Shown here piece by piece: positions 1 to 59,711 of a stretch of DNA of 59,711 bases. The translations under genes and the position numbers were made by a program. The DNA is taken from assembly GCA_017458265.1 (NCBI GenBank), contig JAFTFV010000052.1, forward strand, positions 1 to 59,711. Direction: 5' to 3'. Within the stretch, counting starts at the first letter, position 1. Each line of letters starts with the position of its first letter. This DNA comes from Bacteroidales bacterium (GTDB lineage Bacteria; Bacteroidota; Bacteroidia; Bacteroidales; UBA932). Under the pieces are notes generated by a model. The model saw only the letters and a list, made by a program, of their open reading frames with translations, had not been told where the DNA came from and did no database searches.

Positions 1-24
1 GTGTGGCTGGAACACCTCCTTTTT
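1..24 (+). rRNA. rrs: 16S rRNA, 3' end only
   Basis: The first bases read GGCTGGAACACCTCCTTT, the 3' end of 16S rRNA including the anti-Shine-Dalgarno stretch. The GGAACACC spelling, rather than GGATCACC, is typical of Bacteroidota. The rest of the gene lies outside the window. The exact mature end is uncertain by a few bases. Confidence 0.93.
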
Positions 25-93
25 GGAGCGCGTTCCTTGACGACGCACGTTTAGTGAGTACAAGGGAGTGCTTTTAGTCTTTCATTATTATAT

Positions 94-167
94 AGGCTCT
101 TAGCTCAGTTGGTTAGAGCGCTACACTGATAATGTAGAGGTCGGCAGTTCAACTCTGCCAGGGCCTA
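94..167 (+). tRNA. tRNA-Ile (GAT)
   Basis: Full cloverleaf. Acceptor AGGCTCT (94-100) pairs with AGGGCCT (160-166) with one G-T pair, and the discriminator is A167. The D-stem is GCTC/GAGC, the anticodon stem CTACA/TGTAG carries GAT at 128-130, and the T-stem is GGCAG/CTGCC. CCA is not encoded. It sits about 70 nt after the 16S end, the usual place in a 16S-Ile-Ala-23S operon. Confidence 0.96.
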
Positions 168-172
168 CTCCT

Positions 173-245
173 GGGGGTATAGCTCAGCTGGTAGAGCACA
201 TGCTTTGCAAGCATGGGGTCGCCGGTTCGAATCCGACTACCTCCA
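173..245 (+). tRNA. tRNA-Ala (TGC), integration site of the mobile element
   Basis: Acceptor GGGGGTA (173-179) pairs with TACCTCC (238-244), and the anticodon TGC lies at 206-208. Only 5 nt separate it from tRNA-Ile. Its 3' part, from the T-loop to the discriminator, is the left attachment core of the element and is repeated at 14,064-14,084, so the tRNA is rebuilt intact on insertion. No 23S rRNA follows. Confidence 0.96.
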
Positions 246-246
246 C
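226..246 (+). repeat. Left attachment core (attL), 21-bp direct repeat with 14,064-14,084
   Basis: The 21 bases starting TTCGAATCCGAC and ending CTCCAC are identical to 14,064-14,084. They cover the tRNA-Ala T-loop, the 3' T-stem and the acceptor strand, the classic target of tyrosine integrases. The interval between the copies carries integrase, excisionase-like and mobilization genes, so it is a discrete element of about 13.8 kb. Confidence 0.9.
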
Positions 247-247
247 A

Positions 248-283
248 AAAAACCGCAACAGAAGCAATTCTGCTGCGGTTTTT
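248..283. terminator. Rho-independent terminator just inside attL
   Basis: AAAAACCGCAACAG (248-261) and CTGCTGCGGTTTTT (270-283) form a 14-bp stem with one G-T pair and an 8-nt loop. A T-rich tail follows. It should stop read-through from the rRNA/tRNA operon into the element, and it has A and T runs on both sides, so it may be bidirectional. A similar terminator follows the right core. Confidence 0.75.
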
Positions 284-291
284 ACTTTTAG

Positions 292-309
292 TGCCCCGAA
301 TATTGCCCC
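292..309 (+). repeat. Paired TGCCCC direct repeats, probable integrase arm sites (left)
   Basis: TGCCCC occurs at 292-297 and 304-309, a 12-bp period. The same hexamer is paired at the right end (13,957 and 13,968, an 11-bp period), and a TGCACC version lies just inside the older neighbouring element (14,156 and 14,167). About one helical turn of spacing at both ends fits arm-type integrase binding sites. This is inference. Confidence 0.45.
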
Positions 310-365
310 AAAAATATTAAAACTTTTATGCAAAAACTCATCTGGAGTCTTATGGACTCATATGA

Positions 366-530
366 TTACCGCGATTAGGCGCAAAATTTGAAAGAAAAAA
401 GTTTGGCTTCAGCGCTTCGCTCCTGCGAAGTTATATCAACGGTTTCAAGACGCCCTCCCCGGCACGGGAGCAGGAGATTATGCGCTGCATAGAAAAGCTT
501 GGGAACGAGTACCTCTCCATTGCAAGTTAG
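366..530 (+). pseudogene. Remnant of a HicB-like HTH antitoxin C-terminus
   Basis: An open frame of 54 codons with no plausible start ends at TAG 528-530. It contains FGFSASLLRSYINGFKTPS followed by a stretch like the end of HicB-family DNA-binding domains (LLxxYIxGxKxPS ... IxxLGxEyLsI). A stop (TGA 363-365) precedes it in frame and no toxin gene is seen nearby. I read it as a decayed antitoxin tail carried at the left end of the element. It could be chance coding. Confidence 0.35.
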
Positions 531-801
531 CCGGAAAAATCGTATTTTTGCGAGTTGGTTAAAGCGACAGTAGTGCACATTAACGCTTCTCATATTCTTT
601 TTGACGACACCCTCGCCGCATTTAGGGGGGGGGATAAACATCTCGTAATCAACCATATAAAAAATTTTATCGCGGACTTCAAGAGGAGTTCCGCAGTTTT
701 CTGTGTGCCTGCACGTCACGCCCGGCCACAACCAGTCATCTTTACCCGAATCGAACAATAAATTCCAAGCGGTTAGTAACAGAATATTACACATAGCACA
801 C
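531..801. other. Non-coding spacer with a 9-G run
   Basis: No convincing gene on either strand. A run of nine G lies at 625-633. A long minus-strand open frame crosses this stretch but also runs antisense through the VanX-type fragment, so I treat it as a shadow. This stretch probably holds the promoter of the cargo genes, but I see no clear Bacteroidota -7/-33 pair. Confidence 0.4.
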
Positions 802-1020
802 ATGAAAGAAGAAGGAAATCCTGACACCGGTGAATACACAGGCGACAACAGCAAAAGCCCTGCCGGCCGCAGCATCACCCCGGAGCAGTTCCACAACCGC
901 ATGATACTCCGCCGCGCCATGCTCTCCCACGGCTTCAAGCCCCTGGATACCGAATGGTGGCACTTCACCCTCAAAGACGAGCCTTTCCCGGACACCTATT
1001 TCACTTTCCCGGTAAAATAG
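802..1020 (+). pseudogene. Truncated D-Ala-D-Ala dipeptidase (VanX/DdpX-type, M15D), C-terminal fragment
   Basis: The 72-residue frame ends in a good match to the last third of VanX/DdpX zinc dipeptidases. It has the TEWWHFTLKDEP signature, containing the catalytic Glu and a zinc-ligand His, followed by the usual PDTYFxFPV end. The family is about 180-200 residues long. The N-terminal two thirds, including the first zinc-binding motif, are missing, so it should be inactive. VanX cleaves D-Ala-D-Ala to lower the vancomycin target. The stop lies 2 nt before the next gene, so the fragment is physically joined to the phosphotransferase cassette. It may be a scar of the recombination that brought in the cargo. 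Confidence 0.65.
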
Positions 1021-1022
1021 TG

Positions 1023-1871
1023 ATGGAAAAATACGAACACATCAACCTGGAAGATTACTTCCAGACGGGAGAAGGCGGAACCGCCCTCTCTTACAACCAC
1101 AAGGACGGAAAGACGCTGGCAAAGCTCTTCATGCCCGGTGTAGGCGCCCAGACTGCCGAGCGAGAATTCCTGGTTAACAAGACAGTGTTTGAGATGGGGA
1201 TTCCCACGCCGGAGCCCATTCGTCTTGTTACGGACGGCACCCGCTTCGGGGCGGAATATGAGCTTATTCCGAACAAGCGCTCTTTCACCAGGATTATCTC
1301 CCAGGAACCCGCGCAACTGGAACCGCTTTCCCTGCGCTTCGCCCAGCTGGCAAAGCAACTCCATAACACTCCCGCTGACACCACCCGGCTTCCGGCCATG
1401 AAAGATCTGGTGCGTACCCAAATTCTCCGTTACCAGAGGTTACCTGAAGACGTGCGCGAAAAAGCGCTGCAGCGCCTTGATACCATCCCGGACACCACCA
1501 CCTGCCTGCACGGAGACCTCCATATCGGCAACATCATCACGGATGGGGAACGTACCCTCTGGATTGACGTGGGCGACTTTGCCTTTGGCGCCCCGGAGTG
1601 GGACCTCTGTATGCTCTTCTATTCGGCCAACTTCATGAACGAGCAGCGGGCCGACAACATTTTTCATCTTACTCCGGACGTGCTCAAGAAACACTGGGCG
1701 TTGTTTGCCAAGGCCTATTACGGGATTACTGACGAAGGGGAATTAATGGAAAAGGAACGGGCGTTGTACCCGTATTTTGCGCTGAAGCTTCTCTTTGTCA
1801 TCGGCAAACTGCATGACGGCCTCGACGTTCCTTCCGATGCTGTCATCGGCCTTGTACGCCGCTATCTGTAG
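1023..1871 (+). CDS. Phosphotransferase, TIGR02172/APH-like kinase (cargo kinase 1)
   Basis: A 282-residue cytoplasmic protein with the choline kinase/aminoglycoside phosphotransferase fold. The start is set at MEKYEHINL by alignment with the two paralogues downstream. Visible motifs are a glycine-rich N-lobe (TGEGGTALSY, about 15-24), the catalytic loop HGDLHIGN (H163, D165, N170) and the metal-binding IDVGD (D182). The closest family I recognise is TIGR02172, whose substrate is unknown. I would not call it an aminoglycoside resistance enzyme. It is the first gene of a same-strand run with a phosphatase, kinase 2, an S66 peptidase and kinase 3, separated by 4 nt from the next gene, so co-transcription is likely. 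Confidence 0.8.
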   Translation: MEKYEHINLEDYFQTGEGGTALSYNHKDGKTLAKLFMPGVGAQTAEREFLVNKTVFEMGIPTPEPIRLVTDGTRFGAEYELIPNKRSFTRIISQEPAQLEPLSLRFAQLAKQLHNTPADTTRLPAMKDLVRTQILRYQRLPEDVREKALQRLDTIPDTTTCLHGDLHIGNIITDGERTLWIDVGDFAFGAPEWDLCMLFYSANFMNEQRADNIFHLTPDVLKKHWALFAKAYYGITDEGELMEKERALYPYFALKLLFVIGKLHDGLDVPSDAVIGLVRRYL

Positions 1872-1875
1872 AATT

Positions 1876-2751
1876 ATGAAAACAGCCTGTAAACTCCTGT
1901 TATTCTTGATAATGCTATCTTCTTGTGCTAAAAAGCCCATCGAAAGAACCCTCCCTTTTGAAGGGATCGAGAACGGCCGTGAACTGGGTGGTTTGGTGAT
2001 GCCGGACGGGCGCAGTATCCGCCATGGAATGCTGGTCCGCTCCGGAAACCTCTCCAAGGCAAGCGACCAGGATGTGGCCATCCTCAAAGACCGTTTTCAT
2101 CTTAGCGATGTGTATGATTTTCGTTTCGATGCCGAGGCCCAGGCCGACCCTGACCGAATCATCGAGGGCGTCACCATTACCCGCCTTTCCACGCTTCCGC
2201 AGGCTTTCATAGACGGATTTTCCTCCGGAAGAGCAGATACCACCCAGGTGAAAGAAGCGGATTTCGTGGAAGCGCTCACCCGATACGCCTTTGATTCCAG
2301 GGCGCAGCAGCTGGCAAAGAATCTTTATCCCGCCATCGTAACGGATACCCTCTCGCAGAAGCGCTATGGAGCATTCCTGAGGGGCGTTTTGAACTCCAAA
2401 GGAAGTGTCCTCTGGCACTGCTCACAGGGGAAAGACCGCGCCGGCTGGGGCACCGCTTTTGTCCTCGCGGCGCTGGGTGCCGACAGGAAGACCATCTTGG
2501 AAGATTTCAACCAGTCCAATATCTTTTACGCGCCTTATGTTGAGACTTTATCGGCCCGAATCAGGGAAATGGGCGGCTCCGAGGCGGAACTCGCCTTCAT
2601 CCGCGCCATGGTGGGCGTGAGCGTAGAGAACTTTGAGCGCACCCTGGACCTGATTGATGCGCAGTATGGAAGCCTGAGTGCCTATCTGGAAAAAGCCTTG
2701 GGCTTCACTGCACGGGAGCAGGAGCAATTACGAAACAAGTATCTGAAATAA
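1876..2751 (+). CDS. Lipoprotein tyrosine/dual-specificity phosphatase (Y_phosphatase3)
   Basis: A 291-residue protein. The start at 1876 gives a lipoprotein signal with lipobox LSSC (C17), so it probably sits in the periplasm or on a membrane. An earlier ATG would bury the signal. NGRELGG (33-39) corresponds to the conserved NxRDLGG near the family's N-terminus, and HCSQGKDRAG carries the CX5R active site (C182, R188) in the HCxxGKDRxG form typical of PF13350. It should dephosphorylate tyrosine, phosphoinositide or small phospho-substrates. Its stop overlaps the next start (TAATG), so translation is coupled to kinase 2. Kinases on both sides suggest a phosphorylation cycle, but the compartments differ, which is puzzling. 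Confidence 0.8.
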   Translation: MKTACKLLLFLIMLSSCAKKPIERTLPFEGIENGRELGGLVMPDGRSIRHGMLVRSGNLSKASDQDVAILKDRFHLSDVYDFRFDAEAQADPDRIIEGVTITRLSTLPQAFIDGFSSGRADTTQVKEADFVEALTRYAFDSRAQQLAKNLYPAIVTDTLSQKRYGAFLRGVLNSKGSVLWHCSQGKDRAGWGTAFVLAALGADRKTILEDFNQSNIFYAPYVETLSARIREMGGSEAELAFIRAMVGVSVENFERTLDLIDAQYGSLSAYLEKALGFTAREQEQLRNKYLK

Positions 2752-3620
2752 TGGCAGAACAACAATATCTTCAAATTGACCTCTCCCAGTGGCAACAGGT
2801 GGGCGAAGGAGGCAATGGAAAAACCTATATCAATTCCACCCGGCCTGACGTTATCCTGAAAGTGAATAGCGCCCGCCTGAGTACGCTGGAAGCCGTAAGG
2901 AAAGAGTATGAAGTCTCCAAGGCTGTGGGCAGTCTGGGAATCCCGGTCCCGCGGATGCAGGATATGGTGCGCGTCGGAGATGCCTATGCTACGATCTCGG
3001 AGCGCATCGTGGGCAAGCAATCCCTGTCCCGTATATGCCACGACCATCCGGAGAATATAGAGGAAATGGCGCAGCTGCTGTGCGACAAAGGCAAGCAGCT
3101 TTTTGCAACGCCCTGCAAGACCGACTTTTTCCCCAGCCGCCGGCAGCAGATGATGCAGGCGCTGGACGGTGCCACCTTCATCAGTAAAAAAACACGCCTG
3201 AAAATCCGCGCCTTTGCCGAAACCATTCAGGACAGCGACCACTGCGTCCATGGCGACTTCCAGATGGGGAACCTGATTCAGGCGGGCGACAAATGCTATT
3301 GGATAGACCTGGACCGTTTTGCCCACGGAGACCCGATGTTCGACATCGGCCATCTGTACCTGGTATGCATGGTCTATTCGACCATGAAACAGGCACGTGA
3401 GCTCTTCCATATGGAGGAAGACCAGCTTCACCGCTTCTGGGATGCCTTTGCCGCTGCTTATACGGGGAAGAAAGACCACGCCGAGTTTGACCACCTGGCC
3501 GGGAAATATGCCGCGCTGGATATCATACTCCGCACCATATTCGTCAGGCCCACCTTCCTGGAGAAGCTATTTTTCAAGATGCACATCACCAGATTGGTAA
3601 AAAACTTCTACAACAGATGA
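2751..3620 (+). CDS. Phosphotransferase, TIGR02172/APH-like kinase (cargo kinase 2)
   Basis: A 289-residue paralogue of kinases 1 and 3. The start ATG overlaps the phosphatase stop. The N-lobe has GEGGNGKTY (18-26), the catalytic loop reads VHGDFQMGN (H167, D169, N174) and the metal site is IDLDR (D186), where kinases 1 and 3 have IDxGD. The C-lobe has a cysteine- and methionine-rich helix before the end. No signal peptide is seen, so it is cytoplasmic. Its stop overlaps the next start (ATGA). Substrate unknown. The IDLDR variant suggests that the three kinases do not share one substrate. Confidence 0.8.
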   Translation: MAEQQYLQIDLSQWQQVGEGGNGKTYINSTRPDVILKVNSARLSTLEAVRKEYEVSKAVGSLGIPVPRMQDMVRVGDAYATISERIVGKQSLSRICHDHPENIEEMAQLLCDKGKQLFATPCKTDFFPSRRQQMMQALDGATFISKKTRLKIRAFAETIQDSDHCVHGDFQMGNLIQAGDKCYWIDLDRFAHGDPMFDIGHLYLVCMVYSTMKQARELFHMEEDQLHRFWDAFAAAYTGKKDHAEFDHLAGKYAALDIILRTIFVRPTFLEKLFFKMHITRLVKNFYNR

Positions 3621-4726
3621 CAATGAAACACAGTAAATTATTACTTTTCGGGCTTATCCTGTCTTCTTTTACGGTAGCCTGTACCAAAGATGACCCCATC
3701 CCATCACCTGACAGCTCTGTTAAGTTGAGCTGTAAACAGCCTGACTTCCTCAAGGCGGGAGATAAGGTGGCCCTCATTTCCCCGTCCTATTTCACTCCGA
3801 TGGAGAACGTAGAGAAAACGGCCGAGGTCCTGCGAGGCTGGGGGTTGGAGCCCGTCGTGGGTCCCAATGTGGGAAAGGTTGTTGACGGCCGTTATGCAGG
3901 GACTGTCGGCGAACGCGTCAGCGATATCCGCTGGGCACTGAACGACCCTTCCATCAAAGCCATCATCTGCAATCGGGGAGGATACGGCACCATCCAGCTG
4001 ATAGATGAAATACAATTGTCTGAGCTTTCAGCGCATCCCAAATGGATTGTCGGCTTCAGCGATATCACAACGCTCCACGGCCTCTGGACGCGCGCCGGGG
4101 TGATGAGCATCCATGGCACCATGAGTTCCTTCCTGGCCGCCGGAGGCACGGACAAGACCAGCACTCTTATGAGGGACATCCTGCTGGGCAAAGTGCCCAA
4201 ATATGAAGTCCCCGCCCATCCGCAGAACATCACAGGCAAAGCCAGCGGTATCCTCGTTGGCGGCAACATCTGCACCTTCGCCCCCAACCTGGGCACGCAG
4301 GCCGATGCTACCTTGGGCAAGGACATCATCCTCTTTATCGAAGAGGTAGAGGAATCCATGCACAACATCGACCGCCAGTTCAACATCCTGGCGATGAACG
4401 GTGTCCTGGACCGCTGCAAAGGCGTTATTCTGGGAGAATTCACCGACTGCGGCACGGAGTTTACCTTCGAGAATTGTGAAGAAATGCTCCGCCAATACCT
4501 TGTGAAATACAACATCCCCGTGCTATGCGGTTTCCCTGCCGGCCATGGTGACGTAAACCTGCCGATGATTATGGGCTCTCCGGTCACAATTGATGTACGT
4601 TCCGACGGTGCTACCCTCCAGTTCAACGTGGAAGGAGAGCAGCAGACAGTGAAGACCTCTGAAATCACGGCTCCCAAAACAAGCCTCGCCAAGCGGCTGA
4701 TGCTTTCCGGAAAGAAAGAATTGTAA
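3617..4726 (+). CDS. LD-carboxypeptidase-like serine peptidase, family S66, lipoprotein
   Basis: A 369-residue protein with a lipoprotein signal (lipobox VAC, C22) and an S66 domain from about residue 43. The expected triad is visible: nucleophile S148 in GFSDITTLH, E242 in FIEEVEE and H310 in AGHGDVN, with NRGGYG before it. S66 members cut L,D-amide bonds in murein tetrapeptides (LdcA) or inactivate microcin C-type peptide nucleotides (MccF). Sequence reading alone does not separate these. Most LdcA and MccF proteins are cytoplasmic, so the lipoprotein form is less common. The start at 3617 overlaps the previous stop; ATG 3623 is also possible. The context, with a VanX fragment and APH-like kinases, hints at peptide or antibiotic handling. 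Confidence 0.82.
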   Translation: MTMKHSKLLLFGLILSSFTVACTKDDPIPSPDSSVKLSCKQPDFLKAGDKVALISPSYFTPMENVEKTAEVLRGWGLEPVVGPNVGKVVDGRYAGTVGERVSDIRWALNDPSIKAIICNRGGYGTIQLIDEIQLSELSAHPKWIVGFSDITTLHGLWTRAGVMSIHGTMSSFLAAGGTDKTSTLMRDILLGKVPKYEVPAHPQNITGKASGILVGGNICTFAPNLGTQADATLGKDIILFIEEVEESMHNIDRQFNILAMNGVLDRCKGVILGEFTDCGTEFTFENCEEMLRQYLVKYNIPVLCGFPAGHGDVNLPMIMGSPVTIDVRSDGATLQFNVEGEQQTVKTSEITAPKTSLAKRLMLSGKKEL

Positions 4727-4731
4727 AGTAG

Positions 4732-5622
4732 ATGATGACAGAAATGGAAGCAAAGCATATCAACCTGAATGAATGGGAGTCCTTCGGAGGCGGAGGATTC
4801 GGAGAGTCATTCTACAACAAAACGGACGACTCTGTAATACTCAAGCTCAACAAGACCAGTGTTTCGGCCCAGAAGGCGCAGGAAGAATTCCGGCGCTCCA
4901 AGGCCGTGTACGACATGGGCATTCCCTCTGCCGAGCCTTATGAGTTTGTCACCGACGGCGAGCGCTACGGCATGATTGTCCAGCGCATTCGGGGGAAGGA
5001 GTCCTTCGGCAGAATCCTTGCCGATCACCCCGAGCGGCTGGAAGAGCTCTCGGGAATTACGGCAGACTATGCCAAGACCTTGCATGCAACGCCCTGCAAT
5101 ACGGAAGTCTTTGACGATATGGCCCGGAGTACGCGGGCTATGATTGCCGCGAACAAAACCATCCCGGAGGATATCAAGGCAAGCGTGTTAGGCTACATCG
5201 ATGAGCTGGAGCCGGCTACTACCTGTCTGCACGGGGACCTGAACCCCTGCAACATCATTACGGCTGAGGGTAAGGTGTATTGGATAGACTTGGGCGACTT
5301 TGGTTACGGAGACCCGCTGCTGGATTTCTGCATTATGGAGCATATGAGCCATCTGGGGCAAAATCCACTTCTCAGGCATGTTTTCCATGTAGATCGTAAG
5401 ACGCTGCGCCGCTATTATGAGTCTTTTGAGAGACATTATTTCGGGGAGCGCTGGGGCTCAGCCGAACTGCGGGAGAAGATGGACCGTATCGCCCACATTC
5501 AGGCCGCAAAAGCCCTATGCATCTGGCCGTCGGCCTATCATGTGAATCTGCCCTTTCTGCAGGGGAAGAGACTCAAGACGGCAATCAACCTCTTTATCGG
5601 AGACCACCTGAAAATGAAATAA
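4732..5622 (+). CDS. Phosphotransferase, TIGR02172/APH-like kinase (cargo kinase 3)
   Basis: A 296-residue paralogue. It has the N-lobe GGGGFGESF (19-27), the catalytic loop CLHGDLNPCN (H167, D169, N174) and IDLGD (D186). Several in-frame ATGs (4732, 4735, 4744) lie close together; I take the first, 5 nt after the S66 stop. The opening xHINLxEWE matches kinase 1 (HINLEDY), which supports common descent by duplication. It is the last gene of the cargo run, and the replication genes beyond it point the other way. No terminator is obvious after it. Substrate unknown. Confidence 0.8.
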   Translation: MMTEMEAKHINLNEWESFGGGGFGESFYNKTDDSVILKLNKTSVSAQKAQEEFRRSKAVYDMGIPSAEPYEFVTDGERYGMIVQRIRGKESFGRILADHPERLEELSGITADYAKTLHATPCNTEVFDDMARSTRAMIAANKTIPEDIKASVLGYIDELEPATTCLHGDLNPCNIITAEGKVYWIDLGDFGYGDPLLDFCIMEHMSHLGQNPLLRHVFHVDRKTLRRYYESFERHYFGERWGSAELREKMDRIAHIQAAKALCIWPSAYHVNLPFLQGKRLKTAINLFIGDHLKMK

Positions 5623-5738
5623 TTCTTAGCAATCAAGTTCTTTCGGGCCCTGAAAAGACAAAGCACAAACAAAACAAGTGATATCACAAGAATCACCGGC
5701 TCTGCGAGCATAAACACCGGCATCTTTCCGGATGTCAA
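5538..5738 (-). pseudogene. Possible remnant of a two-TM membrane protein
   Basis: A minus-strand frame open from about 5804 down to 5538 encodes two strongly hydrophobic segments (around SGIALVILSSTLVTL and VILVISLVLFVLCLF) followed by basic residues. There is no ATG; the only early start is TTG 5738, inside the first segment. The 3' part overlaps the end of kinase 3. It lies directly behind the Toprim gene and may be the stump of a gene cut when the cargo was inserted. Weak call. Confidence 0.25.
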
Positions 5739-5791
5739 AGTGACCAGGGTCGATGATAGGATGACCAGCGCAATGCCGGAGACAAGAAAGA

Positions 5792-6445
5792 CTAGCCCGG
5801 TGCTAGCCAGTCTGCCAAATCCATCTTCTCATCCCCTGGCCCCTTAACCCTCTGCAGCAGATCACTGACTTTGATATTAGGATACCCAGCCAACTGTTCG
5901 CACCAGTAGTCATAGGCGTCCACGTCGGGATAAACAACCACCTTTCGGTAAGCAAGGCAGTCGAGTTTATTCCCCAGGCCGTTTTTCCCGCCAGTGGCCA
6001 GCCAAACGTATTCCGGCAAGAGCCCTGCGCAGATGACGGCGGTCTTTTCGGATTCCACCAGCGCGACGGTTTTCCAAGGATAGCGTTGCAGAAGGTGCTC
6101 GCCGAAAAGGCATTGGCTCAGGTCCCATTCTTCTGGCAGCAGCCCTTGTTTTTTCATCAGAACATGCACCCATGTAATGCGACAGGCGCTTCTGCCGTCC
6201 CTGATCCGGTGTCCGGTCACGGGGTCATACCTCATCACCTTCCCGGAGCGGCATCGGCCTTCCTCATCTATCTGGAAGAAGATGACGGAGCCGTCTTTGG
6301 TAACGCCAAGCCGGTATTCATCCACCAAGCCTTCAACGATGAGCGGGTCCAGGATGGTGCCAAGATACGCCGTAAAAGAACTGTCCCGATGAAAAGAAAC
6401 AGAGCGGTTCACGTATTCATCCGGAATGAAATCAATCTCTTTCAT
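5792..6445 (-). CDS. Toprim-domain primase-like replication protein of the element
   Basis: A 217-residue protein, start at 6445 (MKEIDFIPDEY). Its first 14 nt overlap the end of the ATPase gene, so translation is probably coupled. The C-terminal half has a Toprim signature: VALVESEKTA with the acidic residue E131, and VVVYPDVDAYD with D174 and D176. The N-terminal half has HRDSSFTAYL and a G-DGSVIFFQID stretch seen in Bacteroidota element proteins of the DUF6371 type. Together with the RecA-like ATPase it resembles the two-gene replication/mobilization module of Bacteroides mobilizable units. A primer-synthesis role is inferred. Confidence 0.65.
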   Translation of the reverse strand: MKEIDFIPDEYVNRSVSFHRDSSFTAYLGTILDPLIVEGLVDEYRLGVTKDGSVIFFQIDEEGRCRSGKVMRYDPVTGHRIRDGRSACRITWVHVLMKKQGLLPEEWDLSQCLFGEHLLQRYPWKTVALVESEKTAVICAGLLPEYVWLATGGKNGLGNKLDCLAYRKVVVYPDVDAYDYWCEQLAGYPNIKVSDLLQRVKGPGDEKMDLADWLAPG

Positions 6446-7481
6446 GGCTTTCCTCCTCTTGCTGTCCCACTGTCCCGGGGCGGGACGCTGGGACAGCGGG
6501 ACACGACAGTTCCTTATATATGCGGCCAACCGTGGATTTACTCATGCCGAGTTCTGTAGCAGCATCCCTGACGCTCTTCCCGCTTTCCTTCATGGCCTGT
6601 ACTCTCTGGCGGCGAAGTTCAACATCGTCAGGCCCAACCTCCTTCAAATGCTCGTACTCCTTCCCGAAGTCGATGAAAGAGAATTGGAGGAAGTCATCGG
6701 CCTTGACAATCTCGTAGACAAGGACGTTGGTGCTGCCGTACAGGATTTCCGTGCTGCGGGCTTTGAGCTGCTTTACGTAGCGGACGTTGGCGTCCCTTGC
6801 GCTCTGGCCGATGGCAAAGACACTGTCGAAGTAGTTGTACAGGCGTTTACTGCCGGCAAGGTCGTTTTGGGTGATGGGGCTGGAAAGGTTGCGCTTGGGC
6901 GTGTGGGCGATGACCAGGACAGACCAGCCCCTTCTCTTTTTCAGGGACATCAGCTTGACCATGAAACTGCCCGCATCAACGCTCTTGTCCGAGGCGTTGC
7001 ACAGGTAGCCAATGTTGTCGATGATGATGGAGCGGCAGCTTTTCTTTTCGGCGATTTCCTCTATCTGGGTGAGGATTCTCTCCTCGTAATGCTCTGAATC
7101 GAAGGCGGCGGGGTTGATTTCCGCACGGAAGAGACTTGCCGGGAAGCGGTGCTGCTTCCCGGTGACCTCGTTGGTGTAACGCAGCTGGAACTGCTTGTCG
7201 GAGAGCTCGCAATCCACATAGAGGACAGGCTCTTCTTTTGCCAGGCCGTCGGCAATCTGGACGGCGAAGATGGACTTTCCCAGGTTTGAATCGGCGAAGA
7301 GGCAGGCGGCCTCGCCTTCGTACCAGAGGCTCATGAAAAGGTCTCTGGGTTCGGGGCGGAGGGCGGCATCGGCCACCGTCTGATTGGCGGTTTTCACGGT
7401 GAACATCCCTATTTCCTCGCCGTGGGTTCGGAGAGCGATGTCCGCGTGGATGGCTTGTATGGGGTCAAGGTTTCTTTGCAT
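6432..7481 (-). CDS. RecA/RepA-like AAA_25 ATPase with C-terminal HTH
   Basis: A 349-residue protein. Walker A is FADSNLGKS (K69, S70) and Walker B is around residues 149-155 (SIIIDNI). A DnaB/RepA-like core follows, with AHTPKR as a sensor-like motif. The C-terminal 60 residues contain a helix-turn-helix (KSVRDAATELGMSKSTVGRI). Such proteins act as replicative helicases (RepA) in plasmids and mobilizable elements. Fusion to a DNA-binding tail could let it recognise the element's origin, but the origin is not identified. It overlaps both neighbours (17 nt upstream, 14 nt downstream), a tightly coupled operon. Confidence 0.75.
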   Translation of the reverse strand: MQRNLDPIQAIHADIALRTHGEEIGMFTVKTANQTVADAALRPEPRDLFMSLWYEGEAACLFADSNLGKSIFAVQIADGLAKEEPVLYVDCELSDKQFQLRYTNEVTGKQHRFPASLFRAEINPAAFDSEHYEERILTQIEEIAEKKSCRSIIIDNIGYLCNASDKSVDAGSFMVKLMSLKKRRGWSVLVIAHTPKRNLSSPITQNDLAGSKRLYNYFDSVFAIGQSARDANVRYVKQLKARSTEILYGSTNVLVYEIVKADDFLQFSFIDFGKEYEHLKEVGPDDVELRRQRVQAMKESGKSVRDAATELGMSKSTVGRIYKELSCPAVPASRPGTVGQQEEESHERD

Positions 7482-8190
7482 TGCTCTTTCCTCCTTTCGC
7501 CTCCATCTCCCGGAGTTTGAGATTCTGCTCCTGTTCGCGGATATACACCTTCATTTTTTCCTTCTCATCTCCTCCTTTATTGAAGTAGGCACGGACGAAC
7601 TCGTAGGCGTCGCCCCGGTGGGAGATGTTCCCCTCGTTCTGTTGAAGGCGGTGATGACAGACGGCATAGTAGCGTTTGCCCCAGTGCTCGGCGCTATTGT
7701 AATTGACATGGATTACTATCCCAAAGGCGATAGCAAGCGGGATGAACAGCCATGCCGCCAGGTCCCGGAGCCAGATTCGCCAGGGGGCGATCTTGGTCTC
7801 GTCCAGCTTATCGACAGCCCATTCTAACGTATTCACAGCTTCGTTCAGTTTCCTTTCGTGCGCCGAATCCAGACGGTGGACGCAGTCCGTTTCTATGCGG
7901 ATTTTGTATGTCTCAACAGCCTTCGCAAAGCCCATCGATGCAAACTGTTCGATTCTTTCTTTCAGCCCCGAGATGTCCGGTGCCGGAAGTTCGCAATCCT
8001 CTATTTGCTCCATCACCTGCGAGGCAATGGCATCAGCCACCGATTCCTGCATCTCCGGAGTAATTACCGCATAGATGGGTGCGACGGCGCGGCGCTCCTG
8101 GTCGGTCATACGCTCTTTCAGGTTCTTGATATCTACGTTGTGGTCGGTAAGGACTTCCTGTATGTCCTCATTATTAGAGTATTTAGTCAT
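7465..8190 (-). CDS. Single-TM coiled-coil protein of the mobilization region
   Basis: A 241-residue protein. The N-terminal half is charged and probably helical, one TM segment lies at about 144-162 (LAAWLFIPLAIAFGIVIHV), and the C-terminal tail is rich in Lys and Glu. It lies between the relaxase and the ATPase genes in one operon (20 nt after the relaxase, 17-nt overlap with the ATPase). Similar single-TM proteins accompany relaxases in Bacteroides mobilizable elements, and a role in bringing the relaxosome to the membrane or coupling protein is plausible. I do not recognise a named family. Confidence 0.6.
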   Translation of the reverse strand: MTKYSNNEDIQEVLTDHNVDIKNLKERMTDQERRAVAPIYAVITPEMQESVADAIASQVMEQIEDCELPAPDISGLKERIEQFASMGFAKAVETYKIRIETDCVHRLDSAHERKLNEAVNTLEWAVDKLDETKIAPWRIWLRDLAAWLFIPLAIAFGIVIHVNYNSAEHWGKRYYAVCHHRLQQNEGNISHRGDAYEFVRAYFNKGGDEKEKMKVYIREQEQNLKLREMEAKGGKSNAKKP

Positions 8191-8211
8191 AAGTTTTTCA
8201 TCTTTAATTGG

Positions 8212-9225
8212 TTAATAACTTCTTCCCCGGCCTTTCTTCTCGCCGATTTCTTCATCCTCCTCTTCTTGCTTTGAGCTGCTGCCTCCATCGGCAAAGATAC
8301 CGGCAACAACAATCTCTCCCACGCCCACGGCAATATCCTGGAAGGACACAGAACTTCTCTCCTGAGGCGCATCCTTGATTTCCTCTGCAGGGAAGAACCG
8401 GCTTCCGGTATCGGCTTTCCCTGTGGAAACGTCATTCAGCATTCGCTCTTGCCCCAATGACTTGAGGATGGATCCTGCACTGAGTTCACGGGCTAGTTTG
8501 GAACCTTTGAAAACATGCTCCTTCCCTTCGGAATCTTTGGCCGTAAAGGTGATGCCGATGACTTTTCCGGAGGATTGGCTCAGTTTCAGCGAGGTTTCTA
8601 TGCCGTGTTTGGCGGTTTCCTGCTTGAACTGGGACAAATTGGATGACTTCTGCAGGCATCGGTAAACGGTTTTGGCCACATCGTAACGGAAGCGTTCCGA
8701 CTTGTCGTTCACCTTGGCTTCTGAAATCACCTTGCTGTCACCCCAGGTGAGGCCCTCCCGCAAGGTAATGGCCCGGCATACATCCGTATTCCGGAGGAGT
8801 TCCTTACTGTCGCTTATACGCTTTCCGTCGTTGTCCACCCGGTTAAGGGTGATATGGACGTGGGGATTCCTGGTTTCCTCGTGCCGATGGATGACATATT
8901 GCGTGTTGGTGAACCCCATTTCCCGCATGTAATCCTTGGCCAGTTTCACCATATAGTCGTTGCTAAGGCGCGGTTTATCCTCCGGTTTGAAGGTGAGGGC
9001 AATGTGAACCACCGGCTTTGAGACCTTTGGGTTCAAGGCCGCTTGGATTTCGAAACTCCGTACAACAGCCTTCATGTCCGGGTCCGGCGTTCCGTCCGGC
9101 TTGTAGTTCATATCCACCCCGCAGCTGTCCAGGAAGGTGGCTATCTTCTGGTTCTGCTGGTCTTTGTCGCGGTCATAGTCCAGCGCTCCGCCGAACGATG
9201 CCCCTGTAGTGATTACCGCCATCAT
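8212..9225 (-). CDS. Relaxase / mobilization nuclease (MobB-type, PF03432)
   Basis: A 337-residue protein. The histidine motif HRHEETRNPHVHI (H113, H115, H122, H124) matches motif III of the MOBP/MobB relaxases. A candidate catalytic tyrosine is Y17 in GGALDYDRDK, following the GASFGG start common in Bacteroides MobB. It should nick the element at oriT and stay bound to the 5' end for transfer. The element has no type IV secretion genes, so it depends on a helper conjugative element. ATG 9225 overlaps the mobC stop (ATGA). The Ser/Glu-rich C-terminal quarter is probably disordered. Confidence 0.88.
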   Translation of the reverse strand: MMAVITTGASFGGALDYDRDKDQQNQKIATFLDSCGVDMNYKPDGTPDPDMKAVVRSFEIQAALNPKVSKPVVHIALTFKPEDKPRLSNDYMVKLAKDYMREMGFTNTQYVIHRHEETRNPHVHITLNRVDNDGKRISDSKELLRNTDVCRAITLREGLTWGDSKVISEAKVNDKSERFRYDVAKTVYRCLQKSSNLSQFKQETAKHGIETSLKLSQSSGKVIGITFTAKDSEGKEHVFKGSKLARELSAGSILKSLGQERMLNDVSTGKADTGSRFFPAEEIKDAPQERSSVSFQDIAVGVGEIVVAGIFADGGSSSKQEEEDEEIGEKKGRGRSY

Positions 9226-9686
9226 ATCTTCTTCACTTTAATCTGGTAATACGTCTTGATGTCGGCAAAGTCCGTCATGAACTGCATGTAAGTCTGCAGG
9301 GCATCGGCATCTTCCTTCAAGCGGCCCTGGACGAAGAGCTGGTTCAGCCGCTGCCCCATCTTGTGAAGGTTGCGGATGACATAGAGGTCATCGTCCGACA
9401 ATGCTTCGCTAAACGTTACTGACATCACCACCATTCGGCAGAACACAGATTCGGTAATCCTGTCAATGTCCCTGAGGAATGCATCATACTTTTTCCTGCC
9501 GATGTCGGCCCTCTCTAGCGCTTCCCGGCAGAAAACGGATGCTTCCTTTTTTGCCCGGCGCAGCTTCGAGTCAATCATCATCCTGTCATACTCATTCACG
9601 GCAAAGGAGACCCTCCTTCCGCGTACACGGGTGCGCTTCTCTATTCTTGGACGCCCACCCTTCCTGTCTTTTTTCACTTGGTCCAT
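9222..9686 (-). CDS. MobC-like relaxosome accessory protein
   Basis: A 154-residue protein, start at 9686 (MDQVKKDRKGGRPR). An upstream in-frame extension reads as low-quality sequence and crosses the oriT-like repeats, so it is excluded. It has a basic N-terminus (KGGRPRIEKRTRVRGRRV) followed by a ribbon-helix-helix-like stretch and the typical MobC end with LNQLFVQGRL. MobC helps open oriT and positions the relaxase. Its stop overlaps the relaxase start. The 143 nt upstream, before the excisionase-like gene, are the best place for oriT. Confidence 0.78.
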   Translation of the reverse strand: MDQVKKDRKGGRPRIEKRTRVRGRRVSFAVNEYDRMMIDSKLRRAKKEASVFCREALERADIGRKKYDAFLRDIDRITESVFCRMVVMSVTFSEALSDDDLYVIRNLHKMGQRLNQLFVQGRLKEDADALQTYMQFMTDFADIKTYYQIKVKKI

Positions 9687-9746
9687 AATAATGAAAAGGT
9701 TTTCTTTTTCACCGCATCTTCCGGCCTGCGGCGTTGGCCACTTTCC

Positions 9747-9799
9747 AGCCTGCGACCATTCGGGAGCAGGCTGCGAGGAAGGTTTGCGTTTACGCAAAC
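9747..9799. other. Candidate oriT: two inverted repeats upstream of mobC
   Basis: AGCCTGC (9747-9753) and GCAGGCT (9766-9772) form one inverted repeat. GTTTGCG (9782-9788) and CGCAAAC (9793-9799) form a tight hairpin with a 4-nt loop. They lie in the only non-coding gap beside the mob genes, where oriT usually is. No nic site can be assigned by eye. Confidence 0.5.
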
Positions 9800-9829
9800 A
9801 CAACCTCGCTACCCTCATTCTTCGGGCTG

Positions 9830-10153
9830 TCATAGTTCGGCCCTCCTTTGCTGCTGGTATTCATCGGCAAGCTGCCTTGCCAGCGGGGCGTTGAACACGA
9901 TGCGTTTGCCCACCTTGGAGACAATCGCTGCATCCAGAACGCCGCGACGTTTAAGATCATAGATGGTACTGGCACAACAGCCGATGTATGCCGCCAGGTC
10001 TTGAATCCCGTAGACATACTTCGTCGCTTCCGTCGAAGTGCCGGTCCCACCATTCTCCACTGTCGAGGCCATCCTGAAAATGGCCACGAGCTCCTCTCCC
10101 GTCATCTGGACGAGCATCTTCCCGAGGAGACTTTCGTTGTCATGTCTTTCCAT
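9830..10153 (-). CDS. Excisionase-like HTH_17 DNA-binding protein
   Basis: A 107-residue protein, start ATG 10153 (MERHDNE). The C-terminal half has a MerR-like winged helix typical of Bacteroides excisionase/DUF3853 proteins: YGIQDLAAYIGCCASTIYDL, then KVGKRIVF as the wing. These proteins bend DNA beside the attachment sites to favour excision or control mob genes. A very strong hairpin lies just upstream (10,186-10,226). It is separated from mobC by the candidate oriT, so it may have its own transcript. Confidence 0.68.
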   Translation of the reverse strand: MERHDNESLLGKMLVQMTGEELVAIFRMASTVENGGTGTSTEATKYVYGIQDLAAYIGCCASTIYDLKRRGVLDAAIVSKVGKRIVFNAPLARQLADEYQQQRRAEL

Positions 10154-10185
10154 GATCAAAAGTTTTAATTGTTAATATATAATGT

Positions 10186-10226
10186 CAGCCGGATAGAGAC
10201 TGCGTGGCAGTGGCTCTATCCGGCTG
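10186..10226. promoter_or_regulatory. Long perfect hairpin upstream of the excisionase-like gene
   Basis: CAGCCGGATAGAG (10,186-10,198) and CTCTATCCGGCTG (10,214-10,226) are perfect complements. Inside them ACTGC and GCAGT also pair around GTG, giving an 18-bp stem with a 2-nt bulge. No U-run follows on either strand, so a simple terminator is unlikely. It fills much of the 189-nt gap 10,154-10,342, which otherwise holds AT-rich sequence and no gene. An operator, a replication origin or an attenuator are the options. Confidence 0.6.
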
Positions 10227-10342
10227 CAAATATATACATTTATCATGCCAAAACAAAACTTAACAAATTGATTTACAATAAGTTAAGTTCTATCTCGGTT
10301 CTTGAAAATAAGGGTGGAATTAAATGGAACTCTGTTGGAACT

Positions 10343-10975
10343 CTACCTGGAAAAGTGCCACTTGATGCGCTCCCTGTCTCCCTTTGTCACCTTAGCTTTG
10401 CTAACGGCGCGGGCGGTGGTAAAAGAGAGCAATCCGGACGGGCCGTAATCCTTGATGATGAAACTTGACAGGCGGTTCAGGCTGACATCGGAGATGAGAA
10501 AGGCGGAATTCTTAAGGACATGTTCCAAAAGGGCATGGCATTCAACGGAACTCATCGGCATTTTGGCATCGTGCGCATGCGTAATGAAATTATCCACCTT
10601 ATGGTAGAATGATTCATCCGTAAAGCATTCGGCAAAAGAGGCGACGGGCTGGAGTTCCCTCCGACCCGCCTTGCTCTTTCGAATCTGAACATTGTGCGAC
10701 AGGGCGCTGAAAAGCATCAGGAGAAACAGGGTGAGTACCGGACCCGTTATCATCTTCCAGATGCTTGGGAAAGAAAAGACCACAGCCAAGAGCGCCAGAG
10801 CGCCGAAGATGCACCAAAAGACCGTGTTGTACAGCCTTGCATGCCTGACTTCTGTAGGCGCCATCTCCTCAATATCAACCGCAATAGGGTAGAGCAGGGA
10901 CTTCCAGTCGCTGTCTATGCGGCCGAAAATGTCTTTATAAAGCTTGATGATGCTTTTGGATTCTTCCTTGCTCAT
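10343..10975 (-). CDS. Two-TM membrane protein, partner of AlbA_2 protein A
   Basis: A 210-residue protein with a charged N-terminus (1-45), two TM segments (about 50-70 and 76-93) and a C-terminal domain of about 115 residues that should be cytosolic. No enzyme motif is visible and the family is not recognised. It starts 3 nt after the AlbA_2 stop, so the two genes are surely one transcript. The equivalent position behind AlbA_2 copy B holds a SNF2 helicase instead, which suggests that this is a replaceable partner or effector rather than part of the transfer machinery. Confidence 0.7.
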   Translation of the reverse strand: MSKEESKSIIKLYKDIFGRIDSDWKSLLYPIAVDIEEMAPTEVRHARLYNTVFWCIFGALALLAVVFSFPSIWKMITGPVLTLFLLMLFSALSHNVQIRKSKAGRRELQPVASFAECFTDESFYHKVDNFITHAHDAKMPMSSVECHALLEHVLKNSAFLISDVSLNRLSSFIIKDYGPSGLLSFTTARAVSKAKVTKGDRERIKWHFSR

Positions 10976-10978
10976 GGA

Positions 10979-12532
10979 TTATTTCTTAACCCGACGGTAT
11001 TTTTGATTAGGGTCGTTAGGGTTTTCCGGAATTGTCATTTCCAGTTGACCGTCTTCAATCATTGTTTGGATATAACGCTTTCTACTTCTTGACTGGTTTT
11101 GTATGCCCAGCCTATCCATGATCTCCTGAGCAGATCTCGGAATGGAGCAGAAATTTATAATGTCCTGCTGCTTCTTGGTAAGTTGGTGCTTTTTCTTCGA
11201 GGTTGGTGCCTTATTTTCCCGAGGTTGGTGCTTTATTTCCGAGGTTGGTGCGTTTTTACCCTGAGGTTGGTGCGTTTCTCCCGAACTCGGAGCATTTACA
11301 TGGTGCTCTTTCCGGGGGATTGTTACCACGAACTCTTTGGTTTTCTCATTGTCGGAGAACTTCACCTCGATACCAGTCTCCATAGCACGTTTGAGTCCAC
11401 TGCCGGCACCTGTATAAGGTAAAAGGTAGATAGCGTTGTCGAAAAGAAGGTCATTTCTTGGCATGGATACTCCAGAGACCATGCTCTCTACTGTCATCCC
11501 TGCAGGCAGGTTTCCGGGGCTATGAATCTCAATGCGGTCATCGAAGATAAAGACGCGGACAGGCATTGTCCATACCAGACTTCGGTGTACCAAGGCATTG
11601 GCTGTGAACTCCATAAGAGCAACAGGTGGTATCTCAAGTTCTCCCAGAGAGTTGAAGTTCTCCTCTACCTGTACATTCCTTAAATTACGGGTAAAGAACT
11701 GCATGATGGAGTTGTACTGATGGAGGATATTCCCTTCCATGGCGGTATCGGAGAACCGGTCACGATACTCACTCCCTCCAACGGAATTACCAAAGAAACT
11801 GATACATTTGGCGGTATAGGTAGGGATAAATCGCTGGGTGGCTTTCGCAAACAGGACAACAGCCGCTACGGTAAAACGGCCGTCCGGTCTGATGAGTTTA
11901 AGGTTTCTGAGAATGTCGGCAGATGTTTTCCCCTTAATAAGCAGTGAAGCTATTTCATCGGCGTTCAAATCGGACAGGGTTCGCCCATCGTCCGTCTGTT
12001 TAGGCAAGGCTTCACGAAATTTCTTGAGCAGGAAGGTCTTGATGGCATCCATGTCCATATCTTCCAGTGTGGCGTCTGGCACCACAGCCTCATCCGCCTC
12101 GAAGGTGCCACAGTCATCCATCATGGCCTTGAGTTCCATGTTATCAAAAATCCTCCGCTTGTCCGAACCTTGCTTTATCCAGATTATGCCCTTGTTATCG
12201 TGGTATGGCTTGTTCGTCCCCTCTTTGATAATGGCAATCACAATGTTTCCTCCCTTCACTTTGGACGTTTCCGTCTCAATCAGAATGGAAGGATGGAGCA
12301 TGTCGCTGGCAATCTGGCCCAGCGTGGCAGTGGTTTCCTGGGTTTCCTTGTATGAGAGGGCATTGATCACTCCCGTCTTGTCGTTAATACCGATAACAAT
12401 GCGCCCGCCACGGTAATTGCTCATTGCGCACATCTCGCATGCAATGTCATAATTGTCGGTAATCCGCTCCTTGAACTGTACTTTGCCAACTTCGGCCAAA
12501 TCTCTCAGTTCCAGTATCTCTTTTTCGGTCAT
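10979..12532 (-). CDS. AlbA_2 (Schlafen-type) / HATPase_c_4 / winged-helix protein, copy A
   Basis: A 517-residue protein. The N-terminal AlbA_2 domain (about 1-130) holds VQFKE and GGRIVIGINDKTG. The middle is as in RecG-like transcriptional regulators, with a HATPase_c_4-type segment at about 300-420 (ALMEFTANALVHRS ... GSGLKRAMET), then a repetitive linker and a C-terminal winged helix (about 450-517). Such proteins are annotated as ATP-dependent helicase RecG-like, but no helicase motifs are present. A nucleic-acid-responsive regulator or defence sensor is more likely. It follows the integrase by 42 nt and shares most of its sequence with copy B at 18,326-19,867. Confidence 0.8.
   Translation of the reverse strand: MTEKEILELRDLAEVGKVQFKERITDNYDIACEMCAMSNYRGGRIVIGINDKTGVINALSYKETQETTATLGQIASDMLHPSILIETETSKVKGGNIVIAIIKEGTNKPYHDNKGIIWIKQGSDKRRIFDNMELKAMMDDCGTFEADEAVVPDATLEDMDMDAIKTFLLKKFREALPKQTDDGRTLSDLNADEIASLLIKGKTSADILRNLKLIRPDGRFTVAAVVLFAKATQRFIPTYTAKCISFFGNSVGGSEYRDRFSDTAMEGNILHQYNSIMQFFTRNLRNVQVEENFNSLGELEIPPVALMEFTANALVHRSLVWTMPVRVFIFDDRIEIHSPGNLPAGMTVESMVSGVSMPRNDLLFDNAIYLLPYTGAGSGLKRAMETGIEVKFSDNEKTKEFVVTIPRKEHHVNAPSSGETHQPQGKNAPTSEIKHQPRENKAPTSKKKHQLTKKQQDIINFCSIPRSAQEIMDRLGIQNQSRSRKRYIQTMIEDGQLEMTIPENPNDPNQKYRRVKK
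11181..11273 (-). repeat. Five-copy 9-mer repeat in the linker of AlbA_2 copy A
   Basis: The 9-mer GGTTGGTGC (first copy AGTTGGTGC) starts at 11,181, 11,201, 11,223, 11,243 and 11,265. The steps are 20, 22, 20 and 22 nt. Because 20 and 22 are not multiples of three, the same bases are read alternately as HQ(P/L) and APTS. The gene stays in frame because the steps sum to 42. Confidence 0.85.
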
Positions 12533-12548
12533 AGCCTCAATGTTTTTA

Positions 12549-12580
12549 CAAAATTAAGGATTTTTTGCCTTAGCCTACAA
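12549..12580 (-). promoter_or_regulatory. Promoter of AlbA_2 copy A; -33 box inside the integrase 3' end
   Basis: On the minus strand, -7 box TAATTTTG (12,549-12,556; consensus TAnnTTTG) lies 21 nt after TTG (12,578-12,580), which is the last sense codon of the integrase. Predicted transcription starts about 10 nt before ATG 12,532. Copy B has the same arrangement and the same 21-nt spacing. Confidence 0.6.
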
Positions 12581-13939
12581 CAAATTGTTGAATTTGGTCA
12601 TGGACTGGGCTTTGATGGAGTCCACGATGTCAATGTAGGGCTTCATGGCCTTGTAGTCGGAGTGCCCGGTCCACTTCATGACAATGTTGGGGGAGATTCC
12701 CATGGAGAGGGCCTGGACGATGAAGGTGCGGCGGCCGGTATGGGTGCCCACCAGTTCCCACTTGGGATTGACAGTATCGGTTCTCACGTTTCCCTTGTAG
12801 GTAGTGATGCGGATGGGCTCGTTGATTTCGGCCAGCTGGCAGAGTTCTTTCAGGCTGCGATTCATGGCCTGGTTGGTGAAAGAGGGAAGGGCTTTGTTGT
12901 CCTTGAAAGGGACGTCCTTGTACTTTTCCAGAATGGCCTTGGTAATATCGTTCAGTTCGATGGACACGCTGTCACCTGTCTTGATGGTGGTCACGTCCAT
13001 GTGATCCTCTTTGATGTCGCTGCGGCGGAGGTTATCGGCATCGGAATGCCGGAGGCTGGAGAAGCAGCAGAAAAGGAAGATGTCCCGGACGGGCTCCAGT
13101 TTGGACCCTGACAAATCCAGGTCCTTGACACGCTGTAACTCTTCTTTGGTAAGGTAGATAATGGGCTTCTGCGTCTGCTTAAGCGTGGGCTTGAAGGTCT
13201 TGAACGCGGGATTTACGGGATACCCCACGTCGCGCGCCCATCGCAAGAACCAGGTGAGATACTCCAGCTTTTTCTTGATGGTGGTGTTGTTAAGGCCTAC
13301 CTGTACAGCTTTTTCTTCCTCATCTTCCTCGGCGTTTTTCTTCTTTTTCGCAGGGAATACCTTCTTTTCATCACGGAGGTAGCCGACAAATCTTGTTAGG
13401 GCATCCTCGTTCAGCTCGGAGAGCTTGACTTTGGGACCGAAGTTCTGCAAATCGGCCCTGAGTGCCGACATCTTCTCGAAGGTGGCGATGGTCCAGGCGT
13501 TCTTTTCGCCGCATTTGCGGGTGAATTCGTCGAAAACAACGAACATGTCCGGCTCCTTGGGCTTCTGTTCCCGTTTCTTCTTCTCGGGCTCTGGGCGTTT
13601 GGGTATCACTCCACTTAACCTCTCTTCGTATTTCTTTTGAATCTGTGACAGTGTGGGGATGACATCCATAGCCTCATAGTATTTGAACGCCGTGTCCATC
13701 TGGTCACGGAGATTCCGGAGACTATTGTTGATGGATAGTGCCGTCTCTCCTTTGGGCCCTTTGTAATCGTCTTTGACAAAGCCGATACTGTCGTCCCAAT
13801 AATCCGGGTCCAGGATTGAATGCCCTGTTTTGAAGTCAATTCTCTGCGAATTGAATGATACTCTCATCCTGATTTGAAAGATGTTCTTATCTTTCCCGAT
13901 GGCCCGTGTCTTAAAAGAAATCTTGCGTTTAATAACCAT
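12575..13939 (-). CDS. Tyrosine recombinase (integrase) of the element
   Basis: A 454-residue protein, start ATG 13,939 (MVIKRKISF); a TTG further up would run through the arm-site repeats. It has an Arm-like N-terminus and a core-binding domain interrupted by a Lys/Glu-rich insertion (about 196-212, KKKKNAEEDEEEK). The catalytic residues are R297 (SSLRHSD), H400 and R403 (HTGRRTF), H426 (GHSD) and nucleophile Y435. It should integrate the element at the tRNA-Ala 3' end through the 21-bp core. Its last codons double as part of the AlbA_2 promoter. Two truncated relatives of this gene lie at 14,773-14,822 and 19,910-20,087. Confidence 0.92.
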   Translation of the reverse strand: MVIKRKISFKTRAIGKDKNIFQIRMRVSFNSQRIDFKTGHSILDPDYWDDSIGFVKDDYKGPKGETALSINNSLRNLRDQMDTAFKYYEAMDVIPTLSQIQKKYEERLSGVIPKRPEPEKKKREQKPKEPDMFVVFDEFTRKCGEKNAWTIATFEKMSALRADLQNFGPKVKLSELNEDALTRFVGYLRDEKKVFPAKKKKNAEEDEEEKAVQVGLNNTTIKKKLEYLTWFLRWARDVGYPVNPAFKTFKPTLKQTQKPIIYLTKEELQRVKDLDLSGSKLEPVRDIFLFCCFSSLRHSDADNLRRSDIKEDHMDVTTIKTGDSVSIELNDITKAILEKYKDVPFKDNKALPSFTNQAMNRSLKELCQLAEINEPIRITTYKGNVRTDTVNPKWELVGTHTGRRTFIVQALSMGISPNIVMKWTGHSDYKAMKPYIDIVDSIKAQSMTKFNNLL

Positions 13940-13956
13940 AACGAATGTCTCAATAA

Positions 13957-13973
13957 TGCCCCAAAAGTGCCCC
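13957..13973 (+). repeat. Paired TGCCCC repeats, probable integrase arm sites (right)
   Basis: TGCCCCAAAA at 13,957 and TGCCCC at 13,968, an 11-bp period, lie between the integrase start and its promoter. The left end carries the same pair. Binding here could both organise recombination and repress the integrase gene. Confidence 0.45.
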
Positions 13974-13983
13974 AAAAACGGGT

Positions 13984-13999
13984 GGAGTTATTTAACTCC
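13984..13999. promoter_or_regulatory. Perfect 16-bp palindrome, candidate integrase operator
   Basis: GGAGTTA-TT-TAACTCC is a perfect palindrome, extended on both sides by GGG/CCC with one mismatch (13,980-14,003). It lies directly downstream of the integrase -7 box, so a bound protein would block transcription. No cognate repressor can be named; the excisionase-like protein is a candidate. Confidence 0.5.
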
Positions 14000-14004
14000 G
14001 CCCG

Positions 14005-14035
14005 CAAAAATACGCAATAGAAATCATTTAAACAA
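14005..14035 (-). promoter_or_regulatory. Integrase promoter
   Basis: Minus-strand -7 box TATTTTTG (14,005-14,012) and TTG (14,033-14,035) are separated by 20 nt, fitting the Bacteroidota consensus. Transcription would start near 13,998, inside the palindrome, leaving a leader of about 60 nt before ATG 13,939. Confidence 0.55.
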
Positions 14036-14063
14036 GGGTTTCAGGAGGGCTTTGTACTTTTAA

Positions 14064-14084
14064 TTCGAATCCGACTACCTCCAC
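14064..14084 (+). repeat. Right attachment core (attR)
   Basis: Identical to 226-246 over 21 bp. Only the tRNA-Ala 3' part is present; upstream bases do not continue the tRNA, so this is a displaced fragment and not a second gene. It separates the current element from the older element remains to its right. Confidence 0.9.
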
Positions 14085-14096
14085 CCATTTAAAATC

Positions 14097-14132
14097 AAAA
14101 ACCCTTTCTGAATATACTCAGAAGGGGTTTTT
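14097..14132. terminator. Rho-independent terminator after the right core
   Basis: AAAAACCCTTTCTGA (14,097-14,111) and TCAGAAGGGGTTTTT (14,118-14,132) form a 15-bp stem with one G-T pair and a 6-nt loop. The placement, 12 nt after the core, matches the terminator after the left core (2 nt after it). It is either the original end of the tRNA operon or the left end of an older element. Confidence 0.75.
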
Positions 14133-14155
14133 CTTATTTTAGGGCTCTAAAAAGA

Positions 14156-14172
14156 TGCACCAAAATTGCACC
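14156..14172 (+). repeat. Paired TGCACC repeats, probable arm sites of the older element
   Basis: TGCACC at 14,156 and 14,167, an 11-bp period, lie inside the right core as the TGCCCC pair lies inside the left core. The C-to-A change would fit an older, related integrase. Confidence 0.35.
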
Positions 14173-14254
14173 AGTGGTGTATCCAAGGTCATTATGACAC
14201 CCTTTTCATCTTCTCAAAAGTTGGTGGAACCTTTTGAGGTATTGATGGTTGGCT

Positions 14255-14741
14255 CTATTTAAGGACTTCCCAATAGCCTCCATTCTCGGCGCCATGACGC
14301 ACGATTTCTCCGCTCTCGCGCATTTTACGAACAGATTTTTCAACGCCACTAGCCGTTATGCCAATATTCTGAGCTATTTCTATATAAGTGATATATTTAT
14401 CCTTCTCCATCAACTCCTTAATTCTCACTTTTGTCTTCACCCTCCCTCTCACCTCACTTTTCACCTCACTTTTCACCTCACTTTTTTCGTTTTGTCCGGA
14501 AATAGCACCTAAGTGTAAGGTCAATTCTACCCGGTCTGTATTGGGGCCGAAATGCTCTTTGAGTTCCGGTTCCGGCCATTTGTTCTCCTTCCAGCACGAT
14601 AATGCCGGCGGCTGTGTTGGCAAAGGCGGAGTAACTCTCCCAGAAACTACCGGGGAAGCCGCCCTTGGCTCCCTTAAACTCAACCTCGTATCCTTCTTTC
14701 TTGCCACAGAGAGCAAGAATAAATGATCTAAAAACCTTCAT
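14255..14741 (-). pseudogene. AlbA_2 gene remnant, copy C (large internal deletion plus frame change)
   Basis: The first part (from 14,741) encodes an AlbA_2 start: YEVEFKGAKGG, WESYSAFANTAAGI. The last part, in another frame and ending at TAG 14,255-14,257, encodes the usual C-terminus of these regulators: KWPEPELKEHF, an ITASGVEKSVRKMRESGEI winged helix and GGYWEVL. The middle, roughly 300 residues in relatives, is gone, so it cannot be functional as one protein. The linker holds a 12-nt repeat read as KSEV three times. It lies directly behind an integrase scrap, as copies A and B lie behind theirs. It belongs to a somewhat different AlbA_2 subtype. Confidence 0.75.
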
Positions 14742-14746
14742 AGGGG

Positions 14747-14778
14747 CGAAGTTACCAAAATAATCTTGATTCTTACAA
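14747..14778 (-). promoter_or_regulatory. Degenerate AlbA_2 promoter, copy C
   Basis: TTG (14,776-14,778) from the integrase scrap is followed after exactly 21 nt by TAACTTCG (14,747-14,754), one base off TAnnTTTG. The spacing equals that of copies A and B. Confidence 0.35.
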
Positions 14779-14822
14779 CAAATTGTTGAATTTGGTCATG
14801 GACTGGTTGGTGAAAGATGGAA
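14773..14822 (-). pseudogene. Integrase remnant C, last codons only
   Basis: Read on the minus strand it encodes FPSFTNQSMTKFNNLL followed by TAA. In the intact integrase, LPSFTNQ and QSMTKFNNLL are separated by about 80 residues that hold the catalytic HxxR, H and Tyr. The deletion is in frame and joined at a CAG codon shared by both sides. Upstream homology fades at about 14,822. Confidence 0.8.
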
Positions 14823-14877
14823 ACACACAGTAAGTTTACTCAAGGCACTGAAACTCTCTTGGGGCTTCGATGCTTGT

Positions 14878-17800
14878 TTACTGATAATCAAAGATTTCAT
14901 GCAGCTCCGAGTCGGAAAGTTTTCCTATCCAGCTTTCTCCGGAAGTGACGGTGAGGTCGGCCAGTGCTTTCTTTTCGCCGATCATTCTGTCTATCTTCTC
15001 TTCAAATGTGCCGGCAGTGACAAATCGAGTGACCAGGACATTCTTGTGCTGACCGATGCGGTAGGCACGGTCTGTTGCCTGGGCCTCTACGGCGGGATTC
15101 CACCAAAGGTCAAAATGGATGACATGCGATGCTGCGGTAAGGTTAAGTCCGGTCCCGGCAGCTTTGAGAGAGAGGATGAAAATACGTTCGCTTTTGACGT
15201 TTTGGAACCGGTCTATCATCTCGGTGCGCTGCTTAAGCGAGCATCCTCCATGATAGAATAGCGGGTCAACGTTGAGTTCGCGGCGGATTATATTTGACAA
15301 CAAGTCCCCCATTTCCTTGAATTGGGTAAAAACGAGAACCTTTTCGCCGCTTTCCAGAATGCTTCGGACAAGATCTACCAGCATTTCGCACTTGCCGGAA
15401 AGGCCAATTTCTTCCTTTCCGTCTTTGAGGAAAAGCGACGGGTGGTTGCAGATTTGCTTGAGCGCAAGAATCATCTGGAGAACAATACCCTGCCGTTTGA
15501 AAAGGGACTCGTTTTGGGCGCCCTCCAGCGTGGACATGTATTCTTGTACCACCTGCTGGTATAAGGCTGCCTGAGACGGCGTAAGTGAAGGCGTATAATT
15601 TCGGGTAACCTTGTCCGGGAGATCCGAAATGATGCTTTTGTCGGTTTTGAGTCGTCGTATTATGAATGGCGCCGTAACGCGGCGAAATCTTTCTACACAA
15701 GCCTTGTCTCCCTCCTGTTCGATGGGTGCGGCATATTGCTCACGGAAACGCTTGGCTGTATCCAGATAACCTTTGTTTGCGAAATCCATGATGCTCCAGT
15801 ACTCGCTGAGACGATTCTCGACAGGGGTTCCGCTCATGGCAATCTTCACTTCGGCTTGGATGGACTTTACGGCGCTGGTCTGTGCGGCGGTGGTGTTCTT
15901 GATGTTCTGCGCTTCATCAATAATTTCAACTTCCCACTTGAGTTTGCCGATAGTGTCGGCATCGCTTCTGAGTACGCCGTAAGAGGTGAGGAGAATATCT
16001 GCATTAAAATCTTTGATGCTGCGTCCGATGCCGTGGTATCTTGCGTGTGAGAGGAACGGTGCGAATCGGTTCAGTTCCGCCTCCCAGTTTACCAGAAGGC
16101 CTGTTGGAACAATTATGAGTGCCTTCTTGCTCTCGAGTGCGCCTTCTTCCTTGAGTTTTTGCAGCAGCGTGATAACTTGAAGGGTTTTTCCAAGTCCCAT
16201 GTCGTCGGCAATGATGCTGCCAAAGCCGAGGCGGAAATTTTTGTACATCCACGAATAACCGCGAATCTGGTAAGGCCGGAGCCGTGCATCAATTCCCCTT
16301 GGTACATCAATGTCTTCTATGGTTGTAAGTTCCCGGATGAGTTCTCGCACGTCGCTTGAGAGGGAAACCTGTGCCCCTTCGAACTCCCCGGAAAGGGCAG
16401 CCTGCATAAGCCGCATCTTTCCAGGTCCTTTTGCCGATGAAAAAGCCTTGTTCAGCCGGACCAGATCGTCATCATCGACGCAGAAATAACTGGATTTGAA
16501 GCGGATAAGCCCATGTGCGTTTTTAAGGAGCTTTGTGAAATCCGCGTTGTCGATCATCTCATCGCCTATGGCAACAGCCCAGTTGAAGTCCAGAAGATCA
16601 TCGGCCCGAAAGAAAGATTTCCCGGAAGATGCTTTCTTTGTTATGCGCAGGCTTGGCCTGGGGTGAATCAGCGTTTCAAGACCCTTGGGAAGGACTACTT
16701 TCACGGAAAGAAGCCTGACGACGGGGATGATGTCCCGGAGGAAGTCGAAAAAATGCCTGTCTGTCATCTTCATCGGCTCTTTGGCGCCGCTGTCCACCCA
16801 TGACGATGCTCCTTGAACGTGTCTTAGAACGATGCCCAGTTGCTGAAGCATTTTAAAACGGTCATTCTCGTATATTTTCCTTGAGAGAATGTTGCGCAGC
16901 GCCACTTCCCGCCCCTTTATCTCAAAGCCGAAATCTATGGCGAAACCCTCTCCGACGTCATCCGCTTTAAGAAAAGGTTTGTATCCGCTGCTCGCAATCC
17001 TGAATGAAGACAACCAGGCTTTGATGCTGCCCGGAATTCCTTTTTCGCCGATAGCGTCAAAACTGCAGAAGTTCCCGCAAAAGAACATGTCGGACAGGTC
17101 ATGGTCCTGCGGCGTCACGCTTTCCTGAATAAGGAGAGTGATAAACGCTTCGAGGACAAGCGTGGCGCCGTTTTGCAGAGCACGTCCTTTTGCATTGACG
17201 GCGAGGCTGTCTCCGGATGCGTCAGAGAGGTCTTTTACAAGCGCAGATACAACTCCGTCCATCATGGCTGGCTCCCAGATTATTTTGTAATCCCCGTCAT
17301 CGGTCATCATAATCTTGGGCACGACGCAGCCTTTCAGTACAAGAGATACGGCTGTCCGGTAAATCATGTATAAAAGATGGGCCGATGGCTGCATCATGCT
17401 GCGGTCCTTGTTCTCCCACTCCCGAAAAGCCTCAATGAGAATTCCGGATTGCAGTTTCCCTGTTTTTCCCCCGAAGTCATAGACTTCTCCGAGGATTTCA
17501 AAATCGGGATAGAAAACAATCCGAATATCCGAAGAGGCTCGCACGGGGTTCAGCAGTAAGTCTTTCGGGGCCTGTTTTGCAAGAGAGCGCTGAGCTCTGT
17601 GAAGAAGTTTTCTGTACTTTTCCCGAAAGCCCTTTTCAAATGGTGGGTCTTCCTCCAAAATGCCTATAAGCTTGTCCGTAAGGTCCGGGATGATGGAAAA
17701 GTCCGGCGCGCACGGTTTGATATCAGAAGTCTTACCGGCAAGAACAAATGCTTCCGAGATTTTCTCAATAGACAGGGTCCTGCCGCAATTCAACTTTACT

Positions 17801-18312
17801 CCTAAAGATTCTATCTCCAAGGGGATATCCAGTCCATGCATACGGAATACAAGGAACGGGTCATTGTCTATTTCCTGACTCACCTTATAGATGACTGCGG
17901 CAATGTGCTTGCAAGGGACAGCCCAGTCCGGGCAACTGCATTTCATCCCAAGGTCTTTCCAACTTGAAGGGAAAACTTTGAGGCCGCATTTAACCGCCAT
18001 CGGAAGCACCTCCTGGGGGAGTTCATTGTTCATGAGTCGTGACAGAATGGCGGGATGGGTTGAAAGGTCCTTCACCAGGGCCTTCTTTCCGGCTTCGGAG
18101 AACTGAGGAACTTTAATTTCGATCTTATATGGAGACGGGCGTGAGCCCTTCACTCTTGCTTTCACCACTCCGCCTTTGTCAAACACCACCTCACGCACAC
18201 TGCCATTACGTGCGTAGCGGGCGCCACGCGGTATCCTGTTTGCGAAATCAATGTGGGTGAGCGAGTCCAGCCAACGCTGTCCCCACCAGGTGAGGCCGAA
18301 GCTTTGAGCCAT
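14878..18312 (-). CDS. SWIM zinc-finger SNF2-family helicase/ATPase
   Basis: A 1,144-residue protein with a SWIM finger near the N-terminus (C125, C127, C134, H136 in CSCPDWAVPCKH), a long middle region and then the SNF2 ATPase. Visible motifs are Walker A DMGLGKT (about 720), DEAQ box IIDEAQNIKN, SGTPVENRLSEYWSI, the C-terminal lobe with VFTQFKEM and the QATDRAYRIGQ motif VI. SNF2 enzymes move or strip proteins on double-stranded DNA, and bacterial SWIM-SNF2 proteins are common in accessory and defence islands. It starts 13 nt after AlbA_2 copy B and appears to be its operon partner. It ends next to integrase remnant C. Frame and motifs look intact. Confidence 0.87.
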   Translation of the reverse strand: MAQSFGLTWWGQRWLDSLTHIDFANRIPRGARYARNGSVREVVFDKGGVVKARVKGSRPSPYKIEIKVPQFSEAGKKALVKDLSTHPAILSRLMNNELPQEVLPMAVKCGLKVFPSSWKDLGMKCSCPDWAVPCKHIAAVIYKVSQEIDNDPFLVFRMHGLDIPLEIESLGVKLNCGRTLSIEKISEAFVLAGKTSDIKPCAPDFSIIPDLTDKLIGILEEDPPFEKGFREKYRKLLHRAQRSLAKQAPKDLLLNPVRASSDIRIVFYPDFEILGEVYDFGGKTGKLQSGILIEAFREWENKDRSMMQPSAHLLYMIYRTAVSLVLKGCVVPKIMMTDDGDYKIIWEPAMMDGVVSALVKDLSDASGDSLAVNAKGRALQNGATLVLEAFITLLIQESVTPQDHDLSDMFFCGNFCSFDAIGEKGIPGSIKAWLSSFRIASSGYKPFLKADDVGEGFAIDFGFEIKGREVALRNILSRKIYENDRFKMLQQLGIVLRHVQGASSWVDSGAKEPMKMTDRHFFDFLRDIIPVVRLLSVKVVLPKGLETLIHPRPSLRITKKASSGKSFFRADDLLDFNWAVAIGDEMIDNADFTKLLKNAHGLIRFKSSYFCVDDDDLVRLNKAFSSAKGPGKMRLMQAALSGEFEGAQVSLSSDVRELIRELTTIEDIDVPRGIDARLRPYQIRGYSWMYKNFRLGFGSIIADDMGLGKTLQVITLLQKLKEEGALESKKALIIVPTGLLVNWEAELNRFAPFLSHARYHGIGRSIKDFNADILLTSYGVLRSDADTIGKLKWEVEIIDEAQNIKNTTAAQTSAVKSIQAEVKIAMSGTPVENRLSEYWSIMDFANKGYLDTAKRFREQYAAPIEQEGDKACVERFRRVTAPFIIRRLKTDKSIISDLPDKVTRNYTPSLTPSQAALYQQVVQEYMSTLEGAQNESLFKRQGIVLQMILALKQICNHPSLFLKDGKEEIGLSGKCEMLVDLVRSILESGEKVLVFTQFKEMGDLLSNIIRRELNVDPLFYHGGCSLKQRTEMIDRFQNVKSERIFILSLKAAGTGLNLTAASHVIHFDLWWNPAVEAQATDRAYRIGQHKNVLVTRFVTAGTFEEKIDRMIGEKKALADLTVTSGESWIGKLSDSELHEIFDYQ

Positions 18313-18325
18313 AAGAGGGAATGGT

Positions 18326-19867
18326 TTATTCTTTGTAAGATATCTGAGTACGGCGATATTTCTGATTCATATGCGTTGGATTCTCTGGAATCGTGAGTTC
18401 CAGATACCCTTTCTCAACTAACTCTGTGATATAATGCTGACGGTTTTTAGTCTGATTCGTTATGCCCAACCTATCCATAATCTCTTTTGCTGTTCGGGGG
18501 ACGGAGCAGAAATTAACAATATCCAATTGTTTTTTCGTAATCAGGGGACGAGTAACCATGGTTACTTTTCCCTGGTTACTTCCTGGGTTACCTTCGTTAC
18601 TTTCGAGGTTGCCTTGGTTACTTGGTGCATTTACATGGTGCTCTTTGCGCTGAATAGTGACCACGAATTCTTTAGTCTTCTCATTGTCGGAGAAATTCAC
18701 CTCGATACCAGTCTCCATGGCGCGCTTGAGCCCGCTCCCGGCTCCTGTGTAAGGAAGAAGGAAGGCGGCATTGTTAAACAGGAGGTCGTTTCTGGGCATG
18801 GAAATGCCAGAGACGACGCTCTCTACCGTCATCCCTGCCGGCAGGTTGCCGGGGCTGTGAATCTCCACGCGATTATCAAAGATAAACATACGTACAGGCA
18901 TAGTCCACACCAGGCTACGATGGACCAAGGCATTGGCTGTGAATTCCATAAGTGCGACAGACGGAATTTCAAGCTCGCCCAGCGAGTTGAAATTCTCTTC
19001 CACCTGGACATTCCTTAAATTCCGTGTAAAGAACTGCATGATGGCGTTGAACTGGTGAAGGATGTTCCCCTCCATCGAAGTGTCCGGAAAACGGTCGCGA
19101 TACTCGGTTCCGCCGATGGAATTACCGAAGAAACTAATACACTTAGCCGTATAGGTGGGAAAGAAGCGTTGGACTGCCTTGGCAAAGAGAATGACTGCAG
19201 CTACGGTAAAACGACCGTCCGGCTTAATAAGTTTAAGGTTTCTGAGAATATCGGCGGCTGTTTTGTCCTTAATAAGCAGCGATGCTATTTCATCGGCGTT
19301 CAAATCGGCCGGCTTTCTTCCATCATCTGTCTGTTTTGGCAAGGCATCACGGAACTTTTTCAGAAGGAAAGTCTTGATAGACTCCATGTCCATGTCTTCC
19401 ATCGTGGCGTCGGGTACAACAGCCTCATCTGCCTCGAAGATGCCACAATCATCCATCATGGCCTTGAGTTCCATGTTATCAAAAATCTTCCGCTTGTCCG
19501 ATCCTTGCTTTATCCAAATGATGCCCTTGTTGTCATGATAGGGTTTGTTCGTCCCCTCTTTAATAGAGGCAATTACAAGATTCCCGCCCTCCACTTTGGA
19601 CGAGTCGGTCTCAATGAGAATGGAAGGATTGAGCATAGTGCTGGCGATATTTCCCAGCGCTTGGGTGGTCTCCTGTGTTTCTTTGAAGGAAAGAGGATTA
19701 ACTGCACCTGTTTTATCGTTGATGCCAATTATGATTCGCCCCCCTTTGTAATTACTCAAGGCGCACATCTCGCAGGCAATGTCGTAGTTATCTACAATCC
19801 GCTCTTTGAATTGGACCTTGCCCACTTCGGCCAAATCTCTCAGTTCCAGTATTTCTTTTTCGGTCAT
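18326..19867 (-). CDS. AlbA_2 / HATPase_c_4 / winged-helix protein, copy B
   Basis: A 513-residue close paralogue of copy A. The start at 19,867 aligns with copy A (MTEKEILELRDLAEVG); a TTG three codons earlier is less likely. It has the same order of AlbA_2 domain, ATPase-like domain with ALMEFTANALVHRS and GSGLKRAMET, linker and winged helix. The linker differs: it has SNxGN repeats instead of the HQP/APTS alternation of copy A. The promoter keeps the integrase tail as -33 box. It is followed by a SNF2 helicase rather than a two-TM protein. The open frame over its full length and conserved domains suggest that selection continues, although its integrase has been lost. Confidence 0.8.
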   Translation of the reverse strand: MTEKEILELRDLAEVGKVQFKERIVDNYDIACEMCALSNYKGGRIIIGINDKTGAVNPLSFKETQETTQALGNIASTMLNPSILIETDSSKVEGGNLVIASIKEGTNKPYHDNKGIIWIKQGSDKRKIFDNMELKAMMDDCGIFEADEAVVPDATMEDMDMESIKTFLLKKFRDALPKQTDDGRKPADLNADEIASLLIKDKTAADILRNLKLIKPDGRFTVAAVILFAKAVQRFFPTYTAKCISFFGNSIGGTEYRDRFPDTSMEGNILHQFNAIMQFFTRNLRNVQVEENFNSLGELEIPSVALMEFTANALVHRSLVWTMPVRMFIFDNRVEIHSPGNLPAGMTVESVVSGISMPRNDLLFNNAAFLLPYTGAGSGLKRAMETGIEVNFSDNEKTKEFVVTIQRKEHHVNAPSNQGNLESNEGNPGSNQGKVTMVTRPLITKKQLDIVNFCSVPRTAKEIMDRLGITNQTKNRQHYITELVEKGYLELTIPENPTHMNQKYRRTQISYKE

Positions 19868-19883
19868 AGCCTTCAAGTTTTTA

Positions 19884-19915
19884 CAAAAATAAAGAAAAAT
19901 TGGCTCCCATTACAA
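19884..19915 (-). promoter_or_regulatory. Promoter of AlbA_2 copy B
   Basis: TATTTTTG (19,884-19,891) lies 21 nt after TTG (19,913-19,915), the last sense codon of the integrase remnant. The sequence between differs from copy A, so box and spacing are conserved while the filler is not. Confidence 0.6.
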
Positions 19916-20087
19916 CAAATTGTTGAATTTGGTCATGGACTGGGCCTTGATGGAGTCAGCGAGTTCCCATTTGGAATAAACGTCATCATGACGGACATTC
20001 CCTTTATAAGTTGTTATGCGAACTGAGTCATTGATTTCGGCCAGCTGGCAAAGTTCCTTAAGGCTGCGGTTTTTCTGTTTATGCAAG
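19910..20087 (-). pseudogene. Integrase remnant B, C-terminal piece lacking the catalytic box
   Basis: The minus strand encodes NRSLKELCQLAEIND, then a stretch ending KWEL fused to ADSIKAQSMTKFNNLL and a stop. Compared with the intact integrase, about 43 residues from THTGRRTF to the catalytic Tyr region are deleted in frame, and everything before NRSLKEL is missing. It abuts the alkaline phosphatase stop (20,090), so the older element's far end lies here. No copy of the 21-bp core is seen at this edge. Confidence 0.82.
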
Positions 20088-20089
20088 GC

Positions 20090-21490
20090 CTAATGCTTAT
20101 AGCCCGCAAGCTTTGCGATGAGGGGGGCGATCTCGGTGTTGTCGTGGAGGGGTGAGAACTGCTCTTTGCACTTGCCCTGGACATAGAGGCCCACGGGGCT
20201 GCCGGAGTGGGAGCCGTAGCTCCACTGGTAGCCTGCGGCGCGGGCAAGAATGTCCACGGCCTCAACCACCAGGGCGGAATTGACGGCATAGAGGTTTGCC
20301 TCGGAAAGGTCGCGGCCCTTTCCTAGGGTGTCGTCATAGACAGCGCGGAGTTTGGCTTCGGCCTTTTCATTCACAGGAACGGCATCCCAGAGGCCGAGGT
20401 TCTCCTTGAAGAAGGCTTTTACCTTGTCCCATGAAGGGGCTACGGGCTTCTGGCCATCCGGGAAGAAGGTTCTGCGGAAGAGGACCGTCAGTTCCGGCTT
20501 GGACATCTTCTGGTTCGTAAGAAGTTCAGGATGCATTTCATACTTCCCGGCGCCAAGCATAAGGCCGCCGGTTTCGTGGTCGGCAGTGATGACGATGAGT
20601 GTTTCATCGGCATGCTTGTAATAGAAATCAAGGACGACGTCGATTGCAGAGGCGAAATCGTTGAGCTCGTGCACGCAGGCGGCAATGTCGTCACCGTGGC
20701 TTGCCCAGTCTATCTCGCCGCCTTCAATCATGAAGAAGAAGCCCTTCTTTCCGTAGTTGGCATCAAGGTAATCGATGCCGGCCTTTACGAAGTCGCTAAG
20801 TTTGGTGTCGTCTTCCTTGCGGTCGATGGCATAAGGGAGGGATTCCTGGTCCTTGCCGCTGAGGCACAGGACGCGGCCGGACACATCGGCAACGCCGTCA
20901 AATGAGGGACCGCGGAAAACGGTTATGCCCGCTTCCCTGGAGGCCTCGATGAAGTAGTTGTTGTCCTTGTCGGAACCTTTCTGTTTGATGAACCCGGCAC
21001 CGGCGGCAAAATCTACGGGCGCGGTAAGGTACTGCGTGGAGATATCCTCGTAGTTTTTGCGCTTCTCAGTGTGTGCCATGAAACAGGCCGGGGTGGCATG
21101 ATTAAGGCCCACGGACGTGCAGATGCCTGTACCATAGCCGTTTGCCTTTGCCCAGTCTGTAAGTGAGAGGACCGGCTTCACGTCAGGATCAACACCGATT
21201 GCACTGTTGTAAGTCTTAACACCGCTCGCAAGGGCAGTTCCGCCTGCCGCAGAGTCAGTTACCCTGGACGATGAAGAATACGTGGTTACGAAGCTGTGAA
21301 CCGGGAAATTGGCAAAGTTTATCTCGGCAGGACCAAGGCCCGTAGCGATATTGAACTCCTGGGTGCCAAAAACCTGGTTAATCCCCATACCGTCTCCAAT
21401 AAGGTAGAATACATACTTCACTTCTGGCTGGCTTTTGCATGCGCCAAGCGACAGAAGTGCAAGCACCGGCAGCAATATTCTCATTTTCAT
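20090..21490 (-). CDS. Alkaline phosphatase, PhoA family, lipoprotein
   Basis: A 466-residue protein with a lipoprotein signal (lipobox LGAC, C18). YLIGDGMG holds the first metal-binding Asp. DSAAGGTALASG holds the phosphorylated Ser. EGGEIDWASHGDD and TADHETGG carry the remaining metal ligands. It hydrolyses phosphomonoesters in the periplasm or at the surface. The gene's last codon stands 3 nt from an integrase remnant, so the element junction grazes but does not visibly truncate it. The C-terminus (LAGYKH) may have been altered at the junction. It has its own promoter. Confidence 0.9.
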   Translation of the reverse strand: MKMRILLPVLALLSLGACKSQPEVKYVFYLIGDGMGINQVFGTQEFNIATGLGPAEINFANFPVHSFVTTYSSSSRVTDSAAGGTALASGVKTYNSAIGVDPDVKPVLSLTDWAKANGYGTGICTSVGLNHATPACFMAHTEKRKNYEDISTQYLTAPVDFAAGAGFIKQKGSDKDNNYFIEASREAGITVFRGPSFDGVADVSGRVLCLSGKDQESLPYAIDRKEDDTKLSDFVKAGIDYLDANYGKKGFFFMIEGGEIDWASHGDDIAACVHELNDFASAIDVVLDFYYKHADETLIVITADHETGGLMLGAGKYEMHPELLTNQKMSKPELTVLFRRTFFPDGQKPVAPSWDKVKAFFKENLGLWDAVPVNEKAEAKLRAVYDDTLGKGRDLSEANLYAVNSALVVEAVDILARAAGYQWSYGSHSGSPVGLYVQGKCKEQFSPLHDNTEIAPLIAKLAGYKH

Positions 21491-21513
21491 AATCAGTAAA
21501 AGTTCAGTCTCTA

Positions 21514-21545
21514 CAAATTTACGGATTTGATCCCTTTTTTTCCAA
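21514..21545 (-). promoter_or_regulatory. Promoter of the alkaline phosphatase gene
   Basis: TAAATTTG (21,514-21,521) with TTG (21,543-21,545), 21 nt apart, on the minus strand. It sits 24 nt upstream of ATG 21,490. No pho box can be named. Confidence 0.55.
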
Positions 21546-21673
21546 GATTATTTGACGTTTTTTCGTAAATGCAGGTGAATAAAGCATTTTAATGTCAAAA
21601 AACCGGAAAAATAAAATTGAAAAGTCTCTCGCCAACCGCCTTACTTTACTGTTTGAAAAACACAAACAGTATA

Positions 21674-22294
21674 ATGCAGAATATTTTAACTGACCATGAA
21701 ATCATTTGCCGAAAACAGGAAGAGACTATTCACAATCTCAGGGCCCTGGTCTCTCATTACAGAATCATTGCAGAAGAACTGCAGGAAGAACGGGACATCC
21801 TCGACCACATTATCCTTGAAATGACCTGCCGCGCGAAAATGGAACTCGCAGAAGAAATATTCTACAGGCTGGACAAGGGCTCCAGCAAGGAAGAACTTGA
21901 GAAAGCCGTACTGCTCTCCCTGCGCAATGACCTGGGCGACAGGGATATGGATGGGAAACTGCAGCCATTTTTCAACTTTGTTTTCGACGGCGTCCTGGAC
22001 AGCCTCACCCAAGACTATCCGGACCTCTCCCCTCTTGAACGGAACATGTACTGCAGCATGCTGACGGGAGCGAAGGCCAATCTGCTCATGAAAGTCTTCA
22101 GTTTTACGAAAGTCCAGCAGGTGTACTATGCCCAAAGGCGTCTCATCAAGAAAATATGGAAAGGTAAAAACGGGCGGAGGCTGAAATATACCGCCCTTCT
22201 TGAGAAGAAAGATTGCGCTTATTGGAAGAATTTGTTACCTTTGCATGATTTGACAATCAAGCGCAATGGAAAAGCTAAAAAGGACAAAAATTAA
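21674..22294 (+). CDS. Coiled-coil protein with C-terminal HTH-like region
   Basis: A 206-residue protein, taking ATG 21,674 ([11 protein letters not shown]); a TTG start 19 codons earlier is possible. Residues 10-55 are rich in Glu, Leu and Arg and probably form a coiled coil. The C-terminal part ([19 protein letters not shown] ... [14 protein letters not shown]) resembles the LuxR/sigma-4-like HTH found at the end of many Bacteroidota regulators, followed by a basic tail. A DNA-binding role is inferred. The last 29 nt overlap asnS in another frame, and the asnS promoter lies inside this gene. Confidence 0.55.
22213..22243 (+). promoter_or_regulatory. asnS promoter inside the upstream gene
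   Basis: TTG (22,213-22,215) and TACCTTTG (22,236-22,243) are 20 nt apart, a full match to the Bacteroidota consensus. Start of transcription is expected near 22,250, about 16 nt before ATG 22,266. Confidence 0.55.
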
Positions 22295-23669
22295 GGCCCT
22301 CCTGGCCATGCAGCCCGGTGCCGATGTACTCGCAAAAGGTTGGGTACGCACCAAAAGAGGAAACAAGCAGATTAAGTTCATCGCCCTCAACGACGGTTCT
22401 ACAATCAATAACATCCAGGTAGTTGCAAACACCGAACTCTTTGACGAAGAGCTCCTCAAGCGCGTAACCACCGGAGCCTCCCTTTCCGTGACCGGAAAAC
22501 TTGTGGAATCCGTAGGCAGCGGCCAGGCTGTGGAAATCCAAGCTACGGGCATAGAGGTCCTTGGTGAATGCGACCCCATGCGCTTCCCCCTCCAGAAGAA
22601 GGACACCACCCTTGAATACCTCAGGACTGTTGCCCATATGCGCCTCAGGACCAACACCTTCGGTGCTGTCCTCCGCATCCGCAACGCCATGGCTTTCGCC
22701 ATCCACAAGTTCTTCAATGAGAAGGGTTTCGTATACCTCCACACTCCCCTCATCACTGAATCCGATGCAGAGGGCGCCGGAGACATGTTCCAGGTAACGA
22801 CCCTGGACCTCAAGAACATCCCTCTTGACAAGAAGGGCAACGTGGATTTCAGCAGCGACTTCTTCGGCAAGAAAACCTCCCTCACCGTTTCCGGTCAGCT
22901 GGAAGGCGAGCTCGGAGCAACCGCAGTAGGCGAAATCTACACCTTCGGCCCCACCTTCAGGGCAGAGAACTCCAACACTCCCCGCCACCTGGCAGAGTTC
23001 TGGATGATTGAACCTGAAATGGCCTTCTACGACATCAACGACAACATGGAACTGGCCGAAGAGTTTGTCAAGTACCTTGTCCAGTACGCCCTTGACAACT
23101 GCATGGACGACCTCAAATTCCTCAATTCCAAGTACGACGACGGCCTCATCGAGCGCATGCAGGGCGTCCTTGGAATCCCCTTCCAGAAAGTCACTTACAC
23201 CGAGGCCGTGGAAATCCTCGAAAAGGCCGTTGCAGACGGCGTCAAGTTCGAGTATCCCGTACACTGGGGCACTGACTTCCAGAGCGAGCACGAGCGCTAC
23301 CTCGTAGAAAAACACTTCCGGAAGCCGGTCATCCTCATCGACTTCCCCAAGGATATCAAGGCCTTCTATATGAAGCAGAACGAAGACGGCCGCACCGTCC
23401 GCGGCATGGACGTCCTCTTCCCGAAGATCGGCGAAATCATCGGCGGCTCAGAACGTGAAGCATCCCTGGAGAAGCTGGAAGCGAGAATCGACGAACTTGG
23501 CATGTCAAGGAAGAACCTCGAATGGTACATCGACACCCGCCGCTACGGTTCTGTCCCCCACAGCGGCTTCGGACTAGGCTTCGAGAGACTCCTTCTCTTC
23601 GTTACCGGCATGTCAAACATCCGTGACGTAATCCCCTTCCCCAGAACACCGAAAAACGCAGAATTCTAG
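22266..23669 (+). CDS. asnS: Asparaginyl-tRNA synthetase
   Basis: A 467-residue class IIb synthetase of normal length that charges tRNA-Asn with asparagine in the cytoplasm. The OB-fold anticodon-binding domain is at 15-110 ([20 protein letters not shown]). Class II motif 2 is at [21 protein letters not shown] and motif 3 is [16 protein letters not shown]. The ATG start follows a good promoter by 16 nt. udk follows after a 48-nt gap that contains a palindromic repeat. Confidence 0.96.
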
Positions 23670-23694
23670 ATTCTTCGCTTCGCTCAGAATGACA
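23668..23694 (-). repeat. Palindromic repeat, copy 1 (between asnS and udk)
   Basis: On the minus strand it reads TGTCATTCTGAGCGAAGCGA and continues to AATCT at 23,668. The copy inside metG at 34,699-34,725 has the same framework with a few substitutions. It starts inside the asnS stop codon. Confidence 0.7.
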
Positions 23695-23717
23695 AGAAAG
23701 TTCAGAACGACAAGAGT

Positions 23718-24347
23718 ATGTTAGTAATTGGTATCGCCGGAGGTTCCGGCTCTGGAAAAACAACAGTTGTAAGGGCAATAACGGAACAGCTTCATGGCCG
23801 CGTGGTCGTAATACCACAGGATTCCTACTACAAGGATTCAAGCCATGTTCCCGTGGAGGAAAGGAAGAACATCAACTTCGACCACCCCGACGCCATCGAC
23901 TGGAAACTCATGTGCCAGCAGGTAAGGGAACTCAAGGCCGGACGCACAGTAGAACAGCCTGTATACTCCTACATTACCTGCTCCCGTTCAACTACGGAAA
24001 CCGTCACAGTTGAACCCGCCGATGTAATCATCGTAGAAGGCATCCTCATCTTCACCTGCAAGGAACTCAGGGACCAGATGAACATCAAGATTTTCGTCGA
24101 TGCCGACGATGACGACCGCCTCATGCGCATAATAGTGCGCGACATCGCCGAACGCGGCCGCACCATTGAAACCGCAATCGAGCATTACTGCGACACCGTC
24201 AAACCCATGCACCTCCAGTTCATCGAGCCCTCAAAGAGGTATGCCGATGTGATTGTCCCGCAGGGCGGCCATAACAAAGTTGCAATTGACATTATCACCA
24301 ACACCGTAGAGAAAGCCCTGCAGAGCAAGCAGCAAAAACGCAGATAA
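23718..24347 (+). CDS. udk: Uridine kinase
   Basis: A 209-residue P-loop kinase that phosphorylates uridine and cytidine with ATP or GTP in pyrimidine salvage. Walker A is GIAGGSGSGKTT (6-17). QDSYYKD, FDHPDAIDW and the DRLMRRIxRD-like stretch (DRLMRIIVRDIAERG) are family signatures. Length is normal. The stop overlaps the next start (TAATG), so it is coupled to the TonB-like gene. Confidence 0.93.
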   Translation: MLVIGIAGGSGSGKTTVVRAITEQLHGRVVVIPQDSYYKDSSHVPVEERKNINFDHPDAIDWKLMCQQVRELKAGRTVEQPVYSYITCSRSTTETVTVEPADVIIVEGILIFTCKELRDQMNIKIFVDADDDDRLMRIIVRDIAERGRTIETAIEHYCDTVKPMHLQFIEPSKRYADVIVPQGGHNKVAIDIITNTVEKALQSKQQKRR

Positions 24348-25057
24348 TGAGTCGCTTATCCGATGAAACCAAAGCCGGACTTTACATCACCGCGATTGTT
24401 CATGTCGCGGTGATTATTGTACTTTTGGTTACCCGGATAGGTTCTGAATGGAAAAAAGAGAACAGCTTCGTCCTTGACTTCACCAAAATGGAGGAAAAGG
24501 AAAAAGAGGCCGAGGAGAAACTGTTCAAGGAGCTCACCGCCGAAAAGCTGGAAGAGCTGATCGCTGCAGCCCAGGGCATTCCCATCAGGAACGTAGCCGT
24601 GGACCGCAGCGCCCTCAAGGACGACAGGGGCACCAATGCCGAAGAACTCTACAAAGAGGCTGAACGCCTTGCCCAGGACCTGAAAGACGGCCAGAACCGC
24701 ACCCGGGAAGAAGACGAGGTAGTTGCCGCTCCCATCAAGAAAGAAGAGCCCAAAAAGGAAGAGCAGAAGCCTTATTCCGGGCCTTCTGTCCTTTCCTGGA
24801 GCCTGGACGGCAGGAAGGCATCCCATCTGCCGATTCCCGCATACCGCTGCTACGGAGCCGGCGAGGTTACGGTTATTATCGGCGTAAACAACCGCGGCGA
24901 CGTGGTCAAGGCCAAGGTGGACGACAGTACTTCCTCAAAGGATGACTGCCTCAGAACCTTCGCCGTACGCGCGGCACGACTTTCGAAGTTCTCATCCTCC
25001 CAGACGGCTCCCTCAACGCAGATGGGGACTATAACTTATGCATTCATAGCACAATGA
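24347..25057 (+). CDS. TonB-like energy transducer protein
   Basis: A 236-residue protein with an N-terminal TM anchor (about 13-29, ITAIVHVAVIIVLLVT), a Glu/Lys-rich helical spacer, a Lys/Glu/Pro segment (KKEEPKKEEQKPYSGPS) and a C-terminal beta-rich domain in the TonB_C position (GAGEVTVIIGVNNRGDVVKAKV ... AARLSKFSSS). This order is that of TonB or TolA-like periplasm-spanning proteins. Whether it energises a SusC-type transporter is not known. No ExbB/ExbD genes lie nearby. It overlaps the next gene by 4 nt. Confidence 0.65.
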   Translation: MSRLSDETKAGLYITAIVHVAVIIVLLVTRIGSEWKKENSFVLDFTKMEEKEKEAEEKLFKELTAEKLEELIAAAQGIPIRNVAVDRSALKDDRGTNAEELYKEAERLAQDLKDGQNRTREEDEVVAAPIKKEEPKKEEQKPYSGPSVLSWSLDGRKASHLPIPAYRCYGAGEVTVIIGVNNRGDVVKAKVDDSTSSKDDCLRTFAVRAARLSKFSSSQTAPSTQMGTITYAFIAQ

Positions 25058-25899
25058 AAAAGATCATCCTGACACTTTTCATGATATTGGCGGCCGCATT
25101 CACGCTGTCAGCCCAGGGCAGGGTGTCCACAAAAAAATATATCATTTCGGACTTCACCGACAAGATTACCAAGGTGGTGCTTCCGGGCAGCAACGTGCTG
25201 GACGGGGCAATCCGCCAGGCTGTCGTAAGCTCCTGGACCATCTCCCCCTTCGAGTTCTGCACTCCCGCAGAGTTCGAAAAGCTCAAGAAGTCATCAGACT
25301 ACTATTTCCTGCTGTCGGCCGCTACCCAGTTCAAGGGCGAGATGGCGCCGTCCATCGTATTCCTTACGCTGGTAAAAGGCGGGCCTGAGGCCGCAGAAGG
25401 TATCAGCGGCATGCACGAAGTAATATCCCTGCCGATGTGCCAGTCCGGCCTCAGCTCCGGAAGGGACCTTGTCTATCTTGGCGCCATCGTGAACGCCGTC
25501 CAGACCTTCACGGCAGAAGCCATGGAATCCGAAAAGGTTGCCTACATGGGCCCCGACTGGTTCAATTCCATCTATTCGAGGGAGGGGAAAATGATGCAGA
25601 TACTCATGTCAGAGGACGACATCGACCAAAGCGTGAAAAACCCGTCCAAGTATCTGGACGAGGACTTCAAGATCGTTCCGGAGGACGATGTAGACAACGC
25701 CTTCCTTACAGAGAATTTCAACACCCTCTGCAGCTACGTGGTTGCACCCGCAGGCCTCAACCAGGGTTCCTGGTGCTATACAATGCTCTTCGAGGCGGGA
25801 ACCGGCAGGCTCTTCTACATCACAAGGCATAAACTGTCGGCAATGAAAGGTCCGGGATTCCTCACATCGGACTTCAAGAAAATCGCCCGGGGCCGATGA
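25054..25899 (+). CDS. Exported protein of unknown function
   Basis: A 281-residue protein with an N-terminal signal peptide (about 1-21, ILTLFMILAAAFTLSAQG). The mature part has mixed alpha/beta character and no motif I recognise. It overlaps the TonB-like gene before it and the M16 peptidase after it by 4 nt each (ATGA), so the three are co-translated. The context suggests an envelope function. Confidence 0.6.
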   Translation: MKKIILTLFMILAAAFTLSAQGRVSTKKYIISDFTDKITKVVLPGSNVLDGAIRQAVVSSWTISPFEFCTPAEFEKLKKSSDYYFLLSAATQFKGEMAPSIVFLTLVKGGPEAAEGISGMHEVISLPMCQSGLSSGRDLVYLGAIVNAVQTFTAEAMESEKVAYMGPDWFNSIYSREGKMMQILMSEDDIDQSVKNPSKYLDEDFKIVPEDDVDNAFLTENFNTLCSYVVAPAGLNQGSWCYTMLFEAGTGRLFYITRHKLSAMKGPGFLTSDFKKIARGR

Positions 25900-27063
25900 T
25901 TACAGGAACAGCACCTTCCGGACTCCGCTATGCCGTTGAGCGCAGCGGCAGGGCTGCAGCCTGCTGTGCCCTGTCCATAAGCTGCGGCACCCGCTGTGAA
26001 AAGGGCTTCCCCGCCGGAACCGCCCATTTCACGGAGCACGCCATCTTCCGTGGCACCAAGCGCCACAGTGCATCCTACATCAACTCCTGCCTTGACCGCC
26101 TCGGAGGCGAACTCAACGCCTATACCACCAAGGAGGAAATCGTCATCCACGCCACCGTGCTCAAGGAAGACATCGGCAAGGCCGCCCGGCTCCTTTTCGA
26201 ACTGGCCACCGAACCCACCTTCCCCGATGCCGAAATCGAGACCGAGCGCGGCGTCATCCTGGACGAGATAATCTCTTACAAAGACACCCCTGCCGATGAC
26301 GTCTACGACGCCTTCGAGGGCCTCCTGTTCAAAGGGACAGACCTTGAAACGCCCATCCTGGGCATCACTGCCTCGGTAAAGAAAATCACACCCGCCATGC
26401 TCCGCCGCTTCGTTCAGGAGAATTTCCTCCCCTCACGCATGGCCTTCACCATCGTTGCCGATATCGACGAGGCGAAGATGGAAAAACAAATCCTTAAACT
26501 TGACCGCGATGTCTTTCCACAAAACAGTTGACAAGCACAACCATGAGGTTAATGCGGTGATCGGAGGATTTGCACCGTCTCTTCATGAGATGCCGGACAG
26601 ACTTGTTGCGGCCTTCCTGGTGAACATCCTTGGCGGCCCGGCATCCAATTCCCTCCTGAACGCCGAGCTCCGGGAAAAACGCGGCTGGGTATATGGAATA
26701 GAGTGTTCGTACACCCAATATGCCGACACCGGCATAGTAGCGATAAGCTTCGGCTGCGACAAGGAGAATCTTGAGAAATGCAAATCGGCCATTTACAAGA
26801 TACTCGAGAAGCTCTGCAGCACTCCCCTTTCGGAAACGCGCCTAAAGGCCTGCAGAAAGCAGCTCCTGGGGCAGATTGCCCTATCCGGCGAATCCTCAGA
26901 AGCCCGCTGCCTTTCCATGGGCAAGAGCCTCCTCTCCTGGGGCGCCATCATGTCCCCCGAAGAGACCCGCAAACAACTGGAAGCCATCTCCCCTGCCGAC
27001 ATCCAGGCCATGGCCCGGCGGCTGTTTGCACCGGCGGTGCTGTCTGAGCTGGTATACCTGTAG
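25896..27063 (+). pseudogene. M16 zinc peptidase (insulinase family) with a frameshift
   Basis: The first frame (25,896-26,531, 211 codons) holds the active site HFTEH with the HxxEH order and the downstream ERGVILDEI glutamate. It then ends in a TGA at 26,529-26,531. The second half continues in another frame from about 26,513 to TAG at 27,061-27,063: DKHNHEVNAVIGGFAP, NILGGPASNSLLNAELREKRGWVYG, the classical C-lobe of Bacteroidota M16 peptidases. Together they would make about 390 residues, near the family norm of 410. The shift equals one extra base. It is either a sequencing or assembly error, a recent mutation, or a split gene with two subunits, as some M16 peptidases have. Confidence 0.75.
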
Positions 27064-27100
27064 GCTGCGACCTCTGCGCATTTTTGTCAATGCGCGCGTA

Positions 27101-29299
27101 TCAGTTGGCGACTTCGCAGAGGAATTTGATGCGGACGAGGCGGATTTCGAGGTCTTCGTAGTCCGATGAGAGGGCTGCGCGGGCTTCGTCCAGGGAGTCG
27201 GATGTGGCTTCGTTCCTGAACCAGTCGTAGATTTCCTCTACAACCTCAGGGTCAAGCACTTCCTTGATGTAATAGTTGATGTTGACTTTGGTGCCCGTGG
27301 CGACGATGCCTTCGATTTCTGCAAGGAGTTCATCCATGTCCAGGCCTTTGGAATCGGCAATGTCTTCAAGCGAGAGTTTGCGGTCGATGGACTGGATGAT
27401 GTAGACCTTGTTGCCGGATTTGGAGGCTACTGACTTTACTACGAAGTCGTCCGGGCGCTCTATTTCGTTCTCCTCAACATATTTCGCGATAAGGTCAACG
27501 AACGGCTGGCCGAACTTGCGGGCCTTGCCCTCTCCCACGCCCTGGCACTTTTCGGAGAGTTCCTTGAGCGTGAGCGGGTATACTATGGTCATATCCTCCA
27601 GGGACGGGTCTGAGAACACCATCCAGGGCTGGAGTTTAAGCTTCTTTGCGACATCCTTGCGGAGGTCCTTAAGCATCTTGAGGAGAATCTCGTCTCCTCC
27701 GCCGCCGCCACCGGCGGGTACGGGATCATCGTCTTCGTCATCAACGCCGTCGGAGAAGGTGCGGTCTTCCACCAGCATTACCGGATGTGGATGCAGGAAG
27801 AATTCAAGGCCTTCGTCAGTTGCAGTTATGAGGCCATAGTTGTCGATGTCCTTGTCAAGATAGTGCAAGATGAGGCCCTGATGGATGACGGCGGCCCAGA
27901 AACGGGTGTCATGGTCGCTTCCGGCGCCGAACATGGGCAGCTGGTCATGGTTATAGGACTTGACCATGGCGGTTGAAACGCCGGCAAGGATATTTGCCAG
28001 ATGTTCCAGCTTGAAGTTCTCCTTCAGATTGTCCATGAGCTCCAGCACCATGCAAAGCTCTTTCTGGCCGTCGAAACGCTCTTTGGGATGGAGGCAGTTG
28101 TCGCAGCAGCCGCAGTTCTCCTGTGGATAATCCTCCCCGAAATAGTTGAGAAGCAGCTTTCTCCTGCACTGGCCGGATTCGGCATAGGCGACGGTTTCAT
28201 TCAGCAGCTGCTTGCCGATTTCCTGCTCTGACACGGGCTTCCCCTGCATGAATTTTTCCAGCTTCTGGATGTCCTTGTAGCTGTAATATGTGATGCAGAC
28301 GCCCTCGCGGCCGTCACGGCCGGCGCGACCGGTTTCCTGATAGTAGCCTTCTATGCTCTTTGGGATGTCATAGTGGATGACAAAGCGCACATCCGGCTTG
28401 TCTATGCCCATGCCGAAGGCGATGGTTGCCACTATGACATCTATCTCTTCCATGAGGAACTTGTCCTGGGTTTCCGCCCTTGTCTTGGCATCCAGGCCGG
28501 CATGATAAGGCAGAGCCTTGATGCCGTTGATTGCGAGCACCTGTGCCAGATCCTCCACTTTCTTGCGGCTGAGGCAGTATATGATGCCGCTCTTGCCGGG
28601 GTTCTGGCGGATGAAGCGTATTATGTCCTTTTCCGGTTCCACCTTGTCCCTCACCTCATAATAGAGATTCGGCCTGTTGAATGAAGACTTGAAGACCTTT
28701 GCATCCTGGATGCGAAGGTTCTTGAGGATGTCGCTCTGGACCTTTGGGGTTGCCGTTGCCGTAAGGGCTATGACGGGCGCCGGCTGGATATCTTCGATGA
28801 TTGAGCGTATCTTCCGGTATTCCGGGCGGAAGTCGTGCCCCCATTCCGAAATACAATGTGCCTCATCAACGGCGTAGAAGGATATCTTGATTTCCTTCAG
28901 AAGGTTGATATTCTCTTCCTTGGTAAGGGATTCAGGCGCGACGTACAGCATCTTTGTAACCCCGCTCAGGAGGTCCTGCTGCACTTCTGCAAGCTGGTTA
29001 CGGCTCAGGGATGAGTTCAGAAAATGCGCAATGCCTTCCTGCTCTGTTTCAAACCCGCGGATTACATCCACCTGGTTTTTCATGAGTGCAATAAGCGGAG
29101 ATATGATTATTGCAGTTCCCTCCATGAGAAGAGCCGGCAGCTGGTAGCACAGTGATTTGCCTCCGCCGGTGGGCATAAGTACAAATGCATTTCCTCCCTC
29201 TACAAGGTGACGGATTATCTGTTCCTGGTCCCCTTTGAAGGCGTCATAACCGAAGAAAGTCTTCAGTTTTGCATGCATGGCTACGGAATCAACGGGCAT
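27101..29299 (-). CDS. recQ: RecQ-type ATP-dependent DNA helicase
   Basis: A 732-residue 3'-5' helicase for recombination and fork repair. I start at ATG 29,299 (MPVDSVAM); MHAKLKTFFGY (29,278) is also possible, and an ORF start further upstream lacks support. Motifs are Walker A MPTGGGKS, YVAPESLTKEENI, DEAHCISEWGHDFRPEYR, ALTATATPKV, GIIYCLSRKKVE, IAFGMGIDKPDVRFVIH and QETGRAGRDG. The RecQ zinc site follows (CRRKLLLNYFG, CGCCDNC). The C-terminus has an HRDC-like domain (about 540-620) and a helical extension typical of Bacteroidales RecQ. It is convergent with the M16 gene and divergent from the FKBP gene. Confidence 0.92.
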   Translation of the reverse strand: MPVDSVAMHAKLKTFFGYDAFKGDQEQIIRHLVEGGNAFVLMPTGGGKSLCYQLPALLMEGTAIIISPLIALMKNQVDVIRGFETEQEGIAHFLNSSLSRNQLAEVQQDLLSGVTKMLYVAPESLTKEENINLLKEIKISFYAVDEAHCISEWGHDFRPEYRKIRSIIEDIQPAPVIALTATATPKVQSDILKNLRIQDAKVFKSSFNRPNLYYEVRDKVEPEKDIIRFIRQNPGKSGIIYCLSRKKVEDLAQVLAINGIKALPYHAGLDAKTRAETQDKFLMEEIDVIVATIAFGMGIDKPDVRFVIHYDIPKSIEGYYQETGRAGRDGREGVCITYYSYKDIQKLEKFMQGKPVSEQEIGKQLLNETVAYAESGQCRRKLLLNYFGEDYPQENCGCCDNCLHPKERFDGQKELCMVLELMDNLKENFKLEHLANILAGVSTAMVKSYNHDQLPMFGAGSDHDTRFWAAVIHQGLILHYLDKDIDNYGLITATDEGLEFFLHPHPVMLVEDRTFSDGVDDEDDDPVPAGGGGGGDEILLKMLKDLRKDVAKKLKLQPWMVFSDPSLEDMTIVYPLTLKELSEKCQGVGEGKARKFGQPFVDLIAKYVEENEIERPDDFVVKSVASKSGNKVYIIQSIDRKLSLEDIADSKGLDMDELLAEIEGIVATGTKVNINYYIKEVLDPEVVEEIYDWFRNEATSDSLDEARAALSSDYEDLEIRLVRIKFLCEVAN

Positions 29300-29409
29300 A
29301 TGCGGTAGTTCTGTTGGTCCTAATATAGCGAATAAAATCGACAAAACAAAATAATCGGTCCGCTTTCCAAAGAGAAAATAAAAATCAGAGTTTTATGAAA
29401 AATAATGAT

Positions 29410-29417
29410 TATCTTTG
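29410..29417 (+). promoter_or_regulatory. Promoter -7 box for the FKBP gene
   Basis: TATCTTTG matches TAnnTTTG and lies 62 nt before ATG 29,480. No clean TTG is seen at the -33 position. The 180-nt gap between the divergent recQ and FKBP genes shows no other feature. Confidence 0.4.
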
Positions 29418-29479
29418 CAGACTGGGCACGAAAAACGCCCCCAAGTTTGAATTTTAGAACGTTATAAAGTTATATTGTT

Positions 29480-30241
29480 ATGAAGATTTCAAAGATTTTT
29501 GCAGCTGCAGCACTTGCAATCGCAGTTGTTTCCTGTGGCTCCCCCAAGGTAGAGGGCTCAAAGGAAATCCAGTCCCTTCTTCCTTCCAAAGGCGAGGTTG
29601 ATTCCACCTCCTACCTCCTTGGTGTAAACTTCGGTCTGGTCATCACCCAGAACGGTTTCGGCAACCTTAACATGTCCCAGCTCCAGAAGGGCCTCAAGGA
29701 CGCTCTGAACGCAAAGGAAGGCGAGCCCATGGACTCCGTATTCGTAAAGCAGTTCAAGATTGATCCTTCCCAGATGAACATGATCATCAACGGTTATCTC
29801 CAGAAGCGCACCGCTTACGAAGGCGCTCTCAACAAGGAGAAGGGTGACATCTTCCGCCGTGACTTCTACGCAAAGAACAGCGCAGACTCCACAGCATCCG
29901 GTATCGTTTACCTCATCCAGGATTCCGGCAGCGAGGTTCACGCAGTCTCCGACCGTGACACCGTAAAGGTCAACTATCGCGGTACCCTCATCGACGGCAA
30001 GGAATTCGACAAGAACGAAGGCATCACCTTCCCTCTTAACCGTGTTATCCGCGGCTGGACAGAAGGCATGAAGCTCGTTGGCGAAGGTGGCAAGATCACC
30101 CTCGTTATCCCTGCAGAACTCGCTTATGGCGAGCGCGGTCCCCGCAACATCGGCAGCAACAGCACCCTTATCTTCGACGTTGACCTCCTCGAGGTTCATC
30201 CTTACGTAGAGCCCGCTCCCGTACCTGCAAAGAAGAAGTAA
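29480..30241 (+). CDS. FKBP-type peptidyl-prolyl isomerase, lipoprotein
   Basis: A 253-residue protein with a lipoprotein signal (lipobox VVSC, C19). The N-terminal helical dimerisation domain (FKBP_N, about 35-140) is followed by the isomerase domain (about 155-240): DTVKVNYRGTLIDGKEFD, GWTEGMKLVGEGGKITLVIP, AYGERG, LIFDVDLLEV. It helps fold exported proteins, as Mip and FkpA do. The DUF3127 gene follows 3 nt later, probably in the same transcript. Confidence 0.92.
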   Translation: MKISKIFAAAALAIAVVSCGSPKVEGSKEIQSLLPSKGEVDSTSYLLGVNFGLVITQNGFGNLNMSQLQKGLKDALNAKEGEPMDSVFVKQFKIDPSQMNMIINGYLQKRTAYEGALNKEKGDIFRRDFYAKNSADSTASGIVYLIQDSGSEVHAVSDRDTVKVNYRGTLIDGKEFDKNEGITFPLNRVIRGWTEGMKLVGEGGKITLVIPAELAYGERGPRNIGSNSTLIFDVDLLEVHPYVEPAPVPAKKK

Positions 30242-30244
30242 GCC

Positions 30245-30691
30245 ATGGCACTCGAACTGGAAGGCACCATCCGCCAGAAGCTGGGCGAACAGTCCGGTTC
30301 ATCGGCACGCGGTGCATGGGTAAAGCAGGAATTCCTCCTGGAGTATCCGGACGGCAACTACACCGCCCAGGTGTGCCTTACCGCCTTCGGTCAGGACAAG
30401 GTCCAGGAGCTCCAGAAGTACCAGGTAGGAGACAGAGTGAAGGTTTCCTTCAACCTCCGCAGCCGTGAATTCAACGGCAGGTGGTACACCGACATTTCCG
30501 TCTGGAGGATTGCTCCCGCCGGCGCAGTTGCCCCTGCAGCACCGCAGGCCCCTGCATACCAGCCACAGGCTCCGGCATATCAGCCGGCAGCACCCGCCTA
30601 CCAGAGCGCCCCTGCGGCACCTCAGGCCCCGGCATACGAAGCTCCCGCTCCGTCCATTGACGATATGCCAGGAGACGATCTGCCATTCTAA
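30245..30691 (+). CDS. DUF3127 OB-fold-like protein with SSB-like acidic tip
   Basis: A 148-residue protein. The N-terminal domain (1-95) matches DUF3127 (ELEGTIRQKLGEQSG, KQEFLLEY, RWYTDISVWRI). A 45-residue Ala/Pro/Tyr/Gln linker with repeated PAYQ units and the ending DDMPGDDLPF follow. That tail looks like the C-terminal tip of single-stranded DNA-binding proteins, which binds partners such as DnaG and RecQ, both encoded here. An SSB-related role is inferred. Confidence 0.75.
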   Translation: MALELEGTIRQKLGEQSGSSARGAWVKQEFLLEYPDGNYTAQVCLTAFGQDKVQELQKYQVGDRVKVSFNLRSREFNGRWYTDISVWRIAPAGAVAPAAPQAPAYQPQAPAYQPAAPAYQSAPAAPQAPAYEAPAPSIDDMPGDDLPF

Positions 30692-30707
30692 AGAATGGCT
30701 CAAATAG

Positions 30708-30747
30708 GTATCCGTCCTTGAAAACGCCCGTTTTTAAGGACGGATAC
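30708..30747. terminator. Long hairpin after the DUF3127 gene
   Basis: GTATCCGTCCTT (30,708-30,719) and AAGGACGGATAC (30,736-30,747) are perfect complements, and inside them AAAAC/GTTTT also pair around GCCC. A related half-copy (ATTTCTAAGGACGG) ends at about 30,795. A smaller palindrome GCCATTCT/AGAATGGC spans the DUF3127 stop (30,682-30,699). It probably ends the FKBP-DUF3127 transcript, though the U-run is short. Confidence 0.5.
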
Positions 30748-30824
30748 TTTATATAGAGGTGTTCATCCTCAAAAATGACCATTTCTAAGGACGGCTGACG
30801 TTTTTTTCTTATCTTTGTATTCTT

Positions 30825-31109
30825 ATGAGAACTTGGAGAATAACTAAAGACATAATTTTCCTGTTTATCGCCTTCTGGCTCATTTCTACCGGAAGGTTTC
30901 TGCCCATTCTGTTCGGGCTTATAGTCATTGCATGGTACGGATATGACCTGTACAACGTAGCCAGGGCTATGATTCTGGAGAAGAAGGCAGCAGCCATGCA
31001 GGAGCAGGAACCCCAGCAGGGCCCTATCACCACACAGGCACAGGATGACGGGAAGATTACCCTTACGAATTCACACGAAATAAAGGAAGCAGACTTCGAG
31101 AAGGAATGA
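30825..31109 (+). CDS. Small membrane protein
   Basis: A 94-residue protein with two hydrophobic segments (about 8-22 and 26-42) and a polar Gln-rich C-terminus. Family not recognised. TATCTTTG at 30,810-30,817 is a -7 box match so close to the ATG that the mRNA would be nearly leaderless. It overlaps dnaG by 4 nt (ATGA), so it heads the dnaG-metG run. Confidence 0.6.
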   Translation: MRTWRITKDIIFLFIAFWLISTGRFLPILFGLIVIAWYGYDLYNVARAMILEKKAAAMQEQEPQQGPITTQAQDDGKITLTNSHEIKEADFEKE

Positions 31110-33076
31110 TACCTCAGGCAACGAAAGACCTTATCCTTGACACCGCGCGCGTAGAAGACGTGGTGGGGGATTTCGTTACCTTGAAACGCCAGGGCGGCAG
31201 CCTGTGGGCATGCTGTCCTTTCCATAATGAAAAGACTCCTTCCTTCCATGTAGTACCGGCAAGGGGTATCTACAAGTGCTTCGGCTGCGGGAAATCCGGC
31301 ACTGCCGTTGGATTCCTCATGGACTATGAAAGGCTTTCGTACTCCGAGGCCCTCAGGTGGCTTGCAAAGAAATACAACATAGAAATAAAGGAAGAGGACG
31401 AAACGCCGGAGCAGATAGCTGCACGCCAGAGAAGCGAAAGCCTCATGGCCGTTTCCGAATTCGCCTTCAACTTCTACAGGGACCAGCTCAAGACCGTGGA
31501 AGGCCGTTCCATCGGCTACCAGTATTTCAGGAGCCGCGGACTGCTGGACGAGACCATTGACAAATGGGGCCTCGGATGGGCGCCAAAGTCCAAGGAGGCC
31601 TTTGTCACCGCCGCAAAGCAGGCCGGCTACAAGGACGAATACCTTCTGGAAACCGGCCTTGCCTCTGAATGGGAAGGCAAGGGCATCCATGACCGCTTCT
31701 ATGAGAGAGTGATGTTCCCCATCCACTCCGTGAGCGGCAGAGTAATCGCATTTGGCGGCAGAACGCTTCTGAAAGAGAAATCGGACAAGATTGCAAAATA
31801 TGTAAACTCCAAGGAAAGCGAGATTTACGTCAAGTCCCGTTCCCTCTACGGAATATACTTCGCAAAGAGCGAGATTTCCAAGCGGGACAAGTGCTACCTC
31901 ATGGAGGGATATCTGGACGTACTGTCCATGCACCAGGCCGGAATCACCAACTGCGTGGCTTCCAGCGGCACTTCCCTCACGGAAGAGCAGATCCGCATCA
32001 TCCGCAAGTTCACGGAGAACATAACCATCATGTACGACGGCGACAGCGCCGGCCTTCACGCCGCAATCCGCGCTATCGGCATGATACTCAAGGAGGGCAT
32101 GAATCCACGCGTGGTGTTCCTCCCGGACGGGGACGACCCCGACTCCTACTCCCGCAAGCATACGCTGGAGGAAATTCTGGAATTCATCGACACGCACGAG
32201 CAGGACGGCATCGCTTTCAAGACAGACCTCCTCCTCTCCGAAGCCGGCGATGATCCCCTGAAAAAGGCAGGCCTCATCAACGAAATTGCCGACACCGTCG
32301 CCGACATACCCGACGCCATCAAGCGCCAGGTATACGTAGACACCGTCGCCCGCAAGGTAGGCATCGAGGCCGATATCATCCAGGAGCGCGTTGCCAAAAC
32401 CCGCGACAAGAACGCCCGTGAGGCCGGCGCCGCAAGAATGCGTGAAGAAGCCAGGGAAAAGAGGGAACAGCAGCAGGCCCCAATACAGGCCGAACAGTCC
32501 ACCCAAAGGCAAATCCTCGAGGCCGATAAAATCACCGGTCCGTCGGAAAGGGAGCTTTTAAGCTTCATCCTCCAGAGCGGCCAGGACCCCCTCAACTTCG
32601 AGACTGATTCCGAATTCTACAACCCCGAAGGCGCCCAGACCGTAGCGGAATTCATCGACGAAGCCCTCGCTGCCGATGACACCGTCTTCACAAATCCGGC
32701 CTACCAGGCCACCTACGAGGCATATTTCGAACTTTACGACAAAGGACTCCCCCAGGATGACATCATCCTCCAGCTCCTGAACGGCGAGGACCGGACAGTC
32801 GCCACCGTCGCTGCCGATATTTCCACCCAGAAATACGAGCTCACGGTGCACAACTTCTCCGACGCCCTCACGACGCACGAATCCTGGCTCACCAACTTCG
32901 TCCCCCGCGCCATACTGGCATACCACGAAAAGCGCATTACCCTCATGCAGAACAACCTCATGAAGGAACTTGCCGATGCCGCCCCGGAGCGCCAGACCCA
33001 GATAATGGCCAGCCTGAGCCGCCTTAGCGAAATGAAAAAGACTATTAACTCCAAACTTGGAAGAGAGAAAAAATGA
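31106..33076 (+). CDS. dnaG: DNA primase
   Basis: A 656-residue primase of normal length that makes RNA primers at the replication fork. The CHC2 zinc finger is at [14 protein letters not shown] ... CFGCG (about 36-64). The catalytic core has FGGRTL and the Toprim domain with [15 protein letters not shown] and MYDGDSAG. A Gln-rich linker and a helicase-binding C-terminus follow. It overlaps the small membrane protein gene before it and metG after it by 4 nt each. Confidence 0.95.
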
Positions 33077-35253
33077 GTAAGAGAACACTTGTAACCTGCG
33101 CGCTGCCGTATGCAAACGGCCCTGTACACATCGGCCATCTTGCCGGTGCCTATATCCCCGGAGACATCTATGTAAGGTATCTCAGGATGAGGGGAGAAGA
33201 CGTAGTATTCGTCTGCGGCTCAGATGAGCACGGCGTCCCCATCACCATCAAGGCACGGGAACAGGGCGTTACCCCTCAGGACATTGTGGATAAATACCAC
33301 AAGATAATGAAGGATGCCTTTGCAGGCCTTGGAATCAATTTCGACATATATTCCAGGACATCCTCGCAGGTGCATGAGAAAAACGCCTCGGAGTTCTTCC
33401 GCAAGCTCTATGACCAGGACGATTTCATCATCAAGGAGTCTGAGCAGCTCTATGACGAAGAGGCAAAGATGTTCCTTACGGACCGTCTCATCGAGGGCAT
33501 CTGCCCCAAGTGCGGCAATCCCCATGCATACGGGGACCAGTGCGAAAAGTGCGGCTCCACCCTCTCTCCCGAAGAGCTTCTTGAGCCAAAGTCCCGCCTG
33601 AGCGGCACAGCTCCCGTAAAGAAGAAGACCAAGCACTGGTATCTTCCCCTCGACAAGTACGAGCCCTGGCTCCGTGACTGGATACTGGAGCAGCACAAGG
33701 AGTGGAAGACCAACGTCTACGGCCAGTGCAAGAGCTGGCTGGACGGCGGCCTCCTTCCCCGTGCCGTCACACGTGACCTGGACTGGGGCGTGCCCGTACC
33801 CGTAGAGGGCGCAGAAGGCAAGGTGCTGTATGTGTGGTTTGACGCTCCTATCGGCTATATTTCAAACACCAAGGAACTCCTTCCCGAAAGCTGGGAAAAG
33901 TGGTGGAAAGACCCCGAGACACGCCTGGTGCATTTTATCGGCAAGGACAATATCGTTTTCCACTGCATTGTCTTCCCTTCAATGCTCAAGGCTTATGGAG
34001 ACTACATCCTGCCGGACAATGTTCCATCCAATGAATTCCTGAACCTGGAAGGCGACAAGATTTCCACATCCCGCGGCTGGGCCGTATGGGTGGATGAGTA
34101 CGAGAGGGATTTCCCCGGGGAGGAAGACGTGCTGCGTTACGTCCTCACGGCCAATGCGCCCGAGACAAAGGACAATGACTTCACCTGGAAGGACTTCCAG
34201 AGCCGCAACAACTCCGAGCTCGTCGCTGTCTTCGGAAACTTCGTGAACAGGGCCGTGGTCCTCACCCACAAGTATTTTGGAGGCGCAGTACCTCAGAACC
34301 TTAAGCCGGAAGCAATCGATGCGGAGACTCTTGCAGCCGTAAAGCCCTGCCGTGAAGCCCTGGAGAAGAACATCGAGACTTATCACTTCCGCGAGGCCCT
34401 TAAAGAGGCGATGAACATTGCCCGCATCGGCAACAAGTACATCTCAGACATGGAGCCATGGAAGGTGGCCAAGACAGACCTCGACCGCACCGCTTCCATA
34501 CTTTACACATGCCTGCAGCTGTGCGCAGACCTTGCAATCGCCTTCGAGCCCTTCACTCCTTTCAGCGCAGAGAAGCTCCGCAGCATCCTCCGCGTAGGAA
34601 TCGACGCCGGATTCGACCACCGCGCCGGCGAAGGCACACCCACCGTGAACTTCTTCCGTGCCGATGAAGGCAAGGCCGTCCATACTCGCCCCTCCGCTGT
34701 CATTTCGAGCGAAGTCGAGAAATCTCTTTCCTGGAACCAGCTCGGCGACGCAGAGCTCATTCCCGCCGGACATCAGCTTGGAGAGGCCGTGCTGCTGTTC
34801 CGAAAGATTGAGGATTCCGAGATCGACGCCCAGATTGCAAAACTTGAGGCAATCAAGGCTGCACGCGCAGCCGCCGAGGCCGCCAAGGCCGCAGCAGAGG
34901 CCGCAAAGAAGGTTGAGCCTCAGAAGCCGGAGGTTACATTCGACCAGTTCGGCGCCATGGACATCCGTACGGCAACCGTGCTTGCCGCAGAACGCGTTCC
35001 CAAGACGGACAAACTCCTGAAACTCACTATCGATACAGGCATTGACCAGAGGACTATCGTATCCGGCATCGCAGAGTACTACAGCCCCGAGGACATGCTT
35101 GGAAAGCAGATCTGCATCCTTGCAAACCTTGCTCCCCGCGTAATCCGCGGCATCGAATCCAAGGGCATGATACTCATGGCAAAGCAGGGAGACGGCAAGA
35201 TGCGTTTCATCACTCCCCAGGAAGTCGTGACCAACGGTGCACAAATCGGATAG
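33073..35253 (+). CDS. metG: Methionyl-tRNA synthetase with C-terminal tRNA-binding domain
   Basis: A 726-residue class I synthetase. HIGH is at [14 protein letters not shown] (12-25). The zinc knuckle has CPKCG and CEKCG. The KMSKS loop appears as DKISTSRGW. The anticodon domain ends at about 535. An Ala/Glu-rich helix (about 595-615) leads to a C-terminal EMAP/Trbp111-like tRNA-binding domain (about 625-726, [15 protein letters not shown]). Between the catalytic part and the linker, around residues 537-553, the protein carries [15 protein letters not shown], the in-frame translation of a genomic palindromic repeat. It should not disturb the fold because it sits in a surface linker. Confidence 0.95.
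34699..34725 (+). repeat. Palindromic repeat, copy 2 (in frame inside metG)
   Basis: TGTCATTTCGAGCGAAGTCG continuing to AAATCT at 34,725. It shares its framework (TGTCATTyyrAGCGAAG...AATCT) with 23,668-23,694 in inverse orientation. It is translated as VISSEVEKS inside MetG. Confidence 0.7.
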
Positions 35254-35256
35254 GAA

Positions 35257-36561
35257 ATGAAAAAATCATTGTTCATCTTGGCAGCTGTGCTGCTCTACAG
35301 CTGCTCGGGCAATAACATTGTCATCGGAAATGGAAACGACGTTGACAATAATAATTCCGGGCAGAACCAGGGACTTATTGTATTCAAGGCAGAAGTCACC
35401 ACTCAGGCGGCAACGGATGTAACCACCTCATCGGCAGTGCTGCACGCCTCATACGAGGGCGTGGACGAAGAGTTCGCACCGCAGGAAGCCGTGTTCCGCT
35501 ATGGCACGGATGCTTCTTCGCTCACAAACGTCGTGGCGGCCCAGCAGGACGTAAACGGCCCTTCCGGGACATTCTCCGCTTCCATCAAGGAGCTCACAAG
35601 CGGGCAGACCTATTACTTCCAGGCCAGCATGGATGCATGGAACCCGGTAAGGAAAAAGTATGTCACCGTGACCGGAAAGGTCATATCATTCACGACTGAG
35701 AAGCCGCAGGAGGTCACCAGCGGCACCCAGCCCGGATGGGCGGAACTTCCCGCCATGGACGTCAAACAGGACGGCAGCTACAAGATCAGCGCATCGGATG
35801 ACAACCTGTATTATGCCTGGCATTTCAGCCCTGACGTTTACGGTCCCGGAAACAAACCGGCGCGCAACTATACGGTTTGCTTCAGCGCCGAGGACCACTG
35901 CCCGCTTTGGGTAGCTGCACCAAGACACTCCATGTATGTAGGCAGTTCGGGCCGCAACGACTCCTATCGCGCAGATCCCGACATCCCTTCAGACCTCCAA
36001 TACAACTCAAAGTCTACCGGCGGCGGATGCAACAAGGGCCATATGCTTGGCTCGGCAGAGCGCACATGCTCCGTAGAGACAAACCGTCAGGTATTCTACT
36101 ATTCGAACATAGCACCGCAGCTCTCCAGCGGCTTCAACACCGGTGGCGGCGGATGGAACCTGCTGGAAGACTACATGGACAGCCAGGTTTGCAGAGACAC
36201 GCTCTATGAGGTTGTGGGCTGTTACTTTGACAAGTACACTGACGGCTACGGAGAGACCGCCACGCCCGACAAGATCAGCTTCGGCGGCCGCAACGACGTC
36301 TCCATCCCCACCATGTTCTACTACGCCGTCCTCCGCACGAAGAAAGGGACCTCCGGCAAGAGCGTAAAGGATTGTTCGGCGAGTGAACTGCAGTGCGTAG
36401 CCTTCGTCCGCACGCATACCAACAACCTCAAGGGTCAGAAACCATCCTCCAGGGAGCTCATGAGTATCTCAGACCTTGAGAAGATAACCGGCTTCACCTA
36501 CTTCACCAACGTTCCAAACGCGCCCAAGAGCACTTACAGCGCTTCCGACTGGGGACTGTAA
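35257..36561 (+). CDS. Lipoprotein DNA/RNA non-specific endonuclease (NUC1 family)
   Basis: A 434-residue protein with a lipoprotein signal (lipobox YSC, C16). A beta-sandwich of fibronectin-III type lies at about 40-148 (VTTSSAVLHASYEG ... LTSGQTYYFQ). The nuclease domain (about 170-430) has CNKGHMLGSAER with the general base H262, the usual DRGH being NKGH here, and YSNIAPQLSSGFNTGGGGW with the metal-binding Asn and Gln. It should degrade nucleic acids outside the cytoplasm, for nutrition or defence of the surface. It follows metG by 3 nt. Confidence 0.85.
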   Translation: MKKSLFILAAVLLYSCSGNNIVIGNGNDVDNNNSGQNQGLIVFKAEVTTQAATDVTTSSAVLHASYEGVDEEFAPQEAVFRYGTDASSLTNVVAAQQDVNGPSGTFSASIKELTSGQTYYFQASMDAWNPVRKKYVTVTGKVISFTTEKPQEVTSGTQPGWAELPAMDVKQDGSYKISASDDNLYYAWHFSPDVYGPGNKPARNYTVCFSAEDHCPLWVAAPRHSMYVGSSGRNDSYRADPDIPSDLQYNSKSTGGGCNKGHMLGSAERTCSVETNRQVFYYSNIAPQLSSGFNTGGGGWNLLEDYMDSQVCRDTLYEVVGCYFDKYTDGYGETATPDKISFGGRNDVSIPTMFYYAVLRTKKGTSGKSVKDCSASELQCVAFVRTHTNNLKGQKPSSRELMSISDLEKITGFTYFTNVPNAPKSTYSASDWGL

Positions 36562-36625
36562 AGCGTCTTTTACATACTCGTTATAAATTATACAGATAAA
36601 ATTATTTTATTTGTATAATTTTTTA

Positions 36626-36633
36626 TATATTTG
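36626..36633 (+). promoter_or_regulatory. Promoter -7 box for the ATPase gene
   Basis: TATATTTG matches TAnnTTTG, 29 nt before ATG 36,663, in an AT-rich 101-nt gap. No clear -33 TTG is seen. Confidence 0.35.
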
Positions 36634-36662
36634 CACCATATATAACTTTAGAAAAACGTCCT

Positions 36663-37865
36663 ATGAAAAATGCTGTAAATCCATTCTTTACAAAAATAGT
36701 TATTCCTGATGAATACTTTTGCGACAGAGAGATAGAGACCCAAAAACTTGTATTTTTTATCAAAAATGGATACAATATTGTGCTAAAATCCCCCAGAAGA
36801 TTAGGAAAATCCAGCCTATTAATGCATGTTTTTAATCAAGACGAAATCCGAAAACAATATAACACCTTGTTTGTGGATATTTATGGGACTAAAAACATGC
36901 AGGAGTTTACGCAAGAGCTTCAGAATGCTTTTTTAGATGCTCCTTTCGCCAAATCCAAACGAGGGGCAGAAAAGGTTAAAAAGCTTCTGGCTGGAGCCTA
37001 TGTACAAATGAATCTCTCCCCAGATGGAACCGTCAGCGGTTTCAAACTTGGGGTTAATCCAACACCGGATTTGTCAGTGCCTATGAGAGAGATGTTCTCT
37101 TTTTTGGAAAACACTGACAAACCAAATATCATTGTTTTTGATGAGTTCCAAACGGTTTTGGATTATCCTGAAAAAGCTCCGGCAATAATCCGCGCCCAGG
37201 TTCAGAAACTGACAAATACCACTTTCATCTTTTCCGGGAGTTCAAGACACCAGCTGGACAGAATGTTTGAATACCCAAACGAGCCATTCTACAGGAGCGC
37301 CACACCAATTAATCTGGAACGTATACCCTTAAACGCTTATCAGGAATTTGCCGTAAGAATGTTCAGATATTACGGAAAGGATGTTGATGAGGATGCCGTT
37401 TCTATAGTATATAACCTTTTTTCAGGCAACACCTACGATATGCAGGAAGTTATGAAGGGGGCATTTTCTTTTACCCCCAAGGGGAAAAAGGCCGATCTTT
37501 CCATCATAATGGACAGTATAGATGATATACTTGACAGGCGCGATCCGGATTTCAGGGATGCACTTGACAGATTGAACAATGCCAAAGAACGCTCCGTATT
37601 CTTCTGCGTGGCAAGAGAGGGTATCGCGCTTGGTATGACATCCACGGCAATCATTAAAAAGTATAATCTTGACAATGCTTCGTCAGTACAACACGCGCTG
37701 AGTGTTTTGACAAGTAACGAAAAAAATCTGGTAAAGCGAAATGGGAAAGGCTATCTTCTCCGGGACAGATTCTTTGAACTATGGATTGCGCGCTCAGAAA
37801 AAAGGCTTCAGCATCTTATTGACAATGCTGAAGCCAGATTTAATCAGGAATTATCTCTGTCCTGA
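36663..37865 (+). CDS. Archaeal-ATPase-like (STAND) AAA protein
   Basis: A 400-residue protein. It has FFTKIVIPDEYFCDRE at the start, Walker A SPRRLGKSSL (about 44-53), Walker B IIVFDEFQ (about 157-164) and the sensor FIFSGSS. A C-terminal winged helix occupies about 320-385. This is the ATPase_2/DUF234-like family of standalone NTPases with unknown target, often found in mobile or defence contexts. The gene is AT-rich with A-ending codons, unlike its neighbours, which suggests acquisition. Its 3' end contains the terminator of the opposing polysaccharide locus. Confidence 0.8.
   Translation: MKNAVNPFFTKIVIPDEYFCDREIETQKLVFFIKNGYNIVLKSPRRLGKSSLLMHVFNQDEIRKQYNTLFVDIYGTKNMQEFTQELQNAFLDAPFAKSKRGAEKVKKLLAGAYVQMNLSPDGTVSGFKLGVNPTPDLSVPMREMFSFLENTDKPNIIVFDEFQTVLDYPEKAPAIIRAQVQKLTNTTFIFSGSSRHQLDRMFEYPNEPFYRSATPINLERIPLNAYQEFAVRMFRYYGKDVDEDAVSIVYNLFSGNTYDMQEVMKGAFSFTPKGKKADLSIIMDSIDDILDRRDPDFRDALDRLNNAKERSVFFCVAREGIALGMTSTAIIKKYNLDNASSVQHALSVLTSNEKNLVKRNGKGYLLRDRFFELWIARSEKRLQHLIDNAEARFNQELSLS
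37798..37835 (-). terminator. Terminator of the polysaccharide locus, inside the ATPase coding region
   Basis: On the minus strand GGCTTCAGCAT (37,825-37,835) and ATGCTGAAGCC (37,804-37,814) form a perfect 11-bp stem with a 10-nt loop, followed by six T (37,798-37,803). It lies 47 nt after the stop of the last locus gene. On the plus strand it encodes part of the ATPase tail and has no T-run after it. Confidence 0.7.
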
Positions 37866-37881
37866 ATAGGGTGTAAAAGGG

Positions 37882-39864
37882 CTATTTCTCAAAGATAATT
37901 ACATACTCCAGAGGAGCGTTCACAAAGCGGTCTACGTCGGTCCAGCGTTGGCTGGTGGCGGCGATAGGATCCATATTGTGGAATGCGAGGCCGAAGCAGC
38001 CATCCGGAATGGTGATGGTCTTTCCGTATACAAATTCCTGTACTCCCGGGGTAAGGAACCTGGCTTCATTACCATTGCCAAGTGTCATCTTGAGCGTAGC
38101 AACGTCCAGAGTGAAACTCTTCTCGCCCTTAGGAATCTTGTCGTAATACTGGGCAAGACTTTCTCCTGTACCTTTCCATACATAATCCCAGAAAGCGCCG
38201 TCGTTTCCGGACCACCAGTTGGTAGTTCCACTGATTACTGTGCCATTCAGGCCTGTCAAGTGGATGACAAAGCCGTTGTCGGATTCCTTCCAGATGGAAT
38301 CATTCCAGTCCCAGCTCTTGTCGATAGGGCTCACGAATGCAGGATCATCTCCCGAGCCGCCAAGAACAAATATGCCGAAAGGAGAAGAGTTGCCGCCATA
38401 GACATTCCAACTGCCCTCAAGACTCTCCCAATCGAAGGTTGTGACAGGATCTACCGGAGGAATATACTCGAAGTCTGCATCGAAAGTTTTGGATTCCTCG
38501 GGAACCACAAAGCCGTCCGGCATTTTCTCAAGTTCCACAAAGAGGACTCTTGGATGGCAGGCTATTACGCCATAGTTGTTCCAGAGATTTTCTCCGTTCC
38601 AGTTGTCCTTGCCGCCGACAATAGTGAATACAAGGGCGTCGTGTGTCGTAACAACCTTCTTCTCCGGTTTGGTTCCGGGCATGGAATATTCACCCGCAGG
38701 GGCCAGCTGGGCATGAGTCTGGGTGCCATCGGCCTTGGTAAAGGTGATGTTCACGCCATCCTCGGTTGACCATTTGCCCTCAGACAGAGGAAGAAGGTCA
38801 TAAAAAGCGCGGAGGTCGACATCTTTCTTGGTCTCGGTGTTCTGTTCTCCGTTGAAGACAAACCACCAGTTACGGCTGTCTTCGCCGGCATAGTTGATGA
38901 ATGTGCCGTCGTCCTTGAAGAGAAGGTAATTGTCCTTTAGGGCTTCAATGCCACGGCCATCTTCCGTGTTGAAGCATCCGGGCCTTGAATAGAGTTCATA
39001 GACCTTTGTGCAGTCATATTCAGGACCGGTACCGCCCCAGAGCTGCAATGCGACAATCTGATAGGTAGGAATGTCGGAAGTGAATGCGGGAAGCTGGGCG
39101 CCGAGTCCGGCGGCAAGTTCTACTGCATCTCCGGTGATGTGTGCCTTTTCGGTCTCACCCACATACACTACTGCAGTGTAGCCGCTGATATCACCTGCGG
39201 GAACGGCGAAACTATAGAGCTTGCCCTTCTCGAAGTTTCCGGTGATTTCAACCTGGTCGGATACCGCTGCCACCACAGGTGTATCCTCTGCATAATCGAT
39301 ACTCACCTCACCTGCAATTTTCTCACCTCCCACAGTCTTGAAGACGACCTTGGTTGCACCCTCGACATTCACGGTATAGGAGACCATGGACATGAGAGGG
39401 CGGAAGAAAAGCTGGTTTCCGGTAGACTTGGCAACGCTGTAGAGGCTTGCATCGTAGTCAAGGGACCTGGTTGCAGGAAGGGTAAATGACACGGTGGTTC
39501 CCTCAAGCTTGAGTCCTTCTGCGGCAGGTGCAACTGCCAGATAAGCCTTGGCTTCCTTGTTTACGGTAGCAGGAAACTTTGCCAGAGTGCCGAAATCAGC
39601 CGTATTCGTGAGAGTCTGGGCGGTGAAGCCATCGTAAAGGAGGATGTTGTCTCCGCCTGCCCAGGAGGGCTGAGTGCCGTCAGACAAAGCCTCGAATGTG
39701 GCAGAGAAAGTAATCTTGCCGTCAAAGGCAGGTGTCTCGCCGCCAGGATTTGTCCCTGGTGTCTCCGGGGTCTCATCCGTGACATCCGGGATCTCAATCA
39801 TGTCTCCGCAGGAGAATGCAAGTGCTGCAGAGAGAAGAATCATCATTAATTTCTTCATAGCCAT
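37882..39864 (-). CDS. Fimbrillin-like surface lipoprotein of the polysaccharide locus
   Basis: A 660-residue protein with a lipoprotein signal (lipobox AFSC, C20), then a Pro/Thr-rich spacer. The N-terminal part (about 50-250) resembles fimbrillin/Mfa-like beta domains (KITFSATFE, SWAGGDNILLYDG, LPATRSLDYDASLYSVA). Two aromatic-rich modules follow (about 265-470 and 475-660), each with several Trp (NWWFVFNGEQN; WDWNDSIWKESDNGF, TNWWSGNDGAFWDYVWKG) that could form glycan-binding platforms. A surface glycan-binding protein is the most likely role. It is the last gene of the locus, 14 nt after the esterase. Confidence 0.6.
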   Translation of the reverse strand: MAMKKLMMILLSAALAFSCGDMIEIPDVTDETPETPGTNPGGETPAFDGKITFSATFEALSDGTQPSWAGGDNILLYDGFTAQTLTNTADFGTLAKFPATVNKEAKAYLAVAPAAEGLKLEGTTVSFTLPATRSLDYDASLYSVAKSTGNQLFFRPLMSMVSYTVNVEGATKVVFKTVGGEKIAGEVSIDYAEDTPVVAAVSDQVEITGNFEKGKLYSFAVPAGDISGYTAVVYVGETEKAHITGDAVELAAGLGAQLPAFTSDIPTYQIVALQLWGGTGPEYDCTKVYELYSRPGCFNTEDGRGIEALKDNYLLFKDDGTFINYAGEDSRNWWFVFNGEQNTETKKDVDLRAFYDLLPLSEGKWSTEDGVNITFTKADGTQTHAQLAPAGEYSMPGTKPEKKVVTTHDALVFTIVGGKDNWNGENLWNNYGVIACHPRVLFVELEKMPDGFVVPEESKTFDADFEYIPPVDPVTTFDWESLEGSWNVYGGNSSPFGIFVLGGSGDDPAFVSPIDKSWDWNDSIWKESDNGFVIHLTGLNGTVISGTTNWWSGNDGAFWDYVWKGTGESLAQYYDKIPKGEKSFTLDVATLKMTLGNGNEARFLTPGVQEFVYGKTITIPDGCFGLAFHNMDPIAATSQRWTDVDRFVNAPLEYVIIFEK

Positions 39865-39878
39865 GTTATTATTATGTT

Positions 39879-42462
<2,584 letters not shown>

Positions 42463-42466
<4 letters not shown>

Positions 42467-44040
42467 TGTTCAATCAGATAAAGTGCTTCGGTCCTTGACC
42501 TCAGAGGCTGAATGCCGGCCGCATCTTTGAATGAAGCAGAAGAGAAGTCGAATTCACTAAGCTTTCCCTGGACATTCACACTGATTGTCACCGGTTTTTT
42601 GCCCGGGTTGTATGCATATACGAAGACAGACTTTCCGCAGCGGACGGCAAAGGCATCGGCACCATCGGCCTCAACCGGAACCTGCTCGAACTCTCCGCCG
42701 CCTCTTTCGAGCATCATGTCGCTCACGGTGCGGACGTTCTTGAAGTACGGAACAAGTCCCCTGTCCTGGAAGAACTCCCACCACCAGCTCATAGGAGTGA
42801 CCGGCGTAGGATTGAAGATGCCGTACCATAGGCCGCGCTTGAAATCGAGGTCCATATCCTCGGCAAAATCATCGAAATTCTTATTCCAGTCCCATTCGTA
42901 ACTGAATTCGCCAATGACATAAGGCTTTCCATGACGCTTTTCATAGGAGACTATGGTCTCGGGCATTGCCGACGTCGCCCTGTAAATATGCTTCTGGTTC
43001 AGGTCGATATCCGGGACATCGTTGAGTCCCTTCAGATCCCGGTGGGAAATGGAAGTGGTGACGATATGGCCAAACGGGTCGATGGACTTCAGATATGAGG
43101 CCATCTCGGCATGCCAGGCTACGATTTCTTCGGCGGGAATGGGCTCGGGACGGTTCCGGAACTGGATATTGTCTATCTCATTGAAGAATTCCCACATGCC
43201 TATAGAGGGGCTGTAGCCCCAACGGGCCACGATGTAACGCAGGCGGTTGCGGTAGCGGGCCTTGGCTTCATCGGAATTGAAGAAATCCCTGTTTGCCCTC
43301 ACATCCCCCTGCCCCATGCAAAGCATTATCTTGAGGTCCAGCCCCTCAGAAAGGGCAAGGACGTCGTCCAGATGCTGAACTGCGCTGGGATTGTAATACT
43401 CATCGGAAGGGGTATAGCGGGTATTGTTGAAGTGATCCTTCTTGTCGATGGGGAAATTCCATCCGCACATCCACATGCGTGTGAAATTTCCGCCGGCCTG
43501 AGTGAATTCAGGGAGCATCACCTCATAATTGAAGCGGTCATGCTGCTCGTGAAGATCCTTGAAGAACTTGGAGTCATCGCTCGCACGGGATTCCCAGCAG
43601 ATATTTTCGCCTACGCCCCTGAATGGCGTTCCGTCATCATAACGGAGCACCCACATACCATCCGTATGAAGAATTCCGTGAGCGTCTGAAGGAGAAGACA
43701 CGAAACTCTTTGAGCCGCTCTTCATCTCCTTGTTGCCCATCTTATATATGAAACGGTATTTGTACTTGCCTGTTTCCTGGGGTGTAAAACGGGCCTCCCA
43801 GGCATCCTTGCCGTTCCAGAAAGCCGGAAGGAGAAGCTCTTTCCCGGACGGAGCGGTCAGGGCCATGTCAAGGCAAGCCTCTTCCTGCAGGTAGGGATTG
43901 GCAGGGAGTTCCTTTGTAATCACATGGAAATCTCCCCTGCCGTACAGAGCTATCTCAGAAGGGCCCTCAACGCTGATTCCCTGCGTGCACGCAGCGGCGC
44001 ACACGCAGAGAACAAGCATGGATATCAAATTCCTTTTCAT
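42463..44040 (-). CDS. DUF5060 / GH5-like clan-A glycoside hydrolase, lipoprotein
   Basis: A 525-residue protein, start ATG 44,040 giving a lipoprotein signal (lipobox AAAC, C18); the ORF's further 28 residues lack sense. It has a DUF5060 beta domain (about 20-110), then a TIM barrel with NFTRMWMCGWNFP, the acid/base E288 in WEFFNEID and the nucleophile E378 in VIGEFSYEW, and a small C-terminal beta domain (about 435-525). Such proteins occur in many Bacteroidota glycan loci, and an endo- or exo-mannanase activity is possible. It begins 1 nt after the SusD-2 stop. Confidence 0.78.
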
Positions 44041-44041
44041 A

Positions 44042-45703
44042 CTAATAACCGGGATTCTGCTCAAGTGTTCCTGCCGAATTCTCGATTTCCGAGCGCAGGA
44101 AAGGCAGATAGTAATTCCTCTCATTGAAGGTTCTGTCCGCCACTTTCCGGACGGTATAAGTATAAACAGCTCCGCTGCGGGTAATCTTCACGCCATTGAC
44201 AGGCTGGTTGAGCACCGTCATGGCATCCTTCCAGCGAAGAAGGTCCCAGTAGCGATGGTCCTCAAATGCGAGTTCAACACGGCGCTCATGCTTTACTGCA
44301 TCGCGGAAGGAATCCACGGTAGAGGCAGTAACGGCAGGGAGACTGGCCCCTGCACGGTTTCTGACCATCTGCAGGGCCTGTTTTGCACTCATCGGGAAAC
44401 CGGCAGGCGTCGAAGACGGACCGTAAGCCTCATTCACGGCCTCGGCATAGTTCAGAAGGACTTCGCCGTAGCGGTATGCAACCCAGTTATGCTGGGCGGT
44501 TGCACCCTGGGTGAGGTTGAGATCGTCGGTAAGGAACTTCTTGAGATAATAACCGGTACGGCTGGCATTGGCGCGGGCCATGTCGTCGGTTTCTCCGGCC
44601 GCCTGTGCAATCACACGGCCATTCCAGGAGCTTCCGTTCACGACGATGGATGCTGCAAGGCGGGGGTCACGGTTGGCATAAGGGTCGGATTCGTCCGGGG
44701 TCCCCGTCCATTCATAGGCCGATACCAGGTTCTCCGTAGGGCAGACACCGCTCTTTCCGCCGGATGTGGCGATAGGATAGTTGTTTGTCTCCATGGTGTT
44801 GGAAGCGGCACGCCTTACGATATAGATGGACTCTGCACTTGACAGGGAGTTGCCCCCGCGGAAGTATGCACCGTAGTCGGGGTCCAGGGAATATGTGCCG
44901 AGGTTAATCACATCGGCAGCGGCCTGGGCGGCCTTGTTCCACTTATCCCAGTCGCCCGAGGGGTTGTGAAGGGGAGATGCGGCATAGAGCAGCGTCCTTG
45001 CCTTGATGGCGAGGGCGGCACCCAGCGTGAATCGGCCTTCACGGGTGTTGTCATCGTTCCAGTTCTCTGCAAGCTTGTCCTTCCAGGCATCGATTTCAGA
45101 GACGATGTAGTCTACGCAGCGGTCATACGAGGAACGGGCAACCTTTTCTCCGCCGGACTGTTCCTGGGTCTTTTCCACGATGGGAACTCCACCGAACATC
45201 TTGATAAGTTCCGAGTAGTAGTATGCCCTAGCCACATGGGCTTCTGCTATATAATGATTAAGGGAGGCGACGTCCCTGGCGTAACCCACTGCATCCGTGA
45301 TAAGGTTGCGGTTGAGTTCAAGAAGCGCCATGCCCTTTCCGTCCGCCACATAATCAAGGAAGAAATTAGCGGCACGGATACCCTCATAGCAGTTGTTGTA
45401 GTATGTCCACAGAGGATTGACGCTGGCGTTTACTATACCCTTGTTGAAGTAGATCACGTTGGAGGATGCAGACGTCTGCTGTGCCTCATCCGATGCCGAT
45501 GCAAAAATGTTGCTGTCGATTACGGAGTACCCATAAATGATAGGGGTGTAGAACGCATTCGCAAAGCTCCAGAGGGAACTTCTGGAAGTGGCCACCGTCT
45601 CGGAAGTGTTGTTGATGTCAAGACCGGTGTCCAGATATTTGTCGCAGGAAGAGGCAAGAAGTGCCGCTGCGGCCATGGTCAGGATTATTGACTTTGTTTT
45701 CAT
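44042..45703 (-). CDS. SusD/RagB-family surface glycan-binding lipoprotein (pair 2)
   Basis: A 553-residue protein with a lipoprotein signal (lipobox ASSC, C20). It has the SusD fold, with TPR-like helices and the conserved ending ERRVELAFEDHRYWDLLRWKDA and LRSEIENSAGTLEQNPGY. It forms the lid of the outer-membrane complex with SusC-2, 13 nt upstream, and binds the oligosaccharide before import. Confidence 0.92.
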   Translation of the reverse strand: MKTKSIILTMAAAALLASSCDKYLDTGLDINNTSETVATSRSSLWSFANAFYTPIIYGYSVIDSNIFASASDEAQQTSASSNVIYFNKGIVNASVNPLWTYYNNCYEGIRAANFFLDYVADGKGMALLELNRNLITDAVGYARDVASLNHYIAEAHVARAYYYSELIKMFGGVPIVEKTQEQSGGEKVARSSYDRCVDYIVSEIDAWKDKLAENWNDDNTREGRFTLGAALAIKARTLLYAASPLHNPSGDWDKWNKAAQAAADVINLGTYSLDPDYGAYFRGGNSLSSAESIYIVRRAASNTMETNNYPIATSGGKSGVCPTENLVSAYEWTGTPDESDPYANRDPRLAASIVVNGSSWNGRVIAQAAGETDDMARANASRTGYYLKKFLTDDLNLTQGATAQHNWVAYRYGEVLLNYAEAVNEAYGPSSTPAGFPMSAKQALQMVRNRAGASLPAVTASTVDSFRDAVKHERRVELAFEDHRYWDLLRWKDAMTVLNQPVNGVKITRSGAVYTYTVRKVADRTFNERNYYLPFLRSEIENSAGTLEQNPGY

Positions 45704-45716
45704 CTTCAGATTCGGT

Positions 45717-48461
45717 TTAGAAGGTTATTGTTACGCCGGCATTGAAGGTCCTCAATGCGGGATACAGTCCGGATACATTCTCCGGATCCAGGTTGTACTT
45801 CGCAAGAAGAGGGCTGAAGGTAAGAAGGTTCTGTCCGTTCACGAAGCAGCGGAAACCCTCTTTCACGGTATATCCGAGTTCCAGGTTCCTGAGCTTGAGG
45901 AAACTTCCGTCCTTGATCCAGAGAGAACTGGTGCGGTAGTTGTTCTCGTTGCTCTGGGTAGTAAGACGCGGGTATGTGGCGTTTGTACGGTTGTCTATGC
46001 CCTGGGTGGGATAATAAGCCCAAGCTCCCTTGGCGATTTCGTAAGCATTGCCGTTGTCCACAAAGGCCACCGTCTGGTTCCAGTTGCTGAGGAGGTTGAC
46101 CGATACGCCTGCAACGCCCTGGAAGAGGCACTGGAGGTCGAACTTGCCGTAAGTGAGCTCGCCGCCAAAGACAAAGCCCCATTCGGGAACCCAGCTGCGG
46201 CCGATCCTGGTCACGTCGTTCTGGTCCACGACACCGTTCTTGTCAAGGTCCTGGTACTTGACATCGCCAGGCTGGACGCTGCCGAATGCCGGAGTGGGAA
46301 GGCCGGACACGAGATTGCCGGAATTGTCGAAGTCGGCCACATCGTAGAACCCGTCTGCAACCAGGCCGATGTATGTTCCGTAAGGACGCCCGGTCTGGGC
46401 ATTGTAGGAATGGGCGGGAGTTACCTCGGCCATGTAATCCACCGTGTTGTGAGCGTAAGAAACCGCCCCGTGGACATTGTATCCTAAATCTCCTGCCTTG
46501 CCGGAATATGCCACTTCAAGTTCAAATCCGGAATTGGTCATGCGGCCGATATTGGAGAACACATACTGCTTTCCATAATAGCCCATGAGGGAATTGTCAA
46601 GGGTTAGGATATCGGAACGCTTGTCAAGGAAGGCGTCGGCAGTGACGGAAAGACCGCCCATGCGGAAGTCGACGCCGATGTTCAGCTTGCGGCTCTTTTC
46701 TGCGTGGATGTCATCCGAAGGGGTGAACATCGGCACCAGTGAGCTCTGCCATGAAGGAGTGCCCGCACCGGTGTAGAAGCTGCCGATATAGCTGTAGGTG
46801 TAGTAGTCCTTGAAGAGGTAACGGCCGTTGGAAGAATAGTTGGAAAGGACTGAGGTGGCTCCTGAATCGGAGTATCCGCTCATACCGGCAGAAAGCCTGA
46901 GCTTGAGCCAGTCTATGCCGCTTCCCTTCATGAAATCTTCGTTCGAAAGCACCCAGGCGCCGGACACTGTGGGATAGAAGGCCCAGCGGTGGCCCTTGGC
47001 ATACGCGTCATTGCCGAATTCCGAGAAGGCAAACTCTGCAATGTACTTGTGAGCATAGTCATAATGAACAGTGCCATAGATGTTTGCAGTGTTGTACTTG
47101 TAGGAGAAGTAGCCGTCGCCCTTGTAGGCTGACACCCCGAAGTTAAGGGTTGCGCTGACGTTATGGCCGCCTTCGCTGTAGTCATAGCCTGCAGTGAAGC
47201 GCCCCTGCTTCCAGTCCTGCATGCCACCGGAGCCGTAACCGCTGGCGGTGATGGTCGTTGTCTGGTTTGTGGTGGTATTTGCGCCATTGTGCCAACGGGC
47301 ATAGTCCTTGGTCTTGGAATACGTGCTGAGGGTGTAGCTGTAAAGCGACACGGCCTCTTCCAGGTACAGACCGGGAGTGATCATGTCCAGACGCTCGCGC
47401 ACGGCGAGGTTGGTCTGCAGGCTGCGGCCCTTGTAGGAGTACCAGCCAAGGCTGTTTACGGAACCGTAAGGGTTGTTGGGATAAACCGCAGTACCGCTCA
47501 GGTTCACACCGTCGGCATCGTCAAATACATTGTATATATTGGACGGATACTTCTGCAGGTCTGCAAAGAGAGAAGAGATTGCATAATTGGGGCGATGGAG
47601 CTGTTCGATACGGCCGCCCATGTCAAAACGCACCTCGAATATCTTGAGCACGTTGAAATCCAGATTAGCCCTGACGTTGAAGCGGTTATAACCAAGATTC
47701 TTGGTCTGGTCCGTATTCTTGGCGCCAAGGAGGCCCTGATTGCCTAGATAATCCAGATTGATGTTGTAGCGGGCGTCCTTGGAACCTCCGCGGATGATTA
47801 CATCGGCATCTGAGAAGGTACCGGTGCTGCGCATGGCCTCATCGTACCAGTCTACATTTGCGCCCGAGCCCGGATTGGCATATACCGGAGACCACTCCAT
47901 GCCGTTATCATTGGAAACGGCCTGGTTGTAAAGAGTCTCATAATCGGCTGCACCGAGGGGCTTGTTCAAGGATGAAGGAGTCTGGAGTCCAAAGCGCAGG
48001 CGTGCCTGAATCTTGGGAGCACCTTCCTCACCGCGGCGGGTGGTTATCCTTATCACACCGTTGGCACCCCTTTCGCCATAAATCGCAAGTGCTGCGGCAT
48101 CCTTGAGGATTTCCACCTTTTCGATTTCGGAGGGAGTCATCGCCCTCATATACTCGGCATTCACCTCGAAACCGTCGACGAAAATCTTGGCGGTGTTCCA
48201 GGAACCCACCCCGTAGCTTCCCATTCCGCGGATGAGCCACTTGGCGGTATCATTTCCCAATTCTCCCGTACCCTGATATACGTTCATGCCGTTGAAGGCT
48301 CCGACAAAGGTATTGGAGAGGTTGGAATTCTCGGTCTTGTACAAGGTCTCGCCACTGGCCGTAGATATGGCTCCGGTGCCATAGTCCTGGGCCCTCAGGC
48401 CGAGAGCCAGGAAAAGAAGGGCGCCTGCGGCAAGCATATATCTTACTTTAGAATGTATCAT
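45717..48461 (-). CDS. SusC/RagA-family TonB-dependent receptor (pair 2), short form
   Basis: A 914-residue outer-membrane barrel with a signal peptide (about 1-24). The plug domain follows at once (about 40-145, WLIRGMGSYGVGSWNTAKIFVDGFEV, LKDAAALAIYGERGANGVI). The N-terminal CarboxypepD_reg-like domain and a recognisable EEVVVTA TonB box, both present in the SusC of pair 1, are absent. The barrel ends in FNAGVTITF with the terminal Phe needed for membrane insertion. It imports oligosaccharides with SusD-2. Confidence 0.9.
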   Translation of the reverse strand: MIHSKVRYMLAAGALLFLALGLRAQDYGTGAISTASGETLYKTENSNLSNTFVGAFNGMNVYQGTGELGNDTAKWLIRGMGSYGVGSWNTAKIFVDGFEVNAEYMRAMTPSEIEKVEILKDAAALAIYGERGANGVIRITTRRGEEGAPKIQARLRFGLQTPSSLNKPLGAADYETLYNQAVSNDNGMEWSPVYANPGSGANVDWYDEAMRSTGTFSDADVIIRGGSKDARYNINLDYLGNQGLLGAKNTDQTKNLGYNRFNVRANLDFNVLKIFEVRFDMGGRIEQLHRPNYAISSLFADLQKYPSNIYNVFDDADGVNLSGTAVYPNNPYGSVNSLGWYSYKGRSLQTNLAVRERLDMITPGLYLEEAVSLYSYTLSTYSKTKDYARWHNGANTTTNQTTTITASGYGSGGMQDWKQGRFTAGYDYSEGGHNVSATLNFGVSAYKGDGYFSYKYNTANIYGTVHYDYAHKYIAEFAFSEFGNDAYAKGHRWAFYPTVSGAWVLSNEDFMKGSGIDWLKLRLSAGMSGYSDSGATSVLSNYSSNGRYLFKDYYTYSYIGSFYTGAGTPSWQSSLVPMFTPSDDIHAEKSRKLNIGVDFRMGGLSVTADAFLDKRSDILTLDNSLMGYYGKQYVFSNIGRMTNSGFELEVAYSGKAGDLGYNVHGAVSYAHNTVDYMAEVTPAHSYNAQTGRPYGTYIGLVADGFYDVADFDNSGNLVSGLPTPAFGSVQPGDVKYQDLDKNGVVDQNDVTRIGRSWVPEWGFVFGGELTYGKFDLQCLFQGVAGVSVNLLSNWNQTVAFVDNGNAYEIAKGAWAYYPTQGIDNRTNATYPRLTTQSNENNYRTSSLWIKDGSFLKLRNLELGYTVKEGFRCFVNGQNLLTFSPLLAKYNLDPENVSGLYPALRTFNAGVTITF

Positions 48462-48480
48462 AGCTGTAAGTTCTTTAGAA

Positions 48481-50310
48481 TCAATAACCGGGATTCTGAG
48501 TAATAGTACCCTTGTTCACCTCTGACTGAGGGAAAGGTTCAAGGAACATGGCATCACTCCAGAAGGCGTTGTATGCAACTGCATCCCAATAAGTGTCAAT
48601 CCAGGCGGCGGCATACGGCCAGGTTGCGGCATCATCGTTCTTGATGTTGAACTGGAGCATGCGCATGGGACCTCCGCAAATACCGTTGTCGATATTGTCG
48701 AGCTTCCAATGCTTTGCATCGTAGTAGCGGTGTCCGCCTTCCTGGAAGAATTCCACGGCGCACTCCCTCTGGATGATTGCACGGAGCTTGGCCTGATCGG
48801 TCTCGGTGATCTTGGGAAGACCTGCACGGTTGTGAACCTTGTTCAGATTCTCAAGAGCCTTGTCGGTGTTTCCGTACTCGTTGTAAGCCTCGGCAAGATA
48901 CAGATAGGTCTCGGCAAGACGGAACAGCGGCGGTTCAAACCACGTGCGGCTGCCTGCCTTATAGAAGAACTTCGTGCGTTCGCCGCAGCCCTTGTCGGAG
49001 TCGATAGCGTTGGGGAAAACGTCGCCCTTGCCCTTGTCCGCTGCATATCCGCCACGGTTCCAACCGATATTCTGCCAGTAGTAGTCGCCGGGATTGTTCT
49101 TTGAATCATGTCCGCCGAACTTGATGTCGGCAAGTGCACGCGGTTCAATCTTGGCCACGTTTGCAATCCAGTCAGAGCCGTTTCTGGGAGCGGCGTCTCC
49201 AACCTTCGGCCAGGACATTTCGGTACCGTCGGCAGCCCAGTAGTTCTCAAGATGGTTAGTGAGGACACCGCTGCAGTTTGTATCGTAACGGTTGTTGCCC
49301 TGGTAATTGGAGCAGTTCATGAAGTTCACGAGCGCATCCCAGCCGCCGGTATCGTCAAATTTGTAGGCGAGGATTATTTCCGAGTTGGAAGGGACTGACG
49401 TAGCGGTTGCATAGTCATCGAAAGCGTTGGGGTTGGGCATGCCCACGGCGGCGCCGCCGGTATTGACAAGTGCCACTCCGTTGGCTGCAGCCCAGTCCAG
49501 AACAGCTTCGTTGGCGTCGATTGCGGCTTTCCAGCGTTCTTTGTCGGCATTACCCCAAGAGATGAGAGCATTGTTCTCCCCATTGTCAAGATAGGGGGTG
49601 GCGCTGTTGAAAAGCGGACGGGCGGCAAACTGGAGAGTACGGGCCTTGATGGCAAGGACTGCACCCTTCGTCATGCGGCCGGTATTGGCGGCATCCCACT
49701 TCTCGGGAAGGAGTTTGTATGCGTCATCGCAAAGTCCGGAAATGAACGCTACCATCTCCTCGATGGTCATACGTCCTGCAGAAAGGTCGTCTGAAGACTC
49801 GAAGGCTTTCGTCACCTTGGGCACGCCGCCGTAGCGGTAGAACATACCCATGTAGCGGTATGCGATAAGGGCGAGGGCCTCTCCCTTGATCTTGTCCTTG
49901 TCCTCGGGTGAGAGGTCGGCCACATTGTCGATGTTTTCATAGACGATGTAGCACTCGCGTATGAAAGCCCAGTTGTTTCCGTAGTTGTCGGCGCCGGCAT
50001 CGGAGCCGTCAGTACCCGTTACGGACAGGCCCTGCTGAACTATATTGTAGCTTCCGTGCCAGTTGTAGCCGCGGCCCACCTCTCCGGAGATGGCGCCAAG
50101 CGTACAATGGCCGATTCCGATACCGCCCGGCCAGCCGTGCCTCAGAACATCACGGTAGCAGCTCATGAGAGAGGCCTTGGCATTTTTCGCCGTAGTGAAA
50201 ATTGCGGCCTGGTCAACGGTTCCGGTGGTATCCGGCTTCTCAAGGAAGTAACTGCAGGAAGCGGTAAGTGCAAGGATTGCAGCTGAAAGTATGATGAATA
50301 TCTTTTTCAT
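48481..50310 (-). CDS. SusD/RagB-family surface glycan-binding lipoprotein (pair 1)
   Basis: A 609-residue protein with a lipoprotein signal (lipobox TASC, C19). SusD signatures are LSPEDKDKIKGEALALIAYRY, RTWFEPPLFRLAETYLYLAEA and the ending QSEVNKGTITQNPGY. It lies 13 nt after SusC-1 and 19 nt before SusC-2. Confidence 0.93.
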   Translation of the reverse strand: MKKIFIILSAAILALTASCSYFLEKPDTTGTVDQAAIFTTAKNAKASLMSCYRDVLRHGWPGGIGIGHCTLGAISGEVGRGYNWHGSYNIVQQGLSVTGTDGSDAGADNYGNNWAFIRECYIVYENIDNVADLSPEDKDKIKGEALALIAYRYMGMFYRYGGVPKVTKAFESSDDLSAGRMTIEEMVAFISGLCDDAYKLLPEKWDAANTGRMTKGAVLAIKARTLQFAARPLFNSATPYLDNGENNALISWGNADKERWKAAIDANEAVLDWAAANGVALVNTGGAAVGMPNPNAFDDYATATSVPSNSEIILAYKFDDTGGWDALVNFMNCSNYQGNNRYDTNCSGVLTNHLENYWAADGTEMSWPKVGDAAPRNGSDWIANVAKIEPRALADIKFGGHDSKNNPGDYYWQNIGWNRGGYAADKGKGDVFPNAIDSDKGCGERTKFFYKAGSRTWFEPPLFRLAETYLYLAEAYNEYGNTDKALENLNKVHNRAGLPKITETDQAKLRAIIQRECAVEFFQEGGHRYYDAKHWKLDNIDNGICGGPMRMLQFNIKNDDAATWPYAAAWIDTYWDAVAYNAFWSDAMFLEPFPQSEVNKGTITQNPGY

Positions 50311-50323
50311 AATTCCTGTAGCA

Positions 50324-53300
50324 TTAGAATCTGAAGCTCAGACCTGCCATGAAGATGCGGGTGAGCGGATAGACATAGGTGCTTCCGTCGGTAGTTTCCG
50401 GGTCAATGCCGTAAGGAGTGAGGGCGTTGCGGAAAGTAAAGACGTTGTTGGCATTTGCATAAACCCTGACAGCCTGCAGGATGGTGTTTCTTCCACCCTT
50501 GCCCAGATCGAAGGTATAACCCAGTTCGATGTTTTTGAGCTTGAGATGGTCCGATGATACCATCCAGTAGTCACTGACCAGATAGTTGTTGTGAGAAGAG
50601 GTGGCGGAATAAGCTGCACGGGGATAGGTGATGGTCTCGCCGGCAAGGTATTTCTCCTCTGTCCAGCGGCCGTCATACTGCCATTTCCATGCGTTGCCGG
50701 CATTCTTGAAGAAGGGGATGGTAAAACCGCTGTTAAGATAGTAGGAACCATCCTTTGAGCCCGTGAAGAGAAGCTTCAGGTCAAAGCCCTTGTATGCGAA
50801 CTGCATCTTGAAATTGAAATGATACAGGGCATAGTTGGGAAGGCCGATGGGACCCACGTCATTCTGGTCGATCTTTCCGTCTCCGTCAAGGTCTTTGTAA
50901 CGGATGTCGCCAAGGGTTGCCTGGTTGCCGGTATAAGTGTTATACGGGCGGGCGTCAAGCTCTTCCTGGGTATTGAACAGGCCAAGGCTGGTGAGTCCGT
51001 AGCGCTGGCCGATCATATGGCCGGTCTTGTTCATCCACTCGTACGGATTGTTCGCTTCGGCCATATATATGATTTTGTTGCGGGAGTAACTGATATCAGC
51101 TCCCAGGGTATACATAAGGTCGCCCACCTTGTCCGTCCATCCAAGCACCAGTTCGTAGCCATGATTGGTGGTAATACCCACGTTTGCCGGAGGAACGTCA
51201 CTCTCCTTCACGCCATAGATGCCGGGGATGATTCCAAGGGTTGTGAGGATGTTGTTACGGTTCTCGCGGAAGTAGTCGAAGTCGATGGAAAGACGGCTGC
51301 CGAAGAACTTGGACTCTATACCCACATCGTACTTGCGGGCGCGCTCCCAAGTGATTGCGGGGTTGCCGAGGCTGCCTTCTTTCGCTCCTTCAAAATAGGT
51401 ATTGGGAACGCTTCCGTCGCTGTTTCCGAGCCAATATCCGCCCTGACCCAGATTCCAGGTGTTGGGAAGATAGTAGTAACGGCGGCTTGCACCAAGGCGG
51501 TCATTACCAACCTCGCCGTAGGAAGCGCGCAGTTTCAGGAAGGTGAGTATGTCATTCTTGGGGAACCAGGGCTCCAGGGTAGGTACCCAGCCTGCAGAAA
51601 TTGCAGGGAAGAGGCCGAAGCGCATCCCTTCTGCAAACTGTTCGGTGCCGTTGTAACCCATGTTGAATTCGGCCATGTAGCGGTCGGCATAATTATAGGT
51701 GACACGGCCCACGAAACCCATGATGCCGGAAGGGACATGATAGGAGTCGGAAGGCATGGTATACTTGGAAGCCTTTCCAAGAAGGAGGGCGCTCCAGTTG
51801 TGGTCGCCGAAGGACTGTGCCCAGTCGAAACCGGCATCGAAATACAGCTTGTTCCAGTTGGAGTAGCCCCAGGACTCGAAGCTGCCCGCACCCATGCCGC
51901 CGCCGAAGAAGTCAAACTCCAGGGGGTTGTCGGCATTACGCTGAATGGTGTAGGAAGGGAGAGAAGGAGTATACTTCACATAGCGGTTGTAATTGTCCTG
52001 GTAGGATACGGTTACGTGCGACTTCAGGTTGGGCAGGAGATAATCCATGCTGTGGTTCAGCTTGATGGTATTGTCCAGAAGGCTATTGTAAATAGTAGCC
52101 GTACCGCTCATGAGAAGGTTGTAAACCGCGTTCTGGTTACCGATGCTGCTGTTTGTCTTTGCAGCAAGCGGATTCTGCACAGAGCCCTGGATACCGGCAA
52201 AGCCGCTGATCAGATGCCCGTCTACGATACCCGGAGAAATGAAGGGGTTGCAGTCGTAGATGTACTGCATGATGATCTTGTAACGGGCGCTCAGGTCGTA
52301 GGCATCGGCACCGTTGCCGGGACCGGTGGTCTCGCCGAACTGTCCGGCGGAGGTGACGCTGAGGGAGGTTCTGTCCGTTATCTTGATGTCAAAGTTGGAA
52401 CGGAAGTTATAACGGTTGAAAAGAGACTGGGTGTCGGCCCCATAGTACTTCACGCTTGAAGTGATACCTTCCTGGCGGAAATAGCCGAAGGAGACGAAGT
52501 ACTTGACCCTGTCGGTGCCGCCGGAGACGTTCAGGTTGGCCTGGTACTGGGGTGCAACCTTGTTGAACTGCTCCTTGTAGAGGTTATGGTCGGCATAGTA
52601 GAGGGCGGGAGTATTCTTGAGCTGCTCCTTCTGCTCGTCGGTAAGGCCGGTCATGGCGTCCACTTCCTGGGGAGTGAAGTCACGGTTGTTCTTGAACTTC
52701 CAGAGGTCGTAATCATCATAAATATAGGAGGACAGGCCTTCATTTCCGGGATATGCCTTCTGCTCATTGCGGATTGCCTCGTTGCGGAAGAGGGCATACT
52801 CGTAGGCCGTGACGCCTTCCTGCAGCATGGTTGCCGATGTGAGGCCGTAGTTCGCGGAGAAATTGATGACAGGCTTGCCCTGCGAGCCCTTCTTGGTGGT
52901 GACTATGATTACACCGTTTGCACCGCGGACACCGTACACTGCCGTGGAGGCTGCGTCCTTGAGGATGCTGATGCCCTGGATTTCATTGGGGTCCATGGCG
53001 TTGAACTCGGCAAAGGCCTGCTCGGAAGCCTGCTCTACACCGTCGATGATAATAAGCGGAGTAGAGTCGCCGTAGGTCGAGACGCCTCGCACATAGATGT
53101 TGGCGGCATTGCGGCCGGGCTCACCGGAAGTCTGCAGACCCGCCACACCCGGAGTATTGCCGATAAGGGCGTTCGAGATATTTGCCACCGGGGCAGATAC
53201 TATGTCGCTTCCGTTAACTGAAGAGATTGCACCGGTAACATTGACCTTCTTCTGGGTGGCAAAAGCGGTAACGACCACTTCTTCCATTAGGTTGATGTCC

Positions 53301-53611
53301 GGAGCGAGGGTGACATCCACACGGGCCTGGTTCGAAGGAACCGTTTTGGCCTGGGTGATGTAACCCATGAACTGGAACTCGAGGACGGTCTCTCCGGAAG
53401 GCACCCTGATGGAGTACTTTCCGTCGATGTCGGTGGAAACGCCGTTGGAACTTCCCTTCTGGAGCACGAATGCGCCCATGAGGGGTTCTCCCTGTTCGTC
53501 AACCACTGTACCGGCCACTGTTCTTGTTCCCTGGGCATGCAGGGTCCAAGAGGCATTTCCCAGCAGCACCGCAAGGGCACATACAAGGATAGTTTTCAGT
53601 GTCTTGTTCAT
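50324..53611 (-). CDS. SusC/RagA-family TonB-dependent receptor (pair 1), full form
   Basis: A 1,095-residue protein with a signal peptide (about 1-27), a CarboxypepD_reg-like domain (about 30-105, TVAGTVVDEQGEPLMGAFV), the TonB box EEVVVTAF (110-117), the plug (about 120-235, IYVRGVSTYGDSTPLIIIDG, LKDAASTAVYGVRGANGVI) and a beta barrel ending in AGLSFRF. It imports the main glycan fragments. It lies 15 nt behind GH26. Confidence 0.95.
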   Translation of the reverse strand: MNKTLKTILVCALAVLLGNASWTLHAQGTRTVAGTVVDEQGEPLMGAFVLQKGSSNGVSTDIDGKYSIRVPSGETVLEFQFMGYITQAKTVPSNQARVDVTLAPDINLMEEVVVTAFATQKKVNVTGAISSVNGSDIVSAPVANISNALIGNTPGVAGLQTSGEPGRNAANIYVRGVSTYGDSTPLIIIDGVEQASEQAFAEFNAMDPNEIQGISILKDAASTAVYGVRGANGVIIVTTKKGSQGKPVINFSANYGLTSATMLQEGVTAYEYALFRNEAIRNEQKAYPGNEGLSSYIYDDYDLWKFKNNRDFTPQEVDAMTGLTDEQKEQLKNTPALYYADHNLYKEQFNKVAPQYQANLNVSGGTDRVKYFVSFGYFRQEGITSSVKYYGADTQSLFNRYNFRSNFDIKITDRTSLSVTSAGQFGETTGPGNGADAYDLSARYKIIMQYIYDCNPFISPGIVDGHLISGFAGIQGSVQNPLAAKTNSSIGNQNAVYNLLMSGTATIYNSLLDNTIKLNHSMDYLLPNLKSHVTVSYQDNYNRYVKYTPSLPSYTIQRNADNPLEFDFFGGGMGAGSFESWGYSNWNKLYFDAGFDWAQSFGDHNWSALLLGKASKYTMPSDSYHVPSGIMGFVGRVTYNYADRYMAEFNMGYNGTEQFAEGMRFGLFPAISAGWVPTLEPWFPKNDILTFLKLRASYGEVGNDRLGASRRYYYLPNTWNLGQGGYWLGNSDGSVPNTYFEGAKEGSLGNPAITWERARKYDVGIESKFFGSRLSIDFDYFRENRNNILTTLGIIPGIYGVKESDVPPANVGITTNHGYELVLGWTDKVGDLMYTLGADISYSRNKIIYMAEANNPYEWMNKTGHMIGQRYGLTSLGLFNTQEELDARPYNTYTGNQATLGDIRYKDLDGDGKIDQNDVGPIGLPNYALYHFNFKMQFAYKGFDLKLLFTGSKDGSYYLNSGFTIPFFKNAGNAWKWQYDGRWTEEKYLAGETITYPRAAYSATSSHNNYLVSDYWMVSSDHLKLKNIELGYTFDLGKGGRNTILQAVRVYANANNVFTFRNALTPYGIDPETTDGSTYVYPLTRIFMAGLSFRF

Positions 53612-53626
53612 ATCGTAGTCTTATTG

Positions 53627-55066
53627 TTATTTTATTTCATATCCTGCAGGGATGGTATACATATCCGGAAGATCCTTGGAGAAAAGGCTTCTGGGGTCAT
53701 CATACATGGTGCGGAAATTATCTTCCGAAGGGTGGCCCGGATAAACGCTGAAGTAGTGCTTGTCACTTTCATTACTTCCCACATACTTGTTTCTCCACAT
53801 GGTCACAAGGGATATCCTGCGCTGTGCAAGCGGAGCAAGTACGTGACGGGTCCAGAAATCGGTTTCAGTGAAGGACTCCTTGCCGTCCTCGGTTACGCCG
53901 CAGGGCTTTTTCTTGTCCATGGAGACTTCCTCAATGGCTTTGAGATTGGCCGAAAAGGCGCTGTCATTGGTTCCGTGGTAGCAGTCCATGCCGATGAAAT
54001 CCACCCAGTCGTCTCCAGGCCAGCGGAACAGTATGCGCTCCTTGGCATTGGAATAAACCGCATCCATCTGGGGAGAGACGCTGTACAGGAAGTTATGCAC
54101 TCCCTTGGTGTCCCTGAGGTACTTTACCGTAAACTGCCAGAGAGAGATGAAATCGCTCTCAGTGGTGCAGGAGGAGCCCCACCAGGACCAGCCCTGTGTA
54201 TGCTCGTGATAAGGACGGAAGATCACCGGAATGAGTTTTCCGTGGGAATCGTAGAGATTATTGGCGAAATCGGCACAGCGGTCAAGCCAGGTCAGGTATT
54301 TGGCCCGTGTGGACGTTCCTTCTGTAAGGATTTCCCTGACCACCTGGTCAGAGGAGTTATCCCATGAATCGCCGCCTGTCTTGGGGTTGTTCAGGTGGGC
54401 GCAGGCAAGGATTACCTCTCCCCTTTCCCTCGCCTCCAGGATTACCCTGCGGCGAATTGTATTTGCCGATGAACCGTAGCGGTCGTCCATGATCTCGGCA
54501 AAGTCCACGCTGAATACGCCCGGATAATCACCGCAGACAGCCTTGGTGTCGGATTTACCGGCCTCATCGTACCAGTAACGGCCATACCAGAGGTCGTCAT
54601 GATGTCCGAACATCCAGCCGGTGTCGGCAATCTTCCACAGGTTTGCGAAGAGGGCTTTGGTCTCCTCGGTGGCATTCTTGTCCACGATATGAAGGGTTAC
54701 CTTGCTCACTGGATTCGCCTCCTGCGTGACTGTCACGCTCTTGGAATAATAGCGGTCGTTCTTGTCGGTAAACCGGATTACACCGCTGCGCTCACCTGCA
54801 TGTTCATTCCCTGCAGCTATGAAAGCGCGCATGAATGCCGTAAAGGCAGACTCGTCTTCACGAATCCAGTCCACGTCGATGGAAACGGTATACTCGAAGT
54901 TCGCAGACACCTGAATACTGAACTTATTCTCCTGATACGGCACCTCGACAATATCCTGACCGATGGTCATGGAACGAGTGTCCTTGGGGGCGGGATCCAC
55001 CTTGGACCCACCGCCGCAGGACCAGATGGCCGACATGGCGATGAGGACAGACAATACTATGTTCAT
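53627..55066 (-). CDS. GH26 endo-beta-mannanase, lipoprotein with BACON domain
   Basis: A 479-residue protein, start ATG 55,066 giving a lipoprotein signal (lipobox WSC, C17, followed by GGGS, fit for surface export). A BACON-like beta domain spans about 40-120 and the GH26 barrel about 130-470. WMFGHHDDLWYGRYW, RPYHEH with the acid/base E288 and CGVTEDGKE with the nucleophile E393 are all in place. It cuts beta-1,4-mannan chains, and in Bacteroidota such enzymes often act at the cell surface before import. This is the strongest clue to the locus substrate. Confidence 0.88.
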   Translation of the reverse strand: MNIVLSVLIAMSAIWSCGGGSKVDPAPKDTRSMTIGQDIVEVPYQENKFSIQVSANFEYTVSIDVDWIREDESAFTAFMRAFIAAGNEHAGERSGVIRFTDKNDRYYSKSVTVTQEANPVSKVTLHIVDKNATEETKALFANLWKIADTGWMFGHHDDLWYGRYWYDEAGKSDTKAVCGDYPGVFSVDFAEIMDDRYGSSANTIRRRVILEARERGEVILACAHLNNPKTGGDSWDNSSDQVVREILTEGTSTRAKYLTWLDRCADFANNLYDSHGKLIPVIFRPYHEHTQGWSWWGSSCTTESDFISLWQFTVKYLRDTKGVHNFLYSVSPQMDAVYSNAKERILFRWPGDDWVDFIGMDCYHGTNDSAFSANLKAIEEVSMDKKKPCGVTEDGKESFTETDFWTRHVLAPLAQRRISLVTMWRNKYVGSNESDKHYFSVYPGHPSEDNFRTMYDDPRSLFSKDLPDMYTIPAGYEIK

Positions 55067-55081
55067 TCTTCCGGGCATTGC

Positions 55082-56119
55082 TTACTCAAGATAACTTGAA
55101 TGGTTTGACAGAGGCTCGTCGGAATCCTTCTGAACCAGCCAGAAAGCGTGACGGAAATTATCGGTGAACCAGCGCGTGTCGGGCCAGTTCCAGTCGATAT
55201 TGTTGAACGGTCCGGGGAACGAACGTACGAATGCCAGATTCGGAACGACAACGTCCTTCCCGTCATAAGCAAAGGTTCCCGGGCCGATAAGGGAAACGCT
55301 GTGGAGCGGATTGGCATAGGCCTCGTCCTCATAGGCATAAACCTGAATGGTGCCGTCCCCGGGTTTTGCCCAGCGGCTCTTTCCCTGAGGGAAAAGACGG
55401 TACATCCCGTTCACGTCGATGCTGTTGTTGTAAACGTAGTTTGCATACTTGCCATCCTCGCCGGGAGTGTTCACAAGGGTACCAAAGGTTGCACCGGTAT
55501 CGGCATCGGCATTCTCCAGACGGAAGCTGAGGGTGTTGTCATCCTCGTCATTGGGCTGGTATCCGTCTCCCCAGTGCCACCATTTATCCTGCACGGTAGA
55601 CATTACGACGGCGTCGTCCCATCCGCCCACGATAACAAAGGCCGATGCAGGTGCGCTGCCGTCAAGGATGCCGCCCACAGGAGTAAACGTATACGTTCCC
55701 TCCAGCGGGTCCTTGAACTGGGAATAGGTGACGGTGTAGGTACGGGTTTCGCCGTTGTAGGCAGTCACGGTGAATTTTGCCGATCCGGAACTCAGGTCGA
55801 TTGTACTTCCTTTCTTTACGGATGCCGTGGGGCAGAACTCGCTGTCCGGGAACTTGAAATCAATAGCCTCAACCTTGACGGCCGACATGTCCAGACCGCC
55901 CGTGATGAGACTGACGGATATTGAGCCCTCCTTGTCGTTGCGCCAGTCATCGGAGATGACGGCCGCGCCGATCTGGGACTCCAGACGGAAGTTGACCGGA
56001 GTACGCTCCCTGGTCCAGGGATCCACCAGCTCTTCCGTGTTGCGGGGCGTTTCCGTACAGGCCGCAAGAGCCATGATGGCGGAAGCGCCAAGGATTAATT
56101 TGTCAAGGAATCTGTTCAT
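55082..56119 (-). CDS. Surface glycan-binding-type lipoprotein
   Basis: A 345-residue protein with a lipoprotein signal (lipobox LAAC, C21). There is a predicted beta-sandwich at 35-135 and an aromatic-rich C-terminal domain (VVGGWDDAVVMS, WWHWGDGYQ, NIDWNWPDTRWF). The position between a GH and GH26, next to SusC/D, is typical of non-SusD glycan-binding proteins (SusE-like). The exact family is not recognised. Confidence 0.6.
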   Translation of the reverse strand: MNRFLDKLILGASAIMALAACTETPRNTEELVDPWTRERTPVNFRLESQIGAAVISDDWRNDKEGSISVSLITGGLDMSAVKVEAIDFKFPDSEFCPTASVKKGSTIDLSSGSAKFTVTAYNGETRTYTVTYSQFKDPLEGTYTFTPVGGILDGSAPASAFVIVGGWDDAVVMSTVQDKWWHWGDGYQPNDEDDNTLSFRLENADADTGATFGTLVNTPGEDGKYANYVYNNSIDVNGMYRLFPQGKSRWAKPGDGTIQVYAYEDEAYANPLHSVSLIGPGTFAYDGKDVVVPNLAFVRSFPGPFNNIDWNWPDTRWFTDNFRHAFWLVQKDSDEPLSNHSSYLE

Positions 56120-56138
56120 ATTGCAAATGAATTGATTG

Positions 56139-57593
56139 TTATTTCATGTCAGTAAGAAGCACAAAACTGCCTGCCGGGACATACAGCCTGTGAACGCTTC
56201 CGGACTTCCCCTCCTTTACCGGCACGGGCAGACCGTCCTGGTCTGCCGGGGACAGTTTCTCTGAATAAATGTAGCAGAGCGGAGACTCCAGTTCCATGGT
56301 GACGTCGAGCCGATAATCTTTGTCTGAATAATTGACAGCGGCAAAGGTATGCCTGCCGTCCATCTCTGCTGCAGCTGTCCTCAGGCCTTCCCTGCCGTCG
56401 GCGTCAACTTTCAGGATATTGCATCCGCGAGGGAAATACCGGCACATGAGGGACCAGCTGTAGAATGCGGGTTTGATGTCTTCGAGGGAGGGATCGGCAA
56501 AAATCTCTTCTCCGAGGATGTTCCAGAATCCCCAGATTTTGAGGTCTTCGGGCTTGCCGCTGTCGCCGCAGGAGTGCATGGCGTCATCCAGCATCCATAC
56601 CGCCATGCCGGAAAGACCGCTGTTCATCACATCCATCGAAAGGAGCGCGAGGTCAAGGCCGTAGAAGAAATCGCCGCAAAGCATCTGGCTGTCGGAGCCG
56701 CTGGTGAAGGGATGGGCGGCAGCCCTGCGGTCGAATTCGGCCTGGAGGAGGGAATCTTCCTGTCTCCAGTATTTGTAGCCGGCCTCGCCGAGGATGAGCT
56801 GCTTGCCTTCGGGGACCTTGAAACTTGCAAGGCTGTCACGGAAGGCTCCGCTTCTTACCTGATACTGCCCGGGATATGCATGTACGTCATAAATGCCAAC
56901 GATGGCGTCAAGGTCTTCGGCAGTCCTTGACACCCAGCCGGGAGCATCGTATGAAGATGCGGGATTCTTGTAGTCTATTACCACGTCCGGCCCTGCCAGT
57001 GATACTTTTTCAAGGAGGCCGGGATATTTCTGCATCTCTTCATGGAAGCGTTCCATCATGGATTTCCAGAAAGCGTAATCCCCGTTTGTCGATGCCCAGT
57101 CACCGTCCGGCTCATTGAAAATGATGAAGTGTTTGATGCAGCCAAGGCCCTTTTCCTGTACAAGCCAGTTCAGGTAGTTCACGCTCATCTTCACCCACTG
57201 TTCATCTCCCTTCATCGACCACTCAGGTGGATTGAACTCACCGTAAACCACGTCTATGCCGCGGCTCTGGCAATACTCAAGAAGCTTCAGCAGGGATGCG
57301 CTGTTGCGCTCTTTCACATATTTCCCGTCATCGTAATACCTGTAAGTACTGTTTATCATGCAGCGCACGAAACCGGGGCGCATGAAATCCACACGGGTGA
57401 AGAGTTTCTGCCAGTCGGCCCCGGAGACTTCGCATCCCCAGGAGGCGGCCTCGTCATAAGGTTCCCACTCCACGCCGTTACCACAGTAAGAGGCACTGAT
57501 GACTTCATCTCCTACATTTACCTGCAGGCGCTCTCCTCCGCGCCCGCAGGAAAATGCGAGAACCATTATAATAATTAACCAAAAACGATTCAT
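56139..57593 (-). CDS. Clan GH-A glycoside hydrolase, family uncertain, lipoprotein
   Basis: A 484-residue protein with a lipoprotein signal (lipobox FSC, C16). The TIM barrel shows the clan-A marks: acid/base E161 in IIFNEPDGDW and nucleophile E270 in LILGEAGYKYW, with a beta domain at about 400-484. VVYGEFNPPEW and VGIYDVHAYPG are also conserved-looking. It could belong to GH5, GH39 or GH164-like groups; I cannot choose. Before it lies a 109-nt AT-rich gap, the largest gap inside the locus. Confidence 0.65.
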   Translation of the reverse strand: MNRFWLIIIMVLAFSCGRGGERLQVNVGDEVISASYCGNGVEWEPYDEAASWGCEVSGADWQKLFTRVDFMRPGFVRCMINSTYRYYDDGKYVKERNSASLLKLLEYCQSRGIDVVYGEFNPPEWSMKGDEQWVKMSVNYLNWLVQEKGLGCIKHFIIFNEPDGDWASTNGDYAFWKSMMERFHEEMQKYPGLLEKVSLAGPDVVIDYKNPASSYDAPGWVSRTAEDLDAIVGIYDVHAYPGQYQVRSGAFRDSLASFKVPEGKQLILGEAGYKYWRQEDSLLQAEFDRRAAAHPFTSGSDSQMLCGDFFYGLDLALLSMDVMNSGLSGMAVWMLDDAMHSCGDSGKPEDLKIWGFWNILGEEIFADPSLEDIKPAFYSWSLMCRYFPRGCNILKVDADGREGLRTAAAEMDGRHTFAAVNYSDKDYRLDVTMELESPLCYIYSEKLSPADQDGLPVPVKEGKSGSVHRLYVPAGSFVLLTDMK

Positions 57594-57702
57594 CTTTAGC
57601 TGGTTAGATAGTCAGTGTCCTAATTGTTGTGGTCTTGGATTTATTCACAGTGCAAATTAACATCCCTTTTTGCAAAAAAAGATTTCAATATTTGCTTATT
57701 GA

Positions 57703-58725
57703 TTATACTTTTTTGAAAGCAGCTAGTAAATCCTGTAGTTTGCATGTAGCAAGGCCTACGTATTTGTCGGCCGCTCCGTAGTATACATAAAGGACTCCGT
57801 CCTTAATGACATTGCCCGTAGGGAATACGCATCCCTCGTAGAAGCCCTCAAGTTCATACCACTCCTCCGGCCAAAGGATAGGGTCCTCAAGACGGGCAAG
57901 GACCTTGAGCGGATTGTCCCTGTCGAGCAGCACGGCGCCCACGCTGTAATGGGCGCAGCCGCCATCGGCAACGCCGTGGTAAAGCATGAGCCAGCCTTCA
58001 TCTGTGAGTATGGGCGGGGCGGCGCCGCCTATCTTTTCTTCCCAGGTCCCAGGGCGGCCTGTCAGGAGCAGATGGCTGGGTTTGGATTCCCAGTCAAGAA
58101 TGTCGTCGGAGAACTTCATCCAGATAGACGGGTATTTCACTCCATATGCTTCACCCACATACTCTTTTGGCCGGTGAAGCAATACGAACTTGCCTCCGAC
58201 CCTCTGCGGGAACAGGATTACGTCCCTGTCGTCAAGGACCGGGGAAGTAATGCGGCCAAGACGCTGGAAAAGCTTGAAATCCTTGGTTATTACAAGGCCG
58301 CTGTTGCCAAGGTTCTCCTTCCACGCCCTTGGAGCTTCCGGACTTATATTTGCCGAAGGAAGCAGCACTTCGTCATGGGCGAAAGTCCAGTATCTTCCCG
58401 GAGGGTATGGACGATAGGCATATGTAATGCAGTAAGTATCATCAATTTTAACTATCCTTGGGTCTTCTACGCAGCCTCCGTCCGGGCCATGGTCACTGGG
58501 ACAGAATGCCGGTACGCTGCTGCACCTTTCGAAATGAATGCCGTCGGTGCTTTTGGCAAGGCCGAAGCGTATCACGTGCTCTTCATCATCTCCCGCAGCC
58601 CTGTAGAGCATGTAAAACACTCCGTTGTCAAAGATGACACCGGGATTACAAGTCACGAGGCTCTCCCAATAGTTTTCCGGGTTGGGAGAAAGAATCGGAT
58701 TACCGGAAAATCTCTCTAGCTTCAT
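57703..58725 (-). CDS. GH130 beta-mannoside phosphorylase
   Basis: A 340-residue protein, start ATG 58,725; a TTG just before overlaps the GH2 stop. GH130 signatures are NPGVIFDNGVFYMLYRA, GGCVEDPRIVKID, ITSPVLDDRDVILFPQ and WEEKIGGAAPPI. It has no signal peptide, so it acts in the cytoplasm. GH130 enzymes phosphorolyse beta-mannosides to mannose 1-phosphate, saving ATP. The length fits GH130_2-like mannooligosaccharide phosphorylases, but some GH130 members are hydrolases. Confidence 0.88.
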   Translation of the reverse strand: MKLERFSGNPILSPNPENYWESLVTCNPGVIFDNGVFYMLYRAAGDDEEHVIRFGLAKSTDGIHFERCSSVPAFCPSDHGPDGGCVEDPRIVKIDDTYCITYAYRPYPPGRYWTFAHDEVLLPSANISPEAPRAWKENLGNSGLVITKDFKLFQRLGRITSPVLDDRDVILFPQRVGGKFVLLHRPKEYVGEAYGVKYPSIWMKFSDDILDWESKPSHLLLTGRPGTWEEKIGGAAPPILTDEGWLMLYHGVADGGCAHYSVGAVLLDRDNPLKVLARLEDPILWPEEWYELEGFYEGCVFPTGNVIKDGVLYVYYGAADKYVGLATCKLQDLLAAFKKV

Positions 58726-58727
58726 GT

Positions 58728-59711
58728 TCAAATCTCAATTTGGTTTAGGTTGAATGCCGATATTTCCAAGGACGCCTTCCCGGAGTAATCAGAGGAGTCG
58801 GCATCGATGGCTACATCATATGATTCCCCTGGCATCAGGGAGAAATAGTTGTCTGAATAAATCACGGGAAGCACCATCTCGCCGGTGCGGCGGTCCTTAA
58901 GGCAAAGGCGGATCATAAGCGCCGGCACCTTGCCGATATTCTCAAGCGTCACGGTCTTCCCGTCGAAAGAGGCCTTTACATCGGCCTTGCCCAGTCCCCT
59001 GAGCGCCCTGAAGTTGCCTTCTTCTGCGCCCTGGACATAGAAGTTGGAGGAAAGGGCCGCCCCGGAAGCGTCCTCCAGGCAGAGTTTGACGTAGTAAACT
59101 TCGCCGGCATTTTCCGGAACCTCGAGAGCAAAGACCTCGGCGGTGCTGTCTTCCGGAATATCCAGGCCGATGCTCTGACTGCCCACGGGATTGCCATGCA
59201 TGTCCAGCACCTCGGCAACTGCCGTAAGACCGGTACGGTCACCGGCGTGGTAGTTCACGACCTCGACGCGGCCGGTATACTGATTGAGCTGGATATGCAG
59301 GGGTTCGCAGGCTTTCTTGCATCCGAAATACGCCCCCGTGGGCTCGAAATAGTAGTCATAGGTCTGCCACACCATGGACGGCCATGCAGGGTGGCTCATC
59401 CACAGGAGAAGCCCGCGGCGGTATTCACCCCGGCCTTCAAACATGGCACGGTAACCGTCGTAATTGATCCACTGGGACAGGGCCGCGAATTCGCGGGCAT
59501 CGGCAGGTTCTCCGAAAGCCTTCGCCAGAAGTTCATTGAAGGACTCCGTCTGCTGAGCGGCATTTGCCTTGCGGCCAAGCGTGTAATCGTGAAGGCCGTA
59601 CATGAGGTTGGGATGGGCCAGGGTGCTCACTGGTTCAAGGGCGTCTTCACCCATCGCCCTTGCCATGTTCTCATAACTCATCACGGCGGGCATGCCCATT
59701 TCGCTGTGGAA
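58728..59711 (-). CDS. GH2 beta-mannosidase / exo-glucosaminidase-like, partial at the window edge
   Basis: A 327-residue C-terminal part; the N-terminus lies beyond the window. The first visible residues FHSEMGMPAV look like the GH2 nucleophile motif of beta-mannosidases (SEFGFQS type), so the catalytic Glu sits at the very edge. LLLWMSHPAWPSMVWQTYDYY, YFGCKKACEPLHIQ and the C-terminal beta-sandwich domains follow. It probably removes terminal mannose from imported oligosaccharides and feeds the same pathway as GH130. Its stop overlaps the region just before the GH130 start. Confidence 0.8.
   Translation of the reverse strand, partial: FHSEMGMPAVMSYENMARAMGEDALEPVSTLAHPNLMYGLHDYTLGRKANAAQQTESFNELLAKAFGEPADAREFAALSQWINYDGYRAMFEGRGEYRRGLLLWMSHPAWPSMVWQTYDYYFEPTGAYFGCKKACEPLHIQLNQYTGRVEVVNYHAGDRTGLTAVAEVLDMHGNPVGSQSIGLDIPEDSTAEVFALEVPENAGEVYYVKLCLEDASGAALSSNFYVQGAEEGNFRALRGLGKADVKASFDGKTVTLENIGKVPALMIRLCLKDRRTGEMVLPVIYSDNYFSLMPGESYDVAIDADSSDYSGKASLEISAFNLNQIEI

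Follow-up and report, generated by a model that had tools for sequence, protein, structure and literature searches.

The window, by which we mean the whole stretch of 59,711 nucleotides analyzed here, comes from a rumen Bacteroidales genome of 2.13 Mb and raises the question why an integrase gene followed by an AlbA_2 gene occurs three times in tandem on its minus strand. The best explanation of the whole, and in our view a fairly probable one, is that integrative mobilizable elements (IMEs) would have inserted at a tRNA-Ala gene, each carrying an exchangeable slot for one gene behind its integrase, that the tail of the integrase gene would form one half of the AlbA_2 promoter, and that tail and slot gene would be retained in old insertions. 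The features of the insertion site and of the first element, which extends over approximately 247–14084, are as follows.

173–246, plus strand: tRNA-Ala (TGC), target of insertion (ARAGORN/Rfam).
226–246, plus strand: att core 1, the final 21 nt of the tRNA-Ala, repeated at 14064–14084.
247–290, plus strand: intrinsic-terminator-like hairpin just past the tRNA-Ala, left end of element 1 (by eye).
954–5622, plus strand: cargo, with three APH-family proteins, a Y_phosphatase3 protein and an LD-carboxypeptidase (S66) (Pfam).
5792–10159, minus strand: backbone, with a DUF6371 protein, an AAA_25 ATPase and a 241-aa protein onward to DUF3853/HTH (Pfam).
8212–9225, minus strand: relaxase, backbone (Pfam).
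9222–9833, minus strand: NikA-like protein, backbone (under Pfam's cut-off).
9830–10159, minus strand: DUF3853/HTH protein, backbone (Pfam).
10343–10975, minus strand: p210, a 210-aa protein, right border of the slot (homology with locus L006 restarts at its start).
10979–12532, minus strand: AlbA_2 type A, occupying the slot of element 1 (Pfam).
12575–13939, minus strand: tyrosine recombinase (integrase), 454 aa counted from ATG (Pfam Phage_int_SAM_5 and Phage_integrase).
14064–14084, plus strand: att core 2, copy of the tRNA-Ala 3′ end (21-nt repeat).

Integrase and relaxase lie between 21-nt att direct repeats, and element 1 looks like an intact IME; its integrase runs from the ATG at 13939 to the stop at 12575, with an AlbA_2 gene, also intact, behind it at 12532–10979, as a sequence-only reading of this DNA had described. 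Such repeats flank three elements (226/14064 in the window, 274596/283555 in genome G342 and 672/13198 of L132 in genome G401), and locus L139 carries att at 2211 and 9866 (one mismatch). The integrase tail was rejected as att site, the repeat of the tRNA-Ala 3′ end being what bounds element 1, and the site of insertion is this 3′ end. An insertion splitting an rRNA operon was likewise rejected, Rfam finding no 23S gene near the tRNA-Ala in the loci of 20 relatives, which hold about 1.5 kb past it; a typed 23S motif was not found in 30 loci. In relatives a hairpin and T stretch also follows the tRNA-Ala 3′ end (by eye).

The att core at 14064–14084 is at once the right end of element 1 and the left end of an older insertion. 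On sequence comparison the stretch from 14085 to 20087 is debris from earlier insertions, some of which survives in better condition in a sister genome.

14255–14741, minus strand: AlbA_2 type B, gutted, N-terminal codons and a C-terminal part in a different frame.
14773–14822, minus strand: integrase remnant of unit 2, PSFTNQ codons fused to the SMTKFNNLL tail only (sequence).
14878–18312, minus strand: SNF2/SWIM helicase, accessory (Pfam; genus search).
18326–19867, minus strand: AlbA_2 type A of unit 3, intact (Pfam; purifying selection).
19910–20087, minus strand: integrase remnant of unit 3, from NRSLKEL, with an internal deletion and an intact tail.
20090–21490: alkaline phosphatase gene, abutted by the unit 3 integrase remnant.

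All three minus-strand units that had been proposed are present, with unit 2 gutted at 14822–14255 and unit 3 an integrase remnant with intact AlbA_2 at 20087–18326, but the middle AlbA_2 is of another type: its relative, intact in the sister genome (L006, 7842–9332), shares 20% identity with window copy 1. Common to the three units is the integrase ending MTKFNNLL, as first noted; its coding tail has exactly three sites in the window, and no more in the 2.13-Mb genome as a whole (3 mismatches allowed), and none in 100 dinucleotide shuffles of the window. Unit 2 retains promoter-like spacing from tail to AlbA_2 (N21). The idea of successive insertion at one site with subsequent decay is upheld by the att cores that bound element 1 and by the sister genome (G315/L006), where a second segment with a full integrase adjoins the first between att copies; at 14064–14084 of the window, too, an att copy separates neighbors of which one is decayed, the arrangement of CIME–IME accretion. 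The further claim of a dated record is not borne out, since decay does not rise steadily with distance from the tRNA (AlbA_2 is intact in unit 3 but gutted in unit 2). Two other candidates were discarded: the SNF2 gene as a core chromosomal gene (3/101 genus genomes at E ≤ 1e-150), and a conserved mini-AlbA_2 made by internal deletion, for which L006 offers a single open frame of 155 aa, the type B remnants of the window and of L034 being out of frame.

The AlbA_2 proteins score 73 and 68.4 bits for SLFN_AlbA_2 (PF04326), above the Pfam cut-off of 25.3. By Pfam, SLFN_AlbA_2 and HATPase_c_4 are followed by a C-terminal Fic-like_C domain in type A and by an HTH in types B and C. Window copies 1 and 3 share about 80% protein identity, with a dS of about 1.5, and are therefore not recent local duplicates. 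For type A, dN/dS is 0.04–0.18, and for the slot gene of element 1 0.04–0.08 against four relatives; the copy at 18326–19867 is, as judged from such substitution patterns, under purifying selection. An alignment of 12 A2 rows has an invariant first glutamate (E14), the next glutamate of types B and C being glutamine in type A; these positions would be the catalytic carboxylates of a Schlafen RNase. For the AlbA_2 proteins run against it, PADLOC gave no more than weak matches, which were to models associated with Argonaute and to a single WYL model. A protective action, with a Schlafen-type RNase and ATPase-like and DNA-binding parts, is putative and is suggested by family, position and literature.

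The proposal that AlbA_2 travels with this integrase is borne out only locally. Within the genus, AlbA_2 or a remnant of it directly follows 20 of the 31 integrase tails examined, and across 151 genus genomes 6/7 genes at least 78% identical to copy 3 stand behind an integrase or tail (one placement being deduced across an IS joining two contigs), the seventh having no integrase; neither of two 48% relatives of copy 3 does so. Elsewhere the same position holds unrelated families. From 79 integrase loci, after removal of 3 with non-closed integrase frames and 21 without a slot frame (a plus-strand frame of 100 aa or more starting within 600 nt; in several of the 21 the contig ends there), 55 slots remained, containing YhcG/DUF1016 (19), AlbA_2/Schlafen-like (8), AAA_14-DUF4143 (5), ATPase_2 (4), RhuM (1) and others; in Prevotella-type loci YhcG fills 16/24. 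At least 24/55 slot genes match PADLOC candidate defense models (PDC-S02 in 19, PDC-S01 in 5, PDC-S05 and PDC-S27 by one representative each). Genes downstream of the slot (52 loci) also have PADLOC matches, their top family reaching 5/52 versus 19/55 in the slot, a control that weakens slot exclusivity, not defense enrichment. With a fixed position, varying candidate defense genes (by PADLOC) and a conserved backbone on either side, the slot has the makings of a defense hotspot.

Slot content turns over between closely related integrases: unrelated slot genes lie behind integrases approximately 94–99% identical, with L029/L030 (99%) holding YhcG and AlbA_2 and L019/L020/L021 (94–98%) three unrelated families, and L018/L029 show the reverse, slots 99% and integrases 86% identical. 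A quick integrase tree of 47 rows, which omits loci above L056 and short integrases, places at least 12 slot-type changes among its 22 labeled rows (25 lack a slot label). In 8 of 12 chosen pairs (L029/L030, L019/L020, L020/L021, L022/L037, L022/L025, L019/L021, L014/L015 and L026/L028) homology stops 0–12 nt before the integrase stop, L014/L015 and L026/L028 not being swaps of two known genes as L015 and L026 lack a slot frame. It ends 7 nt (L060/L065) or 19 nt (L060/L073) after the stop, and 130 nt before it in L025/L037, where L037 is frameshifted; in L018/L029 it is continuous owing to the shared slot, with 55 mismatches in 634 nt up to −66 and none from −65 to +326. The right border of the slot is demonstrated for L029/L030 and window/L006 only. 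On these alignments the position behind the integrase is a slot whose content is swapped between elements; since the slot elsewhere holds unrelated families, exchanged between near-identical integrases, AlbA_2 is by the same comparisons linked to the slot and not tied to the integrase.

The integrase tail of element 1 may have a second role.

12575–12608, minus strand: integrase tail, 34 nt, its last TTG codon 21 nt 5′ of TAATTTTG (putative −7 box).

A TAnnTT[T/C]G box lies 20–22 nt past the last integrase TTG in 20/20 AlbA_2 tails versus 0/11 others, which makes it probable that AlbA_2 takes the −33 half of its promoter from the tail. These 31 tails (30 fetched plus L089) come from 33, L088 duplicating L166; the AlbA_2 label of L089 is a weak tblastn match (24%) and that of L140 derives from its first 45 codons, the AlbA_2 leaders are mostly kin (about three leader types), so that 20/20 does not represent as many independent events, and an IS lies in the leader of 3 of the 11 other tails. 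The promoter pattern occurs in 14/23 distinct tails, against a mean of 0.12 and at most 3 in shuffles, and AlbA_2 start codons follow about 31–44 nt past the tail. For the last five integrase codons the identical codon is used in 0.80–1.0 of comparisons, versus 0.31–0.69 in 20-codon bins; codons close by are not conserved (K455 0.11, Q457 0.29). The tail is conserved at AlbA_2-free loci as well, and the protein tail of the integrase may itself be constrained.

That gutted integrases keep this tail could be because it is the putative promoter half. Behind 13 decayed integrases the slot gene is intact in 6, broken in 4 (L140, L145, L153 and L163), cut by contig ends in 2 and unassigned in 1; AlbA_2 is deleted behind two intact integrases (L162 and L169). 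Seven of 12 distinct left ends of decayed integrases, 11 measured directly and one (L145) taken from the tail survey, lie no more than 24 nt from the tail's ATGACC, at varying distances (4, 4, 7, 7, 20, 21, 24 nt and more).

We propose, then, that Bacteroidales IMEs insert one after another at tRNA-Ala, and their slot, as the comparisons show, holds mostly Schlafen-like AlbA_2 in the window's genus and, outside it, YhcG nuclease, AAA_14-DUF4143 ATPase, RhuM or other genes, of which many are candidates for an antiphage role. The integrase codons TTG-TTG-TAR would act as the −33 half and TAnnTT[T/C]G in the leader of the slot gene as the −7 box. Recombination would exchange the slot genes, one joint falling at the 3′ end of the integrase gene or close to it and the second immediately past the slot gene. 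In old insertions the integrase would be deleted and the tail kept, with the slot gene often intact, we suggest because slot gene and promoter are useful to the host. Should AlbA_2 instead be the element's own regulator, of integrase, excision or transfer, its adjacency would be regulatory and not that of defense cargo; the C-terminal HTH of types B and C, the short distance from tail to start codon and the putative promoter overlapping the integrase end all fit this. Near-identical elements nevertheless hold unrelated nucleases or ATPases in the same slot, decayed integrases have intact AlbA_2 behind them, and proteins combining Schlafen RNase, minimal histidine kinase and wHTH are described as effectors in BREX loci in a published survey (PMC12839542); we regard the regulator as unlikely.

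Integron-style capture, with the tail as recombination site and AlbA_2 genes as cassettes shuffled by the integrase, would account for exchange joints at the integrase 3′ end, for the one gene that L073 has, compared with L060, between integrase and older slot gene, for the order tail-gene-tail-gene in L056/L135 and for the clustered left ends of decayed integrases. We nonetheless judge it very unlikely: to the right of the slot genes inspected there is no tail-like repeat (by eye), the same swapping occurs at integrases with other tails, the integrase already uses the tRNA-Ala att cores, and the left ends vary. Only slightly less doubtful to us is a loading joint at the integrase 3′ end, at which integrase or tail recombination would install defense-type tail-plus-gene units, the tail being the promoter half; if true, mobile elements of Bacteroidales would have a way of reloading antiviral genes that resembles an integron. 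Plain accretion with an adjacency frozen by descent draws on the kinship of the sequences and on the well-known accretion of IMEs beside decayed elements (PMC5704250), and is highly improbable in view of slot turnover at a conserved position, the reverse discordance of L018/L029 and purifying selection on AlbA_2.

The exchangeable slot, which we prefer, makes AlbA_2 one among several occupants and corrects the notion of a fixed integrase partner. It suggests why an integrase can decay while its neighbor gene survives, and it predicts that a recombinase gene provides, with its final codons, promoter DNA to a neighboring, possibly defensive, gene. Single-gene antiviral systems of uncultured gut and rumen Bacteroidales may accordingly be sought right behind integrases of this family.

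With CIME–IME arrays, described in PMC5704250 as having tyrosine integrases, relaxases, att repeats at tRNA 3′ ends and intact next to decayed elements, the window elements have these features in common; the family described here adds the exchangeable slot behind the integrase, and its site is a tRNA-Ala of a 16S block without a following 23S. P4-like satellites carry variable antiviral cargo between psu and int (Rousset et al. 2022, PMC9122126), likewise a fixed place beside the integrase with variable cargo, here candidate defense genes; in contrast, the carrier here is a mobilizable element and not a phage satellite, the unit exchanged is one gene, and the putative slot-gene promoter appears to overlap the coding end of the integrase. 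Bacterial Schlafen RNase, minimal histidine kinase and wHTH proteins are linked to BREX (PMC12839542); the AlbA_2 proteins share this domain order, ending in HTH (B, C) or Fic-like_C (A), with a predicted nuclease, whereas they stand alone behind an integrase, no BREX gene appearing among the genes given Pfam annotation. As in integrons, genes arrive at a fixed spot adjoining a tyrosine recombinase gene; by eye, the inspected slot genes lack the tail-like repeat on their right that an integron would call for. As far as titles and the starts of abstracts show, we found no literature on a slot behind the integrase. Accretion and integrase-side defense hotspots are already known; the exchangeable integrase-adjacent slot is a new form of them.

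As the sequence-only reading had described, three integrase–AlbA_2 units are present in the window, and a search of the entire 2.13-Mb genome returned the integrase tail (the 3′ end encoding MTKFNNLL) in three copies, every one at these units:

13939–12575, minus strand: unit 1 integrase, an intact tyrosine recombinase (Pfam Phage_integrase and Phage_int_SAM_5)
12532–10979, minus strand: unit 1 AlbA_2, intact, an AlbA_2/HATPase_c_4 protein behind the integrase (Pfam)
14822–14255, minus strand: unit 2, in which only PSFTNQ codons fused to the tail remain of the integrase, with a gutted AlbA_2 behind
20087–19910, minus strand: unit 3 integrase remnant
ending at 18326, minus strand: unit 3 AlbA_2, intact

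The unit 2 AlbA_2 is of another type than copy 1, to which its intact relative in L006, a locus of the sister genome (G315, RGIG5001, source roe deer rumen), is 20% identical. The att core consists of the final 21 nt of tRNA-Ala. One copy (226–246) belongs to the intact tRNA gene and the other (14064–14084) lies shortly upstream of integrase 1; from this pairing element 1 is taken to span approximately 247–14084. It encodes a relaxase and DUF3853 and yields a weak NikA-like match; three APH-family proteins, a tyrosine-phosphatase-family protein and an S66 LD-carboxypeptidase lie within it at 954–5622. Paired cores also occur in two relatives, at spacings of 9.0 kb (G342) and 12.5 kb (G401). 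In the genus a terminator-like hairpin is seen by eye after the 16S–tRNA-Ile–tRNA-Ala block (window 1–290, L103–L131), and 23S matches after this block were found in 0 of 20 genus loci searched, on which sequence basis the rRNA genes appear unlinked. In L133 (G424, 4135–5862) all that is left of the element is tRNA-Ala, the terminator, a single intact gene for a 387-aa ATPase and a remnant of the integrase; a 98% match of this gene lies behind a solo tail in another genome (L150, G495).

In the sister genome, the segment adjoining element 1 is flanked by att copies (L139, at 2211 and, with one mismatch, at 9866) and comprises a full integrase, an internally deleted type A AlbA_2, SNF2, a solo tail and an intact type B AlbA_2, with the start of p210, the 210-aa protein at the right border of the gene slot behind the integrase, also recognizable by eye. 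The same segment is found in the window with the losses reversed, type A being intact and the integrase and type B gutted. SNF2 counts as an accessory gene, present in 3 of 101 genomes of the genus. The layout of window and sister agrees with IME accretion beside decayed elements, which is already known (PMC5704250); the accretion seen here is ordinary.

The informative part of the locus is the exchangeable slot, with a putative promoter extending into the integrase gene. That AlbA_2 travels with this integrase holds in part, the same slot also accommodating other families: among 55 integrase-family loci with a co-oriented frame behind the integrase, it holds YhcG in 19, AlbA_2 in 8, AAA_14–DUF4143 in 5, ATPase_2 in 4, DUF4062–HATPase_c_4 in 2 and RhuM in 1, the remainder being other or unassigned. 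The slot, bounded by integrase and p210, is occupied by a type A AlbA_2 in the window and by a type C AlbA_2 in L006, although the integrases, and likewise the DNA from p210 onward, are 98% identical. A type B 3′ fragment lies behind AlbA_2 A in L011 (12966–13032), L094 and L132, before p210 in L011 and L132, and is a trace of a former slot occupant.

A quick tree of 47 integrases, 22 of which have a slot label, implies at least 12 switches in slot type. Unrelated slot genes stand behind integrases 96–99% identical (L029/L030, L019/L020, L020/L021), and the reverse discordance is seen in L018/L029, with slots 99% but integrases only 86% identical. In 8 of 12 hand-chosen pairs homology stops 0–12 nt before the integrase stop codon; in the other four it ends 7 and 19 nt past the stop (two pairs) or 130 nt before it (one), or the pair has a common slot gene (one). 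Homology is back 10–11 nt past the slot gene in L029/L030. In L018/L029 the 634 nt ending at −66 contain 55 mismatches; the stretch −65 to +326 has none, and a further 14 fall at +327 to +576, in the slot gene, which places one joint inside the integrase's last 65 nt. L073 differs from L060 in carrying an extra gene behind the integrase, ahead of YhcG. The right-hand flanks of slot genes that were inspected showed no repeat resembling the tail. In L008, L009, L010, L136, L141, L160 and L161 tail and slot gene are separated by an IS-like insertion, which has GGCTCACCCGCAAGG ends and apparently an 8-nt target repeat; its other end is found in L134/L092.

The slot-gene promoter appears, from sequence, to reach into the integrase gene, whose tail would form one half of it and whose last five codons are unusually conserved at codon level, unlike some codons just upstream. 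The published Bacteroides sigma-AB consensus combines a −7 box, TAnnTTTG, with a −33 TTTG, the latter part not being found in Flavobacterium johnsoniae (both PMC7366714). Of 400 genus genomes, 23 contain tails, 33 in all; 31 of these tails were examined, and 20 have AlbA_2 or its remnant behind them. With TAnnTTCG allowed in this analysis as a variant outside the published consensus, a TAnnTT[T/C]G box lies 19–23 nt past the integrase's last TTG-position codon in 14 of 23 distinct tails (shuffled leaders: mean 0.12, maximum 3 in 2000 shuffles), and at 20–22 nt in 20/20 AlbA_2 tails versus 0/11 others, counts that are not independent, the leaders being of about three related types. In 3 of the 11 tails without the box at this spacing an IS in the leader accounts for the absence.

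Decayed integrases account for 13 of the 31 tails; the slot genes behind are intact in six (L150, L154, L159, L164, L167, L168), broken in four, cut by contig ends in two and unassigned in one. Measured upstream from the ATGACC of the tail, the left ends of distinct decayed integrases lie at 4, 4, 7, 7, 20, 21 and 24 nt, with five more farther, a clustering that may reflect selection for the slot-gene promoter, which would have this effect. Four solo tails have left ends 4–7 nt upstream of ATGACC (window 14773–14822, L056 12376, L140, L150); in L140 (G606, 1500–2900) a HAD-phosphatase-like frame continues in frame from the first ~45 AlbA_2 A codons, which are preceded by the solo tail and a promoter-like box.

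PADLOC single-gene defence candidate models match slot genes in 19/55 (PDC-S02) and 5/55 (PDC-S01) loci, and slot-gene representatives match PDC-S05 and PDC-S27; all four are reported as widely distributed in rumen genomes (PMC13356809). In the control, the gene downstream of the slot, any one PADLOC family reaches at most 5/52, so that the slot is enriched in such candidates and its neighbours are not free of them. AlbA_2 proteins give only weak matches to PADLOC models. Values of dN/dS between 0.04 and 0.18, several of the dS values being saturated, show purifying selection on AlbA_2 A. In the alignment the residue before FK is Gln in type A versus Glu in types B and C, which makes nuclease activity of type A uncertain. 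In architecture AlbA_2 is similar to Schlafen-family RNases that include a minimal histidine kinase and a wHTH and that are described as effectors around BREX (PMC12839542).
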